64,000 nucleotides of DNA from Salinibacterium sp. PAMC 21357 (GTDB lineage: Bacteria; Actinomycetota; Actinomycetes; Actinomycetales; Microbacteriaceae): contig NZ_AHWA01000004.1 of NCBI RefSeq assembly GCF_000247645.1, positions 434,001 to 498,000 on the forward strand, read 5' to 3'. A program made the translations under genes and the position numbers. Under the pieces are notes generated by a model that was given only the letters and a program-made list of their open reading frames with translations, was not told the origin of the DNA and searched no databases. Positions 1 through 64,000 of this stretch are shown here, piece after piece (the stretch's first letter is position 1; each line of letters starts with the position of its first letter).

Positions 1-2
1 GC

Positions 3-1229
3 GATATTGGCGGTCCCGCCGTCGTCACGGGACAAGTGCCCACAGCAGGCGCAAACTTGGACGCGCTCGCCGTAGCCCTTGAGGTTGCTGGTCGTCCCGT
101 TATTGTGCTGCCCGGGGACCTTCCGGTGTACCGCACCCTGCGCATCGGCGTTGCCGGGCCAGATGTCGTGCAACTTAAGCAAGCACTGCGAGCCGTCGGC
201 ATCGACGGAGGAAACCCAGAGTCCAACGTGTTCGACTCGGCAACGGCGGCCGGTATTGCCGCGCTCTACAACGCGGTCGGCTACCCCGCACCTGACTCCC
301 CGGAAGGAACTGCGGAGTCTGTGCGCTCCGCCGAAGACAGCGTACGCTCGGCCGATGAACAAGTAGCTGCTGCGCAGCGCGAGCTTTCCGCGACATCGAG
401 CGGAGCGCCCGAATCGGTGCGCCTAGCCCAAAACAACTTAGTTCGCCAAGCGGATGTCGCGCTCAAGGCCGCGCAGAATGCAGTCCCTCTCGACCCGGCA
501 GAGGTCGCTGACCGCGCAGCGGACTATGACATAGCCGTGGCTGCACGGGCGGAAGCACTCGCCATCCCTGACGCTGGAGCCGCTGTAGCGGCACTGAACG
601 CCGCCCGAGCAGGAGCCGCCTCGGCGCGAGCACTGCTCACGGAAACCCGAAGCGGCACTCTCAGCTATCTTCCGTCGAGCGAAGTGCTCTATCTCAGCGG
701 ATTACCGAGACGTGTGGATGAGGTCATGGTTACTCGTGGCTCCGCCGTCGGGGCGTCCATAATGCGGGTGTCCGGTTCAAGCCTCGTCATTGCCGCGTCA
801 GCAGCAGAGAGTGACGCCAAACTGCTCGCGGTCGGCGCTCGCGCTGTCATCTCGATGCCTGACGACAGCGAAATAGAGGCGACAGTAACAAAGGTCGAGC
901 CGCGAGACGACGGAAAGGCGCAAGAAGGCGTGCGGTACGACGTAGTGCTTACCCCAGACGCCCTCACTCCCGAACAGTTGCAGATCCTTCAAGGCAACAA
1001 CGTGCGCGTGCAGATTCCCGTCAGCTCCACCGAGGGGAAAGTGCTCGCCGTTCCTCTTGCCGCGCTCACGGCGGGTGCGGGCGGCGAATCTCGAATAGAG
1101 GTAAGTGAAGAAGACGGAAAGACGCGGCTCATCGAGGTCACGACGGGTCTCGCCGCAGAAGGTTATGTGGAGATTATCCCGGTCGAAGGCCGGCTCGATG
1201 CTGGCGCCCTAGTTGTGGTTGGCCGATGA
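3..1229 (+). CDS. Periplasmic-adaptor-like protein with peptidoglycan-binding domain (5' end missing)
   Basis: The frame is open to the left edge, so this is the C-terminal part of a longer protein. A GTG at 36 lies inside the open frame and is not a credible start. The visible part begins with a PG_binding_1-like repeat (about residues 45-95, VQLKQALRAVGI... then FDSATAAGIAAL), followed by an alanine/glutamate-rich coiled coil (about 105-215) and a beta-rich HlyD/MacA-like region to the end. Such proteins connect an inner-membrane MacB-type transporter to the cell wall in actinobacteria. It overlaps the following ATPase gene by ATGA, so ATPase, permease and adaptor form one export system. 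Substrate is unknown; antibiotic, peptide or lipid export are all possible. Confidence 0.8.
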   Translation, partial: DIGGPAVVTGQVPTAGANLDALAVALEVAGRPVIVLPGDLPVYRTLRIGVAGPDVVQLKQALRAVGIDGGNPESNVFDSATAAGIAALYNAVGYPAPDSPEGTAESVRSAEDSVRSADEQVAAAQRELSATSSGAPESVRLAQNNLVRQADVALKAAQNAVPLDPAEVADRAADYDIAVAARAEALAIPDAGAAVAALNAARAGAASARALLTETRSGTLSYLPSSEVLYLSGLPRRVDEVMVTRGSAVGASIMRVSGSSLVIAASAAESDAKLLAVGARAVISMPDDSEIEATVTKVEPRDDGKAQEGVRYDVVLTPDALTPEQLQILQGNNVRVQIPVSSTEGKVLAVPLAALTAGAGGESRIEVSEEDGKTRLIEVTTGLAAEGYVEIIPVEGRLDAGALVVVGR

Positions 1230-1942
1230 TAAGTCCCGGTGCAATCGGGCTAAGTTCCAGCGTCGAGACAGCTCCCGTTGTCGAACTTATCAATGTGACC
1301 CGGTCCTTTCCCGGTCCGCCAGAGGTGCAAGCGTTGAGAGCCGTGAATCTGCGCATCGATGCGGGTGATTACCTCTCGATCGTCGGACCGAGCGGATCGG
1401 GAAAATCGACAATGCTCAACGTGCTCGGACTGCTCGACAGGCCAAGTGTTGGCGAGTACCACCTCGACGGCCAGCTGACGAGTTTGCTGAGCGAAGATGA
1501 TCGCGCCGCAGTACGTGGGGGAAGCATCGGCTTCGTTTTTCAAGCTTTTCATCTGCTGCCACACCGTTCGGTGCTTGATAACGTGCTCCTCGCAACCCTC
1601 TACAACGGGGTGCCCCGCGCCGAGCGTGAACATCGCGCGCGCGCGGCTCTCGACCGAGTAGGGCTGAACCACCGACTAAATTTTTTGCCAGGAACACTCT
1701 CCGGCGGCGAACGCCAGCGAGTCGCCGTTGCACGTGCTGTAGTCAGCTCGCCGCGATTGTTACTCGCCGACGAACCGACTGGGAATCTCGATGCGACGAC
1801 ATCTGGCGAAGTCATGAACCTCTTCGAAGAACTACATGCTGACGGGCTCACGCTTGTCATCATCACGCACGACGTGGCAGTTGCCGAACGCGCCCAGCGT
1901 CGTGTGCGTATCGCTGACGGCCAGCTGAGCGAGCTCGCGTGA
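1226..1942 (+). CDS. ABC transporter ATP-binding protein, MacB/LolD type
   Basis: A 238-residue nucleotide-binding subunit that powers the adjoining FtsX-type permease. Visible motifs are Walker A GPSGSGKST (about 53-61), the Q-loop in GFVFQAFHLL, the signature LSGGERQRVAVARA, Walker B LLLADEPTGNLD and the H-loop in IITHD. The ADEPTGNLD form is typical of the MacB/LolD/FtsE subgroup. The ATG overlaps the stop of the adaptor gene and its own stop overlaps the GTG of the permease, indicating translational coupling. Function as an ATPase is secure; substrate cannot be read from the sequence. Confidence 0.93.
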   Translation: MISPGAIGLSSSVETAPVVELINVTRSFPGPPEVQALRAVNLRIDAGDYLSIVGPSGSGKSTMLNVLGLLDRPSVGEYHLDGQLTSLLSEDDRAAVRGGSIGFVFQAFHLLPHRSVLDNVLLATLYNGVPRAEREHRARAALDRVGLNHRLNFLPGTLSGGERQRVAVARAVVSSPRLLLADEPTGNLDATTSGEVMNLFEELHADGLTLVIITHDVAVAERAQRRVRIADGQLSELA

Positions 1943-3285
1943 AGCTGCAGCGTTGGTTAGCTCACCTTCCGACACGGCTCAGATTTGCACGCGCCCCAGG
2001 CAAGGCTGCGGAAGCCACGCCAAAAGCCGCGCTCGAGAACGTTGCGGTAGCGCCAGCGGTAAAACACAGCGATCGCTTCCTGGTGCAGGATCTCATAATC
2101 GAGGCGTCGTTTGGCATTGGAGCACGCCCGTCACGGCTCATCATGACCACTCTCGGCACAGTGCTCGGAATTGCGTCACTTGTCGTCACCATTGGTTTTG
2201 CACAAACCACCGCCGGTCAGATCGCGAGCCAATTCGATGCGGTCGCCGCAACCCAAGTAGTGATCGAACCCGGCAGCAGTCGCGATGCGAGAGGTAAATC
2301 GCAGTCCACCGCACGGCTGCCCTGGGACTCGGGCGAGCGCGTCGAGAGGTTAGCAGGGGTCGAACGAGCAGGGCTTATAGCGGCGGTCCCGCTCGGAGAC
2401 GTCGCGATCACGGCAGTCCCGGTCAACGACCCCTCCGCGGCAGAGACTCTCAGCCCACCGCTACTAGCGACCTCAGCATCGCTCCTCGAAGCCGTACGCG
2501 GTCGGGTGGTCACCGGCCGGTATTTCGACAGCGGTCACGACACTCGGGGAGATCGGGTTGTTGTGCTCGGAGCAAATGCCGCCGAAAAGATCGGCATCAA
2601 CCGCGTCGATAGCCAACCCTCGATTTTCATCGGCGATCGCTCATACACCGTGATCGGAATTATCACGGGGGTTGAACGCCGCAGCGATCTGCTCGATTCA
2701 GTCATTCTTCCGCTCGGAACTGCACGAGCAGACTTCGGTCTCCCCTCCCCAGATGAACTTCAGATTCAGATCCAAACTGGTGCAGGCGATCTCGTCGCCA
2801 GGCAGGCACCAATAGCGCTGGATCCCAACGCGCCAGAGAACTTCACGGTGCAAGCGCCGGCGACAAAGTCAGAACTTCAGGAGAGCGTGCAGGCCGACAT
2901 CAACATCGTTTTTCTTATTCTGGGCGCGATCGCGCTGCTCGCCGGCGGGCTGGGCATCGCCAATGTCACGCTGCTGTCGGTCATGGAGCGTGTCGGCGAG
3001 ATAGGACTTCGGCGCGCGCTCGGGGCAACGAAGCGCAACATTGCGTCGCAATTTATTGTCGAGTCTGTCGTCATCGGCCTCCTTGGCGGGTTAATCGGCT
3101 CGGCACTAGGCGTATTTGCGGTGGTGATTGTCTCGTTGACCCAGGGGTGGTCGCCGGTACTCGACATCTGGGTCGCGCTCGGTGCCGCCCTTCTTGGTGC
3201 GGTAGTCGGGCTTGTCGCCGGAGCGTATCCAGCAAATCGGGCTTCCAATATTGAGCCGATTACCGCCCTACGCGGAGGGACCTAA
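1939..3285 (+). CDS. ABC transporter permease, MacB/FtsX family
   Basis: A 448-residue permease. After a basic cytoplasmic N-terminal stretch of about 65 residues comes one membrane segment (SRLIMTTLGTVLGIASLVVTIGFA), a large extracytoplasmic MacB_PCD-like domain (about 95-310), and three C-terminal membrane segments of the FtsX domain including the conserved GEIGLRRALGATKRNI loop. This four-TM, mechanotransmission topology fits export of substrates from the outer face rather than import. It starts at a GTG that overlaps the ATPase stop (GTGA). It is the last gene of the cassette; a long hairpin lies 50 bp downstream. Confidence 0.92.
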   Translation: MKLQRWLAHLPTRLRFARAPGKAAEATPKAALENVAVAPAVKHSDRFLVQDLIIEASFGIGARPSRLIMTTLGTVLGIASLVVTIGFAQTTAGQIASQFDAVAATQVVIEPGSSRDARGKSQSTARLPWDSGERVERLAGVERAGLIAAVPLGDVAITAVPVNDPSAAETLSPPLLATSASLLEAVRGRVVTGRYFDSGHDTRGDRVVVLGANAAEKIGINRVDSQPSIFIGDRSYTVIGIITGVERRSDLLDSVILPLGTARADFGLPSPDELQIQIQTGAGDLVARQAPIALDPNAPENFTVQAPATKSELQESVQADINIVFLILGAIALLAGGLGIANVTLLSVMERVGEIGLRRALGATKRNIASQFIVESVVIGLLGGLIGSALGVFAVVIVSLTQGWSPVLDIWVALGAALLGAVVGLVAGAYPANRASNIEPITALRGGT

Positions 3286-3335
3286 CCGCAATATTTTTCT
3301 GAAATTCTCGCCTCGTAGGGCCCGCGTGCAGGGCA

Positions 3336-3386
3336 CTCGACGGCTGCCGCCTTCGCCACCATTGCGGTCACCGGCAGCACGTCGAG
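3336..3386. terminator. Long imperfect hairpin between permease and K+ channel genes
   Basis: The arms CTCGACGGCTGCCG (3336-3349) and CGGCAGCACGTCGAG (3372-3386) pair over 14 bp with one bulged A, around a 22-nt loop. It follows the export cassette. No T-run follows on the + strand, so it may be a factor-dependent terminator or an RNA-stability element instead of a simple intrinsic terminator. Confidence 0.4.
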
Positions 3387-3401
3387 CCGAAGCGGGGTCG
3401 G

Positions 3402-3407
3402 TAGGCT
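3402..3407 (+). promoter_or_regulatory. -10 box of leaderless promoter, K+ channel gene
   Basis: TAGGCT ends 7 nt before the ATG at 3415. There is no Shine-Dalgarno sequence in the intervening bases, so transcription probably starts at or next to the start codon. Confidence 0.5.
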
Positions 3408-3414
3408 CGAAACC

Positions 3415-4218
3415 ATGACTCAACGGCGCTGGCAACAGATCATGGACATACCGCTGACGATTGCGGCCATCATTTTTCTGATCGCCTACGCGTGGGAAGT
3501 AATCGCCAACCTTTCTGGCACAGCGATGCTCGTTGCCGAGGTCGTGATTGCGATTACCTGGGTCGTGTTTGTTATCGACTACCTCGTTAACCTCATCCTG
3601 GCCGAGCGGCGCTGGTTCTGGTTCAGGAAACACCTATTCGATCTGCTCGTCGTCGTGCTGCCGATGTTGCGTCCGCTGCGCCTGCTGCGCCTGGTGACAC
3701 TGCTGAACGTGCTCCAAAGACGCGCGGGAACGGCCGTGCGAGGCGGGGTGCTGACGTACGCCGTCGGGTCGTCCCTGTTGCTCGTGTTCGTGGCCGGGCT
3801 CGCCATTTTGGATACCGAACGCAACGCCGACAGCACTCAGATCACCAATCTCGGCGATGGTATCTGGTGGGCCTTCGTCACGATCACGACCGTCGGCTAC
3901 GGCGACATCTATCCCGCTACGACGCTCGGTCGAGTGATTGCCGCTGGCGTGATGATGGCCGGAATCGCCCTCCTTGGTGTTGTTACGGCAACCCTCGCCT
4001 CGTGGATCGTGGAACGAGTTGCGGCCCAGGACGAGCTCTCGCATGTCGCAACGCGTCGCGAAGTCACGGATCTCACGAAGCAGGTGGCTGAGCTCAAGCA
4101 CGTACTCCTCGAGCATGCGACGCACATGGCCGCGTCGTCAGGGACTCCAGCACCCACATCGCCGCCGACGCCCACACCGCCGACGGAAGCATCCGACCGT
4201 GCCCGTTCGCCTCTCTAA
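3415..4218 (+). CDS. Voltage-gated-type potassium channel protein
   Basis: A 267-residue membrane protein with the K+ selectivity filter TVGYGD at 159-164, preceded by the pore helix (GIWWAFVTIT) and followed by an S6-like helix (about 175-198). Upstream are hydrophobic segments at about 13-32, 40-63, 75-98 and 112-132. The fourth contains RPLRLLRL (86-93), an S4-like row of arginines, so this is a shortened six-TM channel rather than a two-TM KcsA. A possible coiled coil (about 205-238) and a Pro/Thr-rich tail end the protein. It is a single gene with its own leaderless promoter, convergent with the Rieske gene 24 bp away. Gating stimulus is unknown. Confidence 0.9.
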   Translation: MTQRRWQQIMDIPLTIAAIIFLIAYAWEVIANLSGTAMLVAEVVIAITWVVFVIDYLVNLILAERRWFWFRKHLFDLLVVVLPMLRPLRLLRLVTLLNVLQRRAGTAVRGGVLTYAVGSSLLLVFVAGLAILDTERNADSTQITNLGDGIWWAFVTITTVGYGDIYPATTLGRVIAAGVMMAGIALLGVVTATLASWIVERVAAQDELSHVATRREVTDLTKQVAELKHVLLEHATHMAASSGTPAPTSPPTPTPPTEASDRARSPL

Positions 4219-4242
4219 ATAGGCGGCGTGAAACGGAGGAAG

Positions 4243-5121
4243 CTACCGCGGCAACCGAATCTCTACCGTGCCATCCACGACTCGGCTCTCGAAGCGGGGT
4301 TGCGGACTCGTCGCTGGCCCGTGGATGACTTCACCCGTGTCGAGCGAGAACGCACTCTGGTGCCACGGGCACTCCACGCACGCGCCTCCCGGGGTGGAAT
4401 CGTCACCGACGACGTAGCCGTCGTGAAGTTCGGCTCCCAAGTGGCTGCACGTGTTCGAGAGCACCGAGACGCGGTCTCCGCGACGGAAGACCACTACCTC
4501 GGTATCGGCGACAACGCGCTTCTCGAGTGAGCCATCCGCAAGCTCAGTGAGCGGCGCTAGCTGCTGCCAGCCGCTGGGGAAGTTGGCTTCGACATCCGGC
4601 GCGTGGCTGACGCCCGCTGCTTGGCGGTAGGTCATGTGCCCACCGAGATAGCCGCCGCCCGACGCGATGGCCAGTCCCGCGTAGCTCAGAACTTTGCCAC
4701 TCGTGTGCCTGCCGCGGGAGCGCTGAATGAAGGATGCCGCGAAGAAGCCCGTCGCCACAATATTGACCGCGGCGTGCACGATGCCGACTCGCTGTTGCTT
4801 CTCGTCAAGCTTCGACCAGTCCGCAAAGCCTGCAACCGCCGTTCCACTTGCTCCCAGCACGCCTACTCCGACCAGTGCACGCGACGCTTGCTCGGTACCC
4901 GGCAGAATGTCGAGCACACCGGCCGAGATCCACGCTCCGAGCGGAACGTGCACGCCGAGCGGATGCACGGGGTGCCCCAACGGCACGCCGTGCAGTAAAT
5001 CCCGCAACCACCGAGGGCGAAGAACGGTGTCTACGACGCCGCGCGTCTTCTCGACAGCGGGATCGAGCGCGGTCGCCTCCTCTAGGCGGTCAACGTTTCG
5101 CAGTACGGGCAGTCGTTTCAT
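4243..5121 (-). CDS. DUF2231 membrane domain fused to Rieske [2Fe-2S] domain
   Basis: A 292-residue fusion. The N-terminal half is DUF2231-like: a histidine-rich start (LGHPVHPLGVHVPLG, 49-62) and about four membrane segments up to residue 165. The C-terminal half is a Rieske domain with ligands C225, H227, C251 and H254 (CSH ... CPWH), so the cluster-binding set is complete. Such proteins are probably electron-transfer partners at the membrane, but no oxygenase is adjacent. A Shine-Dalgarno-like GAGAGGAACAAGG precedes the ATG. It lies 51 bp downstream of the PNPOx-like gene in the same direction, so they may be co-transcribed. Confidence 0.88.
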   Translation of the reverse strand: MKRLPVLRNVDRLEEATALDPAVEKTRGVVDTVLRPRWLRDLLHGVPLGHPVHPLGVHVPLGAWISAGVLDILPGTEQASRALVGVGVLGASGTAVAGFADWSKLDEKQQRVGIVHAAVNIVATGFFAASFIQRSRGRHTSGKVLSYAGLAIASGGGYLGGHMTYRQAAGVSHAPDVEANFPSGWQQLAPLTELADGSLEKRVVADTEVVVFRRGDRVSVLSNTCSHLGAELHDGYVVGDDSTPGGACVECPWHQSAFSLDTGEVIHGPATSPQPRFESRVVDGTVEIRLPR

Positions 5122-5172
5122 CAGAGCCTTGTTCCTCTCAGCCTGTGGTTCGTCGTGTGCTTTTTGAGAGGA

Positions 5173-5667
5173 CTAGACGGTGACCGACTCGGAAGAACCA
5201 GTCTGAGGCTCCTCCCCAGTGATCTTCGCGGCAACCACACCGACCAGAGTCGCGACCTTGCCGGGGCTCTCCCAGTACTGCGCCGAATCAGCCTTGACGT
5301 GAATGAGCACGACCGAGGGATCCGTCTCGCCGCCCTCGAACCACACGTCGGTAAACGTGCTCCAGAGTTCCGACTTCTTCGCCTGATCGCGCACGATCTC
5401 GGCCGTGCCGGCAAGCGACAGCCACTGCCCGGAGCCGGAATAGGACACGTTCACGTGCGGGTGAGCCTGAAGCTGCTGAACGGCATCCGCGCTCTCCGAG
5501 GCAAGAAACCAGCAGTCTCCGTCGAAGTCAGCTTCCTGAACCGTCATGGGGTGGCTATGGAGAGCACCGCCAGCTTTGACCGTGGTCAGCATCGCAATGC
5601 GCGTACTTTTCATGATGGAACGGATGGTGTCGAGCTGGTCCACTGTTGCGTGCTCGTGAGTTGACAT
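5173..5667 (-). CDS. Pyridoxamine 5'-phosphate oxidase-fold (general stress protein 26-like) flavoprotein
   Basis: A 164-residue protein of the PNPOx-like split-barrel family. The fold is visible from the strand pattern MLTTVKAGGALHSHPMTVQEADFDGDCWFLAS, the hallmark of GSP26-like proteins that bind FMN or F420. The start is placed at the ATG at 5667, preceded by GGAGAG at good spacing; an upstream ATG at 5727 would add 20 residues outside the family pattern and has no ribosome site. The family is usually linked to general or oxidative stress. Enzymatic substrate is unknown. Confidence 0.85.
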   Translation of the reverse strand: MSTHEHATVDQLDTIRSIMKSTRIAMLTTVKAGGALHSHPMTVQEADFDGDCWFLASESADAVQQLQAHPHVNVSYSGSGQWLSLAGTAEIVRDQAKKSELWSTFTDVWFEGGETDPSVVLIHVKADSAQYWESPGKVATLVGVVAAKITGEEPQTGSSESVTV

Positions 5668-5729
5668 GGTCTCTCCAATTCGTCGACGGCTGCGCAGTTG
5701 TGCTGCGCTTTCGACGCTAGGCAGCAACC

Positions 5730-5763
5730 CTCAATGCTGGCCGAGTGCTAGCCGAGCGTTGAG
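5730..5763. repeat. Imperfect inverted repeat between PNPOx and lipoprotein genes
   Basis: CTCAATGCTGGC (5730-5741) faces GCCGAGCGTTGAG (5751-5763). It lies downstream of the kinase-lipoprotein pair on the minus strand, so it may be their terminator, or the 5' control region of the PNPOx-like gene. Confidence 0.3.
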
Positions 5764-5816
5764 TGAGAGTGACGGTGCGATTCGGCGTCCAGAGAATCGA
5801 GATCGACAGGGTGTAC

Positions 5817-6266
5817 CTAATCCTTCTTGTTGCCCTTGTCGTCCTTGTCGTCTTTCTCGTCCTTCTTGTCATCACCTTTGCCGTTGCCGTTGCCGTTGTC
5901 GTTGTCGTTCGACGATTCATCGGCTGGAGCGGTTGTTGGAGACGGGGCAGGCAACGCCGCCGTGAGGTCGGCGCGTACGAGGTCGAGAGAAGCTTGAATT
6001 CGGGCGCTCCGCTCAGCCCCTATGGCGCCAGTCGAGGTGTTCTCGTTCAACTGTGCCTGGAGAACGTCGAGGGCCGCTAGCGCTGCCACGGGGTCACCCA
6101 CCGCAGCGGCGTCAGTCACTATTGCAACCGATGATTGCAGCAGCGATGCCGCATCAGAATCGAAGTCGGGCGAGGTTGGCGCGCACGCACTCAACCACAC
6201 AGCGAGCACAAAGGCGGCCCCGCCCGCAACGATGCTGTGCGGGAGACTGAGATTTCTGAGGTTCAT
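5817..6266 (-). CDS. Small putative lipoprotein with Asp/Lys/Asn/Gly-rich tail
   Basis: A 149-residue protein of no recognised family. It has a lipoprotein signal peptide ending in the lipobox LSAC (lipidated Cys28). A helical, Ala/Leu-rich middle (about 35-105) follows, then a Pro/Thr/Ala linker and a hydrophilic tail made almost only of D, K, N, G and E (about 115-149), encoded by short tandem DNA repeats. Its ATG overlaps the stop of the Ser/Thr kinase gene (ATGA), so the two are translated together. It may be an extracytoplasmic partner or reporter for the kinase; that is inference. Confidence 0.7.
   Translation of the reverse strand: MNLRNLSLPHSIVAGGAAFVLAVWLSACAPTSPDFDSDAASLLQSSVAIVTDAAAVGDPVAALAALDVLQAQLNENTSTGAIGAERSARIQASLDLVRADLTAALPAPSPTTAPADESSNDNDNGNGNGKGDDKKDEKDDKDDKGNKKD
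5821..5910. repeat. Short tandem repeats coding the charged lipoprotein tail
   Basis: On the + strand the stretch contains GCCGTT three times followed by GTCGTT twice (about 5880-5910), and degenerate copies of a TCGTCCTTG-type unit before it. Slippage here in multiples of three would change the length of the D/K/N/G tail without shifting the frame. Confidence 0.6.
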
Positions 6267-7540
6267 GGCTCCACGCTTTCTTGAAGCTGCTCAAGGTGTG
6301 TTCCCAGCTGTCCAGGAACGGCCGGGTAGCTGGGCGACGCCGGAGCTGAAGGTGTTACCGACTGATTCTGAGCAGTTGACCACGCGACTCCACCAACGGT
6401 CAGCACGAGAACGGCAGCCGCCACGATACCGATGCGCTTGACGCTGTGACGACTTAGCTTGACGTCTCTTTTCGGCGCTGCCGCGGCGAATGGTGCCGCT
6501 GTGGATGATGCCACTGTGGGCGATGCCTCTGGCACAGCCCATGCTTCTGTTGCTTGCGTCTCCACCTGGGCATACGCCTTCGTGGGTTCGAGAACAGTTG
6601 ACTCATTCACGCTACCCTCAGGCGGAACGAGCGAACGCGTGGGGTCACCTTCGAAGGCGTCCACCCCCTCAGAGGAGTAAGCGAGCGCCCGCAAAGTGAC
6701 AGCGATGTCCATCGGAAGCGGCCGGTTTTCTGCATCCAGTGCCGTCATGGTGGCCAACAGCTTTCGCCACGCTTCGCTAAGGCCGGTCGGCACGCGGGGA
6801 GACGTGTTGAGTCGCGCACCGATTGTCTCGACTGCGCTCCCAGGAAAGGCCGTCTGACCGGTAAGGGCTTCGAGCAAGACGAGTCCGAGCGAATAGACAT
6901 CGGATGGACCACGCGCTTCGCTGCCGCGTGCTTGCTCGGGACTGAGGTAGCTTGCGCTGCCGATAATGGTTCCCGTCGAGGTCATTTTCGCGCCATCGAC
7001 AAGACGCGCAATCCCGAAGTCTGCAAGCTTTGAATGAAATTGGCGGTCGGGAAGGTCCGAAGTCGCCAACAAGATATTTGCTGGCTTAATGTCCCGATGC
7101 ACGACGCCCCGACTATGCATGTAATGGAGTGCTTCTGCGATATCGGCACCGAGGTGCGCGACCAGCGACGACGACAAGGGAGCTGTCATCGCTTCGCGCA
7201 AGTTCGGTCCATCCACGAACTCCATGACGATAAAGACGCGGTCTGTGGCTTCAGCCGTCTCGGATGCCGCATCAAAGAGAGTGACCAACGCGTGATGGTT
7301 GAGCGAGGCGAGAGTCTCCACCTCGTTGCGCTGTCTGCGGATTTCATCAGGATTTGCCATGCCCGGCAGCATCAATTTGAGTGCGACTTCTCGCGGAAGC
7401 GACTCATCACGGGCTCGGTAGACGGAGGCCATTCCGCCGCGGCCGATCAGGCCTGTGATGCGATACCGACCACCAATTACCGTGTCGATGAGCTCATCAT
7501 CCGAGCGAGAGGATGACCGTGAGCGATTGGTTGTTGCCAC
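6263..7540 (-). CDS. Membrane-anchored serine/threonine protein kinase, PknB-like
   Basis: A 425-residue Hanks-type kinase. Residues 26-290 hold the catalytic domain: glycine loop GRGGMASV (33-40), ATP-binding Lys55, HRDIKPAN (148-155), DFG (174-176) and SYLSPEQARG. A low-complexity linker leads to one membrane helix (about 370-391) and only about 34 extracytoplasmic residues. There are no PASTA repeats, so it is not the cell-division PknB. The start is a GTG at 7540 with AAGGGGG upstream. The lipoprotein gene overlaps its stop. Targets and ligand are unknown. Confidence 0.92.
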   Translation of the reverse strand: MATTNRSRSSSRSDDELIDTVIGGRYRITGLIGRGGMASVYRARDESLPREVALKLMLPGMANPDEIRRQRNEVETLASLNHHALVTLFDAASETAEATDRVFIVMEFVDGPNLREAMTAPLSSSLVAHLGADIAEALHYMHSRGVVHRDIKPANILLATSDLPDRQFHSKLADFGIARLVDGAKMTSTGTIIGSASYLSPEQARGSEARGPSDVYSLGLVLLEALTGQTAFPGSAVETIGARLNTSPRVPTGLSEAWRKLLATMTALDAENRPLPMDIAVTLRALAYSSEGVDAFEGDPTRSLVPPEGSVNESTVLEPTKAYAQVETQATEAWAVPEASPTVASSTAAPFAAAAPKRDVKLSRHSVKRIGIVAAAVLVLTVGGVAWSTAQNQSVTPSAPASPSYPAVPGQLGTHLEQLQESVEP

Positions 7541-7632
7541 GCGAACCCCCTTAGATCTGGTGAGGAGAGTTTAGATGAATTCTCCGGGGGCTGAGCTCGC
7601 TTTTCCGGTCCTCATCGAATGAGCAGGAGACG

Positions 7633-8484
7633 TTAGCGATGAAGGGTTCCCTCTCCCCTGATCACTGCCGCATACCCTTCGCGGTAGCTCGGATAAACGA
7701 ACGAGAAGCCCGTGCCTTTCAGCAGGTCATTGCGACAACGCTTGCCGCGACCTCTGCCATCGTTGGCTCCGTCTGCGCTTGTCGGCGGCACTGGTCGGTC
7801 GATACTGCGGGCGAGAAAGCTGACGACCTCGCGTTGATCGGCCGGCTCATCGTCTACTCCGAGGTAGATACTGGCGGGCGATGTGGCCATTGTCGCGAGG
7901 TGCACGATAGCCGCCGCAGCGTCATCACGATGGATCAGATTGGTGAAATAAGGGGTGAGCGCTAACGTTTCGTTCCCCGCACGAATGCGGTCGATCTGAC
8001 GTGTGCGGCCCGGCCCGTAGATTCCCGCCAATCGCAGAATTGTCGAGTTAGCGACGCTTTCGAGCAGCAACACTTCGGCTTCTCGCAAGACAGTTGCCGT
8101 CGCCGAGGCGGGTTTCGCCGGCGTAGATTCATCGACCCACGAGCCATCGCTGACACCATAGACCGCGGTGGACGAGATATAGATGACCTTCGGCGCAGCA
8201 GCGCAGTCTCGCTCAATAGCGGCGGCGATGTTCCGCACGCTTTCGACGTAGGTCGCGAGATAGCCCTCGCGCGTGCGCTCATCGGGGCTGACGGCAATCA
8301 TTACGACGCTGGTGTCTGAGGGAAGCGTGGGAACGTGCGCAGACAAGTCGACCGCTTGCCCCGCAATCTCGGACGGCAGCTTCTCGACTGAACGCCGCAG
8401 GCCCAGTACAGGATGCCCCAGCGCCGCAAAGCGGAGCCCCGCTTCTATGCCCAGGTCACCACATCCGGCTATGACGATGGTCAC
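7633..8484 (-). CDS. NAD(P)-dependent epimerase/SDR-like protein (YeeZ-like)
   Basis: A 283-residue Rossmann protein. The N-terminal IAGCGDLGIEAG matches the GxGxxG dinucleotide-binding turn, and the sequence ISSTAVYG together with LRLAGIYGPGR is typical of atypical SDRs of the YeeZ/NAD-dependent epimerase group. The start is the GTG at 8484, preceded by GAGGAGG at 6 nt; an upstream ATG at 8547 has no ribosome site. The active-site YxxxK of classical SDRs is not evident: a Tyr lies in VYGV but the Lys four residues later is absent. Substrate unknown; function may be in nucleotide-sugar or redox metabolism. Confidence 0.82.
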   Translation of the reverse strand: MTIVIAGCGDLGIEAGLRFAALGHPVLGLRRSVEKLPSEIAGQAVDLSAHVPTLPSDTSVVMIAVSPDERTREGYLATYVESVRNIAAAIERDCAAAPKVIYISSTAVYGVSDGSWVDESTPAKPASATATVLREAEVLLLESVANSTILRLAGIYGPGRTRQIDRIRAGNETLALTPYFTNLIHRDDAAAAIVHLATMATSPASIYLGVDDEPADQREVVSFLARSIDRPVPPTSADGANDGRGRGKRCRNDLLKGTGFSFVYPSYREGYAAVIRGEGTLHR

Positions 8485-8609
8485 TGCTACCTCCTCACGG
8501 CGCACCGCTTGGCACGCTGTCGCGTTCTGCACGAGCAAACACTTCACAGCACCCGCCGCTCAAGAGTAGCGAGAGACAGCTGGGTGTTTTCCGGCGGGCG
8601 CGCAGACGC

Positions 8610-8645
8610 GGAAGGGCCCGAAAGCCGAAGCTTTCGGGCCCTTCC
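8610..8645 (-). terminator. Intrinsic-type terminator of icd
   Basis: A perfect 16-bp stem (8610-8625 with 8630-8645) closed by a CGAA tetraloop, 47 bp beyond the icd stop on the minus strand. No long T-run follows, but stem length and position make it the likely end of the icd transcript. Confidence 0.8.
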
Positions 8646-8691
8646 TGAAACCTCGTGGCGTGAACCAGTCAGTTACCGCGCGAGACGCAAA

Positions 8692-9906
8692 TTATGCGAG
8701 GCGGGCAGCGAGGTTCTTGTCGAGTGTGTCGAGGAACTCTTCGGTGGTTTCCCACTTCTGGTCCGGTCCGACGAGCAGTGCGAGGTCCTTGGTCATGTGA
8801 CCGCCCTCTACCGACTTGATGACAACGTCTTCCAGGGTCGAAGCGAACTCGATGAGCTCCTGGTTGTTGTCAAGCACACCACGGTGAGCGAGTCCACGGG
8901 TCCACGCGTAGATCGAAGCGATCGGGTTCGTGGAGGTGGGCTTGCCCTGCTGGTGCTGACGGTAGTGACGAGTCACGGTGCCGTGAGCTGCCTCTGCTTC
9001 AACAACCTTTCCGTCTGGCGTGGCCAGAACGGAGGTCATGAGACCGAGCGAGCCGAAGCCCTGAGCTACGGTGTCGGACTGAACGTCGCCGTCATAGTTC
9101 TTGCAGGCCCAGACGTAACCGCCCTCCCACTTCATGGCCGAAGCGACCATGTCATCGATGAGGCGGTGCTCGTAGGTGAGGCCGGCAGCTTCGAACTTCT
9201 CTTTGAACTCGGTCTGGAAGATCTCTTCAAAGATGTCCTTGAAGCGACCGTCGTAGGCCTTGAGGATCGTGTTCTTCGTCGAGAGGTACACGGGGTAGTT
9301 GCGCGTGAGGCCGTAGTTGAGGCTGGCACGAGCGAAGTCAACGATCGAGTCGTCGAGGTTGTACTGAACCTGAGCGATTCCATCGCCCGGGGAGTCATAG
9401 ACCTCAAACTTCATGGGCTCGGAGCCGTCTTCGGGGGCGAACTCAACGGTCAGCTTCCCCTTGCCCTTGAACCGGAAGTCGGTGGCGCGGTACTGGTCGC
9501 CGAAGGCGTGACGGCCGATGATGATCGGCTTGTTCCAGCCCGGAACGAGACGCGGGATGTTCGAGATGATGATGGGCTCGCGGAAAATAACGCCGCCAAG
9601 GATGTTGCGGATGGTGCCGTTAGGGCTGCGCCACATCTTCTTGAGGCCGAATTCTTCAACACGGGCTTCGTCGGGGGTAATGGTTGCGCACTTGACGCCA
9701 ACACCGTGCTTTTGGATGGCGTGAGCCGCATCAATGGTGATCTGGTCGTCGGTTGCGTCGCGGCTTTCAATGCCGAGGTCGTAGTACTCGAGGTTGACGT
9801 CAACGTAGGGGTGGATCAGGGTTTCCTTGATCCGGTGCCAAATAATACGCGTCATTTCGTCGCCGTCGAGTTCGACGACGGTGCCTTCTACCTTGATCTT
9901 GGACAA
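8692..9906 (-). CDS. icd: NADP-dependent isocitrate dehydrogenase
   Basis: A 404-residue enzyme of the homodimeric, eukaryote-like NADP-IDH group. It converts isocitrate to 2-oxoglutarate and CO2 in the TCA cycle, giving NADPH. Diagnostic segments are [14 protein letters not shown] at the N-terminus, [14 protein letters not shown] (substrate loop), [18 protein letters not shown] and [20 protein letters not shown]. The start is a TTG at 9906 preceded by AAGGAG; reading upstream to an ATG at 9984 would add residues foreign to the family. A perfect inverted repeat 49 bp upstream (9955-9974) is a candidate operator shared with the divergent acetyltransferase gene. Confidence 0.97.
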
Positions 9907-9954
9907 GCTTTGCTCCTTAGTTAGTGGCCTCCACCAGCTTACTCTTTTTCTTAA

Positions 9955-9974
9955 GTATCTCGACATCGAGATAC
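9955..9974. promoter_or_regulatory. Perfect inverted repeat, candidate MarR-type operator, icd/GNAT intergenic
   Basis: GTATCTCG (9955-9962) and CGAGATAC (9967-9974) are separated by ACAT. The layout of 8-bp arms and a 4-bp centre is of MarR-family type. It lies between the divergent icd and acetyltransferase genes and touches the -35 region of the latter. Confidence 0.6.
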
Positions 9975-9975
9975 C

Positions 9976-10005
9976 TTGGCGCATCTGTCTACCGCGGGTT
10001 AGCCT
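9976..10005 (+). promoter_or_regulatory. Leaderless promoter of acetyltransferase gene
   Basis: A -35-like TTGGCG (9976-9981), an 18-bp spacer and a -10 TAGCCT (10000-10005) that ends 6 nt before the ATG. No Shine-Dalgarno sequence is present. Confidence 0.6.
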
Positions 10006-10011
10006 GTATCT

Positions 10012-10464
10012 ATGGGTGACTTACGACTTGAAGAATTATCGGCAAGCACCATCGTTGCCGCCAACAACCTCACGCTTCGACGCGGCCAAGAGCAGTTCGT
10101 CACGCCGCCCTCCTATGCGATCGCCGATGCGTTCATCGATCCCCTCACGTCGTGGCCCCGCGTGGTCCTCGACGGCGACACGGTTGTTGGCTTCATTCGG
10201 GGCAACTTTGACCCCGAAGCTTCGCAAGAAGAATTCCGCAGCTGCATTTGGCGCGTGAGCGTCTCTGGTGATGCTCAAGGCGCCGGCGTTGGTCGGTTCG
10301 CTGTCAAAGCGCTGTGCGAAGAGGCCCGCAGTCGCGGCTTCGACCGAATCACCGCGATTTGGGAAGAGGGCGATGACGGCCCAGAACAATTCTTCCTCAA
10401 AGTCGGCTTCAGCGTTATTGGCGAGACCCAATACGGCGAGAAGCTCGGCGAGTACACCCTCTAG
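10012..10464 (+). CDS. GNAT family N-acetyltransferase
   Basis: A 150-residue acetyltransferase. The acetyl-CoA-binding loop is seen in [26 protein letters not shown] (Q/RxxGxG/A pattern, about 82-106), followed by the typical C-terminal [12 protein letters not shown] where the strand 5/helix 4 pair lies. The first 75 residues are the variable acceptor region. It is transcribed divergently from icd behind a leaderless promoter next to an inverted repeat, so it may share a regulator with icd. Acceptor (small molecule or protein) is unknown. Confidence 0.85.
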
Positions 10465-10533
10465 AGCGCCCAGCGCGCTGCCACGACTTCAACGATCCGC
10501 TCCCAGCAGATCTCACAGTCAACGTCTGATCCC

Positions 10534-10851
10534 GTGAACGCCATTAATGACGACTTCGTCACCCGCGTGCTGGCTGTGGTTGACGCGATTCCCGCCGGGC
10601 ACGTGATGACCTATGGCGACGTGGCCGCGACGATTGGTTCCCGAGCCGCGCGAGCCGTCGGCACCGTCATGGCGCGTTATGGCTCTGACGTCACGTGGTG
10701 GCGCGTGATTCGTGCGGGCGGGCATCCACCGGTCTGTCACGAAGATCAGGCGCTCGAACACTACGAGGCCGAATCAACGCCACTGAGATGGATGCCCGAC
10801 GGCAGCTATCGGGTCGATCTGAAGCTTGCGCGCTTTCGCCCCTCTGCGTAG
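10534..10851 (+). CDS. Alkyltransferase-like protein (MGMT-family DNA-binding domain without the active cysteine)
   Basis: A 105-residue protein with the O6-alkylguanine-DNA alkyltransferase DNA-binding fold: IPAGHVMTYGDVAATIGSRAARAVGTVMA is the helix-turn-helix with its arginine finger. At the place of the PCHRV active site it reads TWWRV, so the methyl-acceptor Cys is replaced by Trp. This is the signature of ATL proteins, which bind O6-alkylguanine without repairing it and pass it to nucleotide excision repair. The GTG at 10534 is used as start because the domain begins just after it. It ends 13 bp from the convergent DhaK-DhaL gene. Confidence 0.88.
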   Translation: MNAINDDFVTRVLAVVDAIPAGHVMTYGDVAATIGSRAARAVGTVMARYGSDVTWWRVIRAGGHPPVCHEDQALEHYEAESTPLRWMPDGSYRVDLKLARFRPSA

Positions 10852-10863
10852 CGCGCCAAGCCC

Positions 10864-12552
10864 TCATTCGCCCGAAAGCACTTCCACAAACCGCAGCACA
10901 GCAACCGCACCGGGATCGCGGTGACCAATGGTTCGTTCCTGTTGCCACGCTGCTCGCCCCCGTGCTGACTGCAGCTGAGCGGAAGCATCGACCGCGTCTC
11001 TAGCTGCGGCCGTCGCGATCGTCCCCGCGCCTGATCCTTTAGACCCGGCAAGCGCCTGAATGACAGGGTGCAAAACATCGAGGAAGGTTTTATCTCCGAG
11101 ACGTGCTCCACCCTTCTCGCTCACGCGATCGAAAACTGCCTGAAGCGCGACCACGAGTTCATCGAGGCCGAGTTCACTTCGAGCTGGCATGGCATCGGCT
11201 GCGGCAAAGAGTCCTGAGCCAACCAACGCGGCAAACGTCGACGGGTTCGCTGCCGCGAAAGCGCTAGCAGCGGCACGGAGCAGTGTCGCCGCGTCAGAGT
11301 CTTCGGGCAGCTCACGGAGAGCAGCGGCAACGGCTACACTTCCTTTGGTCACCGTGATTCCGAGGTCTCCGTCGCCGAGCGCTGCATCGAGTTCACGAAG
11401 CTCTTCACCATGGGCGGACATCGCAGGCAGGCGCTCAATCAACAGCTCTCGTGCGACGCTTCGCGTGCCGGTCGTAACCGGGGCAGGGGCAAACGCCGAT
11501 ACTGACGCATCGACCAAGGCCGGAGCATCCGCCGCCGAGATCGTTTCGGTGGTTCCCTGTTGGAAGAACGGCGACGCTGCCGGAGCGGCAATGAGCGCCT
11601 CAAGTTCATCGTCAAGGATCATGATCGAGAGCGATGCTCCGGCCATTTCGAGGCTCGTGACATATTCGCCAACGAAGCGATGCGCGATAGTCACCCCGCG
11701 CGCTGCGAGCACGCTGTTCACCCGGCGATACATGACGTAGAGCTCTTCTAGCGGTGTCGCGCCCAAGCCATTAACGAGCACAGCAACGCGTGCACCGTCC
11801 GTCAAATTTAGTTCGCCAGCAATCCCTTCGAGAAAGCGATCGGTGATCTGATCGGCAGACTCCAGCGGACCGCGATGGGTACCTTGTTCTCCATGGATGC
11901 CGACCCCGATCTCCATCTCGCCGTCAGCGAGGTGGAATGTTGCTTCTCCCGCTGCCGGCAGAATCGTTGGCGACAGGCCGACCCCCATCGTGCGCGTGTT
12001 CTGCACGGCAGCGTTGGCGATGCGCGTAACTTCATCAAGATTCAGCAGCTGGTCGGCAGCAGCGCCGGCCACTTTGTAGACCAAGAAGAGCCCAGCCACG
12101 CCGCGGCGATCATTGGCTCTTTCCGGCGGGGCGGAGAGAAGGTCATCCGTTCCGAGGACCGTGTTGATCTGGATGCCATTAGTGCGGCACATCTCGGCGG
12201 CAATGTCGAAATTGTAGACGTCTCCCCCATAGTTGCCGTAGAGGTAGAGCAGCCCGGCGTCGGAACTAACCGCCTGCGATGCGGCATAGATTTGGGCCGA
12301 CGATGGAGACGAGAACACGTTGCCAATTGCCACGGCTGAGCAGAGACCTTGACCGACGTACCCGAGAAAAAAGGGCAAGTGACCAGAGCCGCCACCGGTG
12401 ACGATGCCCACCCGCCCCGTCTTCGGTGAATCTACGCGAACGAGGGTGCGATTGTCGGTCGTCGCCGGCCGAACTTGGCTGGCGTGGGCAGCAAAAATGC
12501 CCTCCATTACTTCGTCAACGAAGGCGTCTGGCTCGTTAATAATCTTGCGCAT
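10864..12552 (-). CDS. Dihydroxyacetone kinase family protein (DhaK-DhaL fusion)
   Basis: A 562-residue ATP-dependent kinase. The DhaK domain (about 1-330) shows GGGSGHLPFFLGYVG and the His of GVGIHGEQG, which binds the carbonyl of the substrate covalently as a hemiaminal. The DhaL domain (about 365-562) shows the Mg/ATP-binding acidic loop LDAALGDGDLG. Known members phosphorylate dihydroxyacetone, glyceraldehyde or C4 ketoses such as erythrulose. It starts 3 nt after the lyase gene and is the last gene of the TctCBA operon, so its substrate is probably the product of that lyase. Exact substrate unknown. Confidence 0.88.
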   Translation of the reverse strand: MRKIINEPDAFVDEVMEGIFAAHASQVRPATTDNRTLVRVDSPKTGRVGIVTGGGSGHLPFFLGYVGQGLCSAVAIGNVFSSPSSAQIYAASQAVSSDAGLLYLYGNYGGDVYNFDIAAEMCRTNGIQINTVLGTDDLLSAPPERANDRRGVAGLFLVYKVAGAAADQLLNLDEVTRIANAAVQNTRTMGVGLSPTILPAAGEATFHLADGEMEIGVGIHGEQGTHRGPLESADQITDRFLEGIAGELNLTDGARVAVLVNGLGATPLEELYVMYRRVNSVLAARGVTIAHRFVGEYVTSLEMAGASLSIMILDDELEALIAAPAASPFFQQGTTETISAADAPALVDASVSAFAPAPVTTGTRSVARELLIERLPAMSAHGEELRELDAALGDGDLGITVTKGSVAVAAALRELPEDSDAATLLRAAASAFAAANPSTFAALVGSGLFAAADAMPARSELGLDELVVALQAVFDRVSEKGGARLGDKTFLDVLHPVIQALAGSKGSGAGTIATAAARDAVDASAQLQSARGRAAWQQERTIGHRDPGAVAVLRFVEVLSGE

Positions 12553-12555
12553 GGT

Positions 12556-13437
12556 CTAGTTCTCGTTGTATTCGGTGGCGAGTGACTGAATCGTGAGGAG
12601 ATCAGTGTCACTAACGGGTGCGATTGCTGAACGTACCGGGCTCGCGGCAAAATCACGGGCAGCGATTCCTGCTTTGAGGTGAGTCAAACTGCCTGCACGT
12701 ACCGCGATTACGGCTTGCTCAACTTTTGCTTGCCAGTGAGCGATAGCATCGGCGTCGTTGGCGATGAGAGCATCGCGGAGCTTCACGAATGGTTCGGGGT
12801 ACGCCGACGATACTCCCGAGATGATGCCGTGACCACCGGATTGAATGAGCCAGCCGAAGGACACGTCGTTGCCGGAAAAGACCGCGAACCCTTCCGGCGC
12901 TGCGGCGATGAACTGCTCGACACGTTCGTCGGGTTCCCCACTGAGCTTGACCCCCGCAACACCGACCTCGACGAGTCGCGAAAGGACGCTGGGCAGTGAG
13001 TGGCTGGAGGTGCGGGCTTCGAAGAGATACGCGAAAATTTCAGCACCGTCGGCCGCGTTCACGAGACGACGGTAGTAGTCGACGACCTGGTCTTCGGGTG
13101 CTGGCTGGAAGAACGGGGTGATCGCTGCCATGCGAGTCGCTCCGACGGCCACCGCACGGCGTACGAGGTTCTCGGCCTGTCGCGCGGTGGCGGCACCGAC
13201 GTGAAAGTACACGCTATCCGCTGGAAAAACGTCGAGACAGATAGAGAGGATTTCGAGACGTTCGTCATCGGTCAGCGACGGGAACTCGCCCGAAGTTCCG
13301 GCGGGGAATAGTGCGTCGACACCGTGGGCGCGTAACCACTCAACGTGTGAACGAATGCCCTCAAGGTTCAGAGTTTCGTCCGCGTTGAAGAGGGTCGGTG
13401 TGGCGGTGATGACGAGGGGGGTCAGGGGAATAGTCAT
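12556..13437 (-). CDS. DapA-family (dihydrodipicolinate synthase/N-acetylneuraminate lyase) lyase
   Basis: A 293-residue class I aldolase of the DHDPS/NAL superfamily. It keeps the keto-acid carboxylate loop PAGTSGEF (46-52), Tyr137 and the Schiff-base lysine K164 (GVKLSG). The length is standard. Members either condense or cleave 2-keto acids, commonly releasing pyruvate, or dehydrate sugar acids. Real lysine biosynthesis is unlikely given the operon: it sits between TctA and a triose-type kinase. I start it at the ATG at 13437, 8 nt after tctA; the frame stays open far upstream, but that overlaps tctA. Probable role: cleavage of an imported acid or its derivative. Confidence 0.85.
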   Translation of the reverse strand: MTIPLTPLVITATPTLFNADETLNLEGIRSHVEWLRAHGVDALFPAGTSGEFPSLTDDERLEILSICLDVFPADSVYFHVGAATARQAENLVRRAVAVGATRMAAITPFFQPAPEDQVVDYYRRLVNAADGAEIFAYLFEARTSSHSLPSVLSRLVEVGVAGVKLSGEPDERVEQFIAAAPEGFAVFSGNDVSFGWLIQSGGHGIISGVSSAYPEPFVKLRDALIANDADAIAHWQAKVEQAVIAVRAGSLTHLKAGIAARDFAASPVRSAIAPVSDTDLLTIQSLATEYNEN

Positions 13438-13445
13438 GGTTCTGA

Positions 13446-14981
13446 TCACTTTCGGAGAGAGTCGGTTGGTAACGATGTCGTAGCTTGCTGCGCCGTATTG
13501 AGTCGGGCGAGCTTTCGGCGCTTGACGCGCGCGAACAGTGCAGGGAGGGTGATCGCTGCGGCACTGATGATCAGTGTCGTCACGGCGATCGGGCTGGTCA
13601 AAATGTTCTCGATACCGCCAATTTCTAGCGCTCGCCGTAGGTTGCCTTCGGCGAGTTTGCCCAAGATCAGCCCGAGCACAACGGGTCCCGCAGGGAATCC
13701 CGTGCGCCTCAGAACCAACCCGACGAGACCGAACAGCAGCATGACTCCCACATCGAAGACGCTGTTGTTCACGGCGAAGGTTCCCACCATGCAGAACACG
13801 ATGATGACGGTCCACAGGAAGGCTGGCTTGAGTTCGAGAAGTTTGGTCACGCCACGCAGCCGCACGAGGCTGAGTACCAACGTGAGAACCGTGGCGACCA
13901 CCATGATTCCTGCGATCGTGTAAACAAGATCTGGGCGATTGGTAAAGAGCGCCGGCCCGGGTTGAATACCCCAGATGATGAGCGATCCAATGAGCACTGC
14001 CATCACTGAGTCTCCGGGAATACCGAGCGCCAGCGTTGTGGTGACGGAGGGACCGAGTGTTGCGTTCGAAGCAGTGTCTGTAGCAGTCAGGCCTTCGATC
14101 GAGCCTTTTCCAAACTCTTCGGGATGCTTCGATGCCTTCTTCGCTGCTGCCCACGACATGATTCCGGCAATATCACCACCCGCGGCAGGAACAGCACCGA
14201 CGACAGCACCAACTCCGGATCCCACGAAGAGTGGCCTGACCATCTGGCGCAGCTCTGCGCGGTTGGGCCACCAACGCCCGAATTGGGTGATCGGAGTATA
14301 TTTTTCCGCCCGATGGCTCAACATCTGGTCGAGCACATCGGCAACACCGAAAAGCCCAATAATTGCGGCGATGAAGGGGATGCCATCGCTGAGCTCCAGG
14401 ATCCCGAAGGTGAAGCGTTCCGTTCCGGTAATGGGGTCGCGGCCAATGACGGCCAGTGCCAATCCAATGGCTCCGGCAATCAGCCCCTTGCCAATCTTGC
14501 CGCCAGAGACGCCAACCATCATGGTGAGCCCGAAAACAACGAGGGCAAACATCTCGGCCGGGCCAAACTGAAGCGCAATCTTTGAGAGTGGGATCGCAGC
14601 GAAGACGAGCAACAACAGCCCGGCAAACGTGCCGATTGCTGAGGCGAACGCGGATGTCGTGAGTGCTACTCCGGCCAGTCCCTTCTTCGCCATCGGATAG
14701 CCGTCGAAAGTCGTCGCGATTGACGCCGGAGTTCCGGGAGTATTCACCAGGATCGCCGGAACGCGATCGCCAAAGTTGGCGGAGACGTAGATCGTTAGGA
14801 GCACCGCCAGCCCCGGAACCGGGTCCATGGTCAAAGTAAAACTGCTGGCCAGAGCGACGGCCATTGTGGCCGTAACGCCGGGAAAGGCCCCGACGAGCAT
14901 GCCTACAAGAGCACCGATCAAAATACACAGCAAGACAAAGGGGTCGGCGAGTTGTTCGAGACCAACTGTCACGGGGTTCAT
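13446..14981 (-). CDS. Tripartite tricarboxylate transporter, large permease subunit TctA
   Basis: A 511-residue protein with about 12 membrane segments and the TctA family pattern: GAFPGVTATMAVALASSFTLTMDP near the start, YVSANFGDRVPAILVNTPGTP, and the second repeat GAVVGAVPAAGGDIAGIMSWAAAKKASKHPEEFGKG. It forms the transport channel for a carboxylate bound by TctC. The start is the ATG at 14981, which overlaps the tctB stop (ATGA); an upstream in-frame start at 15062 would lie within tctB. The operon link is certain; the carboxylate is not. Confidence 0.93.
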   Translation of the reverse strand: MNPVTVGLEQLADPFVLLCILIGALVGMLVGAFPGVTATMAVALASSFTLTMDPVPGLAVLLTIYVSANFGDRVPAILVNTPGTPASIATTFDGYPMAKKGLAGVALTTSAFASAIGTFAGLLLLVFAAIPLSKIALQFGPAEMFALVVFGLTMMVGVSGGKIGKGLIAGAIGLALAVIGRDPITGTERFTFGILELSDGIPFIAAIIGLFGVADVLDQMLSHRAEKYTPITQFGRWWPNRAELRQMVRPLFVGSGVGAVVGAVPAAGGDIAGIMSWAAAKKASKHPEEFGKGSIEGLTATDTASNATLGPSVTTTLALGIPGDSVMAVLIGSLIIWGIQPGPALFTNRPDLVYTIAGIMVVATVLTLVLSLVRLRGVTKLLELKPAFLWTVIIVFCMVGTFAVNNSVFDVGVMLLFGLVGLVLRRTGFPAGPVVLGLILGKLAEGNLRRALEIGGIENILTSPIAVTTLIISAAAITLPALFARVKRRKLARLNTAQQATTSLPTDSLRK

Positions 14982-15478
14982 AGCGGCACCTTCAATAGCA
15001 GTCCGAACAGGGTGTACAGCACGCCGGTACACACGAGGGGGAAAATAACGATCGCTTTCCACCCGCGCGCGCCCAAGATGAGAACGAGTGCCACAAAGAG
15101 CAGCGCGGTTGCGATCGGGAAGGTTACGAAATACCAGACCACCGCGTACGCAGCGATTGCACCGAAGACGGCAAGTACGCGGCCGTAGCCAGTTCGCGTG
15201 GCGGGCTCCATTTCATCGGGAGCACCAGGACGCACGATGTCCTTGATGAGCACACCGGCGCTCAAGATCGCGATGAGAGCGCCGAGCGACTGCGGCCACC
15301 ATCGCGGGCTGAAACTTGTCGCAATGTTGGGCTCAACGATGGACTGCGACATTACAACGACCGCGAGTCCGAAGATGAGTCCAATTGCCGGGCCTGCGAG
15401 CGGGCCGACCAGCCGGCGGAAACGAGATTCGTCACCGCCGGCCGTGGGGGCCTGCTCCGAAAGAACAGGAGCAGTCAT
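14978..15478 (-). CDS. Tripartite tricarboxylate transporter small permease subunit TctB
   Basis: A 166-residue protein with four hydrophobic segments (about 27-48, 62-80, 102-125, 130-160), the size and topology of TctB (DUF1468) proteins. Sequence similarity is weak in this family, so the call rests on topology and on its place between tctC and tctA. It overlaps tctA by 4 nt and begins 4 nt after tctC. It is the small membrane partner of TctA. Confidence 0.9.
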   Translation of the reverse strand: MTAPVLSEQAPTAGGDESRFRRLVGPLAGPAIGLIFGLAVVVMSQSIVEPNIATSFSPRWWPQSLGALIAILSAGVLIKDIVRPGAPDEMEPATRTGYGRVLAVFGAIAAYAVVWYFVTFPIATALLFVALVLILGARGWKAIVIFPLVCTGVLYTLFGLLLKVPL

Positions 15479-15482
15479 TGTT

Positions 15483-16445
15483 CTACTCTGCGAAGAGCGC
15501 GCCGAATCGCTCCGACTCCGCGTTGAAGAACGTCGTAAAGTCGCTCGAGTTCTTGTAGACCGGAAGGTTGCCGGACTTGTTAATAACGGAAGTGAATTCT
15601 TCAGATTCGACGCCCGCCTTTACGGCCTCTGACAGTGCATCGCGCACAGAATCGGGCAATCCAGCGGGAGCACCGATTGCGCCCCAACCACCGATGGATA
15701 CATCGAATCCGAGAGACTTAGCGGTCTCGACTCCAGGCAATGCATCGGAAGCTTCGTCATCGAAAATGGCAAGCACGCGCAGGCGACCATCCGCTGCCGC
15801 TGGAGCAGTTTCAGAGATACCGGCAATAACAGCATCGACCTGACTACCGATCGCTGCGGTAACTGCTGGAGCTCCACCGTCGAACGGAACGGGCTTCAAC
15901 GAGACGCCGGCCACTTCGTTAAGCGCCGTTGTCGCTGCCTGCCAGATCGATCCTGCACCAGAGTTGGAAACGGTGATGGAATCCGGGTTAGCTTCTGCAG
16001 CATCGACGAGATCCTGCAACGTTTCATAGGGGCTGTCTGCCGGTACGGCAATCGTTGCCGGTACCGAAACGATTTGACCGAGTACATCGTAGGCGGCAGG
16101 GTCAAGGTCGTAACCCTGATACTGCAGCATTACTGATTCAACGGGGAGGTACCCAATCGAGTATCCATCGGCTGGGCGACCGGAGAGGTAGGAGAGCCCG
16201 ACTGAACCGGCACCACCCGTGCGGTTCTCGACGATGATGGACTGCCCGAGGGACTCTTCCATCGCCGCGGCGAGAGTGCGAGCCGACAGGTCGGATGCAC
16301 CACCAGCGGCGTAAGGAACCACAAGGGTGATCGCCTTACTCGGGTAGTCCTCGTCATCGACAACGGCAGCGTCTCTATTCGCGCAGCCAGTCAAGAGGAG
16401 AAGTGCCGCAGCTCCTGCGGCAATGGTGATGAGCTTGTTTTTCAC
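15483..16445 (-). CDS. Tripartite tricarboxylate transporter substrate-binding lipoprotein TctC
   Basis: A 320-residue extracytoplasmic binding protein with lipobox LTGC and the family start YPSKAITLVVPYAAGGASDLSARTLA, which forms the carboxylate-binding loops. Central motifs NRTGGAGSVGLSYL and VPFDGGAPAVTAAIGSQVDA are also typical of the Bug/TctC family. I choose the GTG at 16445, which has AAGGAAAA just upstream; a GTG 15 nt earlier is possible. First structural gene of the operon. It sets the specificity of uptake, but the ligand of these proteins cannot be predicted reliably from sequence. Confidence 0.92.
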   Translation of the reverse strand: MKNKLITIAAGAAALLLLTGCANRDAAVVDDEDYPSKAITLVVPYAAGGASDLSARTLAAAMEESLGQSIIVENRTGGAGSVGLSYLSGRPADGYSIGYLPVESVMLQYQGYDLDPAAYDVLGQIVSVPATIAVPADSPYETLQDLVDAAEANPDSITVSNSGAGSIWQAATTALNEVAGVSLKPVPFDGGAPAVTAAIGSQVDAVIAGISETAPAAADGRLRVLAIFDDEASDALPGVETAKSLGFDVSIGGWGAIGAPAGLPDSVRDALSEAVKAGVESEEFTSVINKSGNLPVYKNSSDFTTFFNAESERFGALFAE

Positions 16446-16487
16446 TGTTTTCCTTTTCACATCGTTGTGGGTGGTGCGAGAGGGTGG

Positions 16488-17150
16488 TTAGCCGCCCGCA
16501 TACTCACGGCGCACTCGAGCGCGTGAGTGGTCTAGGTGTTTCTCGAGTTCGTCGCATGCTGCGTCGAGCTCCTTTTCACGGATGAGTTGCGCGAGCACGA
16601 GATGACTGTGCAGCGCGGGTTCGAGATCGGCGTGGCCAACGTTGGCGACGAGAAGAAGTAATTCGATGGTTGGGCGATACTGAGCCCAAACATCAGAAAG
16701 GCGTCGGTGCTGAGACGCGGCGTAAAAGGCCCCGTGGAAGTGCAGGTCGGCGAGGGTGAAAGCGGCGGCGTCGACGGCGGCAACGGCGGCCTTCATGTCG
16801 ACGATGACGGCGTCGAGCGATGCGTTGAGGTCGTCGGAATGCTGCACGACCGCCTCACGCAATGCCAACAGTTCTAAGGATGCGCGTAGGGAGAATAGCT
16901 CGTCGATGTCGGCGGCGGTGAGCCCGATGACTGTTGCGCTTCGCTTTCCGCTCGCTACGAGTCCTTCTTGAGTAAGCGTGCGGATGGCTTCGCGAACGGG
17001 GCCACGGCTTACCTGAAAGTCGGTAGCTAATTTCTCTTCCAGAAGCAGCGAACCATTCGGTCGCACTTGCGTCACTATTTGCCGACGGAGCTCATCAGCG
17101 ACTTGGTCGCCGAGCCCGATCGGGCGTTGTGGAAGCAGAGGCTGCATCAT
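16488..17150 (-). CDS. GntR-family transcriptional regulator (FadR/FCD subfamily)
   Basis: A 220-residue regulator. The winged HTH lies at about 12-75 (QVADELRRQIVTQ, then FQVSRGPVREAIRTLTQEGLV), and the FCD-type helical ligand domain follows (ADIDELFSLRASLELLALREAV; metal/ligand His residues in DLHFHGAFY and HSHLV). FCD regulators usually sense the acid that their operon degrades. It is first in the operon, 42 nt before tctC. Start is the ATG at 17150 behind GAGGA; the alternative ATG at 17147 is immediately next. A perfect 15-bp palindrome 14 bp upstream is its likely binding site. Confidence 0.9.
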   Translation of the reverse strand: MMQPLLPQRPIGLGDQVADELRRQIVTQVRPNGSLLLEEKLATDFQVSRGPVREAIRTLTQEGLVASGKRSATVIGLTAADIDELFSLRASLELLALREAVVQHSDDLNASLDAVIVDMKAAVAAVDAAAFTLADLHFHGAFYAASQHRRLSDVWAQYRPTIELLLLVANVGHADLEPALHSHLVLAQLIREKELDAACDELEKHLDHSRARVRREYAGG

Positions 17151-17163
17151 TGGTTCCTCACTC

Positions 17164-17191
17164 TGTTTACAGTAAACAGTAAACGGTAAAC
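17164..17191. promoter_or_regulatory. Candidate GntR operator: palindrome plus direct repeats
   Basis: TGTTTACAGTAAACA (17164-17178) is a perfect 15-bp palindrome centred on A17171. GTAAAC recurs at 17172, 17179 and 17186, at exact 7-bp steps. It lies just upstream of the GntR start codon. Confidence 0.65.
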
Positions 17192-17278
17192 ACACAGTAT
17201 CCAGATCGATCAGCCGCGTCAAGTCCGCAGTCAGACGCGCGATATCTGCTGCCCATAACTCACGCGTTAACGCAAAAA

Positions 17279-17306
17279 CCGCCCCGATACCTGAGCATCG
17301 GGGCGG
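17279..17306 (-). terminator. Intrinsic terminator of the ABC exporter operon
   Basis: On the minus strand a 10-bp GC-rich stem (17297-17306 with 17279-17288) with an 8-nt loop is followed directly by TTTTT. It lies 25 bp after the exporter stop, so it is a classical Rho-independent terminator. Confidence 0.9.
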
Positions 17307-17331
17307 CAACGCAAACGCGCCAAATGAGCGA

Positions 17332-19137
17332 CTAAACGAGCGAGTCTCGCCACGCAGCATGCAGTTGAGCAAACTTTCCGCTGCCCGAAATGAGATCTTG
17401 CGGAGTGCCATCTTCGATGACGCGGCCGTGTTCCATCACGAGAACGCGATCGGCAATCGCGACCGTCGAGAGGCGGTGCGCAATGATGATGGCGGTGCGA
17501 TCGGAGAGCAGCGTTTGAAGGCCGGCCTGCACGAGACGCTCACTCGGAATATCCAATGACGCGGTAGCTTCATCCAAAATCAGCACTACCGGGTCAGCGA
17601 TGAAGGCACGAGCAAACGACAGCAGCTGTCGTTGCCCAGCGCTCACTCGCCCTCCGCGCTTGTTCACATCGGTGTCGTAACCATTGGGCAGTGCCTCGAT
17701 GAACTCGTGCGCTCCCACCGCTTTCGCGGCCTTGATGATCTCGTCGCGGGTCGCGTCGGGCTTGCCGAGCGCGATATTGTCTGCGACGTTTCCCGAGAAG
17801 AGGTACGCCTCCTGGGTGACCATCACGATTGCTCGGCGAAGGTCTTTCGGATGCAGTTTGCGTAGGTCGACTCCGTCAAGCGAAACAACTCCCTGGCTGG
17901 GATCGTAGAAACGCGAGATGAGCTTGGCGAGCGTCGATTTTCCGGCGCCGGTCGTTCCCACCATGGCGATGGTTTGTCCGGCCGGCATCTCGAGGTCGAA
18001 CTTGGGCAGAATGACCTTATCGGCGTTGTACGCAAACTCGACACCGTCGAACTTCACGGTTCCTTTGGCTTTGCGCAGGTCGATCGGCGTCGTGGGGTCA
18101 GCCACGCTTGGGCGTTCTTCGAGCACACCCGAGATCTTTTCGAGCGCAGCGGCAGCCGATTGGTACGAGTTATAGAACATCGCCATTTCTTGAGCCGGAG
18201 CAAAGAATTGACGCGCATACAACAGGGCGCCGAGGAGGGCACCGATTGCGAGGTCCCCGGTCGATACCCGCAGCCCACCAATCAGCAGAATCATTGCCAA
18301 AGCAACGTTTCCGATGAATACCAATCCGGGATCAAAGATTCCGAACAGCTGGATGACGCGAGCGTTGGCATCGCGATAGTTCTCGACGAGCCCGCCGAAC
18401 TCTTCACGGTTGCGCTCTTCTTTGCGGAAAGCTTTGACCGCACGGATGCCCGTCATCGTCTCCACAAACTGCACGATCAGCTTGGCTGAAGCCGTGCGCG
18501 TTTCACGGAAGTGCAATTGCGAACGCAACTGGAACCATCGCGTAAGGAACGCCAACGGGATGAGGGCACAAAACAGCACGAGGCCGCTCACCCAGTCGAG
18601 CGAGAACATCGCAATGGCAATGAACACCATGTAGAGGGCGCCCTGAACAAGCTGGTTGATGCCCGAGTCGAGCAGCTCACGGATCGCATCGAGATCGCTG
18701 GTTTGACGCGCAATGATGCGCCCAGAGGTATAGCTCTCGTGAAACTCGAGGCTCAACCGCTGGGTGTGCAGAAATACGCGTTTGCGCAGGTCGAAGAGAA
18801 TCGCTTGGCTCACTCGTGCGCTCAGCACGGTGTACCAGGCGATCATTGTTGCCCCGGCGATGCCCGTAATGAGGTAGGCGGCGACGGTGAGAACGAGCGG
18901 CAAGCTATTGCCATCGATGAGGGCAGGAAGCGCCCGGTCAATGCCGAATGCGATCAACGCGGGGCCAGCAACTTGCGCTGCGGTACTCACGACGACCACG
19001 ACCATCGTGAGAATAACGCGGGCACGCAGCGGAACGATTAGCGAGCCGAGCAGGTGAAGAGAACGCTGCCGAATTTGGCGGCTCTCGTCTTTCGTGTAGT
19101 CGTTGCGTTCTTCGCCAGAAGTTCCCGTCACGCTCAT
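17332..19137 (-). CDS. ABC exporter, permease-ATPase half (catalytic Glu present)
   Basis: A 601-residue half-transporter: six-TM domain (about 35-330) and a C-terminal ATPase domain with Walker [10 protein letters not shown], Walker [13 protein letters not shown] with catalytic Glu, and H-loop IIAHRLST. Its signature reads VSAGQ instead of LSGGQ. The paralogous half just upstream has the opposite pattern (good LSGGQ, Walker B Asp-Asp), so the two probably form an asymmetric heterodimer. The ATG overlaps the stop of that gene. Similar pairs export drugs, lipids or peptides; substrate unknown. Confidence 0.93.
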
Positions 19138-20929
19138 GAGGTGGCCTCCTGCTCTTCCTCTTCAAGGCTGGATATGACGTAACGGTAGTGACTGCTTGTC
19201 GCCAACAAGTCGGAGTGCTTTCCGACCGCGGTGACCTTGCCGTCTTCGAGCAATGCGACGCGATCGGCGAGCATCACCGTCGACGGTCGGTGCGCCACGA
19301 TGAGCGCCGTGGTCGAACTGAGCACCTTGCGCAGTGCGGCTTCGACGAGGGCTTCGGTGTCGACGTCGAGGGCCGAAAGCGGATCATCGAGAACGAGAAC
19401 GGCAGGTTTCGCGGCGACCGCGCGGGCAAGAGCGAGACGCTGACGCTGACCACCCGAGAGGCTGAGCCCCTCTTCACCAACGAGAGTGTCGAGCCCCGCC
19501 GGTAAGTCGTAAACAAAGTCGGCCTGAGCGATGCTGAGGGCTTCGCGCAGTTCCTCCTCGGTTGAATCTGGGCGGCCCATGAGCACGTTCTCTCGCACGC
19601 TCGAGGAAAACAGGGTGGCATCCTCAAACGCCATCGCCAGATGCCGTCGCAGCTCAACGAGCGACAGGTTGCGCACATCGACACCGTCGATGCTGATTGA
19701 CCCCTCGGTGACGTCATACAGCCGGGTAGTGAGAGCGGTGATCGTCGACTTGCCCGAACCGGTGAGCCCCACGAGCGCCATCGTCTCCCCCGGCTTCACG
19801 CTCAGGTTGATGCCGTTGATGAGGTCGGGCACATTTGCGGGTGAATCGGGGTAGCGGAAGTGCACATTGGTGAACTCAAGGTGACCCTCGCTATCCGTAA
19901 TTGTTTCAGGGTTTTCGGGATCAGTGATGGCGTTTTCGGAGTCCATCACTTCAAAAAAGCGGTCGGCAGCCGTTCGGGCATCGAACGTCATCGACAGCAG
20001 GAAGCCAATTGACTCCACCGGGAATCGCAAAACTGTGGCGGTGGCAAAGAACGCGACCAGATCGCCAGCGGAAATGTTTCCCTGCACGACAAGCCAGACA
20101 CCGCCAAGGAGTCCCAGCGCAAACATCACATCGGGCACCAGAAGCAGCCACAGCCAGATGCCGGCAATAGCGCGAGCTTTCTCAATCTCGGTACCGCGCA
20201 GGCTCTCGGCCTGTGCCGAGAATCCGGTCAAGGCATGATTGCCCCGACCAAACGCCTTCAAGACGCGGATGCCGTGAACCGATTCTTCGACCGCGGTTGC
20301 GAGGTCGCCCGTTTGGTCCTGGCTGCGACGAGCCACAATCGAGTATTTCTTTTCGAAAACGTAGCCATAGATCCAGAGCGGAATCGAGGTCACGATAAAG
20401 ATGACGCCAAGCACCCACGAGATGTTGACGAGAAAGATGAGGCCAACAACGATCGTGAGCACGTTAACGACGAGAAGTACCAGGCCAAACGACAACCACC
20501 GTCGAATGAGGTTGAGGTCGCTGACGGCACGAGACAACAGTTGACCGCTTGGCCACCGGTCGTGAAAGCTCACGGGCAAATGCTGCAGCGTCATGTAGAG
20601 CGTGTTGCGCATTCGCGCCTCAACATGCGTTCCCGGCGTGAGCACAAAGAATCGACGAAGCGCAATCATGATCGCTTCGACAACACCGAGCCCCAGCACG
20701 ATGAAGAACGCCGGCCAGATTTCGGAAGAGTCGCCCGATTGCAGCGGACCGTCAACGAGGATCGCAGCACTTGCGGAATTAGCAGCGCAACGACACCCGC
20801 AGCGAGAGCCGCCGCCATGCCCAAATAGATGTGCGGCATTGCCGGTTTTGCATAGGGATAAAGTCGGCGAATTGCCGCAAAAGTGCCGACCGCTTTTACG
20901 CGCTCGGGCGGGACAGACTGTTGTGACAC
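19134..20929 (-). pseudogene. ABC exporter, second permease-ATPase half, with one -1 frameshift
   Basis: Two reading frames together encode a normal half-transporter of about 598 residues. The N-terminal frame starts at the GTG at 20929 (AAGGAA upstream) and runs to IPQVLR; the second frame resumes directly with [10 protein letters not shown] and continues through TM segments and an ATPase domain (Walker [24 protein letters not shown], Walker [21 protein letters not shown]). Adding one base near 20763 restores a continuous protein. Walker B has Asp where the catalytic Glu is expected. Because both halves are well conserved, the shift may be a sequence error instead of real inactivation. Confidence 0.85.
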
Positions 20930-20950
20930 CGTGGTTCCTTGACGAGAAGG

Positions 20951-20970
20951 GATCACCACCAAAGGTGATC
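20951..20970. promoter_or_regulatory. Inverted repeat in the 5' leader of the ABC exporter operon
   Basis: GATCACC (20951-20957) and GGTGATC (20964-20970) are perfect 7-bp arms 6 bp apart, 22-41 bp before the GTG start of the operon and downstream of the predicted promoter. It suits a repressor operator; no regulator gene is adjacent. Confidence 0.5.
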
Positions 20971-21046
20971 GAATGTTCTGCGGGTCACTTCAGTCGCGAC
21001 CGTGAGCTGCCGCAATCGTCGGGGGACGCTGAGCAGACAGCTTTTT

Positions 21047-21075
21047 AGGATATGCCTGTCGCAGCGTATTCACAA
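21047..21075 (-). promoter_or_regulatory. Predicted promoter of the ABC exporter operon
   Basis: On the minus strand a -35 TTGTGA (21070-21075), 17-bp spacer and -10 TATCCT (21047-21052), giving a leader of about 110 nt that contains the inverted repeat at 20951-20970. A 13-bp palindrome (AATTGA-C-TCAATT, 21098-21110) lies just upstream at the stop codon of the preceding gene. Confidence 0.5.
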
Positions 21076-21109
21076 TTGCTAAACCACGATTTTTTGAAAT
21101 TGACTCAAT

Positions 21110-22309
21110 TCAGCGGAGGCGCACCGAAAGGCACGTAACGCAACCTTCCATTTTCTCGAACTCAGACACGTCAACAGTGACAACGCGGTACCCAAGGTTT
21201 TCGATGAGCGCCGCGGTCTTTGGCGCCGACGACGACATGAGCACCGCATCATCCGACAGCACAACGACAGCGGCACCCTCGGCCTCTGGCACAGCCAAGA
21301 AGCGGTCGTAGAGGTCAACGTTGTCGACCAGATCTGCGTAGCCAATAACGGTGCCATCGGGGAGCGCCGTGACGCCGCTCTTGAGGTGCAGCACCTTCTC
21401 TACCGGAACAGCAATTACCGAATAACCGAGCGGAGAAACAATTGCTCGAAGCTGGCGAATACCTTCAGCGTTGGTGCGCCCACCACGACCGACGTACACG
21501 GTAGAACCGACCTTCAGTACATCGCCGCCATCGAGCGTTCCGGGTTCGATGATCTCGTGAACTTCGAGCGCGAGCGATGAAACACTCTCACGCACAGCGT
21601 CGATCTCGCCCCGACGGCTCTCGGCACCAGGGCTCGTCAGTACAGCGACCTCACCGAACACCACGACGGTGTCTTCGATGAAGACAGAATCAGCAAGCTC
21701 ATCGGCAGCAGCAACCTCTACGGTCTCAAACCCGTTAGCGCGCAAGGCCTCAACGTAGGCCTCCCACTGGGTATCTGCGAGATCAGCATCAACAGGAACA
21801 CGATCGAGGTGCGTGAGCTCGCCCTCAGCCAATCGCGATGACGGTGCGCGAACCAGAGCAATCAGGCGAGTCGGCTGAACGGCACCATCGACGATTGCAT
21901 CCCAAACTCGACGGCCAACAGTCAGCGCCGCCACGATGGTGACAACCACAAAGATCAGGTTTGTCCCCAAGAGTGTCGCCAGGATGAAGGCAAAGGCCTC
22001 GGCATTCAACTCGGCGCCGGTCGCGATGATTCCGAGCGCTGTGCCAGCCACCGCGGAAACAATTCCGGCCACAAGCCCAACAACGGCCGCCGTAAACCAG
22101 TAGCGGTGAATCTCCAACGCCGCGAGCAGCGAATACACCACGAAGAGCACTGCTGCCATTGGCAAGAAGTACTCGGCGATCGCCGGCAGGTTTTCGGCTG
22201 CCGCCCCGTTCGCCGTGAAGAACGCCAAACCTGTTGCGAGGTAGACGGTGCCGGCGACGGCAATTCCGGAAATAAACGCTGCGGCTAAACGCCGACCCAC
22301 ACTAATCAT
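21110..22309 (-). CDS. Dimethylargininase-like (DDAH) hydrolase fused to an N-terminal membrane domain
   Basis: A 399-residue fusion. About the first 135 residues form four membrane segments with no recognised family. The rest is a pentein-fold domain of the DDAH type: LVRAPSSRLAEGELTHLDR at its start, LDGGDVL, the active-site His in VLHLKSGV, and the C-terminal nucleophile Cys in GCVTCLSVRLR, seven residues from the end. DDAH hydrolyses N-omega-methylated arginine to citrulline and methylamines; arginine deiminase-like activity is an alternative. The ATG at 22309 is favoured over the GTG at 22315 because a -10 box ends 7 nt before it (leaderless). Confidence 0.83.
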   Translation of the reverse strand: MISVGRRLAAAFISGIAVAGTVYLATGLAFFTANGAAAENLPAIAEYFLPMAAVLFVVYSLLAALEIHRYWFTAAVVGLVAGIVSAVAGTALGIIATGAELNAEAFAFILATLLGTNLIFVVVTIVAALTVGRRVWDAIVDGAVQPTRLIALVRAPSSRLAEGELTHLDRVPVDADLADTQWEAYVEALRANGFETVEVAAADELADSVFIEDTVVVFGEVAVLTSPGAESRRGEIDAVRESVSSLALEVHEIIEPGTLDGGDVLKVGSTVYVGRGGRTNAEGIRQLRAIVSPLGYSVIAVPVEKVLHLKSGVTALPDGTVIGYADLVDNVDLYDRFLAVPEAEGAAVVVLSDDAVLMSSSAPKTAALIENLGYRVVTVDVSEFEKMEGCVTCLSVRLR

Positions 22310-22316
22310 GCCCACA

Positions 22317-22322
22317 AACCTA
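22317..22322 (-). promoter_or_regulatory. -10 box of leaderless promoter, DDAH-like gene
   Basis: TAGGTT on the minus strand ends 7 nt before the ATG at 22309. Its position decides the choice of start codon. Confidence 0.5.
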
Positions 22323-22372
22323 TCCGTCGAAATATATGCATTTGCCGTGCGCCGAAACGGCGCTGGCCACTA

Positions 22373-23974
22373 TTAGTGGAAGAAGTGACGCTCGCCCGTG
22401 AAGTACATCGTGACGCCAGCTTCAATCGCTGCCGCAATCACTTCTTCATCACGGATCGAACCGCCGGGCTGAACAACCGCGCGCACGCCCGCATCGAGCA
22501 ACAGCTGCAGCCCATCAGCGAACGGGAAGAAAGCATCACTGGCCGCAACCGAACCCGCAGCACGATCGCCGGCACGCGAAATCGCCAACTGGCACGAATC
22601 AACCCGGTTGACCTGCCCCATACCAACACCAACGGATGCTCCGCCATCGGCAAGCAAAATTGCGTTTGACTTCACTGCACGCACCGAACGCCACGCAAAC
22701 TCGAGATCAGCAATGGTCGCCGCATCAGCGGGGTCGCCTGCCGCCAGCGTCCACGTGGAAGGCGCAGCGAAGTGGTTATCGAGCTCTTGCACAAGCATCC
22801 CGCCCGAAATCTGGCGAATCTCACTGCCCTCGCGGGCGTACCCCTCAGGTAACTGAAGCAAGCGAAGGTTCTTCTTCGCTTGCAAGATCTCTAGTGCTTC
22901 TGGCTCAAAGCCCGGGGCAACAACAACCTCGGTGAAGATGGGCGAAATCGACTCAGCGGCCGCCTTCGTGATGATGCCGTTCGCCGCGATCACTCCACCG
23001 TAGGCCGAGATCGGGTCGCAGGCGTGCGCCAAAACGTGAGCTTCTGCGATGGTCGCCGCGGTGGCAATTCCGCACGGGTTAGCGTGCTTGATGACCGCAA
23101 CGGCGGGAGTCTCATGGTCGTAGGCGGCGCGCAGGGCGGCGTCGGCATCCACGTAGTTGTTATACGACATCTCTTTACCGCCGAGCTGGGTGGCCTGGGC
23201 GATTCCGCTTGAGCGGGCAACCCCATAGAGGCCTGCCTGCTGGTGCGAGTTCTCGCCGTAGCGCAGAACGGCAAGCTGGTCGGCGGCGACCTCGATGTGC
23301 GGCGGGAAGGCGGGGGCGGATGTCGCGGCATCCGTCTCACCGAGCAGTGCACCGGTCATGAACCACTGGGAAACCGCAGTGTCGTAGGCGGCGGTGTGGG
23401 CGAAAGCTTGTGCGGCGAGAGCGTAACGCTGCGCGAAGCTTGTGCCGTCTCCTGTGGCGGCGGCGATGATTTCGTCATAGCTGTCTGGGCTAGTGACGAT
23501 CGCAACGTTGGCGTGGTTCTTGGCTGACGCGCGCACCATAGCGGGGCCACCGATGTCGATCTGCTCAACGATGTCGGCAGGTGCGGCTCCGGAAGCGACG
23601 GTCTCTACGAAGGGGTAGAGGTTGACGACAACGAGGTCGAATGCTTCGATGCCGAGTTCGGCCAGCTGCGCTTCATGGGATTCGAGGCGAAGGTCGGCGA
23701 GGATTCCGGCATGTACGGCGGGGTGCAGGGTTTTGACGCGGCCATCGAGGGATTCAGGAAACCCCGTCACTGTAGACACTTCGGTGACAGCGTGGCCAGC
23801 GGCGGCGATCGTCTTCGCAGTCGAACCGGTCGACACTAGCTCGACACCAGCTGCCGCGAGCGCGCCAGCAAGTTCACGAAGCCGCGACTTGTCACTCACC
23901 GAAATGAGGGCGCGGTGAATAGGAACAACGTCGCGTTCGCGAAAGTCTGCAGGGTTGTGGCTTGGGCCGCTCAT
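22373..23974 (-). CDS. purH: Bifunctional AICAR transformylase/IMP cyclohydrolase
   Basis: A 533-residue enzyme for the last two steps of IMP synthesis. The N-terminal IMP cyclohydrolase domain (about 15-205) shows [20 protein letters not shown] and [22 protein letters not shown]; the C-terminal AICAR formyltransferase domain shows [21 protein letters not shown] and [12 protein letters not shown]. Length is normal and no active-site change is obvious. It follows purN by 5 nt in the same direction, the standard actinobacterial arrangement. A Shine-Dalgarno AAAGGAAC precedes the ATG. Confidence 0.97.
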
Positions 23975-23979
23975 GAGAT

Positions 23980-24564
23980 TCAGAGTTCCTTTAGGTTGAT
24001 GCGGTTGGTGGCGATGTCTTCGATCGTGCGAATAAGCAGGCGCCGCTCAACTGGTTTGATGCGGGCGTGCAAATGTTCTTCGGTGTCTCCGGGCTCGATC
24101 GCGACGCGCTCCTGCACGATGATCGGACCGCTATCGACACCGTTGTCGACCTTGATAACGCTGGCACCCGTCTCGGTTGCACCGGCGACGAGAGCATCCC
24201 GCACCGCATGCGCGCCCGGAAACTCCGGGAGATAGGCGGGATGAGTATTGATGATGTTCGGAGACAACGTCTCAACTACCCGCGGCGGCAGCAACTTCAT
24301 GAAACCACTCAGGACCACAAGGTCGGCGTTCCACAACTGAATCTGCTGAAGAAGTTCGTCACCCCACTCGTCACGATTGGCAAAACTAGACAGGGGCACG
24401 GTGAAAGTGGGGATGCCGTAGTGCTCGGCATGATCTAAACCATCAGCAGCACGGTCGGCGCCGACCGCGATGACGCGAGCGGGAAAGTCGGCGCTTTCGG
24501 CCGCTTCGAGCAGGGCTGCGAGGTTAGACCCGCCCCCGGAAATCAAGACAACGAGTGTGAGCAC
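23980..24564 (-). CDS. purN: Phosphoribosylglycinamide formyltransferase
   Basis: A 194-residue GAR transformylase using 10-formyltetrahydrofolate in purine synthesis. Motifs: [14 protein letters not shown] (phosphate binding), [29 protein letters not shown] with catalytic Asn and His, and [13 protein letters not shown] with catalytic Asp. The start is a GTG at 24564 without a ribosome site. A -10 box TAGGCT ends 6 nt before it and includes the stop codon of the DUF6350 gene, so purN-purH likely have their own leaderless promoter. Confidence 0.96.
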
Positions 24565-24570
24565 GAACCC

Positions 24571-24576
24571 AGCCTA
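24571..24576 (-). promoter_or_regulatory. -10 box of leaderless promoter, purN-purH
   Basis: TAGGCT on the minus strand, 6 nt before the GTG start of purN. Its first three bases are the TAG stop of the upstream DUF6350 gene. Confidence 0.55.
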
Positions 24577-25788
24577 GCGCTCAGTGAACCCGTCATCCGC
24601 CCGCTCTGGGCGTGCAGAAGTCAACAAACCAAGACCGGCGGCCACGGAAAACTCAACGAACGCCCACGCAGTGACTATCCACGGCTGCGGGCCAACATCC
24701 ACAAGCCGTCCCGGTCCAGCAGAACCGGCCGAAGCCCACACGAGCAAGCCGATGATTGTGGCGGCCGTTGCACCGATACCGAGCGCCACGATGGCGAGCT
24801 CCCGACGACGCAGCTCACCAGCAATGCGGGGACCCAACACGGCAGCAACCAAAAAGCCCACAATTACGGGGGCAAGTAGTCCGACGTACCCAAAAGCGAA
24901 ATCGCTATTGGGTAAAGCGCCCAACACCGGGATTGCCGGAATCGGACCGAGCGATGTCGCCAATGGTGACACTGTCGAGCCGGCACCAATCGCGAACCCC
25001 GGGCCAACCAGCCACGATGCGGCCCACAAAATCATGTTCGGCAGCAGAGCAAGCTGCCCCAGAGTTACCGCAACACCGCCAAGCACCTCGGTATGAAGGG
25101 CCTCGTACAGACTGATGATTTCCGCGTACGACGTGACAATCGCGAAGGTCGTGACGATCGACGCGAGCGTGAGCAAACCGGCGGCCGCGAGCGCACCGCC
25201 CCGCAGCGACGTGGCAAGAATTGTGCGCACGTGAGCTGGCCATCCGAGAACCCATCGCCGAAGCGGACCAATGGCACGACTCCTCGCGGTGACTACTTGG
25301 CTGCCAATAAGAAGGCCAACCGCGAAAACGAGTGTCGGCAACAGAACGCCCTGCCACAAAGACGGGCGCGCAATCGGATGCAACGTCGACAGCGTCACAA
25401 CAAGAGAAGCAAGACTGAACGTAAGCAGCGAAGCGAGCGTGCCCAGCATCGCGTGCGAGGTCTCCGCCACGCGGCGGCCAGCCCGCACCCCGAGCAACAC
25501 CGTGAGCAGAGAAAATCCGAGCAACGCCAGGGTGATCGTCACCGGCGTGCTTGCCTCAGCCAACCCCACCGACGCCGAAACAGTTGGGTCAAGAACCACC
25601 GTGATATCGACGCCATGGCCGACCAACCAGATATCAACTGCGGCTCGCCAAAACACCGTCCAGTCAATCGCCAGACCGTAATGGATGCCCCACAAAAGCG
25701 TGAGCGGAACCAGCGGTATCGCGATACCGATCGCAACGACCAAGAGCGCCTCGAGGGAGGCAAAGAGAAGAGTGAGCTGGCGATTCAT
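24574..25788 (-). CDS. DUF6350-family multi-pass membrane protein
   Basis: A 404-residue protein with about ten hydrophobic segments separated by short loops and Arg-rich turns (RAGRRVAETS, VTARSRAIGPLRRWVLGW). Its composition, length and position directly before purN match the actinobacterial DUF6350 family, which is usually found between sucD and purN. Function is unknown; no transporter signature is visible. In this window it is parted from sucD by about 7 kb of other genes. Three GCGGCT-like repeats lie just upstream (about 25815-25835). Confidence 0.8.
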   Translation of the reverse strand: MNRQLTLLFASLEALLVVAIGIAIPLVPLTLLWGIHYGLAIDWTVFWRAAVDIWLVGHGVDITVVLDPTVSASVGLAEASTPVTITLALLGFSLLTVLLGVRAGRRVAETSHAMLGTLASLLTFSLASLVVTLSTLHPIARPSLWQGVLLPTLVFAVGLLIGSQVVTARSRAIGPLRRWVLGWPAHVRTILATSLRGGALAAAGLLTLASIVTTFAIVTSYAEIISLYEALHTEVLGGVAVTLGQLALLPNMILWAASWLVGPGFAIGAGSTVSPLATSLGPIPAIPVLGALPNSDFAFGYVGLLAPVIVGFLVAAVLGPRIAGELRRRELAIVALGIGATAATIIGLLVWASAGSAGPGRLVDVGPQPWIVTAWAFVEFSVAAGLGLLTSARPERADDGFTER

Positions 25789-25971
25789 ATCGAACGCGAG
25801 CGTACCCGCACTCGCGGCGGCTGCGGCTGCGGCTTACCGCAAAAGAGTGGTCTGACAGAGATCACTGGTTGTGGCGACTAGCGCTCGAGTTCGCGAAAGC
25901 CAACTCATCCAGTGATTTTGATCAATTGCGGAACGCCGAGCTGTCGTCGACCATCACGGTTTCCCTAACAC

Positions 25972-26013
25972 CAACAACGGCCAGCCGCCTGTGGGGGCGA
26001 CCAGCCGTTGTTG
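25972..26013 (-). terminator. Inverted repeat downstream of the subtilase gene
   Basis: CAACAACGGC (25972-25981) pairs with GCCGTTGTTG (26004-26013), with further GC pairs inside. It starts 21 bp after the stop of the subtilase gene on the minus strand. No T-run follows, so efficiency is uncertain. The rest of 25789-26034 shows nothing else recognisable. Confidence 0.6.
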
Positions 26014-26034
26014 TAGTGCGGAAGGCGAGAGCGT

Positions 26035-29000
26035 CTAGAAGACGATCCACACCCAGTCGTTATGACTCGTCGAGCCCGTTACGTTGTCACCGGCGGGAGT
26101 GAATTCCGCCGTCACCTGATGGAGACCACGGTCGAGCTTCGGCAACTTCGCCGTCACCTTTCCGTTGTCGGCTTCTGTGAGAGTAACGGTGTCGACCTTC
26201 TTGCCGTCAACCTTCACTATCACCGTTCCGGTCGGAGCAGCATCCTCACCGGTGGCTACCCGGATGCTCGCACTGACGGTGTTCCACGAGAACGCAATGT
26301 GACGGCTCACCGACAGACTCACACTCGAGCTGTAGTTGATCATCACCGACTCGGAGGTCGCGCTGGCACTCGGCAGATCCTTCTTGCTGGCGGTGACGAC
26401 GACCGAGATCGCCTTGCCCTCATCAGCCGAAGTGACCGTGTACTTGCGCTTGTCAGCGCCAGCAATCGCGACACCGTCTGCCTGCCACTGGTAGCTGAAC
26501 TTCAGCCCGTCAACATCCCACTCCCCCGGATTTGCGGTGAGCTTCTTGCCAACGATGGGCTTGCCGGTGATCGACGGCAGCACGGTGTTCACCGGAGTAC
26601 CCGGCACAACATCCTCTTGAGTGACAACCTCTAGCGCTGTCACTGCACCCGTGTCGCCGTAGCTGATGAGGCCGAGGTAACTAGTGAAGGGCGCGAGCGC
26701 CTCCCACGATGCCGTGTACGTCGCCGGTTCGCCCTGCACGCCCGAGAGCACTGCCGGGGTCAATCCGAGTGGTGCACCGGCCCCAGGAACTACCGCGAAG
26801 GTTCGTACGTCGAACGCGGTGGAGGGGTTGGCCGCATAGACCGATGCGATAACCAAGTAGGAACCGGGAGTCGGGTCCGCAAGGTTGACGCGCTCATCGG
26901 CATCACCGGTGGCTGACTGCCAGCCGGCAATAGGTGTTCCCGCATCATCGAGCAGGTACACGATCAGGTCAAGGTCGGCCGTGTCATCGATCGAGTCAAG
27001 ATCGAATCGCGCATATGTCGTGCCCTCTGGCACGGTCATTGCGTACTCGAACTCGTCACCGCTGGAACCCGAACCCGAGTGATCGGCTTCGACGCCCGTG
27101 GGGTCTTCATGGAAGACTCCCGCCGTCAGACCGGTTGAACTCAGCGGGATGTCGCCGGTTCCACCAGGAGTGACAGTGACATCAACGGCGCCGTAAGTTC
27201 CGGTTCCGCTGGCGGTGGCCGGTGCCTCAATAGTGACGGGGCGCACTGCGATGGGGCTGTGCGCGACTGTGTCGCCGCTGGTCCACGTGAGTGAGCCGGT
27301 CGTGAACTGGTCGAGCGGAGCATCCGATCGACTGAAGGTCACTTCGTAGCTCTGAGTCTCACCGGCAGCACCGAAGGTCAGTGTTGATGGTGAGATGGAT
27401 GCGTCGATTCCCGGTACGGAGATTGACGCCTCGAAGGTGCCCGCCTGAGTGGAGGTCACGGTACGAGTAATCGTCTCGGGTGCCGTCAGCGAACCGATGC
27501 CGATGGATGCCAAGTTGAGGTTGCTGGGATCAATGGCGACGACCGCAGGGTCGAGCACATCGTAACCAGCGCCCTCAATGTAAGACAGCCAATCGCCGAT
27601 ACCGTTCAGGTAGAGCAGGCCAGGTTCAAAGAACTTGGTCGGATCAATGTGTCCAGCGCCCTGAGTAAACGGATCGGTAACGGGGTTGCCGTCACCATCA
27701 ACCGTGTCGTAGGCGGTGGTCATGAACGCCGACTTAATTTCGGCCGGTGTCGCGTTGGGGCGTTCGCCAAGATAGAGCGCGGCGAGTCCAGCAACGTGAG
27801 GTGAGGACATCGAGGTTCCGGACAGAAGCTGGAAGGTCGGTTCTGCACCTTCAGCGTTTGCTCCGGCGGCGAGGATTCCTACACCGGGAGCCGAGATGTC
27901 TGGTTTGACGATGTCGCTACCGTCAGCCTCTACCGGACCGCGCGACGAGAAGCCGGCGACCTGCGGTGTCGGCGGCTGGTAGGCCGTCTCATTGCCCGGT
28001 GTGAACGTTGCCGTTGCACCCTCAGTTGCCGCATAAGCGATCACTTGATCGTGGTAGCGAGCATCCAAGTGCACGGTGGGGATCACGTGGGTGTCGAGGT
28101 CTGTCGAGCTCGGCGTGACGTTCACCAAAACAACACCAATGCCACCGGCACGAGCAACCTCCGCTGACTTATCGACGCGGGCGATAACACCACGCTCACA
28201 GACCACGATCTTGCCGGTGACAAGGGCGGGGTCAAGAGTGTCTGGCATGCAGAGGTTGGGGTCGACTGCTCCGGCAAGAGCGACTGCGGTCGCATTGACG
28301 AGTTCGCCCGTCAACGGTTCCGTTGCAGAATCGAGGTCGACAGTGATGGAGGCACCCGCAAATTCTTGGCCATCGCCGAGCGTGACGGTGGCTTCGTAGT
28401 TGGGGATGGTGCTTGCAGCAACCGTGGTGATCCAGGGGGCAGCGTTGTCGAGTGTTGTCGCGCCGGGGCCGTCGTTACCAGCCGAGGCAGCAACAAAGAC
28501 ACCAGCAGCTGCGGCACCCAAGAATGCCTGGTCGGTCGGGGATACGGTGCTGCTGGCAGCGCCACCACCAATCGAGTAGTTGATCACGTCAACGCCATCG
28601 GCAACAGCCTGGTCGATTGCGGCTAGCAGGTCAGTGGATGCACAACCGTCGTCAGTCGTTGCAACCGGGTCAGGTCCGCTCCAGCAAACTTTGTAGGCGG
28701 CAATTTTGGCGGCGGGGGCTACTCCAGAGAAGAATCCGAGCGGGTTTCCGCCAACGGTGGCGTCAACTTCGAGGTTTCCGGCTGCCGTGCTCGCGGTGTG
28801 CGATCCGTGGCCGTCGCCGTCTCGCGGGGAAACGTATTCTCCGACGCTGGCGTCACCGAGGTTGCCGGCACCAAAGCCGTCAACGAAGTAACGGGCACTG
28901 ATGACTTTCGTCGTGCAGTCGTCGGCGGTGAATTGTTCGCCCTCGATGCACGCTCCGGTGAATGTTTGGCCGTCGGCCTTCGCAAACACGGTAGCGTCTC

Positions 29001-29634
29001 CATCGCGGTAGGGCGCTGCCCCTGGCGAGGTGCCGAGCGGGTCGCCGGCAAAAGCGGGGTTTTCGGGGGCAAAGCCGGTGTCGAGCACGCCGACAACGAT
29101 TCCCTCGCCCGCCGTCTCAGCGCCACCGATGGATGCCCAAAGTCCCTCTGCGCCTTCCAGACCGAGGAACTCTGTTGACCGCTGGGCCGCCGTAATTTTC
29201 TTCAGCTCATCGGGAACGATGGATGCCACTAGCTTGTTGGCCGAAAGCTCGGCCGCTTGGGCTGCGGTCAGATCGGCTGCGAAGCCGTTGGTCGCGAGCG
29301 TATACGAGTACTCGATGTCAGCACCGACGGATGCCGCGGCATCCTCCTGCTTCTCGGTCAAGTATTCGGTGTAGTTCTGCACTACTTGTCGGCGGGGGTT
29401 GAGTTGTTCGCCGTCTGGTGGTGTCGTCGCGTCAAAGCCGCGAACTCCACCGTCGTAGGTTGCTGCAGCCTGGTCCACCATGGTGACGATGTAACGTCCG
29501 GGGGTGAATTCAGTTTGGCCGCCGCCACCAATGGATGCTGGTGCAGCTGTGGCGCCGAGTGCGGCGCCGGTAACCAGGGAAGTGGCGACAAGTGTTGTCG
29601 CAGCCACCACCGATATGACTCTTCGAATGCTCAC
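26035..29634 (-). CDS. Large secreted S8 subtilisin-like serine protease with PA and Ig-like domains
   Basis: A 1199-residue exported protease. Signal peptide about 1-31; I9-type propeptide about 45-145; S8 domain with catalytic Asp185 (VLDTGF), His276 (GHGSHTAS), oxyanion Asn387 (SAGND) and Ser608 (SGTSMSSPHVAG). A PA domain (about 440-545) is inserted between His and Ser, as in cucumisin/C5a-peptidase-like subtilases. After about 700 come an Fn3-like domain, a pre-peptidase (PPC)-like domain and two Ig-like domains (the first with GEWDVDGLKFSYQWQADG). There is no LPXTG or membrane anchor, so it is released or wall-bound. The GTG at 29634 has AGGAA upstream; an ATG at 29682 would add 16 residues. 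Confidence 0.93.
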   Translation of the reverse strand: MSIRRVISVVAATTLVATSLVTGAALGATAAPASIGGGGQTEFTPGRYIVTMVDQAAATYDGGVRGFDATTPPDGEQLNPRRQVVQNYTEYLTEKQEDAAASVGADIEYSYTLATNGFAADLTAAQAAELSANKLVASIVPDELKKITAAQRSTEFLGLEGAEGLWASIGGAETAGEGIVVGVLDTGFAPENPAFAGDPLGTSPGAAPYRDGDATVFAKADGQTFTGACIEGEQFTADDCTTKVISARYFVDGFGAGNLGDASVGEYVSPRDGDGHGSHTASTAAGNLEVDATVGGNPLGFFSGVAPAAKIAAYKVCWSGPDPVATTDDGCASTDLLAAIDQAVADGVDVINYSIGGGAASSTVSPTDQAFLGAAAAGVFVAASAGNDGPGATTLDNAAPWITTVAASTIPNYEATVTLGDGQEFAGASITVDLDSATEPLTGELVNATAVALAGAVDPNLCMPDTLDPALVTGKIVVCERGVIARVDKSAEVARAGGIGVVLVNVTPSSTDLDTHVIPTVHLDARYHDQVIAYAATEGATATFTPGNETAYQPPTPQVAGFSSRGPVEADGSDIVKPDISAPGVGILAAGANAEGAEPTFQLLSGTSMSSPHVAGLAALYLGERPNATPAEIKSAFMTTAYDTVDGDGNPVTDPFTQGAGHIDPTKFFEPGLLYLNGIGDWLSYIEGAGYDVLDPAVVAIDPSNLNLASIGIGSLTAPETITRTVTSTQAGTFEASISVPGIDASISPSTLTFGAAGETQSYEVTFSRSDAPLDQFTTGSLTWTSGDTVAHSPIAVRPVTIEAPATASGTGTYGAVDVTVTPGGTGDIPLSSTGLTAGVFHEDPTGVEADHSGSGSSGDEFEYAMTVPEGTTYARFDLDSIDDTADLDLIVYLLDDAGTPIAGWQSATGDADERVNLADPTPGSYLVIASVYAANPSTAFDVRTFAVVPGAGAPLGLTPAVLSGVQGEPATYTASWEALAPFTSYLGLISYGDTGAVTALEVVTQEDVVPGTPVNTVLPSITGKPIVGKKLTANPGEWDVDGLKFSYQWQADGVAIAGADKRKYTVTSADEGKAISVVVTASKKDLPSASATSESVMINYSSSVSLSVSRHIAFSWNTVSASIRVATGEDAAPTGTVIVKVDGKKVDTVTLTEADNGKVTAKLPKLDRGLHQVTAEFTPAGDNVTGSTSHNDWVWIVF

Positions 29635-29762
29635 GAATGTTCCTATTCTTCGTTGAATGGGACTTGCTTTTAGGTAGTGCACACGTCGCTATCGGCGTGC
29701 TGGTAAAGCTGGTGGTCGGGCACTCACCAAGAGCCACTATAAGCGCGTTCTACCCCTTTACA

Positions 29763-29795
29763 GGGGGTCCCCCATTACCCATCGTTACCGTAACG
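29763..29795. promoter_or_regulatory. Two palindromes in the subtilase/SRPBCC divergent region
   Basis: GGGGGTCCCCC (29763-29773) and CGTTAC-C-GTAACG (29783-29795) are both perfect. They lie about 130-160 bp upstream of the subtilase start and 120 bp upstream of the SRPBCC start, so they could control either gene. The remaining 282-bp gap shows only the -10 box at 29905. Confidence 0.45.
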
Positions 29796-29904
29796 TGACA
29801 CATTGTCCGCTCTTTGGGGGACGTGGATTGCGGCGCTCTTCCGATCGTCATAAGAAACGCCTAATTTGTACGACGAAACCTCACGAGAGCCGTCGTTGCT
29901 CGCT

Positions 29905-29910
29905 CATACT
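29905..29910 (+). promoter_or_regulatory. -10 box of leaderless promoter, SRPBCC gene
   Basis: CATACT ends 6 nt before the ATG at 29917. No convincing Shine-Dalgarno sequence is present, only GGA close to the start. Confidence 0.4.
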
Positions 29911-29916
29911 GGAACA

Positions 29917-30510
29917 ATGAGGACCGCTGCGATCTACGTCGAAATCGATATCGCCGCGGATATCGACACTGTCTGGCGACTCACTCAAGACACCGACGCC
30001 CACGTTCGCTGGGATCTTCGCTTCAGCCATATCTTTCCCACCGACACCCTTGATGCTGATGGCTATCGCTTTCGCTATGAACGCCGAATTCCTTTCCACA
30101 CCATCACGGGGACCGGCACCAGTCGCGGCGAGATTATCCGCCCCGATGGCACGCGAACGTCGGCACTCAAGTTCACGACCAAAGACCGCCTCTCTCCGCT
30201 AGGAGATGGCCGCGGGTACTGGCGATACGTTCCGATACCGGGTGGAACGCGCTTCATCACCGGCTATGACTACGAGCCGGCCTGGGGTGCTGTTCTTGAT
30301 CGCATTCTCATCCGCCCGTTTGTGGGCTGGATGACTGCGTGGAGTTTCGACAGCCTGCGACTCTGGGCCGAAAGCGACATCGAGCCGCACTCAGCACTGG
30401 CCTTCTGGAAGCCGGGCAGGCCCCGTGCGCGCAACTGCCTTCGCCTCCCGCGCCGCGGCCGGGCAATGGACGATGCACCAGCCACTCTCTCCGCCCTGGA
30501 GGCGCCATGA
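29917..30510 (+). CDS. SRPBCC/polyketide-cyclase-fold protein
   Basis: A 197-residue protein. The opening YVEIDIAADIDTVWRLTQDTDAHVRWDLRFSHI is the first strand-helix unit of the START/SRPBCC fold, a hydrophobic cavity used for lipids or aromatic ligands; the C-terminal long helix is seen in RPFVGWMTAWSFDSLRLWAE. No catalytic residues can be assigned. The stop overlaps the ATG of a DUF4166 gene, so the two proteins are likely to act together. A TTG-initiated upstream extension to 29866 is less likely, as it lacks a ribosome site. Confidence 0.75.
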   Translation: MRTAAIYVEIDIAADIDTVWRLTQDTDAHVRWDLRFSHIFPTDTLDADGYRFRYERRIPFHTITGTGTSRGEIIRPDGTRTSALKFTTKDRLSPLGDGRGYWRYVPIPGGTRFITGYDYEPAWGAVLDRILIRPFVGWMTAWSFDSLRLWAESDIEPHSALAFWKPGRPRARNCLRLPRRGRAMDDAPATLSALEAP

Positions 30511-31181
30511 CCTCGATGTTTGAGACCGTTCTCGGCGATGATTTCACTCGCTTGCACCCCATGCTGCAGAAACGCTTTGGCGTGAGCCTGGAGAGCGGCT
30601 ACGCAGCGGTCGGCACCGGCATGATGTCGCGCATCCGCCGTGGCCCGTGGTGGACGGTTCCATTTTTGTGGATCGGATGGTTTCGCAACATCCTGACGCC
30701 GGATGTTGGCAACAATGTGCCCTTTCGCATCGAAAACTACCCCTACCGCGACCCCTTCGGCCGGGAGACCGTGACCTTCGTGCGCGAGTACACGGTGCGA
30801 GCGAAGCCGACACGATTCGACGCGACGATGACCCTGAACACGGCCGGCGACCGAATCATCGACTACCTAGGAACCCACCAGCACCTCGCGGTAGATCTCG
30901 ACCTCACAGTGACCGACGATGGTTCCCTGAATTTGAAGTCGGATGCCCAACGCTTCTACGAGGGCCCGATCGCGTTCCGCTTTCCGATGCTCTTCAGCGG
31001 CCGCGCCGATCTCACGGAATCCTTCGATGACGAGACCGACGAGTTCGTGATCGCCCTCAAAATCCACAACCGCACCTTCGGCTTCCTTTTCGGTTATGCA
31101 GGCCGCTTCATGTGCGAGTTCCCCGCAGCGACCGACGCCCCCGAGCGGCTCAAGCCCGTGCGACACGAGCGGCGCGAATAA
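30507..31181 (+). CDS. DUF4166 domain protein
   Basis: A 224-residue protein matching the DUF4166 pattern: LHPMLQKRFG near the N-terminus, PFRIENYPYRDPFGRETVTFVREY in the middle and HNRTFGFLFGYAGRFMCEF at the end. DUF4166 is often fused to or next to saccharopine-dehydrogenase-like or SRPBCC proteins; biochemical function is unknown. The ATG overlaps the stop of the SRPBCC gene (ATGA). Together the pair looks like a two-gene unit for binding or modifying a hydrophobic compound, which is inference. Confidence 0.8.
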   Translation: MTSMFETVLGDDFTRLHPMLQKRFGVSLESGYAAVGTGMMSRIRRGPWWTVPFLWIGWFRNILTPDVGNNVPFRIENYPYRDPFGRETVTFVREYTVRAKPTRFDATMTLNTAGDRIIDYLGTHQHLAVDLDLTVTDDGSLNLKSDAQRFYEGPIAFRFPMLFSGRADLTESFDDETDEFVIALKIHNRTFGFLFGYAGRFMCEFPAATDAPERLKPVRHERRE

Positions 31182-31231
31182 CAGCAGGGCGCTTGGCCAC
31201 ACAACTCGACGGACCCACGCTCTTGCTTCAA

Positions 31232-31257
31232 TGCACCATCAGTGCACTATGCTGCAC
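31232..31257 (+). promoter_or_regulatory. Leaderless promoter with phased TGCAC repeats, XRE-cupin gene
   Basis: TGCAC occurs at 31232, 31243 and 31253, that is every 10-11 bp. The -10 box TATGCT (31248-31253) lies between the second and third copies and ends 6 nt before the ATG at 31260. Binding of the encoded regulator here would block its own promoter. Confidence 0.55.
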
Positions 31258-31259
31258 TC

Positions 31260-31864
31260 ATGGATGAACCCACCGAGCTTCTTGCGCGAACCATCGGCGC
31301 CCGCGTCAAGAACGAGCGCCACGCGCGCACGCTGACACTCGACCAACTCGCCGAGAAGGCGGGAGTAAGCCGCCGGATGCTGGTCAACGTTGAGCAGGGC
31401 GCAGCGAACCCCAGCGTCGGCACCCTGCTCCGCCTCAGCGAAGCCCTCGGCGTGAGTCTGCCCGCCCTCGTGGAGCCGCCCACGGCCCAGAAGGCGAAGG
31501 TTACGCGCGCCGGTGCTGGCGCAGCCCTCTGGACGGGAGAGAACGGTGGCCGCGGCATCCTGCTGGCCTCTAGCACATCCCCGAAGCCCTAGAACTGTGG
31601 GAGTGGACCTTCATGCCTGGCGAATCGCATTCGAGCGAACCGCACAGTGCGGGCACTCAAGAACTGCTGCACCTGCTCGAGGGTGAAATCACGATGACCG
31701 TGGCCGCCGAGACGTTCGTGCTCGGCACGGGTGATTCGATGGCATTCGCCGGCGACGAAGACCACGCCTACGAAAACACGAGCAGCACGCCCGCCCGCTT
31801 CGTTTTGTCCGTGCTCGAACCGGGTATCGGCGCGTCATCCCGAGCGGATCACTCCCATGCGTAG
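31260..31864 (+). pseudogene. XRE-family regulator with cupin domain, one -1 frameshift
   Basis: The first frame (31260-31592) encodes an N-terminal HTH_3 domain (RVKNERHARTLTLDQLAEKAGVSRRMLVNVEQGAANPSVGTLLRLSEALG). It then reads into a TAG inside the linker. The next frame continues seamlessly: EALELWEWTFMPGESHSSEPH, then a cupin with HLLEGEITMTVAAETFVLGTGDSMAF and HAYEN. Adding one C to the CCCC run at 31579-31582 gives a 201-residue protein. Such HTH-cupin regulators often control the transporter beside them; here the EamA gene overlaps the end by 8 nt. Either a sequencing loss or a genuine mutation. Confidence 0.85.
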
Positions 31865-32744
31865 CGCGCGCGAGCCGCTCCCCGCGTGGTCGATGGCGGT
31901 GGCCGCCATGATGATGATCCAACTGAGCTCCGCCTTTTCGGTGGGGCTCATCGAGCAAGTCGGCGCCAGCGGAACCGCGTGGTTGCGGCTGACACTCGGC
32001 GGCCTCATCTTCTTGATCATTGCCCGCCCGCAGGTGCGTCGCATCCGTCGTCAGGATGTCGGGCCCCTTCTCGGGTTGGGTGTCGCCAGCGCGGTCATGT
32101 CAGTCGGTTTTCTGTCAGCGCTCGAACACATCCCGCTCGGCACCGCCGTGGCCATCGAGTTCTTGGGGCCGCTTGCGGTCGCCGCCATTCGAAGCGGCAG
32201 TTCCCGGATGCTCGCCTGGCCCGCCTTGGCGCTGGTCGGCGTTGTGCTGCTCACCGAACCGTGGGAGGGCGAAACGAATCTCATCGGCGTCGGTTTCGCG
32301 CTGCTCGCCGGAGTCGGCTGGGGAACCTACATTCTGCTCACCCAAAAAGTCGGCGATCGTTTCACAGGAATCAGCTCGCTCGCGATGACGATCCCCATCG
32401 CCGCCCTCATCACCACCTTCGTGGGAGCGCCCCAGGTCATCCCCGACTTCGACTGGCGCGTGCTGCCCATCGCCCTCGGCCTAGCCCTGCTCTCCCCCGT
32501 CGTGCCTTTCGTGCTTGAACTGCTCGCGCTACGCCGGATGACCCACACCGCGTTCGGAACGCTCATGTCCCTCGAACCAGCCTTCGGAGTACTCATCGGC
32601 CTGATTGTGCTGCACCAGATTCCATCCTTCGTGCAGTGGATCGGAATCGGCCTCGTCGTGCTCGCCGGAGCTGCGGCTCAACGCAGCGGCACTCGCGCGC
32701 CGGCCGATGCCGCCCCCGAGCTCGATCCCGCACCGCACGCCTAG
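31857..32744 (+). CDS. EamA/RhtA-like drug/metabolite exporter
   Basis: A 295-residue inner-membrane protein with about ten helices in two EamA repeats (first: SSAFSVGLIEQVGASGTAWLRLTLGGLIFLII; second: LLAGVGWGTYILLTQKVGDRF to VLAGAAAQRSG). The pattern is closest to RhtA, which exports threonine and homoserine, but specificity cannot be assigned. The start is the ATG at 31857, overlapping the last codons of the XRE-cupin gene, so it is probably controlled by that regulator. A bidirectional hairpin separates it from convergent sucD. Confidence 0.88.
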   Translation: MRSAREPLPAWSMAVAAMMMIQLSSAFSVGLIEQVGASGTAWLRLTLGGLIFLIIARPQVRRIRRQDVGPLLGLGVASAVMSVGFLSALEHIPLGTAVAIEFLGPLAVAAIRSGSSRMLAWPALALVGVVLLTEPWEGETNLIGVGFALLAGVGWGTYILLTQKVGDRFTGISSLAMTIPIAALITTFVGAPQVIPDFDWRVLPIALGLALLSPVVPFVLELLALRRMTHTAFGTLMSLEPAFGVLIGLIVLHQIPSFVQWIGIGLVVLAGAAAQRSGTRAPADAAPELDPAPHA

Positions 32745-32793
32745 CGCGCGGTGTGCGATCACCCGCACTCGACTGCGCACGATCACTTAAACG

Positions 32794-32830
32794 ACAAACG
32801 CCGCTCGTCACGAGGACGAGCGGCGTTTGT
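32794..32830. terminator. Bidirectional terminator between EamA gene and sucD
   Basis: A perfect 16-bp stem (32794-32809 with 32815-32830) around ACGAG, between two convergent genes. Short T-rich flanks (GTTTGT) occur on both strands. Confidence 0.85.
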
Positions 32831-32849
32831 ACGCAGCTAAAAGCTGGTG

Positions 32850-33737
32850 CTACAGAGTTTCGAGAATTTCGCGCATGAGCTTGGCGGCTTCAGACGGCGT
32901 CTTGCCGACCTTCACACCAGCAGCTTCGAGAGCTTCCTTCTTGGCCTGAGCGGTTCCGGCCGAGCCAGAAACGATCGCGCCGGCGTGACCCATGGTCTTA
33001 CCCTCGGGAGCTGTGAAGCCAGCAACGTAACCCACAACGGGCTTCGTGACGTGAGCCTTGATGTAGTCAGCGGCACGCTCTTCAGCGTCTCCACCGATCT
33101 CACCAATCATGACGATTGCCTTGGTCTCGGGGTCCGCCTCGAACGCGGCAAGAGCGTCGATGTGCGTCGTGCCGATGATGGGGTCTCCACCGATACCGAT
33201 GGCGGTCGAGAATCCGAGGTCACGGAGTTCGTACATCATTTGGTAGGTGAGCGTTCCCGACTTGGAGACGAGACCGATCGGGCCCTTGCCGGTGATGTTC
33301 GCGGGCGTGATGCCGACGAGTGCTTCACCGGGGGTGATGATGCCGGGGCAGTTCGGACCGATGATGCGGGTCTTGTTGCCCTTCTCCTGGGCGTAAGCCC
33401 AGAACTCGGCAGAGTCACCGACGGGAACACCCTCGGTGATGATGACGAGCAGCGGCATCTCAGCGTCGATAGCTTCGATAACGGCATCCTTGGTGAAGGC
33501 CGGAGGAACGAAAGCGATCGAAACATCCGCCCCCGTCTTTTCCATGGCTTCAGCAACGGTGCCGAATACGGGCAACTCAACGTCGCCGTGGGTGACAGTG
33601 GTGCCAGCCTTGCGGGCGTTGACACCGCCAACGACCTGGGTACCGGCAGCGAGCATGAGAGCGGTGTGCTTGGTGCCCTCACCGCCGGTGATGCCCTGAA
33701 CGATGACCTTGGAGTGCTTGTTGAGGAAAATTGACAT
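32850..33737 (-). CDS. sucD: Succinyl-CoA synthetase, alpha subunit
   Basis: A 295-residue subunit that binds CoA and carries the phosphohistidine in the TCA-cycle step succinyl-CoA to succinate. Seen are the CoA-binding start [18 protein letters not shown], the [13 protein letters not shown] loop and the phospho-His loop [10 protein letters not shown]. It lies 10 nt after sucC with AAGGAA before the ATG. The opposite strand is open over its whole length, but that is a codon-bias shadow. Confidence 0.97.
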
Positions 33738-33747
33738 GCTCGGTTCC

Positions 33748-34926
33748 TTACTTCGCGGCGTTGGCGAGTTCGGCAGCCTTGTCGGCGCCCTCGTCCATAG
33801 AGGCGGCTAGCGTCACGAGGGGGTGGTTCGCTTCAGCAAGAATCGCGCGACCCTCCTCGACCTTGTTGCCGTCGAGACGAACAACGAGAGGCTTGTTGGC
33901 GGAGTCACCGAGCTCGGCGAGCGCGCCCACGATTCCGTGAGCAACAGCGTCACACGCGGTGATTCCACCAAAGACGTTGACGAACACGCTCTTGACCTGA
34001 GGGTCGTTGAGAATGACGTCGAGGCCCGCGGCCATGACAGCAGCGGATGCTCCGCCACCAATGTCGAGGAAGTTGGCGGGCTTCACGTTGCCGTGGTTTT
34101 CGCCAGCGTAAGCAACGACATCCAGCGTCGACATGACGAGGCCGGCACCGTTACCGATGACACCTACTTCACCGTCGAGCTTGACGTAGTTGAGGCCGTT
34201 GGCCTTAGCCTTCGCCTCGAGGGGGTCAGCAGCGTCAGCATCTTCGAGCTCAGCGTGCGAGGGGTGACGGAAGTCTGCGTTCTCGTCGATCGAGACCTTG
34301 CCGTCGAGGGCAACGATGTCGCCGTCTTCGGTGATGACGAGAGGGTTGACCTCAACAAGAGTGGCGTCTTCACCCTTGTACACGTCGTAGAGCTTCACGA
34401 AGACAGGGGCAACCTTTTCGACGAGCTCTGCGGAGAATCCCGCAGCGGTCGCGATTTCGGTGGCCTTGGCGAGGTCGATACCCGTGAGCGGGTTGACCTC
34501 GATCTTGGCGAGAGCTTCGGGGCGCTCAACAGCAAGCACCTCAATTTCCACTCCACCTTCAACGCTGCACAGCGAAAGGTAGGAGCGGTTTGCTCGGTCG
34601 AGCAGCACGGAGAAGTAGAACTCCTGCGCGATGCGAGCACCGGCAGCAATCATTACTCGCTTGACCGTGTGGCCGTTGATGTCGAGACCAAGAATCTGCT
34701 CGGCTGCGGCGAAAGCGTCGTCGGCGTTGTGAACAACCTTGACACCACCCGCCTTGCCGCGACCGCCGGTCTTGACCTGAGCCTTGACTACAACGGTTCC
34801 ACCGATTTTCTCGGCTGCTGCTTTGGCTTCTTCTGGGGTGTCGGCAATCAGGCCGGCAAGTACTGGTACGCCATACGACTCAAATACGTCTCTGGCCTGG
34901 TACTCAAATAGATCCACGCTGCTCAT
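33748..34926 (-). CDS. sucC: Succinyl-CoA synthetase, beta subunit (ADP-forming type)
   Basis: A 392-residue ATP-grasp subunit. It starts [22 protein letters not shown], shows [18 protein letters not shown] (nucleotide grasp), [25 protein letters not shown], and ends with the succinate-site region [10 protein letters not shown] and [16 protein letters not shown]. The ATG at 34926 is chosen because it matches the family N-terminus; the frame is open to 35004 upstream but without similarity. First gene of sucCD. 142 bp separate it from the mannosidase stop; I see no clear terminator there. Confidence 0.96.
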
Positions 34927-35146
34927 TCCAATCCGCGCGTAATGGTGAGTGGGGACGGCGGCGAAACGGTGCCAAATTGGTCGGCTCCAAGAGACGCGCG
35001 CCAAGGGGAAAGCCTACCGTGCCTAAGGTTGTGCGTTTTCCGATAGCGGGCTGTGCAGGGCGAAAGATCAGCAAATCTTGCGAGACTCGAACTTCTGGAT
35101 ACGGTTTCTCGCCGCATCCGTGCCCTCTGGTGGCTGTCTCGGGCTG

Positions 35147-38100
35147 CTAGCTGCGCGAGAACCGCAGCGTAACGATCTGGAATGGGCGAAGGGTCACCGA
35201 CACGTCGCCTTCCTCATCGCCGTCAATCGCTGTCGGGGCAATGGCTCGCTCGAGCAGATCAGTTTGCACCACCGACCGCCATCCGAATTCTGGAGTGATC
35301 GTCGCGCGTACCCGAGACCCGAGTGATTCGTACAGACGAATAACCACGTCTCCCGAACGATCTTCGGCAAGCTTGATGGTCTCGATAACGACAGCGCTAT
35401 TGCTGCAGGTGAGTAACGCAGGCACTTCGTTTGACCCCCGAACCACGCGCTCGACGACGTTGAGTCGGTAGCCCTCAGAGATCGCATCCGCAATTTCTGC
35501 ACCCGCCGTGAGCGAGAACGAGAACTCATGCGTTCCCTGATCAGATTCTGGGTCAGGAAAGAGCGGTGCGCGCAACAACGAGGCCCGCACAACTGTGGAG
35601 GTGGCGCTCCCGTCTGCTCCCCCGCGCCGGATGTCGTAGCCATAGCTCGCGTCATTTGCGATCGCGACCCCGTAGCCTGGCTCGCCAACATGAACCCACC
35701 GGTGCGCCACAGTCTCGAAGCGTGCAGCATCCCACGACGTATTGGTGTGAGTCGGTCGGAAAATGTGACCAAACTGGATTTCGGAGGCTGCGCGTTCCGC
35801 ATGGATGTCGAGCGGAAAGGCGAGCTTCAAGAGCTTCTGAGTTTCGTGCCAATCGACACTAACCGCGATGTCGAGGGCACCGGTTTCTGGATTGAGCCTC
35901 AGCTCTTGGGTCACTTGCGATTCACCGAACGATGCTCAATGCGAACACCAGCGCCGTCGCCTGTGAGAGCGATCGAGTCGACACTGGTGAGGTTTTTCAG
36001 GTCGCGTTTGTAACTCTCGTCAATGTCCCACGCGTCCCACTGGTTGGGGGTATCGCGGAACAATTGCAACAGGTTTCCGGGCTGGTCACGAGGGATTAGT
36101 TCGCGGCCGGCAACCAGATCGACCATCGAAATGATGAGTCCCCGAGCATCCACGGTCACTCGTGTACGTGCATCGTCGAGAACGAAACCGTCACCGCTCA
36201 CCACCGGAGCAGCGATCGCCGGCGCCGATTTTCGAGCGGCACCAGAGATGCCATCGACACCGTTGCGCGCGAAAGGCCCAGAGTTGAAGACGAGTTCATC
36301 GTCTCCTTCTCCGGCAAGCTCTGCCAGAGCGTTCATCGTGACGTCGGTGAGTTCTGCTTCGACCCGCGCATAATTCGCTTCAGCCTCTTGGTGCACCCAA
36401 GCGATCGAAGAACCGGGAAGAATGTCGTGGAATTGCTGCAGCAGCACCATCTTCCACGCCGCTTCCACGGCGTCGTAGGGGTACTCCGCTCCGCGAAGAA
36501 CAGCCGCCGCGGTCGCCCAGAGTTCGGCCTCGCGCAATAAGTGTTCACTTCGGCGATTGCCGCGTTTGGTCTTGGCCTGCGAAGTGAGGGTTCCGCGGTG
36601 CAGCTCGAGATAGAGCTCGCCCGACCAGACTGGTGCATCCGGATATTCGGCGTGAGCTTCACTAAAGAACTGCGCCGGTGTGGCGTGCTGGGTGCGCGGC
36701 GAACCTTCGAGGTCGCCGGTTCTGGTGACTGCCGCCAACATCTCGCGAGTCGGCCCCCCACCGCCGTCGCCCCATCCAAAGGGAAGCAGCGACGTCGTGC
36801 CCTGCCCCTTTTCTGCATACTGCCGTTCGGCACGAGCGAGTTCTTTCGCAGAAACTTCAGAAGCATACGTATCTACCGGAGGAAAGTGAGTGAAGACGCG
36901 AGTGCCATCGATGCCCTCCCACCAGAAAGTGTGATGCGGCATTGTGTTTGTTTCGTTCCAAGAAATCTTCTGGGTGAGGAACCACTTCGAGGCGGCAGCT
37001 GACACGATTTGCGGGAGCGCTGCCGAATAACCGAATGAATCCGGGAGCCACGCCTCGACCGGTTCGACACCGAACTCTTCGATAAAGAATCGCTTGCCGG
37101 CAATGAATTGACGAGCGAGCGCTTCGCCACCGGGCATATTGGTGTCTGACTCCACCCACATTCCGCCAACGGGGATAAACCGGCCGGCGGCAACCTGTGC
37201 CCTGACCCGTTCGAAAAGCTCAGGCTGCGACGCTTTCAACCACTCAAACTGCTGGGCGGATGACGCGACAAAAGTAAAGTCCGGGTCGGCATCCATGAGC
37301 GCGAGAACGTTCGAGAATGTTCGCGCAACTTTGCGGACAGTCTCCCGTGCCGGCCACAACCACGCACTATCGATGTGGGCGTTGCCGATGGCGGCGAGAC
37401 GATGGGCGCTTGCATACGCCGGACTCGCAAGTACCTCGGCGAGGGCTGCCCGACCAGCAGCCGCAGTGCCAGAGATGTCGGTTGGGTCCATGGCATCCAC
37501 CATGTTTCCGAGCGCACGCAAAATGTCGTGACGCCGCGGAAGAGTGTCGGGAAGTTCGGCCATGAGCCCGCGAAGGACCCGCACATCTTGCACGAGTTCC
37601 CACACGGAGGAATCCATCCATGCAAGGTCTAAACGCTTGAGCTGGTACTGCAATTCGTCGCCGGCCGTCGCCAGATCGCCAAGCGCCGTCGGCGTGAAGG
37701 CAAAGCCGGCAGCGACGTTGGGGTTCGATGCTGCCTCAAGATAGACATCGACAGCACCCTCAGCCGCGTCAACGGGGAGATAGTCGTTGTAGGGCTCGAT
37801 CGCTTTCAGGATGCGGCCGTCAGGCGCATAGGCGAGACCTTCCGCCTGAAAACCCGGCAGCCCCGCGCTGAAACCAAGATCGACCACAATCTCGACTGCG
37901 GCATCTGCGGAGCGCCAGTGCGCGGGAACGCTCCCTGTCACATGGAACCAGACGGTTCCCCACGGACGCCCCCACATGCTTCCCTCGGCGAAGGGCGCGT
38001 ATTGCGCCTGTCGCGCTTCGGCGAACCCGACGGGCTCCCCCGGCACGACCCAGGTCGCTATCGATAGCGGCGCCGTTTCGCGGTACACGCTCGGTAGAAG

Positions 38101-38157
38101 TCGTTCGTTAAAGAAGCGATCAATCCGCGCTTCACTCAGCGCTCGGTTCTCATGCAT
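35147..38157 (-). pseudogene. GH38 alpha-mannosidase with one -1 frameshift
   Basis: Two abutting frames make a full GH38 enzyme of about 1003 residues. The first (38157-35911, 748 aa) has the N-terminal domain, the zinc/catalytic site with H261 and D263 (NAHIDSAW) and nucleophile D338 (WVESDTN), and much of the beta domain. The second (from 35914, 255 aa) is the C-terminal beta-sandwich. At the joint the first frame turns to SVNRK-stop, while the other frame reads HR-FGESQVTQELRL if one T is added (+ strand AA at 35928-35929). GH38 enzymes remove alpha-mannose. It lies at the end of the sugar ABC importer operon. Confidence 0.87.
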
Positions 38158-38217
38158 GTTGGCTCCCTAGCCCCAAACTCGAACACGGCACGATCGCCGC
38201 GCGGCCAATTTTCTGCG

Positions 38218-39102
38218 TCATCCTTTGACAGCCCCGGCTAAGGCAAACGATCCGCCAATGCCGCGGGAAACCACCACGTAGAGCACCATGACGGGCACTG
38301 CGTAGATGAGCGAGAACGCCGCGAGTTCCCCGTAGGCGATGGAACCGTACTGTCCGAAAAAGGTATAAATGCTGATTGCGGCCGGCTGCTTACTCGGCGA
38401 AAGCAAGAGGATGAAAGGGACGAAGAAGTTTCCCCAAGCCTGGAAGAACACGAAGATGGCGACTACCGCGATACCGGGGCGCATAAGGGGCACCACGATG
38501 GAGCCGAGCGCTCGCATCGCTGAAGCGCCGTCCATCCAGGCCGCTTCTTCGAGACTGATCGGCACAGAGTCCATGAAGTTCTTCGTCATGAAAATCGCGA
38601 TGGGCAACGCTGAGGCGGCCATGAAGAGAATCGTGCCCGGCACCGAGTCGAGCAGGTTCATCTGCACAAACAAGAGGTACACCGGCACCATGATTGCCGT
38701 GATCGGAAGGCTCGTTCCGAAGAGCACCGTGTACATGAATGGTTTGTTGAAGCGTGACTGATACCGCGATAGCGGATACGCCGCCAAGAGAGCGGCGACA
38801 ATCGTCACGGTGGCTGTACCGACCGAAATGATGAGGCTGTTCAGCATCGGGATAAACGTCAGTTCCGGTGTAAGTACGGCGGCAAAGTTGTCGAGCGTCA
38901 CCGTCTGCGGAATCTGAGTTTGGTACGTGGCATTCGGGTCGAAAGCGGCAAGGACGAGCCACACGAGAGGAAGAAGGAAGCTCACACCCACCACGACGAG
39001 CGCCGAGTTCGCGAGAATAGCGGACATCCGTCGCTGAGGAGACGCGAGCGAAAGCGCCCTCGGCTTGCGCTTCGCCGGCCGGGGACCAGTAGTCGTTGTC
39101 AT
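38218..39102 (-). CDS. Carbohydrate ABC transporter permease, MalG family
   Basis: A 294-residue permease with six membrane segments. The EAA loop that contacts the ATPase is EEAAWMDGASAMRALGSIVVPLMRPG (about 190-215). The start is the ATG at 39102, 4 nt after the partner permease; a longer frame to 39270 overlaps that gene. No ATPase gene is in the cluster, so a shared MsiK-type ATPase, as in other actinobacterial sugar importers, is probably used. Confidence 0.93.
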   Translation of the reverse strand: MTTTTGPRPAKRKPRALSLASPQRRMSAILANSALVVVGVSFLLPLVWLVLAAFDPNATYQTQIPQTVTLDNFAAVLTPELTFIPMLNSLIISVGTATVTIVAALLAAYPLSRYQSRFNKPFMYTVLFGTSLPITAIMVPVYLLFVQMNLLDSVPGTILFMAASALPIAIFMTKNFMDSVPISLEEAAWMDGASAMRALGSIVVPLMRPGIAVVAIFVFFQAWGNFFVPFILLLSPSKQPAAISIYTFFGQYGSIAYGELAAFSLIYAVPVMVLYVVVSRGIGGSFALAGAVKG

Positions 39103-39106
39103 GGTC

Positions 39107-40063
39107 CTAGTCCTTCGAGGGGCGAGCTGCCCGAATGTAGATGATGGAGAAAATGGCCCCGATGACCAAGAGGATCGTCGCAATAGCGGTTCCGTAGCCG
39201 ATGTTGCCGAATCGGAATGCCTCTTTGTACGCGAGGATCGGCAACGTCGTGCTGTCGTTACCCGGTCCACCGGAGGTCATCACGTAGATAAGGGTGAACA
39301 CCGACAGCGTCTGCAGCGTGATCAGCATCAGGTTCGTCGTTATGGTGTTTTTGATCATGGGAACGGTGACGAAAAAGAGCCTCTTAGCGCCACCCGCTCC
39401 GTCGATCATCGCCGCTTCTGAAATTTCTGGGGGAACATCGTTGAGGGCTGCTTGGTACACCAACAAGGAGAAGGCAGTACCACGCCAAAGGTTCGCCAAG
39501 ATGACCGCCAACAGCGGGAAAGTGTAAAGCCAATTGGGGCCTGTCAGCCCTACGAGCGCCAAAATCTGATTGAGCGTTCCGTCTTGACTGAAGTACGCGT
39601 AACAGACGAATGCGGCAACGATCTCCGGCAGGATCCATGCCCCAACGACCGTCGAGCTGACGATGGTTGCCAGCTTCTTGTTGGCCCGCGTGACAACGAG
39701 GGCAATCCCCAGCCCGAGCACGTTCTGGGAAATGACTGCGGAGGCGAGCGTGAAAACAATCGTGATCCACAACGACTGCGGAAAGACCGGGTCATTGAAA
39801 AGCTTGACGTAATTGTCGAAGCCAATGAAGGAGCTGTTCGCTGCGTTCGCTCCGGAAAGGGCTGCGTTGGTGAGCGAACCATAAAAGGACCAGATGATGG
39901 GCCCGGCCAGGAACACCACCATGATGATGATCGCGGGAACGAGCGGAATCATCCGCACGAATCGTGAGATCTTTTTGAGGGCCGAACGGCGGCCTGAACG
40001 CTGGGGTCCGGGCCGCCGTTCGGATTGTGCACCTTGAGCCGTCGAGATCACTTCTGCAGTCAC
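39107..40063 (-). CDS. Carbohydrate ABC transporter permease, MalF family
   Basis: A 318-residue permease with six membrane segments after a basic N-terminal region (residues 1-35). The EAA loop reads SEAAMIDGAGGAKRLFFVTVPMIKNT. Together with the MalG-like protein it forms the channel for an oligosaccharide delivered by the lipoprotein encoded 55 nt upstream. Its place beside a GH38 enzyme suggests mannose-containing oligosaccharides. Confidence 0.93.
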   Translation of the reverse strand: MTAEVISTAQGAQSERRPGPQRSGRRSALKKISRFVRMIPLVPAIIIMVVFLAGPIIWSFYGSLTNAALSGANAANSSFIGFDNYVKLFNDPVFPQSLWITIVFTLASAVISQNVLGLGIALVVTRANKKLATIVSSTVVGAWILPEIVAAFVCYAYFSQDGTLNQILALVGLTGPNWLYTFPLLAVILANLWRGTAFSLLVYQAALNDVPPEISEAAMIDGAGGAKRLFFVTVPMIKNTITTNLMLITLQTLSVFTLIYVMTSGGPGNDSTTLPILAYKEAFRFGNIGYGTAIATILLVIGAIFSIIYIRAARPSKD

Positions 40064-40118
40064 TTCTCGGGTTTCCTGTTCCGTGGTCTCGGTTCGATTC
40101 TGGGGTGCGGGTGGGGGA

Positions 40119-41483
40119 TTACTTTTCGATCACCATGTCATCGCCAGCGATACTCGTCACGGCGGCGTCATATGACGCAGCAGCTTCAGCCGGCGACATC
40201 TTGCCGGTAATAACCGCTTCGGATGCTTTCTGAACTTCAACCGAAATTTGGTTGTAGATACTCGTTGATGGGCGGAAGTGCGTGACCTCAACGAGATCAG
40301 TTACTGCCCCAACGAACGGGTTCGCTCCGAGGTAGCTGTCATCTGCTGCGACATCTTTGCGAACGGCAATCTGAGCGTTGACGTTGTCGTACTCGAGGGC
40401 ATTCTCAAAGCTCAGCGCCTGAGCCATGAAGTCGAACGCCAGCTGCGGGTTCTCGCTCTTCGATCCAACCGCCAGAGTCCAACCACCGGACATGCTCACT
40501 CCGCCCGGTGCTTGACCATCTTTAGTCGGGAACGCGGTTGCGCCCATCTCTGTGGCGTATTCGGGCCATTCGAATGATCCACCTTCGACCCAGAATGACG
40601 GGGTGTACGAACCTTCAACGGTGCCACCAAGCTTGGCGTCGGGGAACATTTCTCCGAAGACTGACTTCCAAATGTTGGGGTCAAGCGCCTGGGCTGGCGT
40701 GAGCGCCAATCCTTCGTCATAGATTGTCTTCAGGAACTCGAGCGACTCTGTGAAGCCGTCGGAACCGACAACCCACTTGTTACTCTCGGAGTCGTACAGT
40801 GCATCCCCACCGAGGTCCGTGCCGTACAGCAACTCGTAAAAGCCCTGCATGTTCGAGCCTTCGCCGGTACCGGTACCGGCGTACAGGTTGAAGGGAACAA
40901 CGCTGGGATCTGAGGCCTTGATCTTGCGAGCGGCGACCAGAATGTCATCCCAGCTCTGAGGCTCCCACGGCACATCGATACCGGCATTGGTCATGACTGT
41001 CTTGTTGTACCAGATGGCACGAGTGTCGGTTCCGAGGGAGACCGAGTAAATCTTGCCGTCATCCCCGGCGCCAGCTTGCTTCGCGGCGTCAGTGAATTCG
41101 GACCAGTCTTCCCACTCGGCGACGTAGTCATCGAGAGCGAGCAAGTAGCCAGCCTCAGCATCCGATCGAACGTTGCCCTGGTCTTCGTAGAAGACGTCTG
41201 GCGCGGTCTCAGCCGAACGGTGCGACAGAGCCAACTTGGTCTTGTAGTCATCGTCGGTTGCAGCGATCGGGTCGAGCTCGACGGTGACGCCAGGGTTCGC
41301 TGCCTCAAACTCAGGCTTCACCTTGGTGAACAGATCATCAAGGGCGGTAAAGGCGTCGGTCTTGATGTACGAAACCTTGATGGTCTTCTCGGACGAATCC
41401 GACGGAGTGGACGTGCATCCGGCAATACCGAGGAGGGATCCTACGGCGATCACCGAAATCGCGACTGCTGCTCTCTTCTTCAT
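40119..41483 (-). CDS. Sugar ABC transporter substrate-binding lipoprotein
   Basis: A 454-residue extracytoplasmic family 1 solute-binding protein. Signal peptide and lipobox IAGC are at residues 1-23; the two-lobe fold is seen in GKIYSVSLGTDTRAIWYNKTVMTNAGIDVPWEPQSWDD and in FEWPEYATEMGATAFPTKDG...GGWTLAVGSKSENPQLAFDF. The start ATG at 41483 is preceded by AAAGGAG. It is the first gene of the importer-mannosidase operon, preceded by a recognisable promoter with AT-rich repeats. Confidence 0.94.
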   Translation of the reverse strand: MKKRAAVAISVIAVGSLLGIAGCTSTPSDSSEKTIKVSYIKTDAFTALDDLFTKVKPEFEAANPGVTVELDPIAATDDDYKTKLALSHRSAETAPDVFYEDQGNVRSDAEAGYLLALDDYVAEWEDWSEFTDAAKQAGAGDDGKIYSVSLGTDTRAIWYNKTVMTNAGIDVPWEPQSWDDILVAARKIKASDPSVVPFNLYAGTGTGEGSNMQGFYELLYGTDLGGDALYDSESNKWVVGSDGFTESLEFLKTIYDEGLALTPAQALDPNIWKSVFGEMFPDAKLGGTVEGSYTPSFWVEGGSFEWPEYATEMGATAFPTKDGQAPGGVSMSGGWTLAVGSKSENPQLAFDFMAQALSFENALEYDNVNAQIAVRKDVAADDSYLGANPFVGAVTDLVEVTHFRPSTSIYNQISVEVQKASEAVITGKMSPAEAAASYDAAVTSIAGDDMVIEK

Positions 41484-41568
41484 GGTGCTCCTTTGCTCCA
41501 TATAGCTGTTGAGTTCTTGGCTACCCGAGGACCAACGGCATTCAGACCACCCTTGGCACCTTGCGCTA

Positions 41569-41599
41569 ATAGTACATCGAATAGATATATAGATGTCAA
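41569..41599 (-). promoter_or_regulatory. Promoter with AT-rich direct repeat, sugar importer operon
   Basis: On the minus strand a perfect -35 TTGACA (41594-41599) and a -10 TACTAT (41569-41574) with a 19-bp spacer. The spacer contains ATAGAT twice, 8 bp apart on the + strand, and is flanked by ACATC and GATGT. The long spacer and repeats suit control by the ROK regulator encoded just upstream. Confidence 0.55.
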
Positions 41600-41669
41600 G
41601 GAGGTGACGAATACTTTTTTGCACGCCAAAAGACCCGATAAAGCCGCCCATCAGATCGCGCGAGAACCG

Positions 41670-42923
41670 CTAGTGAGCGATTAACAACGCCTTCGGATTC
41701 GGCGCGAGCGCGCGGTCAAGCACCAGGCAGGCCGCACCGACAGCCGCGACATCGTCGCCAACAACAGACCCGCTGAGAGTGACGCGATGAATACGGCGTG
41801 CGGCTCGGAGCTCTTCAAGCAACTCCGGAATCTTGCGCAGGTAATACTCCGAGAGCCGGGCCCAGAATGGCCCGCCAAAGACAACTCGATCGACGTCTAA
41901 CACGTTCGTCACCACGGCAACCGCGCGCGAAAGCCGCACGGCTGACCGCTCGATTATCTCGACCGCAATCACGTTTCCGGCGTTGGCCGCGTCACACAGC
42001 TGCGTGAACCGTGCATCGACTGACGTGGTGTCATTACCCACCCGCGAGTCATCGAGAACGCCTAGCTCCTCAGCCTCCTGCACGAGGGCTTGCGGCATGC
42101 ACGTCACCTCGATGCACCCCCGCAATCCACAGAAACAGGGCGGACCGTTCGGGTCAGTCACGATATGGCCAATCTCCCCCGCGTTTCCCGAACTCCCCCG
42201 AACCACTAAGTCGTCGACGACGAGCCCGACACCGATTCCGGTGCCAAGGTAGAAGAAGCAAAAGCTGCCGGTGCCGTTAGAACCACCAGCCCACATCTCG
42301 GCGATAGCGGCCGCCGTGACATCCTTATCCAGAATTGCCGGCAGCCCCGTAGCGTCGGCCATCGCATCCCTCAACGGAACCCGGTGCCAGCCAGTGAGGT
42401 GCGGCGGGTCCACTACGGTGCCCCGCACGCTATCAATGGGGCCCGGTGCGGCGATTCCGACCCCGGCAATCCGACTCTTTTCCACCCCAGAAGACGTAAT
42501 AAGTTTGGAAACTTCGCGAACGATCTTGTTGATGATCTTCGCCGGATCGGTTTCGGTCGGAGTCGGCTTGCGCACGCGCATCACGACAGCACCGGTCAAA
42601 TCAAGCATCACAAAAGTCATGACGGTGGGGTCGAGGTGCACTCCGAGCGCGTAGCGGCCCTCCGGGTTCACCACGAGCATCGTGCGCGGTTTTCCCGGAC
42701 CGGTGCTCTCCTTGCCCGCTTCGAGAATGAAACCGGCATCAATGAGACGCCGACAAATATTGGAAATCGTCTGAGCCGATAGTCCTGTCGCCGGTACGAG
42801 CTGAACGCGACTGAGCCCCTTCGGTGCACGCCGAATCGCATCCAAAATCACCGACTGATTGAAATCGCCCATCGCGGGCAAATTCGTTCCCCGCCGCGAC
42901 ACCGAACTCGCTTGCTCCGTCAT
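41670..42923 (-). CDS. ROK-family transcriptional regulator
   Basis: A 417-residue XylR/NagC-like repressor. The N-terminal winged HTH (about 20-80, LSRVQLVPATGLSAQTISNICRRLIDAGFI) precedes a ROK sugar-kinase fold with the zinc motif CFCGLRGCIEVTC and GNAGEIGHI. The HTH makes it a regulator, not a plain kinase. It lies 186 bp upstream of the importer operon in the same direction and probably senses the imported sugar or its phosphate. A GAAGGG ribosome site precedes the ATG. Confidence 0.93.
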   Translation of the reverse strand: MTEQASSVSRRGTNLPAMGDFNQSVILDAIRRAPKGLSRVQLVPATGLSAQTISNICRRLIDAGFILEAGKESTGPGKPRTMLVVNPEGRYALGVHLDPTVMTFVMLDLTGAVVMRVRKPTPTETDPAKIINKIVREVSKLITSSGVEKSRIAGVGIAAPGPIDSVRGTVVDPPHLTGWHRVPLRDAMADATGLPAILDKDVTAAAIAEMWAGGSNGTGSFCFFYLGTGIGVGLVVDDLVVRGSSGNAGEIGHIVTDPNGPPCFCGLRGCIEVTCMPQALVQEAEELGVLDDSRVGNDTTSVDARFTQLCDAANAGNVIAVEIIERSAVRLSRAVAVVTNVLDVDRVVFGGPFWARLSEYYLRKIPELLEELRAARRIHRVTLSGSVVGDDVAAVGAACLVLDRALAPNPKALLIAH

Positions 42924-43015
42924 GGCACCCTTCAGCTTTCGCTCTTCCCGAGAACAATAGTCGGCAGACAGGGTGACTGACTATGTCGCTCGAGCCCCGG
43001 CGAGTGCAGAACAGG

Positions 43016-44167
43016 CTAGGGAACCTGCAGCGAGCCCGACTCGTGGGAACGGATCGCAGCGTCGTAAATGCGATGAGTCATTGCCGCTTCTGACGGTAGC
43101 GCACACCCGAACCGGTCTGCGAGTAGCCCCTCCCGGTCAGCCAAATATGCGGCCCACATCTGCAGAATCGAATCCGAGAACCCTGATTCAAAGTTCGCGC
43201 CCGTCACGGTCGGCCACACTGATTGACTGCCCGCTTCAACCGTTTGCCAGATTTGCTCCGTGCCGATTCCGGGCACGGCAGATCGCGTGAAGATCTGAAC
43301 GGCCTTCGGGTTGCTGGTGGAGAAACGCACCCCGCCGTCCATTCCGACCGCTTCGAACTCCCACGTATTTTTCTGGCCCGGATCAATCCGCTTCATCTCC
43401 AGTGTCAGCGGAAATTCGACGTCATCATGGCGCGCCCAGGCGTGGATGACCGCGTTGTCCCAGGTGTCGCAATCCTCAAGCTCGCCCGTGGTCGCGCTCG
43501 GACGTTGGGTCACGATGTTTTGCAGCACGCCGAAGAGCCGCTCCGGTTGCCACCCCAGGCGCAGGGGAACGTGGAGTGCATGCAGCCCTAAGTCGTTCAT
43601 CACGCCAGCTGCGCCACAGAACTGATTCTGTCGCTTCCAGTTCAGCGGCTTCGTTGTGTCGATATCGCTGGAGTGGAGGAAGGCATTGCGCGCTTCGATA
43701 ATGCGCCCGAGCGCGCCTGAGGCAATGTAGTTGATCGCCAGCTGTGCTCCCGGATAGAACGCCATCTCACTCGAGCAACGCACGAAACTCGTGGGGTTCG
43801 CATCGATCGCGGCGACGATGGCATCAGCCGCTGCACGGTCAATTCCGAAAGGCTTCTCGGCCAGCACGCTCTTGCCTGCGTTGATGGCATCGATGTAGAG
43901 CTGTTCGTGGAGGTCGTGGCGCACGGCGATGTACAGCACATCGATCGACTCATCCTTCAGAAGGTCGTGATAGTCGGTGACCTTGCTCGAGACACTGTCA
44001 ATCGCGTCGAACCATTCGAGCGCCGCCGGATTGATATCGCAGACTGCGGTGAGTCGAGGGCGAACCGGGTGATCGATCAGAGCCGGCCAGCGCTGAATCG
44101 CTGCCGCAATCTCGCGCCCCATCAGTCCGCCGCCGATGATGGCGACGTTGACAATCTTCTGGGTCAT
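43016..44167 (-). CDS. Gfo/Idh/MocA-family oxidoreductase
   Basis: A 383-residue NAD(P)-dependent dehydrogenase. The Rossmann turn is IIGGGLMGREIAAAIQ (about 8-23) and the EKPFG motif (LAEKPFGID) contains the conserved Lys of the active site. C-terminal residues include the GVMNDLGLHALHVPLRLG strand with the catalytic Asp/His pattern D-x(3)-H. Substrates in this family are sugars, inositols or sugar acids. The ATG overlaps the stop of the aldolase gene, so oxidation and aldol cleavage are probably consecutive steps. Confidence 0.9.
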   Translation of the reverse strand: MTQKIVNVAIIGGGLMGREIAAAIQRWPALIDHPVRPRLTAVCDINPAALEWFDAIDSVSSKVTDYHDLLKDESIDVLYIAVRHDLHEQLYIDAINAGKSVLAEKPFGIDRAAADAIVAAIDANPTSFVRCSSEMAFYPGAQLAINYIASGALGRIIEARNAFLHSSDIDTTKPLNWKRQNQFCGAAGVMNDLGLHALHVPLRLGWQPERLFGVLQNIVTQRPSATTGELEDCDTWDNAVIHAWARHDDVEFPLTLEMKRIDPGQKNTWEFEAVGMDGGVRFSTSNPKAVQIFTRSAVPGIGTEQIWQTVEAGSQSVWPTVTGANFESGFSDSILQMWAAYLADREGLLADRFGCALPSEAAMTHRIYDAAIRSHESGSLQVP

Positions 44168-45006
44168 TTTTCGTCACCACCTACGAGCTCGAGGGCATCT
44201 TCGGCGCTGACGCTGTCGTGAAGCACCGCCATGAGCGCTCGGGTAATCCCCGTTGGGTTCCGGTGTTGCACGACGTTGCGGCCATAAACGATTCCCGATG
44301 CTCCTTGCTCGAGCACTGCCACTGTTCTTTCGAGCAGGGTCTTGTCGTCTACTCGGCCACCGCCGCGTACGAGTACGGGAATATCTCCCGCTACTTCGAC
44401 GACGCGGTGATAGTCCTCGACGTTGTCTGTCGGGTCTGCCTTGATCAGGTCGGCACCCAGTTCGCGCGCTTGACGAACCAGCGTGCGAATCTTGTCGGTG
44501 TCGCCGTCAACCATGTATCCCCCGGCAACGGCGTTGTCTTGCATCACGAGCGGCTCGACCATGAGCGGCATTCCGTACTTCGTGGCTTCTGCTCGCAGCG
44601 CCATGATCGATTTGACGCAGGCTTCGCGAATTTCGGGCCGTCCAGGAAGCTGGATGAGATTGGCACAGACGGCAGCGGCATCCAGCCTCACCGCCTCTTC
44701 GATCGCGTTCGGCACGTGGTGGCTGAACAAGTGGGTATCGAGTGGGTTGCCATAAATGTTGGCAATGTCGGCACGCAGAACAAGCGCGGGCTTTGATTTA
44801 CCTTTCACCGATTGCAGCAGTCGAGCCTGCCCCAGAGTCAGTTGGATGGCGTCAGGTCCAGCGTCGACGAGTGTTGAGATCACGTGATCCATGTTCTCGA
44901 TCCCGTTGAGAAAACTTGCTTCGCCGAAGAAGCCATGGTCGACGGCGACGTCGAGAAGCCGTCCAGAGTCGGCATTGAACAATCGGTTGAGACGGTATTC
45001 AGACAC
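44164..45006 (-). CDS. Class I aldolase of the DhnA/LsrF family
   Basis: A 280-residue TIM-barrel protein related to archaeal-type fructose-bisphosphate aldolase (FbaB/DhnA) and LsrF. Visible pieces are LLDVAVDHGFFG (Asp near the phosphate site), the Schiff-base lysine K189 (ADLIKADPTDN) and the phosphate-binding glycines in VLVRGGGRVDD and GIVYGRNV. The start is a GTG with AAGGGAG 11 nt upstream. It is divergent from the PfkB gene across a 150-bp control region with a perfect palindrome. A probable substrate is a ketose 1-phosphate made by that kinase, but this is inference. Confidence 0.87.
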   Translation of the reverse strand: MSEYRLNRLFNADSGRLLDVAVDHGFFGEASFLNGIENMDHVISTLVDAGPDAIQLTLGQARLLQSVKGKSKPALVLRADIANIYGNPLDTHLFSHHVPNAIEEAVRLDAAAVCANLIQLPGRPEIREACVKSIMALRAEATKYGMPLMVEPLVMQDNAVAGGYMVDGDTDKIRTLVRQARELGADLIKADPTDNVEDYHRVVEVAGDIPVLVRGGGRVDDKTLLERTVAVLEQGASGIVYGRNVVQHRNPTGITRALMAVLHDSVSAEDALELVGGDEK

Positions 45007-45096
45007 TGTGGTGCAACTCCCTTACACGGCGGACGGTGGACCCGTGCGAGGAAACTCGCACTGGATTGTCCGTATCGGTCAGGCTATCGTTACTGA

Positions 45097-45108
45097 GACA
45101 ACGTTGTC
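45097..45108. promoter_or_regulatory. Candidate LacI-type operator between aldolase and PfkB genes
   Basis: GACAACGTTGTC is a perfect 12-bp palindrome with a central CG, the usual form of LacI-family operators. It lies in the 150-bp divergent region and could control both the aldolase-oxidoreductase and the PfkB-ManA-GH38-LacI units. Confidence 0.65.
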
Positions 45109-45156
45109 CAGAGTCGAACGATGGAGCAGTAACGATGACCAAGAGCGAGCTTCAGG

Positions 45157-46218
45157 ATGCCTGAGCCGCGTGCGATAGTGCTCGCCGGACACATCTGCAT
45201 AGACATCGCGACCGATCTGACCGACTTTGCGAGCATCCGCCCCGGCGCCCTAGTCGAAGTTGGGCGAGCAGGCTGGTCGGTTGGGGGCACGATTGCCAAC
45301 ACCGGCGGAACCTTGCGAGAGCTCGGAGTGCCCATTCGCATTGCTGGCGCCATTTCGGATGACGAACTCGGCCGCACCGCCCGCAGCAGCCTCGAAGCCA
45401 AAGGTATCCACGACAACGATCTTCAAACCTCAACCGCCGCTGGCACCTCCTACAGCATCGTGCTTCACTCCGCAGGCACCGACCGCAGCTTCCTGCACTA
45501 CCCGGGCGCTAACGCGTTCTTTGATCCGGCCGCGGTCACCGTAACCGACGCAAGCATCGTCCACTTCGGGTATCCCTCATTGATGGCAGGAATGCTCGAG
45601 AATTCCGGCCAGCCCATCCGCGACCTGCTAAAGCGAGCACATGCAGCGGGCGCCACCACCTCGATTGATCTGGCCGTGGTCGACCCCAGCTCCAGCGTTG
45701 CCGCCCTCGATTGGACCCGGATTTTCGCCAACATCCTGCCGTCCGTCGACATCGCCAGCCCCAGCCTTGATGACCTCACGTCGGCACTCGGCATCGACGA
45801 GCCCTTCTCAAACGAGCTTGTGGAACGACTCGCCACGTCGCTCATTGAGCAGGGCGTTGCCGTAGTCGCCCTCTCCGCAGGCGCCCACGGCGTGTTCGTA
45901 AAAACTGCGCCGCCCGAACGATTGCGCCGCGGTGGACGCCTGCTTGCTGAACTCGCTGACGACTGGGGCAACTCAGAACTCTGGCAGCCACCACTGCCCC
46001 TCAAGAACTGGTCGTCAACGAACGGCGCCGGTGATGCTCTCACTGCGGGTTTTCTTTACTCACTCTGGTCAGGCCTCAGCCTTCCGGAGTCCGCCAGAAC
46101 CGCGGCAGCGAGCGCCGCCATCCGAATGCAAGGTGGAGCAGCCACCACAGATGCCCTCGCCAGAATGCTCGAAACTTACCCTGCCGCTTCCCCGAACCGA
46201 CTCCACGAAGGCCCTTGA
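45157..46218 (+). CDS. PfkB-family carbohydrate kinase
   Basis: A 353-residue ribokinase-like enzyme. N-terminal substrate motif: WSVGGTIANTGGTLRELG (40-57). C-terminal PfkB signature 2: NWSSTNGAGDALTAGFL, with the GAGD anion hole at 290-293 and catalytic base D293. Family members phosphorylate fructose, tagatose-6-P, 2-keto-3-deoxy sugar acids, 5-dehydro-2-deoxygluconate and others. First gene of a four-gene + strand operon with mannose-6-phosphate isomerase and GH38. It may phosphorylate mannose/fructose or an oxidised sugar made by the divergent dehydrogenase. Confidence 0.9.
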   Translation: MPEPRAIVLAGHICIDIATDLTDFASIRPGALVEVGRAGWSVGGTIANTGGTLRELGVPIRIAGAISDDELGRTARSSLEAKGIHDNDLQTSTAAGTSYSIVLHSAGTDRSFLHYPGANAFFDPAAVTVTDASIVHFGYPSLMAGMLENSGQPIRDLLKRAHAAGATTSIDLAVVDPSSSVAALDWTRIFANILPSVDIASPSLDDLTSALGIDEPFSNELVERLATSLIEQGVAVVALSAGAHGVFVKTAPPERLRRGGRLLAELADDWGNSELWQPPLPLKNWSSTNGAGDALTAGFLYSLWSGLSLPESARTAAASAAIRMQGGAATTDALARMLETYPAASPNRLHEGP

Positions 46219-46219
46219 G

Positions 46220-47263
46220 ATGCTCCTCCCGTTGACGCTTACCGCGAATCAGCCTCCCGCCCGTTTTTACCGGGGCGGAGAGAAAATCGCTGCGTTCCGA
46301 GATAGCACTGGGGTGGCGGAGGTTCCTGCCGCGCGCCTCCACACTCCCGAAGACTGGGTCGCTTCTACAACCTGCCTCGCGGGTGATCCCCGTCTCGGGC
46401 TCACGGTATTACCCGATGGGCGCACACTCACCGACGCCATCCAGAGCGACCCTCTGGGCTGGCTCGGGCCAGATCATGTCGCTGCTTTCGGCTCAGACCC
46501 CAAACTGTTGGTCAAACTTTTGGATGCTGGTCAGCGGCTTCCCGTGCACATCCATCCCAACGCGGCCTTTGCTCACCAACATCTGGGGCGATCTCACGGC
46601 AAGGCGGAGGCCTGGTACATCCTGCAGGGCGGAGTCATCCATCTCGGCTTGAAAGAGGATCTCAGCCGCTCCACCCTAGAGCGACTCGTCACCACTCAAG
46701 CGGTCGACGAATTGCTCCCCCTTCTTCACGAAATCGAGGTCGCCCCCGGCGACACCGTTTTCGTGCCCGCCGGCACCCTGCACGCGATTGGAGAAGGTGT
46801 CTTTCTCGTGGAGCTTCAAGAACCGGAAGACCTCTCGATCCTGCTGGAATGGCGAGATTTCGATCTCGACGGCGAGAATGACGGGCACCTCGGGCTCGGA
46901 TTCGATATCGCGCTTGATGCCGTCGATCTTCGCGGAAGCTCCCTTGCAGCAATCAGCTCGTTCCTCACGCGCGGCTACGTCGGCAATTCGCTATTCGTGC
47001 ACAGCGCAGACGAGTTCTTTCATCTCGGTCGCACCATAGTGGACGGAATGGCAGAGCTCAATCCCGGATTTGCTGTCGTCGTGGCCATCGATGGCCAAGC
47101 CGCACTGCAGAGTGCGCACGGACACACGTCATCACTCTCAGCGGGCACGACAATCGTCGTTCCCCACGGTGCCGGCCCGCTTCGACTTACCGGACAGGCA
47201 GACATTCTCATCGCGCGGCCCCCGGCTACGGCACACTACCCAACCACGTTTTCGAAAGAATAG
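46220..47263 (+). CDS. manA: Mannose-6-phosphate isomerase, class I
   Basis: A 347-residue type I phosphomannose isomerase of the short bacterial kind. Zinc ligands are seen in PVHIHPN (H110, H112), E130 (GKAEAWYIL) and the His of PAGTLHAIGEG. It interconverts mannose 6-phosphate and fructose 6-phosphate, sending mannose freed by the GH38 enzymes into glycolysis. The ATG lies 1 nt after the PfkB stop; the open frame reaching up to 45932 overlaps that gene and is not used. Confidence 0.93.
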   Translation: MLLPLTLTANQPPARFYRGGEKIAAFRDSTGVAEVPAARLHTPEDWVASTTCLAGDPRLGLTVLPDGRTLTDAIQSDPLGWLGPDHVAAFGSDPKLLVKLLDAGQRLPVHIHPNAAFAHQHLGRSHGKAEAWYILQGGVIHLGLKEDLSRSTLERLVTTQAVDELLPLLHEIEVAPGDTVFVPAGTLHAIGEGVFLVELQEPEDLSILLEWRDFDLDGENDGHLGLGFDIALDAVDLRGSSLAAISSFLTRGYVGNSLFVHSADEFFHLGRTIVDGMAELNPGFAVVVAIDGQAALQSAHGHTSSLSAGTTIVVPHGAGPLRLTGQADILIARPPATAHYPTTFSKE

Positions 47264-47269
47264 ACCTCA

Positions 47270-50200
47270 ATGAGCGAGCACACCATGACGAAATATGAGG
47301 CCGAAGTTCAGGATGCGATCGGGCGACTAGAAGCCGCAGTGCTGGCCACTGAGGGTGGCTGGTTGGCGCAGCGGTGGATTTCGCGATCGCACGACGGGGA
47401 TGAGCATCCGGTCGCCATGAACATCGAAACCTACCATTTGCGTCAGGTCGGGGTGTTCGAGTCATTCTCTGTGGAAGCAGACCGCGGAATTGAGCTCGAG
47501 GTTGATCTTGACCTGCCCGAGAGCATTGGCGGCGTCTCCCTCATCGGAGAGCCCCTGCAGCTGACCATCAACTCGTTACGACCAATCGACATTTTCGTCG
47601 ATGATGTTCGAGTATTTGGCGACGCCGTTCCCGTAGTGGCGTCAGGGCCGGCCCTCATCGATGTCGTGCCGAGCGTGAAAACTGGCCACAACGGGCGGAT
47701 GCTGCTGCGAGTATTGCCGAGCCCTGTTCCGCTTGATGGGGACTGGGGTCGCACTGGCGTCACTGTCCAGTTCACCACGCCAGCTCTTCGGGAACGCTGG
47801 CACTCGCTCGATCTCGCACTGGCCAGATTGGAGCTAGCGCGCGAATTTGCGCAAACTGATACCGAGCGGGCATCCGTGCTCTCTCTTGCTCGCTCAATCC
47901 CCCACGATTTCTCAGACGCGGCGACCTCTGACCTCACTCGTAGCTTCGCGACACCAGAGCTGAGGGAACAGCTGGGCTGGCTCGATGCTGCACTGGCGAA
48001 GTTTCGCATCCACTGCGTTGGCCATTCGCACATCGACCTCGCCTGGCTCTGGACCTATGACGACACCCGCGAAGTGATCTTCCGGGACATGCGTAGCGTT
48101 GTCGACCTGTTTGCCGACTACCCCGAGTTTCGGTTCACGCATTCGCAAGCGCGAGCCTACGCCGAGGTTGAGGCCTCCCACCCCGAACTCTTTGCGCAAC
48201 TAACCGAGCTCATTGGTCAAGGCCGCCTCGAGCCAGCAACGGTGCAGTGGGTTGAGTCAGACATCAACATCCCGAGCGGAATCGCACAGTCGAAGCAACT
48301 CACCGAAGGAGTTGAATACTCACGCAGCAAGCTCGGCGTCTCCCCGACCGTTTTGCTGGCTCCCGACACCTTCGGTCAGAACGGAAACCTTCCGCAACTG
48401 GCGCGTGCCTCCGGCGCTGAAGTGTATTATCACCACCGCGCCAACCCCGGCTTTGCCGATACCGGCAGCCACTGGCAGGCGTATTGGTGGGAGGGCGACG
48501 ACGGCACTCGACTCCTTGCTGTTGGCACCGCCATCTATTTGGGACCCGTCACCGCATCGCGGCTCGCCCGCGATCTCATCACTCTCGGCGTGCGAAACAA
48601 CCTGACCGAGATTTGCTATTTCTACGGAGTCGGGGACCACGGGGGCGGCCCCACTCGCGCCGATCTCGATACGATTCGCTCACTAGGTACGGCAGAAGCT
48701 TTCCCCGCTGTGCAGTGCTCAACCGTCATGGACTACGTCACTGCTCTTCTCGCAACCGAGCCAGATCTTCCCGTTTTTCGGGGAGAATCTGACCGCGTGT
48801 TCGAAGGCACCTATGTCACCAGAGTCGACTCAAAACGCATGAACCGTTCGAGTGAGAACGCGCTGGTCGAAGCGGAAACGCTCGGGGCCCTCGCGGGGAT
48901 CGAAGCTCGAGAGAAAATCTCCGAAGCTTGGCGCGGAGTTCTCCATCACCAATTCCACGACATTCTTGGAGGTTCAGCCGTTGCCGCAGCGTATGCCGAC
49001 CAATATCGGGATGCGGCACTAGCGGCAGACTGCGCCAGCGACATCCGCTCGCAAGCGTTCGCTGTGCTGACTTCTCCTGCTGACACCGACCACTTTGTGG
49101 CGACAAACTCCACGGGAGTAGACCGCCGCGACATCGTCACCGTTCCGCACGCGATCGCTGGTGGGCACACTGGAGTCGAGTCAGCGGGCGGTATCGCCCT
49201 GCCTGTTCAGCTCACTAACGATGGTGAGCTCGTGTTCATCGCCGAACTTGGTGCCTTCGAATCGACGACGTTCCGATTGACCGACAGCACCACCCAGACC
49301 GCCGCCGAAGCGACCGCCGAGGCCACCAAATCAGTTCAGGTCAGTCGTTCGGATGTCACGGGCATGCTCGACATCGACTCTCCGTTCTACCGCGCTCAAG
49401 TGCGTGACGACAGCGGAATCATCACGACGCTGTTCGATAAGGCAATGAATACCTTGGTGGTTGGCCGCGGCCCCAACAGTCCCGAGAGCATGCGTCAATT
49501 GAGGCCAGATCTTGGCTTCGGTGCCCTCGTACTCACTCACGAACAACCTCATCCAATGACCTCGTGGGTTATCGACGAACTCGACTCCGAACGCACTCTG
49601 CTCGGTGGCACGACCACAGCGGTTAGCGAGCACGGGGCCGTGCGCACTGTGCTGTCGACCGTGCACCACTGGGAATCGTCGACGGCATCGGTCCGCACGA
49701 TTTTCTACGCCGACCTGCCTTGGATCGATTATGAGATCGCGGTCGATTGGCACGAACTCGGCGGTGCGTCCCAAGGAGTTCCTGGCCTTGCCGTCTCCTT
49801 TGGCTCGCGATTGCCCTCCCCCGAGCTCTGGGTCGAGACACCTTTCGCCGCCGTGCTGCGCGCACCAGACGGTTATCTGGGCTCGATGTTGCGCTGGGCC
49901 GACCTCGGTTCAGCCGCGGGTGGCATCGCGATTGCTAACGATTCCAAACATGGTGTGGATGCTCTGGGACCCCGACTGCGCATCCCTCTTGTTCGCAGTG
50001 CTTACGATCCTGATCCGCAGGGCGAACCAGTAGGGGTTGAGGTCACGCGTCTTCGAGTCGCTGCCCACAACGGCTCGTGGAAGCACGCAAGCGTCGTCTC
50101 GATGGCTACCGCGCTGAACACGCCGATCGTGGTGACGGCCAACGCGAAGTTAGACGCGCACGCCGCGCCCCGGCGACCACGAATCGTGTCCGGTAGCGCC

Positions 50201-50443
50201 GCTATCGCTGGCCTTCAGTTCGATAAATCCGACGTTCTCTTGCGACTTTATGAGCCAACCGGTGAGCCGTCAGAAGTCGTCGTCGGTGGGCTCGAAATAC
50301 TGGGCAGCGTTTCCCTCTGCGATTTGCATGGGGCTCCCCTGAGCAGCCTTCATTCGGACGAGAACGGTCAGCTAGCGTTAGCGTTGCGCGGATTCGAGAT
50401 AGTGACGCTGCGTGTGGCACGACTTCAGGAGACGACTCAATGA
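47270..50443 (+). CDS. GH38 alpha-mannosidase
   Basis: A 1057-residue glycoside hydrolase family 38 enzyme with no signal peptide, so it acts in the cytoplasm on imported mannosides. N-terminal lead domain 1-245; catalytic domain with zinc ligands H254 and D256 (SHIDLAWLW) and nucleophile D331 (WVESDINIPSG); GVGDHGGGPTRADLDTI and HHQFHDILGGSAV further on; beta-sandwich domains to the C-terminus, ending in GFEIVTLRVAR. It starts 6 nt after manA. It is not a close copy of the other GH38 protein (35147-38157), so the two may cut different linkages. Confidence 0.95.
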   Translation: MSEHTMTKYEAEVQDAIGRLEAAVLATEGGWLAQRWISRSHDGDEHPVAMNIETYHLRQVGVFESFSVEADRGIELEVDLDLPESIGGVSLIGEPLQLTINSLRPIDIFVDDVRVFGDAVPVVASGPALIDVVPSVKTGHNGRMLLRVLPSPVPLDGDWGRTGVTVQFTTPALRERWHSLDLALARLELAREFAQTDTERASVLSLARSIPHDFSDAATSDLTRSFATPELREQLGWLDAALAKFRIHCVGHSHIDLAWLWTYDDTREVIFRDMRSVVDLFADYPEFRFTHSQARAYAEVEASHPELFAQLTELIGQGRLEPATVQWVESDINIPSGIAQSKQLTEGVEYSRSKLGVSPTVLLAPDTFGQNGNLPQLARASGAEVYYHHRANPGFADTGSHWQAYWWEGDDGTRLLAVGTAIYLGPVTASRLARDLITLGVRNNLTEICYFYGVGDHGGGPTRADLDTIRSLGTAEAFPAVQCSTVMDYVTALLATEPDLPVFRGESDRVFEGTYVTRVDSKRMNRSSENALVEAETLGALAGIEAREKISEAWRGVLHHQFHDILGGSAVAAAYADQYRDAALAADCASDIRSQAFAVLTSPADTDHFVATNSTGVDRRDIVTVPHAIAGGHTGVESAGGIALPVQLTNDGELVFIAELGAFESTTFRLTDSTTQTAAEATAEATKSVQVSRSDVTGMLDIDSPFYRAQVRDDSGIITTLFDKAMNTLVVGRGPNSPESMRQLRPDLGFGALVLTHEQPHPMTSWVIDELDSERTLLGGTTTAVSEHGAVRTVLSTVHHWESSTASVRTIFYADLPWIDYEIAVDWHELGGASQGVPGLAVSFGSRLPSPELWVETPFAAVLRAPDGYLGSMLRWADLGSAAGGIAIANDSKHGVDALGPRLRIPLVRSAYDPDPQGEPVGVEVTRLRVAAHNGSWKHASVVSMATALNTPIVVTANAKLDAHAAPRRPRIVSGSAAIAGLQFDKSDVLLRLYEPTGEPSEVVVGGLEILGSVSLCDLHGAPLSSLHSDENGQLALALRGFEIVTLRVARLQETTQ

Positions 50444-51450
50444 GCATTCACGCTCGCCGACCGACAATGAACGATGTTGCCGCGCACGCGGGCGTTAGCC
50501 TGAAAACGGTATCTCGGGTCGTCAACGAGATCGCGACCGTTGACCCCGAGCTTGTTTCGAAAGTTCGGGCGTCAATCGCCCAGCTGGGCTACCGGCACAA
50601 CAGCTTGGCCGCGAATCTGCGGGCGGGTGATGTGTCGAAGACAATCGGGGTGATCACCGCCGATCTTTCCAACTCCTTCTATACGACACTGTCGAGCGCC
50701 ATTGTGCGGGAAGCGAGCGCTCATGGTTATCAGGTCGTCATGGCAAGCTCCGAAGAGGATCCCGCCCGCGAGCGCGCCCTCGCTCTCGATCTGTGTCAGC
50801 GCCGAGTTCGCGGGCTCGTCATTGTTCCGACGAATGCACGCCACGACTATCTGCGGGAAGAAGTTGAGTTGGGCACTCCGGTAGTGTTCCTCGACCGTCC
50901 GGGGGTCGATATCAACGCAGACGAGATTCTCGCCGACAATCGCGGCGGAGCAGAACTCGCGATCGCCCATCTCATCAAGGGTGGCCATCGCCGCATAGGT
51001 TTTCTTTTCGACTCCCTTGAGATCTACACAATGGCGGAACGACTTGCCGGGGCCCGTACTGCTCTAGCGCAAGCGAACCTCGACTTTGATGATGCTCTCG
51101 TGGCGACGAACATTCACGCACCAGAAGATGCCGCGGTCGCGATTGCAGCGATGCTTGAGCTCGAGGAGCCGCCCACCGCCGTGTTGTGCGGGAACAACAG
51201 AAGCACGGTAGGAACCGTTGAAGAGATCTGGCGACGGGGTGCCGAGATCGAGGTAGCCGGATTCGATGATTTCGAAATGTCGCGGCTGCTGCCTCGCCCC
51301 GTTGCTACGGTCAGCAACGACACCATCGCGCTCGGCACTGCCGCAGCTCAACGACTGATCGCTCGGATTGAGGGCGACACCAGCGCGACGAACAGAACTT
51401 TGCTCCCCTCCCAACTAGTGAGCCGTGGCGGCTGGTCCGTTGCCCAGTAG
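50440..51450 (+). CDS. LacI-family transcriptional regulator
   Basis: A 336-residue regulator. The HTH (PTMNDVAAHAGVSLKTVSRVVNE, about 8-30) includes the hinge-proximal pattern; the periplasmic-binding-like sensor domain follows from about 62 (IGVITADLSNSFYTTLSSAIV, and RGLVIVPT). The ATG overlaps the GH38 stop (ATGA). Probable ligand is a sugar or sugar phosphate of the mannoside pathway and the probable site is the palindrome at 45097-45108. Confidence 0.93.
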   Translation: MSIHARRPTMNDVAAHAGVSLKTVSRVVNEIATVDPELVSKVRASIAQLGYRHNSLAANLRAGDVSKTIGVITADLSNSFYTTLSSAIVREASAHGYQVVMASSEEDPARERALALDLCQRRVRGLVIVPTNARHDYLREEVELGTPVVFLDRPGVDINADEILADNRGGAELAIAHLIKGGHRRIGFLFDSLEIYTMAERLAGARTALAQANLDFDDALVATNIHAPEDAAVAIAAMLELEEPPTAVLCGNNRSTVGTVEEIWRRGAEIEVAGFDDFEMSRLLPRPVATVSNDTIALGTAAAQRLIARIEGDTSATNRTLLPSQLVSRGGWSVAQ

Positions 51451-51496
51451 ACGGGCGATGCGGTCATCCGCTCAGCTCCGCCATGCTCGACGCTCC

Positions 51497-51502
51497 TAAA
51501 CT
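51497..51502 (+). promoter_or_regulatory. -10 box of leaderless promoter, MpaB-like gene
   Basis: TAAACT ends 6 nt before the GTG at 51509, with no ribosome site. Confidence 0.5.
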
Positions 51503-51508
51503 GAGCCT

Positions 51509-52303
51509 GTGACCGATACCAGCCCCCTCAGAATCGCGGATGTCTCGGCCGACGTCGCTCTGCTGGCTGGCGGCGGTGCGGCCATTCTGTTGCAGATCGC
51601 ACACCCCGCAGTTGGGCAGGCAGTTGCCGAGCACAGTGACTTTGCGCGGCGCCCGTTGGATCGCCTCAACGGCACCCTCACCTATCTCTATGTCACGGTG
51701 TATGGCACTCCCGCCGAGGCTGCAGAAGTCGCGCGCCGTGTGGGAGCGGCCCATCGCCCGGTGCGTTCCGCCAGCTATGACGCTCGTGACCCTCAGCTCC
51801 AATTGTGGGTCGCAGCCACGCTCTATGACACCGCGATGCGGGTGCGCGAGCTTGTCTTTGGCCCACTGCGCGAGGCGGATGCCGAAACGCTGCTCGCCGA
51901 CTACGCCGTGATCGCGACCGCGCTTGGCGTTCCTCGCGCGCAGTGGCCCGCCGACGGAGCGGCGTTCACCGCCTACTGGAATGAGAGCGTGGCCGCGTTG
52001 CAGGTCACTGATGCCAGCCGACGGGTCGCGAAGCAGCTGCTGCATCCGACCGGCGGCCCGTGGTGGTTGCGACCAGCGATGCCCCTCGTGCGGGTGTTGA
52101 CCGCAGGCTTGCTTAGTGAAGAACTGCGCATTGCTTTTGCCCTGCCGCACAAACAAGAGCGGTTTGATCGGATCATGCGGTTCGTTCGTGTGGTTTACCC
52201 ACGGCTACCCCGCTGGGTGCGATTCGCGGCGCAGCGTCGATATCTGGCAGCGTTTCGTCAGCAGCAGACGAAACAGCCTGAGCAGACGTGGTCCGGGCAG
52301 TAG
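51509..52303 (+). CDS. MpaB-family (DUF2236) oxygenase-like protein
   Basis: A 264-residue mostly helical protein with the DUF2236/MpaB pattern: GGGAAILLQIAHPAVGQAVAEHSDF (heme-binding His region), RLNGTLTYLYVTVYGTPAEA and VAATLYDTAMRVRELVFGPL. Characterised members cleave prenyl chains or rubber-like polyisoprenes with a b-type heme; the actinobacterial homologues are mainly uncharacterised. Its own leaderless promoter and an AraC gene 42 bp downstream make a small regulated unit plausible. Substrate unknown. Confidence 0.83.
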   Translation: MTDTSPLRIADVSADVALLAGGGAAILLQIAHPAVGQAVAEHSDFARRPLDRLNGTLTYLYVTVYGTPAEAAEVARRVGAAHRPVRSASYDARDPQLQLWVAATLYDTAMRVRELVFGPLREADAETLLADYAVIATALGVPRAQWPADGAAFTAYWNESVAALQVTDASRRVAKQLLHPTGGPWWLRPAMPLVRVLTAGLLSEELRIAFALPHKQERFDRIMRFVRVVYPRLPRWVRFAAQRRYLAAFRQQQTKQPEQTWSGQ

Positions 52304-52333
52304 CCAGCTCTCCAGGTTCCGCAACATCAGCGC

Positions 52334-52339
52334 TAGCAT
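52334..52339 (+). promoter_or_regulatory. -10 box of leaderless promoter, AraC gene
   Basis: TAGCAT ends 6 nt before the GTG at 52346, with no clear ribosome site. Confidence 0.45.
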
Positions 52340-52345
52340 CAGCAG

Positions 52346-53212
52346 GTGACCACTATTGATGAGCCGCCGGTGCAGCCCGTCGATTTCGCAAGCGAGCACA
52401 GCGTTGCTCTACCGGTAGAGGTGCTCGACTATACCGAGCTAGTCGAGCGCATGGGGTCCGACTATTTTGCGCACGCCCAGCGCCCGTCTTTCGAGCTGAT
52501 GATCTTCGTTCGCGCCGGCACCGGAACCCACACCATCGATTTTCAACGCCACGCGCTTCACCCCGGCCGTGCGCTCTTCATACGCCCGGGTCAAGTTCAG
52601 CAGTGGCACATTGAGAACACTGTTGATGCCGTTGTTGTGGTGGCCTCCCCCGCTGCATCCAGCGCCGTCAGTTGGCTCCCCGGCGATGCTCCGTCTGCCG
52701 ACCTCGGCAAGGATTCTCAGACCACCGCGCACGCTCTAGTTGCGGCGCTTGAACGCGAACAGCAGCGTTTCACCGCCGATGAGCATACGATCAAGCTCAT
52801 CACCGCCCTCTTTGCTTCACTAGTCGCGCTCTTCCACCAAGCCAGCACGGGGCCCGGCCGCGGCGCACTTCCGCCGGCCTATGTCGCGTTTCGGGGCGCG
52901 ATTGAGAGTGACCTTACCCGCAGCAGAAACGTGCGTGATTTTGCGGCTGGTCTCGGTTACTCCGAACGCACCATCAGTCGCGCTTGCCAGAGTGTGACCG
53001 GCCTCACCGCCAAGGCTGTGCTGGATGAGCGGCTCATGCTCGAGGCGAAACGACTTCTCGCGCACAGCGACCACACGCTCGCCAACATTTCCACCATGGT
53101 CGGATTCAGCGAACCAACCAACTTCTCCAAATTTTTCGAGCGGGTCACTGGGCAGACGCCGACAAACTTTCGACAGAGCCTACGAGATAACCTCTACCGC
53201 GGCGAGCACTGA
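52346..53212 (+). CDS. AraC-family transcriptional regulator
   Basis: A 288-residue regulator. The N-terminal part is a cupin sensor (FELMIFVRAGTGTHTIDFQRHALHPGRALFIRPGQVQQWHI); the C-terminal 100 residues carry the two HTHs: RNVRDFAAGLGYSERTISRACQSVTG and HTLANISTMVGFSEPTNFSKFFERVTGQTP. The start is the GTG at 52346. It lies upstream of the SnoaL-like gene, which has a tandem repeat in its leader that could be a target site. Ligand unknown. Confidence 0.92.
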   Translation: MTTIDEPPVQPVDFASEHSVALPVEVLDYTELVERMGSDYFAHAQRPSFELMIFVRAGTGTHTIDFQRHALHPGRALFIRPGQVQQWHIENTVDAVVVVASPAASSAVSWLPGDAPSADLGKDSQTTAHALVAALEREQQRFTADEHTIKLITALFASLVALFHQASTGPGRGALPPAYVAFRGAIESDLTRSRNVRDFAAGLGYSERTISRACQSVTGLTAKAVLDERLMLEAKRLLAHSDHTLANISTMVGFSEPTNFSKFFERVTGQTPTNFRQSLRDNLYRGEH

Positions 53213-53234
53213 AACTACAACCGCATTTGCCCAA

Positions 53235-53252
53235 TGTGTCCACTGTGTCCAC
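53235..53252 (+). repeat. Tandem 9-bp repeat upstream of the SnoaL gene
   Basis: TGTGTCCAC occurs twice head to tail, 162 bp before the SnoaL start codon and 23 bp after the AraC stop. Tandem direct repeats are a common AraC-family binding layout. The rest of the 201-bp gap shows no clear promoter. Confidence 0.45.
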
Positions 53253-53413
53253 TTTGCACCATCGAGCGTCCTGCTCCCACCTGTCCCGGCGCCCCGTCCT
53301 CCGGCAGTCTTGACGTACGCCATTTGGCAGCACCGGCTGCCAGACAAATTCACCTCATTTCCGAGCAGCACGGCACAATCCGCGCGACAGACTCTCACCA
53401 CAAGGAGCACCCC

Positions 53414-54178
53414 ATGGGACAACGACTCGACAACGCTAAGGCCATTTACCTCGAGGGCATCCGCGACGGAAACTTCGTCGACGCCATCAATTCCTACGCT
53501 GGTCAGCGTTACACCCAACACTCCACCCCCGTTCGCGACGGCCGCGAGGGTTTCATCGCGTTCTTCGAAGACTTCACCACTCGCAACCCGATTCGCGACA
53601 TCCAGATCCTGCGCGGCTTCGAAGACGGACATTATGTTTTTATACAGGCCCTGCAAAAACTCAACAACGGCGAATTCACCTACGTCACCGCGGACATCTT
53701 CGATACTGATGACGACGCGAAACTGATCGAACACTGGGACATGATTGCCGAAGTTGAGCCGACGAGCGTCAGCGGTCGCACACCGTTCGATGGCCGGACC
53801 GACGTCACCGATCTCGACAAGACAGAAATCAACAAGCGTCTCGTGTTCGACTTCGCAACAAACGTGCTCGTCGGCGGCGACCACGCCCAAGCCGCGGAGT
53901 ATCTCCACGCAGACCTCGCGCAGCATGACGCGCGCATCGCTGACGGAAGAGACTCGTTCGCTGATTACGCCCGCGCCCATTCATTGTGGTACACCGAAGT
54001 TCACAACACGATCGGCTCCGGCAACTTTGTTGCCGTATTGGCCGCGAGCGAACTCGACGGCGTAGCGATTGCCGTGATCGACCTTTACCGTGTCGAGAAC
54101 GGGCTCATTGTTGAACACTGGGCTGTCTCCGAAGAAATTACCCCAGAAGCAACCTGGGTGAACAGCGGCAAGTTCTAA
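53414..54178 (+). CDS. Duplicated SnoaL/NTF2-like protein
   Basis: A 254-residue protein of two consecutive SnoaL-like domains (about 1-115 and 125-254). Matching elements are GREGFIAFFEDF against GRDSFADYARAH, and DAKLIEHWDMIAEV against NGLIVEHWAVSEEI. SnoaL proteins have a cone-shaped pocket and act as isomerases/cyclases or simple binders. The ATG is preceded by AAGGAG at 7 nt; the frame stays open upstream but without similarity. It lies behind an AraC gene. Enzymatic role unknown. Confidence 0.85.
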   Translation: MGQRLDNAKAIYLEGIRDGNFVDAINSYAGQRYTQHSTPVRDGREGFIAFFEDFTTRNPIRDIQILRGFEDGHYVFIQALQKLNNGEFTYVTADIFDTDDDAKLIEHWDMIAEVEPTSVSGRTPFDGRTDVTDLDKTEINKRLVFDFATNVLVGGDHAQAAEYLHADLAQHDARIADGRDSFADYARAHSLWYTEVHNTIGSGNFVAVLAASELDGVAIAVIDLYRVENGLIVEHWAVSEEITPEATWVNSGKF

Positions 54179-54184
54179 ACAGCT

Positions 54185-55621
54185 TTACGCCAGCACGAAC
54201 TCCACGGTTCCGCTAGCAATCTCCGCGGTAACGAGCCGCGCTCGCACCGTCGAGCCGGCCGTGACCCCGCCGGCGATACGGGCGGTGATCACCGGATCAG
54301 CGATCTGGATGATGCCGCCATCAGCACGCTCAGAAACTACTGTGGCGTCGAACTCGTCTCCCACTCGCGAACTCAAGACTGCTGCCTCAATCGCATTGAC
54401 GGATGCCCGCTCCAGCTGGGAGGCAAAGGAACTCGTGCGCGCCATGATTTTGGGCAGTTCGGGCAGTGCCTCGCGAACCCACTTCGGAACCCCACGACCC
54501 GAAACGATTGCCTCGCACGCGACAAGAACGAAACGATCGACGAGGCGTCGCAGCGGTGCGGTGGCATGAGCGTAAGGCGCCGCGACGGCGGCTTGAAGAG
54601 TGTCCTCAGGAAGTTCGCCGTCGAAGACCGTGTATCCGGCTCCTCGAAACAGTGACGTGGCGGCGTGAATCGCAGCGAGAGCGCGCGGGTCGCTGTGGTC
54701 GAGGGCGCGCAGATATTCGCCATAGTTCTGATCCTCAGGCCACGGGCATCCGAGGCTCGCAACTTGGCGGCGGAAGTCGGCCAGGGTCTGTTCGTCGGGG
54801 GCTGGCATGGTGCGCAAAATGCCAACCTTGCCCTCGAGCATGATGCGCGCCGCTTCCATTCCCGTCATGAGTGAGACGTGGGCGTTGTACTCTTCTACCG
54901 GCAGCGGGCTTCGGCGCTCCAGAATATAGGTGCCGTCGGTGAGCACCACTTCTTCGTCTGGCCGATTGAGGCTCGCTCCGCCGCGTTGGCGTTCTAGCTC
55001 AGCTCGTAGGCGGCCAAACTCTGGCAGCAGCGACAGTGATTCGTCTGCAAGGTCATTGTCGAGCAGATCTTGCACCTCGACGTAGTCATATTGGCGGCGG
55101 TTACGCACTTGGGCTCGCACCAGAGTTGTCGACGTTACCGCGCCAGCGGAATCCAAATCGAAGGTCCACACGAAAGCCGGGCGGGTGGCACCCGCGAGCA
55201 ACGAAGCGGCATCTTCGCTGATTACAGTGGGGTGCAGCGGAACCCGCTCATCGGGCGCATACAGCGTTTGCCCGCGCTTGCGAGCCTCGGCGTCGACGGC
55301 GGAACCCGGCCACACAAAAGCGGGAACTTCGGCGATGGCATACATCACCCGAAGAGTTTCGCCGGTGCGCTCCAGATAGAGGGCCTGGTCGAGGTCGGTC
55401 GCCCCCTCCGGGTCAATTGTGGAGAACGGGATGTTGGTGAGGTCGAGCTCGGGCGGTTCGAATGCCGCAACGGCAGCCTCCGCCGCTTCCTCGACCTCGG
55501 CACTAAAATCTGTGCGCAGCTTGAGGTCGAGGCGCACTTGCACGAGCGCCGCAGCAAGCTCATCGTCGGTATCGAGCGGGCGAAGGCGCGGAACTACGAG
55601 TCGCACTTCTCCGCGCGCCAT
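54185..55621 (-). CDS. RNB-domain ribonuclease (RNase II/R family)
   Basis: A 478-residue exoribonuclease-like protein. The RNB catalytic core starts with STIDPEGATDLDQALYL, whose Asp residues bind Mg2+, and continues with RAYEL-type motifs (ERVPLHPTVISEDAASLLAG, FRGAGYTVFDGELP). At 478 residues it is shorter than RNase R, without the N-terminal cold-shock domains, as in actinobacterial RNB proteins. The start is the ATG at 55621; an open extension to 55672 overlaps the helicase gene. It ends 6 bp from the convergent SnoaL gene. Confidence 0.9.
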   Translation of the reverse strand: MARGEVRLVVPRLRPLDTDDELAAALVQVRLDLKLRTDFSAEVEEAAEAAVAAFEPPELDLTNIPFSTIDPEGATDLDQALYLERTGETLRVMYAIAEVPAFVWPGSAVDAEARKRGQTLYAPDERVPLHPTVISEDAASLLAGATRPAFVWTFDLDSAGAVTSTTLVRAQVRNRRQYDYVEVQDLLDNDLADESLSLLPEFGRLRAELERQRGGASLNRPDEEVVLTDGTYILERRSPLPVEEYNAHVSLMTGMEAARIMLEGKVGILRTMPAPDEQTLADFRRQVASLGCPWPEDQNYGEYLRALDHSDPRALAAIHAATSLFRGAGYTVFDGELPEDTLQAAVAAPYAHATAPLRRLVDRFVLVACEAIVSGRGVPKWVREALPELPKIMARTSSFASQLERASVNAIEAAVLSSRVGDEFDATVVSERADGGIIQIADPVITARIAGGVTAGSTVRARLVTAEIASGTVEFVLA

Positions 55622-55649
55622 AGTGTCTGATTGGTCGTGGCTTTCAGAA

Positions 55650-58052
55650 TCAAAGTTTCTCAATAGGAGCAATCTTGATCAGCAGACGCTTGCGCCCGGC
55701 GGTATCGAATTGAACGTCGGCGATACTCTTCGGCCCAATGCCTGTCACTTGATTCACTGTGCCATCACCAAAATCAGTGTGACGGATGCGGTCGCCCGCC
55801 GCCAGAGTCAAATCACCATTGTCCCGAACTGTGGCCGTGATGGGACTGGCCCATTCGGTTTTCGCGCGCGGTAGTGCTGGCGGCGAACCCCCGGCAGCAG
55901 CGGAGCGCAGCGAGCCAGCCCAGGAGCCTCCGCCACCGGCGCCACGACGCGAATTGAGCGATCGAGACTGTGAGCTATCCCGCGAATTCGACATGCCCGG
56001 CGACTGCTTCCACTCGATCAGATCGGCAGGGATCTCTTGCAGAAAGCGGCTCGGCATCGCCACATTGACTTCGCCGAACTGGGCACGGGTCATCGCGAGC
56101 GAGAGGAATAGGCGTTTGCGCGCACGGGTAATTCCCACGTAGAACAGTCGACGTTCCTCAGCGGGACCGCCAGGTTCGTTGGCCGACATGCGGTGCGGCA
56201 ACAGGTCCTCTTCAACACCGGTCAAGAACACGGCGTCATATTCGAGGCCCTTGGCGGTGTGGAGCGTCATGAGCGAGACAGTTCCGCTCGAATCGTCCAG
56301 ATCGTCGGCTGCTGCGACCAGCGAGACCTCGGTGAGGAAGTCGAGCAGTGTGCCTTCGGGATTGTTCTTGCCGAATTCCTTGGTCACCGCAATGAGTTCG
56401 TCAACGTTTTCGGCACGAGCTTCATCCTGCGGATCGAGCGAGGCCCGCAACGCCCGCACATACCCAGACCCATCGAGCAGTTCGGTGAGAATGTCGGCGG
56501 GCTTGGCCGTTTCGACCTTCGCCATGACGTCGTCAAGCAACCGTGCCAAGTCAATAATCGCCTTCGTGACCTTCGGGCCAAGCCCCAGTTCGCCCGCGCT
56601 GCGCATCGCATCGCGCAGGGTCAGACCACGGTCATCCGCCCACGCCTGCAGGGCTGACTCGGTTGCCGGGCCAATTCCGCGCTTGGGGGTGTTCATGATG
56701 CGTCGAAGAGCCAGCGGATCCGCCGGGTTGGCCACCGCAATCAGGTAACCGAACGCATCTTTGATTTCCGCGCGCTCGTAGAACTTGGTGCCACCGAGCA
56801 CCCGGTAAGGCAGGGCCGCGCGAATGAAAATCTCTTCAAGCGCACGCGTCTGCGAGTTGGTGCGATAGAAAACTGCGACGTCTTTGTACGCAACGCCTTC
56901 GTCGTGAAGCTTCTGAATCTCATCCGCAATAAATTGGGCTTCGTCGTGGCCCGAATAGCCAGTGAAGCCGACGATCTTGTCGCCCTCACCGATTGTCGTG
57001 AAGAGCTTCTTATCTTTGCGGTCGAAGTTATTGGAGATCACCGCGTTAGCGGCATCCAAAATGGTCTGTGTCGAACGGTAATTCTGTTCGAGCAGGATCA
57101 CTGTCGACCGCGGAAAGTCTCGCTCGAATTCGACAATATTGCGGATGTCGGCCCCGCGGAACGCATAAATCGACTGGTCGCTGTCACCAACGACCGTCAG
57201 CGACGCGGCGTCTGCGATGGAGCTATTGTCTTGCACGAGCATGCCCTGCGAAGAAGTGAATTGCTCGGGAGCTGGCGGCCGGGTCAATTCCCGGATCAGC
57301 GAATACTGGGCGTGGTTGGTGTCTTGATATTCGTCAACCAGGATGTGCTTGAAGCGGCGCTGATAGGTGGCGGCGATCTGCGGGAAGGCCCTAAACAGGT
57401 ACACCGTCTGGCCAATGAGGTCGTCGAAGTCGAAGGCGTTGGCGTCGCTGAGTCCGCGCGTGTAGCGGCGGAAGATTTCAAGAAACTTCTTCTCGGCGGG
57501 GTCGCTCAGGTTGGCATCCCGCGCAAAACCGTCAACGTCGGTTAGCTCATTCTTGAGCCCTGAGATGCGGTTAGCTACTTTGCTGACGGTCAGCCCGTAC
57601 ATGTCGGCATCGAGCTCTTTGAGGATCCGCTTGAGCAGGGCCTTGCTGTCGGCAGAGTCATAGATGGTGAAGTTTTTGGAGAACCCAAACGCTTCGGCTT
57701 CGCGACGAAGAATGCGCACACACGCCGAGTGGAACGTCGAGATCCACATACCCTCAGCGGTGTTGCCCACGATGGCCGCTACACGTTCACGCATTTCAGC
57801 GGCGGCTTTATTCGTAAAGGTGATGGCGAGAATCTCGCTCGGCCACGCCTCGCGGGATCGCAGGAGCCCCGCGATTCGACGAGTGAGCACGCTCGTCTTT
57901 CCCGAGCCAGCACCGGCCACAATTAGCAGCGACGGGCCGCGGTATTCCACGGCCTCACGCTGGCGAGGGTTCAGCCCGTCGAGCAGGGGATCACGAACGG
58001 AATCGCCGTTGGCAGAACGGCCGGGGTCAGAGGGGTCAAAAACTGTCGTCAT
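55650..58052 (-). CDS. pcrA: ATP-dependent DNA helicase PcrA/UvrD
   Basis: An 800-residue superfamily 1A helicase that unwinds DNA 3'-5' in repair and replication restart. Motif I VAGAGSGKTSVLTRRI (45-60), motif II VDEYQDTNHAQY, motif III GDSDQSIYAFRGAD, motif IV EQNYRSTQTIL, motif V TAHKGLE-like TLHTAKGLEYD and motif VI FYVGITRARKRL. The C-terminus ends in a Tudor-like RNA-polymerase-binding fold (DRIRHTDFGDGTVNQVTGIG). A GAGGGG ribosome site is next to the ATG. It lies 12 bp after the GDPD gene. Confidence 0.96.
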   Translation of the reverse strand: MTTVFDPSDPGRSANGDSVRDPLLDGLNPRQREAVEYRGPSLLIVAGAGSGKTSVLTRRIAGLLRSREAWPSEILAITFTNKAAAEMRERVAAIVGNTAEGMWISTFHSACVRILRREAEAFGFSKNFTIYDSADSKALLKRILKELDADMYGLTVSKVANRISGLKNELTDVDGFARDANLSDPAEKKFLEIFRRYTRGLSDANAFDFDDLIGQTVYLFRAFPQIAATYQRRFKHILVDEYQDTNHAQYSLIRELTRPPAPEQFTSSQGMLVQDNSSIADAASLTVVGDSDQSIYAFRGADIRNIVEFERDFPRSTVILLEQNYRSTQTILDAANAVISNNFDRKDKKLFTTIGEGDKIVGFTGYSGHDEAQFIADEIQKLHDEGVAYKDVAVFYRTNSQTRALEEIFIRAALPYRVLGGTKFYERAEIKDAFGYLIAVANPADPLALRRIMNTPKRGIGPATESALQAWADDRGLTLRDAMRSAGELGLGPKVTKAIIDLARLLDDVMAKVETAKPADILTELLDGSGYVRALRASLDPQDEARAENVDELIAVTKEFGKNNPEGTLLDFLTEVSLVAAADDLDDSSGTVSLMTLHTAKGLEYDAVFLTGVEEDLLPHRMSANEPGGPAEERRLFYVGITRARKRLFLSLAMTRAQFGEVNVAMPSRFLQEIPADLIEWKQSPGMSNSRDSSQSRSLNSRRGAGGGGSWAGSLRSAAAGGSPPALPRAKTEWASPITATVRDNGDLTLAAGDRIRHTDFGDGTVNQVTGIGPKSIADVQFDTAGRKRLLIKIAPIEKL

Positions 58053-58064
58053 GGCCCCTCGACT

Positions 58065-59066
58065 CTACCCGCGCGCGCTGACGGCGAGGTCGGGTTGGTC
58101 GGCAAATACTCCGTCGAGGCCGGAATCCATGATCGTGCGAAATTCGCCCAACCAGTCGCCGAACTGTGCGGGTTGCTTACTCGACCGCAAGTTTTTCGGC
58201 AAGAAACGGTTCTCGGCGCGCAGCGTCCAGCAAAACACGAGCAGCCCGGCCGCGTGCGCCCGGGCGACCAGGTCATTCGTTCCGGTGAGGTTGCCGGCGA
58301 GATCTTTCGACATCAGCATTTTCTTGTCGACGCTGATTCCGTCTACTTCGCGCGCAAGCTGAGCGAGCCCGTCGGCGGTCAAATGTTCCGCATAGCTTCG
58401 AGCGCGCGCCCCAAAACGGGCAACCAAGTCTGATGGTGTTCCGCTACTTTCGAGCAAGAACACCAACTTGCCAGGAATGCCTCGATCCCGGATGCGGTGC
58501 AAAACACTCTGTTCAAAGGATTCGATGATCAGGTTGTCTGCTGTCGCCCAGCCGCTCATCTCTCGAGCAAAGAGTTCGTCGAGCGGCAAACCGATCGACT
58601 CAAAGTAGCTCGCGTGCTTGATCTCCGCGACGATTCGCAGGGAGCGCCGCTGCGCCTCCGGATGCTCGTCCACTATGGCGAGCAGATCGCGCAGTCTCAA
58701 TATCGGTTCAGCATCATTGAAGGCGACATTGGCGCTGCGCACCTCTGGCAATCGTTCGCGGGCGCGCAGTGTTGCCAGCTCAGCCCAGGTGAAGTCTTCG
58801 GTGAACCACCCCGTCATTGCGGTGCCGTCGATCGTCTTCGATGTTCGGCGGTTGGCAAACTCCGGATGATCGGCAACGTTAGTTGTGCCCGAGATTTCGT
58901 TCTCGTGGCGCAACACCAATACCCCATCTCGCGTGGCAACGATGTCGGGTTCCACGGCATCCGCCCCCAGGGTAAAAGCGAGGTCGTAGGCGGCTCTGGT
59001 GTGCTCTGGGCGGTAGCCACTGGCTCCGCGGTGCCCGATCACAAGCGGGCGAATGGTGGTGCTCAT
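58065..59066 (-). CDS. Glycerophosphodiester phosphodiesterase
   Basis: A 333-residue GDPD-fold enzyme that cleaves glycerophosphodiesters into an alcohol and glycerol 3-phosphate. The catalytic start GHRGASGYRPEHT with His12, E39 and D41 (VEPDI) and H54 (LRHEN) is complete. No signal peptide, so it is probably cytoplasmic. The ATG has a -10 box (TATTCT) ending 7 nt upstream and no ribosome site, suggesting a leaderless transcript divergent from the zinc-ribbon gene. A glycerol-3-phosphate dehydrogenase gene at the right edge could take up the product. Confidence 0.93.
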   Translation of the reverse strand: MSTTIRPLVIGHRGASGYRPEHTRAAYDLAFTLGADAVEPDIVATRDGVLVLRHENEISGTTNVADHPEFANRRTSKTIDGTAMTGWFTEDFTWAELATLRARERLPEVRSANVAFNDAEPILRLRDLLAIVDEHPEAQRRSLRIVAEIKHASYFESIGLPLDELFAREMSGWATADNLIIESFEQSVLHRIRDRGIPGKLVFLLESSGTPSDLVARFGARARSYAEHLTADGLAQLAREVDGISVDKKMLMSKDLAGNLTGTNDLVARAHAAGLLVFCWTLRAENRFLPKNLRSSKQPAQFGDWLGEFRTIMDSGLDGVFADQPDLAVSARG

Positions 59067-59073
59067 TGAGTCA

Positions 59074-59079
59074 AGAATA
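59074..59079 (-). promoter_or_regulatory. -10 box of leaderless promoter, GDPD gene
   Basis: TATTCT on the minus strand, 7 nt before the ATG at 59066. It is back to back with the -10 box of the divergent zinc-ribbon gene, within 45 bp. Confidence 0.5.
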
Positions 59080-59099
59080 TGCCGAAGTGCGGCTGCGAC

Positions 59100-59105
59100 T
59101 AATAT
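59100..59105 (+). promoter_or_regulatory. -10 box of leaderless promoter, zinc-ribbon gene
   Basis: TAATAT ends 6 nt before the ATG at 59112, with no ribosome site. Confidence 0.5.
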
Positions 59106-59111
59106 TTAGTT

Positions 59112-59432
59112 ATGCCCGAATGCGCGTCGTGCTCTGCACCAGTGCAGCCGAAGTGGAAATTCTGCGTCTATTGCGGTGAACCCACCTCGGCTGATGCATC
59201 GCGCCCTGCCCCGTTAGTGACGCCGCGAACGAATCCGGTAGCCATCCTCGCGCTCATCTTGGCGGCGATCGGTGGGGCTCCGGCGCTTATCTTTGGCCAC
59301 GTCGCGATGCGGCAGATCAAGGAGACCGGCGAGCGGGGGCTGCTGATCGCTCGCATCTCTACGGTGCTCGGCTATATCTGGCTCGTCGTGTGGGGCATCG
59401 TGTTGTACTCGCTGCTCACTAATGGCCAGTAG
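59112..59432 (+). CDS. Zinc-ribbon, DUF4190-like small membrane protein
   Basis: A 106-residue protein. The N-terminal zinc ribbon has two CxxC pairs (C4/C7 and C18/C21); a proline-rich linker leads to two membrane helices (about 42-65 and 83-102) with the DUF4190 pattern LALILAAIGGAPALIFGHVAMRQIKETGERG. Function unknown; this family is common in actinobacteria and Firmicutes. The next gene starts inside it (11-nt overlap). Confidence 0.82.
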   Translation: MPECASCSAPVQPKWKFCVYCGEPTSADASRPAPLVTPRTNPVAILALILAAIGGAPALIFGHVAMRQIKETGERGLLIARISTVLGYIWLVVWGIVLYSLLTNGQ

Positions 59433-59961
59433 CACCTCAGCGTCCGCACGGCTCTGGGAGCCAACGCGACGCCTGCCTCTCAAGTGGGGGCGCTACAACG
59501 ATCGATACTTCGTCGGTCTCGTCTTGATAATCGCGGGCGCCATGCACCTTCAGGGTGCCAATAACTACACGTTGATCATCCTGCTCATTGGCACAACGTC
59601 AACGGCCGTGGGCTGGTCCATCATGCCGGCCCGGGGTTGGCGACGGATGATCGTGGTGCTGCCAACCATTAGCCAGATCTGGATCATGCTCACCGGCCCC
59701 ATGTCGATGTGGACGCTCACCGTTCCCTTGCTGTGTTGGCTGATTGTGCGGCACCGACCGCTCATCTCCTATGTCGCACTCGCATTGCCTATTGCCAACG
59801 GCATCATCCTTCCTCGATTCTTCCAGGAGTATTCGTCGATGCCCCAAGCTCTCGCCATCTCAGCCGTTGTGGTGATTGCCGCCGCCTGGCTCGCACGAGC
59901 GATCGCTCACAGCGCAGTTTCGCGACGCTCAATCGCGGCATTTCCCAGCGAACTCCGGTAG
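59422..59961 (+). CDS. Unknown five-TM membrane protein
   Basis: A 179-residue protein that I do not recognise. After a polar N-terminal 25 residues it has about five hydrophobic segments (29-45, 47-68, 76-92, 96-112, 118-160 split in two) and a basic C-terminus. Its start overlaps the zinc-ribbon gene by 11 nt, so the two are probably translated together. No motif suggests a function. Confidence 0.7.
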   Translation: MASSTSASARLWEPTRRLPLKWGRYNDRYFVGLVLIIAGAMHLQGANNYTLIILLIGTTSTAVGWSIMPARGWRRMIVVLPTISQIWIMLTGPMSMWTLTVPLLCWLIVRHRPLISYVALALPIANGIILPRFFQEYSSMPQALAISAVVVIAAAWLARAIAHSAVSRRSIAAFPSELR

Positions 59962-60009
59962 TTTTGTCTCACGTCTCTACATCCCGACGCCACACCAACC
60001 AGAGGAATC

Positions 60010-60812
60010 ATGGCACTCAATAACCCCGCTTTCTCCCGCGACGCTGCTTTCAGCTCGCGCGGCGGAATCGCCGTAGCGAACCAGGTCTCCAACCAGCAGC
60101 TCAACGACATGTACAACCAGGAGTCGGCTCCCGCCTCCAATGACGTAATGACCGTCGAAGACACGATTGCCAAGACTGTTGGCGCGTTCGCCCTGCTGCT
60201 CGTTGGCGCCGCAATTGGCTGGATCGCCGACATGCCGCTCTTGTGGATCGGTGCCGGGCTCGTTGGCTTTGTTCTCGCCCTCGTCAACATCTTCAGAAGC
60301 AGCCTTCTGGCGCCCTCGTCCTCGCTTACTCGGCAGTCGAAGGTGTCTTCGTCGGTGGCATCTCGCGTTTCTACGAGAACGCCTACGGCGGAGTCGTCAC
60401 TCAGGCCGTCATTGCGACCCTCGTTGTTGTCGGCGTCACGCTCGCCCTCTTCGCGAGCGGCAAGATTCGCGCCTCGAAAAAGGCCACCAAGGTCTTTTTG
60501 ATCGCCATGGTCGGCTATATGGTCTTCGCCCTCGTGAACATGGTCATGATGCTCACCGGTGCGACCGACGATGCGTTTGGCCTCCGCAGTGCTGAGATTC
60601 CGTTCCTCGGAATTCCGTTCGGGGCTGTTCTCGGTGTGCTCGTCATCATCATGGCGGCGTACTCACTAGTGCTCGACTTCGACTTCATCCAGAAGGGTGT
60701 CGCCAACGGTGCACCCCGTGTATTCGGTTGGAAAGGCACCTTCGGCATCATGGTCACCGTCGTGTGGCTGTACCTCGAAATGCTGCGCTTCTTCGCAATC
60801 TTGCGCGACTAG
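60010..60812 (+). pseudogene. Bax inhibitor-1/YccA-family membrane protein with one -1 frameshift
   Basis: Frame one (60010 to about 60297) encodes a polar N-terminus and the first two membrane helices, ending LVNIF; a second frame continues at once with KQPSGALVLAYSAVEGVFVGGISRFYE and runs through five more helices to FFAILRD at 60812. One added base in the AGAAG stretch at 60295-60299 joins them into a 267-residue BI-1/YccA protein, with the family features VFVGGIS and D-F/D-F-I near the end. AGAGGAAT precedes the ATG. The coding quality of both parts favours a sequencing error. BI-1 proteins are pH-dependent calcium leak channels or modulators of membrane proteolysis. Confidence 0.87.
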
Positions 60813-60833
60813 CTAGCCCCGTTCTGCCCATGC

Positions 60834-60880
60834 AGAAAGCCCCCGTCACTCCGGCAATTGCCGAGCGGCGGGGGCTTTCT
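60834..60880. terminator. Bidirectional terminator between BI-1 gene and guaA
   Basis: AGAAAGCCCCCG (60834-60845) pairs perfectly with CGGGGGCTTTCT (60869-60880). The stem lies between convergent genes, and the run CTTTCT gives a T-rich exit on the + strand. Confidence 0.85.
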
Positions 60881-60890
60881 CGTTAGCGGG

Positions 60891-62486
60891 TTATTCCCAC
60901 TCAATCGTTCCCGGTGGCTTCGACGTAACGTCGAGAACTACGCGGTTTACCCCATCCACCTCGTTGGTGATGCGGTTAGAGATCTTTGCGAGCACGTCGT
61001 ACGGCAGGCGTGTCCAGTCGGCCGTCATGGCATCCTCGGATGACACAGGGCGCAACACGATCGGGTGACCGTAAGTGCGGCCATCGCCCTGAACGCCGAC
61101 TGAACGCACATCGGCGAGAAGTACGACGGGGCACTGCCAGATGGTGTCGTCGAGGCCTGCTGCGGTGAGTTCGGCGCGAGCAATCGCATCCGCCTTGCGC
61201 AGCAGTTCGAGACGATCGTGAGTGACTTCACCGATGATGCGGATGCCGAGGCCGGGGCCAGGGAACGGCTGGCGGCCAACAATGACCTCCGGCAGTCCCA
61301 GCTCGCGACCGATCGCGCGCACTTCGTCCTTGAACAGAGTGCGCAGCGGCTCAACGAGAGCGAACTGCAAGTCTTCGGGAAGCCCACCGACGTTGTGGTG
61401 ACTCTTGATGTTCGCGGTGCCGGTTCCTCCGCCACTTTCGACGACATCCGGGTACAGCGTTCCTTGAACGAGGAACTTGACGGTGTCTTCGCTGCCCTGC
61501 GTCTCGAGCACGAGAGCTTCGGCGGCATTTTCGAAGCTACGGATGAATTCGCGGCCAATGATCTTGCGCTTGGTCTCGGGGTCGGTGACTCCGGCGAGAG
61601 CATCCATGAACTGATCGACAGCATCGACGGTGACGAGACGCACACCGGTCGAGGCAACATAGTCTTCTTCGACCTGGCGACGCTCATCCTGACGCAGCAG
61701 ACCGTGGTCAACGAAGATGCAGACAAGCTGATCGCCGACGGCCTTGTGAACGATAGCGGCCGCTACAGCGGAGTCGACTCCACCAGAGAGACCACAGATC
61801 ACGCGAGCGGATCCGACCTGCTCGCGAATGCGGGCAACCTGTTCGGTGATGACGTTGCCACTGTTCCAGTCGGCAGGAATACCAGCAGCATCGTGCAAGA
61901 AGTTCTCGAGAACCGTCTGGCCGAACTCGGTGTGCTTCACTTCGGGGTGCCATTGCACGCCGTAGAGACCGCGTTCCTTGCTGGCGAACGCGGCAACCGG
62001 AGTTGCCTCGCTGCTGGCCAAAACGTCAAAGCCTTCGGGGGCTTCGGTTACGGCGTCGCCGTGGCTCATCCACACCGTCTGCTTGTTTGGCTGTTCGCCA
62101 AGCAGCGAACCGCCATCGCCCTGAACGGTCATGTCGGTGGCGCCATACTCGCGCAGTCCCGTTTTAGCAACGGTGCCGCCGAGCTGGCGGGCCATCACCT
62201 GGAAGCCGTAACAAATGCCCAAGACGGGAACGCCGAGCTTGAGGATGCCGGGGTCAAGGTCGGGCGAGCCAGGCTCGTAGACGCTCGAGGGGCCACCACT
62301 CAGCACGATACCGGCCGGGTTCTTCGCCGCGATTTCTGCTGCGGTGATGGTGTGCGGAACAATCTCGCTGTACACGTTAGCTTCGCGAACGCGGCGCGCG
62401 ATCAGTTGCGCGTACTGGGCGCCAAAGTCGACGACGAGAACGGGGCGAGCGTTGGTGTCTGCGGATGTGGCCGAAGAGTCGGTCAT
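60891..62486 (-). CDS. guaA: GMP synthase (glutamine-hydrolysing)
   Basis: A 531-residue enzyme turning XMP, ATP and glutamine into GMP. The N-terminal class I glutaminase has nucleophile Cys in [10 protein letters not shown] and the His/Glu pair in [12 protein letters not shown]. The ATP pyrophosphatase P-loop is [13 protein letters not shown] and the dimerisation domain ends in the canonical KPPGTIEWE. The ATG overlaps the stop of the DUF3817 gene, so they are co-transcribed. A long open frame on the opposite strand is a shadow. Confidence 0.97.
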
Positions 62487-62941
62487 ACGGAAGCCTTTGC
62501 GGAGTCAGCGCCGGCCGCTTTCGCAGCTGCAGCGGATTCAATACGGTCAAGTTTCGCGTTGACGAAACGAGGGACCTGACGCTCAAGGAAGAACGACAGC
62601 AACGGGATGACACCACCGAGGGCGATGTACAAGAACCGCAAGAACGAGAAGCGCGCTAGGCGCCAGAGCACGAAGTCGGCTGCCACGTAGAACACGTAGA
62701 GCCAGCCGTGCACGATAAGGATGATCGTCGACACGTTGATGCCCTGCACGAGCTCTTTCGGCGTCAACGTGACGAACCCTGCCGGGCCATTCAGCTCAAT
62801 GTCGCCACCGAGTCCATAACGGAACACCATCATGAGGCAGAGCACGAGCAGAAAACCGCCGGTGATGATCGACGACACCTTGTAGAACGACAGGGTGCGA
62901 CGAATGCGCGGAAAATCAGAAAGCCGGGGTCCGAGAGCCAT
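62483..62941 (-). CDS. DUF3817 family membrane protein
   Basis: A 152-residue protein with three membrane segments (about 20-42, 66-92, 95-118), the size of DUF3817 proteins, which are found next to guaA in many actinobacteria. Its function is unknown. The ATG has a -10 box (TAGACT) ending 6 nt upstream inside the end of the SURF1 gene and no ribosome site, indicating a leaderless promoter for DUF3817-guaA. Confidence 0.85.
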
Positions 62942-62945
62942 AGCT

Positions 62946-63758
62946 CTAGTCTACGGCCGCGTCGGGCTCGCGCTCTTCGCGATCCTCTTCCCACACGTCT
63001 CGCACCAAGCGATACCAGAGGAAGACGGCGAAGCCAGCGAACACAACCCACTCGACGGCGTAAAAGACATTGAGCAGATTGAGCGAAACCTCAGTTGATG
63101 GCGGTGGAGAGTCGATCGCGTCGAGTCCGGCCGGCGCCTCAAAGCTCACGACGTAGCCACCGTAGGTTCCGGCGGGCACGTCCTGCCAGATATTGATGAG
63201 CTCGGATACTGCCAGAGCACTCCGCGATCCCATCTCGAAGTCTGACTGTTGCGGTGATTCCGTCGGCAGTAGCCGACCGGTGAAGGTCAACGTCGCTGGC
63301 GAGGCTTCGAGTTCGGCTATTGCGGATGCTGCAGCATCCATTGACGAGGCCCACCCGAGAGCAATGGCGATGCTTGCACCGCTCGGCTCAACGCCGTGAC
63401 CGACGACCCAGTAGCCCATGCCGCCGGTGTTCCTTCGATCGGAAAGCACAACGTAGTCGTCCGAAATCAACTCAGCCTCAAACCGCACCGATTGGCCGGT
63501 TGTCGCCGACGCGAGAGGCTCTTGAGCGCTCGCAACCGAGTCAAGCTGAACAATCGTCTCGCTCTGCTGTTCGGTGATCTCACCGCCCTCTAGGCTCCGA
63601 CTCAACTGCCACTGACCCAGAGCCGCAAAGCTCGCGGCGATGGTGAGAGACAGAATGAGGGCGCCGATCCAGCGCGGCCGGCGCGCGATTTCCCACATCG
63701 TTGCGGGAGAAGGAGCGGAATCGGCAGGTGCCGGGGGCAGGGAAACGGGCTTACTCAC
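62946..63758 (-). CDS. SURF1-family cytochrome oxidase biogenesis protein
   Basis: A 270-residue protein with two membrane helices, one near residue 33-52 and one near 228-250, around an extracytoplasmic beta domain. Features include the N-terminal WQLSRSLEG, the central RRNTGGMGYWVVGHGVEPSG and the C-terminal NLLNVFYAVEWVVFAGFAVFLWYRLVRD. SURF1 helps insert heme a into aa3-type oxidase. The GTG overlaps the stop of glpD (GTGA). Confidence 0.92.
   Translation of the reverse strand: MSKPVSLPPAPADSAPSPATMWEIARRPRWIGALILSLTIAASFAALGQWQLSRSLEGGEITEQQSETIVQLDSVASAQEPLASATTGQSVRFEAELISDDYVVLSDRRNTGGMGYWVVGHGVEPSGASIAIALGWASSMDAAASAIAELEASPATLTFTGRLLPTESPQQSDFEMGSRSALAVSELINIWQDVPAGTYGGYVVSFEAPAGLDAIDSPPPSTEVSLNLLNVFYAVEWVVFAGFAVFLWYRLVRDVWEEDREEREPDAAVD
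62948..62953 (-). promoter_or_regulatory. -10 box of leaderless promoter, DUF3817-guaA
   Basis: TAGACT on the minus strand, 6 nt before the ATG at 62941; it lies within the last codons of SURF1. Confidence 0.5.
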
Positions 63759-64000
63759 CCGCTAACGATATCTGGTGCTTCGAGCCGCACCCTGTCAGCG
63801 GACTCATCATCGGGCTGCAGTTGGCTGGAGATCTCAGCGTCAACTCGTTGCAAATAGCGCTCAACCTCGGTGGCGGCGCGAACGTCATCCCACCCGAGAA
63901 CACCAGCCATGAGCGCCGCAGCAACGGGAGCCGCAGAGACGCCACGATCCCATGCCTCTATCGATATACGAGTGCGACGTGCCAGTACATCATCGAGGTG
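63755..64000 (-). CDS. glpD: Glycerol-3-phosphate dehydrogenase, C-terminal end (partial)
   Basis: Only the last 81 codons lie in the window; the frame is open to the right edge. The visible part HLDDVLARRTRISIEAWDRG...AALMAGVLGWDD...EVERYLQRVDAE is the C-terminal DAO_C domain of aerobic FAD-dependent glycerol-3-phosphate dehydrogenase, which passes electrons from glycerol 3-phosphate to the respiratory chain. The stop overlaps the SURF1 start by 4 nt. Confidence 0.88.
   Translation of the reverse strand, partial: HLDDVLARRTRISIEAWDRGVSAAPVAAALMAGVLGWDDVRAATEVERYLQRVDAEISSQLQPDDESADRVRLEAPDIVSG

Follow-up and report, generated by a model that had tools for sequence, protein, structure and literature searches.

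Gene content of the locus

Positions 10,864 to 17,150 of the window, which is the whole 64,000-nucleotide stretch of Salinibacterium sp. PAMC 21357 DNA that was analysed, hold six genes in the order gntR-tctC-tctB-tctA-lyase-DhaK/DhaL kinase, all on the minus strand. These genes, and two elements ahead of them, are as follows.

10864-12552, minus strand: DhaK-DhaL fusion kinase of 562 aa with a YGNYGGD motif (Pfam Dak1 368.6 bits, Dak2 105 bits)
12556-13437, minus strand: lyase, class I member of the DHDPS/NAL superfamily, 293 aa (Pfam DHDPS 117.5 bits)
13446-14981, minus strand: tctA, large membrane subunit (Pfam TctA 468.2 bits)
14978-15478, minus strand: tctB, small membrane subunit (Pfam TctB 60.9 bits)
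15483-16460, minus strand: tctC, TctC-type solute-binding lipoprotein (Pfam TctC 141.7 bits)
16488-17150, minus strand: gntR, GntR/FCD-type regulator of 220 aa (Pfam GntR and FCD above cut-off)
17165-17177, no strand: palindrome GTTTACNGTAAAC ahead of gntR, a probable GntR operator
17278-17307, minus strand: terminator-like hairpin 3' of the upstream ABC-transporter gene, between that gene and the operon

The original prediction placed the six genes here as a closely packed or overlapping set on one strand, and all six lie there, with each Pfam assignment exceeding its curated cut-off. The gaps are 27 nt between gntR and tctC (42 nt with the second tctC start), 4 nt between tctC and tctB, 8 nt between tctA and the lyase gene and 3 nt between the lyase and kinase genes, with a 4-nt overlap of tctB and tctA at the tctA start. 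The alternative start of tctC is an ATG at 16445. The G+C content of the operon resembles that of the remaining window. A promoter scan upstream of the operon gave no match. Elements resembling -35 and -10 sequences were seen there and in loci L027 and L028 by eye only.

The presence of TctA, TctB and TctC, each above its Pfam cut-off, identifies a tripartite tricarboxylate transporter (TTT). A lipobox-like LLLLTGC was read by eye in TctC. The best PDB sequence match of TctC is 25hk (E 1.1e-46), the TTT-C protein of the Vibrio C42 system that imports alginate oligosaccharides (PMC13390454). We considered an alginate-oligosaccharide substrate from this likeness and rejected it, since only two (D57 and P134) of the eleven substrate-contact residues of 25HK taken from that source are identical in the window's TctC; the Vibrio locus also differs in its catabolic enzymes. 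The TctABC system for glucarate and galactarate (PMC5812351) likewise belongs to the transporter family seen in the window but has different catabolic enzymes.

Conservation of the module and of its operator

Searching with the window's lyase returned 21 matches besides its own, and the neighbourhoods of 17 were examined (all but those in G129, G140, G087 and G257). Loci L035, L041, L042 and L043 did not enter the context counts because most of the frames that a simple gene caller proposed there were antisense. In L037 the caller missed the lyase and tctB, and the lyase was placed from search coordinates. This locus enters the TctA, TctC and GntR trees only.

The search for the same gene order in other genomes, which had been proposed as a check, recovered this order from tctC onward in five more loci, of which two are from the Mycetocola group, two from Brevibacterium and one from a Nesterenkonia metagenome-assembled genome (MAG). 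Overall, the tctC-tctB-tctA-lyase-kinase order is found in 6/6 loci whose lyase is at least 56% identical to that of the window (the window counted), and these loci span three families. A gntR gene is seen in five of the six, with the sixth contig beginning within tctC. In separate trees the module lyases, TctAs (n=6), TctCs and GntRs (n=5) each form one clade (100/100), and the module kinases are split 99/98 from kinases linked to FGGY and M29 genes (nine ungrouped rows left out). The six-gene set is thus a real, heritable module that is not a product of chance; its individual parts are ordinary, and it is their fixed combination that is rare. Searches for copies elsewhere gave no plasmid record matching the lyase at E<=1e-20, so plasmid-borne copies were rejected, and no lyase match at E<=1e-30 in five other genomes of the same genus.

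Several relatives share only part of this arrangement. The transporter-lyase loci L030, L034, L036, L037 and L040 have no kinase next to them and fall outside the lyase and TctA clades. Among these, the GntR-TctCBA-lyase loci L030, L034 and L040, from other Microbacteriaceae, have the gene order of the window up to the lyase, as does L036, which differs in having a LacI-like regulator. These four have no adjacent kinase, and their lyases, which lie outside the module clade, are 32-41% identical to that of the window. On the kinase side, five clusters (L059-L063) carry close kinase relatives beside an FGGY kinase and an M29-like protein, with no aldolase recognised beside the kinase. Finally, locus L039 in genome G001 has a non-module lyase (30%) about 5.5 kb distant from a kinase (66%), indicating that the pairing of kinase type with lyase type is not strict when all loci are considered.

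The palindrome GTTTACNGTAAAC stands ahead of gntR in all five loci where this region is readable, one copy having a mismatch. In the window, two more GTTTAC half-sites lie upstream of it in 7-bp steps, and one match with no more than one mismatch was found against 0.03 expected. Genome-wide searches for the palindrome, as well as those for isomerases and KDPG aldolases described below, covered the five genomes other than the Nesterenkonia MAG. The 15-base form of the palindrome occurs solely at the operon in four of the five and is absent from the fifth, which argues that GntR is probably a local regulator that acts on the operon via GTTTACNGTAAAC. A wider regulon was considered and rejected, as this form has no sites beyond the operon in the five genomes. 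When the 13-base form is allowed one mismatch, G000, G017 and G160 each gain one or two extra sites, and G537 and G612 gain none, a count to be read alongside control matches in 3/5 genomes. The exact palindrome is absent from the GntR-TctCBA-lyase loci of other Microbacteriaceae that have no adjacent kinase.

Properties of the lyase and the kinase

The lyase belongs to the DHDPS/NAL superfamily (PF00701, 117.5 bits against a gathering score of 22.1). It carries the predicted Lys164, as well as Tyr137, and both residues are invariant in 17/17 aligned lyases. Below the superfamily level it stays under the cut-off of all seven NCBIfam models that it matched, among them archaeal KDG aldolase (NF040954, 85.1 against 390 bits), N-acetylneuraminate lyase (TIGR00683, 53.6 against 382 bits; NF003164, 74.3 against 281 bits) and biosynthetic DapA (TIGR00674, 93.8 against 206.15 bits). 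A biosynthetic DapA role was rejected, as the genome has its own dapA elsewhere (270.5 bits). No curated substrate family therefore fits the lyase, in line with the earlier statement that the parts of the operon do not fix the substrate. At position 110 the window lyase and that of L027 have Phe and the other four module lyases have Tyr, which we take to be the residue that completes the DHDPS/NAL proton relay.

An AlphaFold2 model of the lyase (pLDDT 93.8) has the TIM-barrel fold of the superfamily, with NAL, DHDPS and YagE as its nearest folds. The best Foldseek matches are NALs, and the 50 structure matches listed include an L-KDO aldolase variant (Z 35.3). These likenesses, together with a PfkB ribokinase-like gene that adjoins the kinase on its 3' side in 3/6 module loci, would suit an enzyme resembling NAL or KDO aldolase that acts on a larger ulosonic acid, with PfkB handling the sugar where it is present and the DhaK-DhaL (DAK) kinase in a side role. 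We regard this as quite unlikely. With Z-scores of about 35.7-36.5, DHDPS, NAL and MosA match equally well, so the fold does not tell them apart, and the DAK gene is present in 6/6 loci whereas PfkB is missing from the window and both Mycetocola-group loci. Assigning a substrate from the lyase structure was likewise rejected, given that the model is equally like NAL, DHDPS and YagE.

Archaeal 2-keto-3-deoxygluconate aldolase (KDGA) and Escherichia coli YagE cleave unphosphorylated 2-keto-3-deoxy acids. Both share with the window lyase the DHDPS superfamily and the Schiff-base Lys, and YagE is among the fold matches, but the KDGA profile gives the window lyase only 85 of 390 bits, and this lyase differs from both in its link with a TTT importer and with a DAK kinase. 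Overall, the lyase is probably a 2-keto-3-deoxy-acid aldolase of the class I pyruvate type, and a dehydratase identity is disfavoured. The case for a dehydratase, decarboxylating or not, along the lines of KdgD (5-dehydro-4-deoxyglucarate dehydratase) or L-KDA dehydratase, with a kinase substrate that the lyase does not make, draws on the GEFPSL motif of the lyase, which resembles what is presumably GEFFSL in KdgD, and on weak matches to TIGR03249 (KdgD) and PRK03620. Glucarate import by TTT systems (PMC5812351) is also compatible with it. Such an activity nevertheless seems improbable: the KdgD score is far below its cut-off (45.5 against 373.95 bits), that for PRK03620 is also below (59.7 against 278 bits), the neighbours of the six operons, judged by eye, include no recognisable semialdehyde dehydrogenase gene, and the kinase would be left without a substrate even though it is co-inherited with the lyase.

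The kinase exceeds the cut-off of the DAK-family subfamily model NF011049 (557.9 against 492 bits), the curated name of which is 'dihydroxyacetone kinase family protein', and falls below those of glycerone kinase (TIGR02361, 332.7 against 574.95 bits) and DhaK (TIGR02363, 356.6 against 406.25 bits). It keeps His220, His58, Asp111 and the DhaL Asp motif, the first three corresponding to the covalent His (H218) and the His/Asp pair (H56/D109) of E. coli DhaK. A difference from the two solved DhaKs compared, 3ct4 and 4lrx, is that Gly106 of the YGNYGGD motif stands where these have the Lys of KNYxGD, K104 in E. coli DhaK and a feature of canonical DHA kinases. Gly occupies this position in 20/20 DhaK rows of the kinase tree set. 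The structure model of the kinase is poor at residues ~192-231. Two DAKs that are likewise fused and use ATP, human triokinase/FMN cyclase and Citrobacter DHA kinase, have fused Dak1-Dak2 domains and the covalent His in common with the window kinase, which differs in missing the glycerone-kinase cut-off; the human enzyme phosphorylates both D-glyceraldehyde and dihydroxyacetone (DHA) (PMC6429413). The window kinase is probably a triokinase.

A predicted route from an imported acid

The reading that fits best, which we hold tentatively at a little short of an even chance, is import of an acid followed by class I pyruvate-type aldolase cleavage and then phosphorylation of the C3 carbonyl product by the kinase. 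GntR bound at GTTTACNGTAAAC would control the operon, as suggested by footprinting, and TctC-TctB-TctA would, as expected for their family, bring in an organic acid. Lys164 of the lyase would form a Schiff base with the incoming 2-keto acid, for which a 2-keto-3-deoxy sugar acid is the likeliest candidate, and cleavage would yield pyruvate plus a C3 carbonyl compound that carries no phosphate, either D-glyceraldehyde or DHA. The DhaK-DhaL kinase could then use ATP to convert this product to glyceraldehyde-3-phosphate or DHAP. With cleavage placed before phosphorylation, such a route would run the other way round from the usual one, in which KDG kinase acts before KDPG aldolase. A KDPG-aldolase family protein is present in 5/5 genomes searched, and thus a KDG route would not need the operon. 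Further points against the reading are the low profile scores of the lyase, its Phe110, the Gly in place of Lys in the kinase, the kinase clusters L059-L063, locus L039 and the PfkB gene of three loci. The one-pathway order originally proposed is partly supported. The packed, one-strand and co-inherited set of transporter, Schiff-base-type lyase and DAK kinase agrees with it; retro-aldol cleavage, use of the cleavage product by the kinase and a triose phosphate as the end product are predicted steps, and the kinase falls below the glycerone-kinase and DhaK cut-offs.

A ketotetrose such as erythrulose could instead be the lyase product, with the kinase acting as an erythrulose kinase and isomerases encoded elsewhere leading to erythrose-4-phosphate. 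We take locus L086 of the window's genome to be an erythrulose-like cluster of the DerK/LerK kind. Its DAK, the pieces of which are 34-46% identical to the window kinase, lies beside RpiB-type and TIM-like genes and has the same Gly-for-Lys replacement, its RpiB-type gene scores 142 against 240 bits on the profile for D-erythrulose-4-phosphate isomerase, and close relatives of both isomerases occur in the window's genome and G017. That RpiB-type gene, however, passes the cut-off for actinobacterial ribose-5-phosphate isomerase (198.4 against 168.2), and the window operon differs from such clusters in having neither an RpiB/TIM-type isomerase nor an ABC sugar importer. None of the six loci shows a recognisable RpiB/TIM-type isomerase gene, and the other two DAK genes of the window's genome directly adjoin an RpiB/DerI-type gene while the window's kinase does not. 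Furthermore, a search at E<=1e-15 gave no RpiB/DerI relative in either of the two operon-bearing Brevibacterium genomes, G160 has one at just 35%, and G160, G537 and G612 each have one TIM match at 39-44%. An erythrulose product is thus hard to credit, and the Brevibacterium result makes a product that enters glycolysis directly, a triose, the simpler reading. No further enzyme gene common to all six module loci was seen, which also fits products that pass straight into glycolysis.

The triose itself might come from a branched acid, for example of the 2-keto-3-deoxy-apionate type, cleaved to pyruvate and DHA. The case for this is a chemical one: DAK kinases classically act on DHA, and no extra enzyme would be required. 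Pyruvate and DHA would, however, need a ketone as aldol acceptor, which is rare in the DHDPS/NAL superfamily. Nothing recognised in the loci suggests apiose metabolism, and among the papers searched none mentions apionate, erythrulose and a kinase together. A branched substrate appears to be a poor prospect.

Kinases with the YGNYxGD motif also occur near other aldolases. On an E. coli plasmid a class II aldolase gene lies 45 nt upstream of the dhaK of such a kinase, in Caballeronia a class II aldolase and a kinase of this kind share one cluster, and in G001 an HpcH/HpaI aldolase gene is convergent with a neighbouring kinase gene of this kind. It is possible, although we consider it doubtful, that YGNYxGD DAKs with three unrelated aldolase families constitute cut-first modules that rescue free triose, the window's version acting on an imported 2-keto-3-deoxy sugar acid as a kinase-last lower branch of the Entner-Doudoroff pathway.

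Literature searches covering titles and the starts of abstracts found no described operon of gntR-tctCBA-lyase-kinase composition, as the original prediction had supposed. Many members of two large bacterial groups, the TTT solute-binding proteins and the lyases of the DHDPS family, have no assigned substrate, and this operon is a useful entry point into both. As a co-inherited unit with its own enzymes and its own operator it constrains the substrate, since binding, cleavage and phosphorylation must point to one molecule. If cleavage does come first, then the operon would add a bacterial route in which an aldolase for unphosphorylated substrates works together with a triokinase, and would give a role to DAKs that are now curated only as 'dihydroxyacetone kinase family protein'.

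The operon and its recurrence

Six genes lie on one strand at the positions that were originally predicted, and the Pfam matches of all six exceed their cut-offs:

16488-17150, minus strand, gntR
15483-16460, minus strand, tctC
14978-15478, minus strand, tctB
13446-14981, minus strand, tctA
12556-13437, minus strand, lyase
10864-12552, minus strand, DhaK-DhaL fusion kinase
17278-17307, terminator-like hairpin, 3' of the upstream ABC-transporter gene

From gntR to the kinase, the gaps calculated from these coordinates are 27, 4, -4, 8 and 3 nt. The gene past the kinase (10534-10851) is on the opposite strand, indicating that the kinase is the last gene of the unit. The window covers C3:434001-498000 of a 3.1 Mb genome and also contains a separate carbohydrate cluster (43016-51450) in which we recognised by eye an LsrF-like aldolase, a PfkB kinase, a ManA-like isomerase, an alpha-mannosidase-like protein and a LacI regulator.

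We searched for lyase homologues at the family level (299 genomes, 21 with a match at E<=1e-30), the order level (396 genomes, four at E<=1e-50) and the phylum level (396 genomes, one match at E<=1e-45, the window's own), with samples that overlap in some genomes. The family and order searches revealed a lyase of at least 57% identity in four other genomes, namely G017 and G160, which share one genus label and appear to belong to the Mycetocola group (G160 being of the same family as the window's genome), and G537 and G612, apparently Brevibacterium genomes. A scan of named genome contigs gave 11 loci, four with 57-73% lyase identity, including a new one from a Nesterenkonia MAG (L067), and seven with 25-30% identity that lack the module. 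The order tctC-tctB-tctA-lyase-kinase is identical in all six module loci, window included, so the gene order does recur elsewhere; gntR heads five of them, and the sixth contig starts within tctC.

Neighbourhoods were fetched for 17 of the 21 family-search matches other than the window's own, four of which were unreadable with a simple gene caller. The full module is present in two (L027 and L028, Mycetocola group), and five have transporter and lyase with no kinase adjacent (L030, L034, L036, L037 and L040; in L037 gene calling missed tctB and the lyase, which was placed from search coordinates). In L039 the transporter and a lyase of 30% identity lie about 5.5 kb from a kinase of 66% identity, which faces a convergent HpcH/HpaI aldolase gene, and the homologues of L029, L033 and L038 are near ABC sugar genes. 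No module-type transporter or kinase gene was recognised in the 20 kb read at the order-search match in G624 (lyase 38%). Two Microbacteriaceae loci (L031, 9483-10370; L032, 9599-10474) have a homologue (39-44%) directly 3' of genes labelled by eye as purS-purQ-like, without module-type transporter or kinase. In L033, L038 and L040 the homologue (31-36%) accompanies a protein weakly like L-fucose isomerase (family scan for L040 only, score below cut-off), with an FGGY-like kinase seen by eye in L033 and L040; these surroundings possibly represent a different sugar-acid pathway.

Inheritance of the gene set and its predicted operator

In maximum-likelihood trees the module proteins each form one clade with 100/100 support: six lyases among 17, six TctAs among 12, six TctCs among 12 and five GntRs among 10. 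Module kinases split from FGGY/M29-linked kinases at 99/98, with nine ungrouped rows left out of account; the G001 kinase groups with the FGGY/M29-linked kinases and the base of this tree is not resolved. Judging from these sequences, the gene set is inherited as a unit.

The palindrome GTTTACNGTAAAC, or a form with one base changed, is located upstream of gntR in all five readable module loci, beginning about 27-36 bases ahead of the gntR start used and with at least one further half-site at 7 bp. It occurs once in the window versus 0.03 times in shuffles, and the exact 13-mer was present in five of 86 collected loci, each a copy of a module locus. Of the five genomes searched, four contain the 15-base form CTGTTTACNGTAAAC, in each case at the operon only, and its reversed control has zero occurrences in the five; in the remaining genome, G537, the operon has a version with one mismatch. 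Allowing one mismatch gave extra sites in three genomes, in counts similar to the control, and none in either Brevibacterium genome. We read the palindrome as the predicted dedicated site of the local regulator, and infer that GntR binds it.

Lyase, transporter and kinase

The lyase is a DHDPS/NAL-superfamily member by Pfam and matched seven NCBIfam models, each with a score under the cut-off, such as 85 vs 390 bits for archaeal KDG aldolase, 54 vs 382 and 74 vs 281 for NAL, and 46 vs 374 for KdgD. DapA was rejected as its identity (94 vs 206 bits), and a different contig of the genome carries its own dapA, which scores 270.5 bits. The predicted Lys164 is indeed present and is invariant in all 17 aligned lyases, as are Tyr137 and Gly-Thr-x-Gly-Glu; Arg142 is common to the six module lyases. 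Position 110, presumably that of the DHDPS relay Tyr, is Phe in the window and L027 and Tyr in the other four. The predicted structure is confident (pLDDT 93.8), and its closest folds, NAL, DHDPS and YagE, score nearly equally, so structure does not pick the substrate. Together with the NCBIfam scores, this bears out the earlier view that the lyase does not fix it.

According to PMC5812351, acids taken up by tripartite tricarboxylate transporter (TTT) systems include glucarate/galactarate and sulfolactate, among others. The top PDB match of the window TctC is 25HK (E 1.1e-46), which PMC13390454 describes as an alginate-oligosaccharide binder from Vibrio C42. Only two of the 11 alginate-contact residues given for 25HK are identical, indicating that the TctC ligand probably differs from alginate oligosaccharides.

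Both DAK domains were found in the kinase by Pfam, and it passes the PRK14479 subfamily profile (557.9 vs 492) while remaining below the glycerone-kinase (332.7 vs 575) and DhaK (356.6 vs 406) equivalogs. It retains His220, the covalent His of DAK kinases, as well as His58 and Asp111, and the DhaL motif GDGDLG is invariant in the 11 aligned fused kinases. Where the solved DhaKs 3ct4 and 4lrx (presumably from L. lactis and E. coli) have the Lys of KNYxGD, the window's kinase has Gly, as does every one of the 20 DhaK rows in the comparison, among them two DhaKs from E. coli plasmids and L085, another DAK of the window's genome. The Gly motif cannot by itself tell triose from tetrose kinases.

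Several same-motif kinases have an aldolase nearby. On an E. coli plasmid (L079) a class II aldolase gene precedes the kinase by 45 nt, in Caballeronia (L076, DhaK motif YGNYGGD) a class II aldolase shares the cluster with MtnK and MtnA, and in G001 an HpcH/HpaI aldolase is convergent. In the Caballeronia megaplasmid loci L076 and L077, DhaK and DhaL come after genes for MtnK, MtnA, a class II aldolase and a ribose-type ABC importer; the set resembles the DHAP shunt for 5-deoxysugars. A general kinase-aldolase link is weakened by five clusters (L059-L063) in which no aldolase was recognised beside the kinase. There a kinase relative ends a conserved cluster that comprises a ribose-type ABC importer, recognised by eye, an FGGY kinase and an M29-peptidase-like protein; a BtpA/SgcQ gene lies close by (the scan for protein families covered L059 alone). 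A ribokinase-like PfkB gene, absent from the window and Mycetocola-group loci, comes immediately after the DAK kinase in three of the six module loci:

L056 (Brevibacterium), 4036-4959, PfkB gene
L067 (Nesterenkonia MAG), 5653-6534, PfkB gene
L057 (Brevibacterium), 12056-12961, PfkB gene, judged by eye

The predicted route and its product

The window's genome has further DAK genes. At L085 (C3:878919-881094) an RpiB relative lies directly downstream (C3:878919-879367, in two frames); the other flank of the DAK gene holds a GarR-like dehydrogenase and a sugar-isomerase-like gene. A third DhaK-DhaL gene (8037-9775 of L086, C5:76000-93000) is broken by a frame change, either a pseudogene or a sequencing error, and adjoins an RpiB-type gene, a TIM-like gene and, by eye, a ribose-type ABC importer. 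On the actinobacterial ribose-5-phosphate isomerase profile this RpiB-type gene is above the cut-off (198.4 vs 168.2), and on that of D-erythrulose-4-phosphate isomerase it scores 142 vs 240 bits, so the cluster is erythrulose-like by resemblance only.

A homology search of the window's genome found no RpiB relative near the window's kinase. Close relatives of both isomerases are present in this genome and G017; G160 has a sole RpiB relative at 35%, no RpiB relative was found at E<=1e-15 in either Brevibacterium genome, and G160, G537 and G612 have one TIM match each (39-44%). With RpiB relatives missing in Brevibacterium, a complete pathway there would more simply yield a triose phosphate.

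Aldol acceptors of the DHDPS/NAL superfamily are typically aldehydes. Phosphorylation of glyceraldehyde by a DAK enzyme is described in PMC6429413. On both grounds, a glyceraldehyde-releasing 2-keto-3-deoxy acid would be the chemically easiest substrate. A KDPG-aldolase family protein in all five genomes searched counts against a plain KDG route.

From what is known of these families, TctC-TctB-TctA would import an acid, the lyase would cleave it via a Schiff base to pyruvate and a C3 carbonyl, and the kinase would phosphorylate the latter with ATP. Import, cleavage and phosphorylation most likely form one linked route, as the co-inheritance of the genes suggests. In line with the original prediction, our literature search, with subscription papers mostly outside its scope, found no described operon of this make-up and no paper joining DHA kinase, TTT and the DHDPS family or an aldolase; papers pairing DHA kinase with dihydrodipicolinate synthase were unrelated by title and start of abstract. 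The components are each of a known kind, and what is new is their fixed combination.
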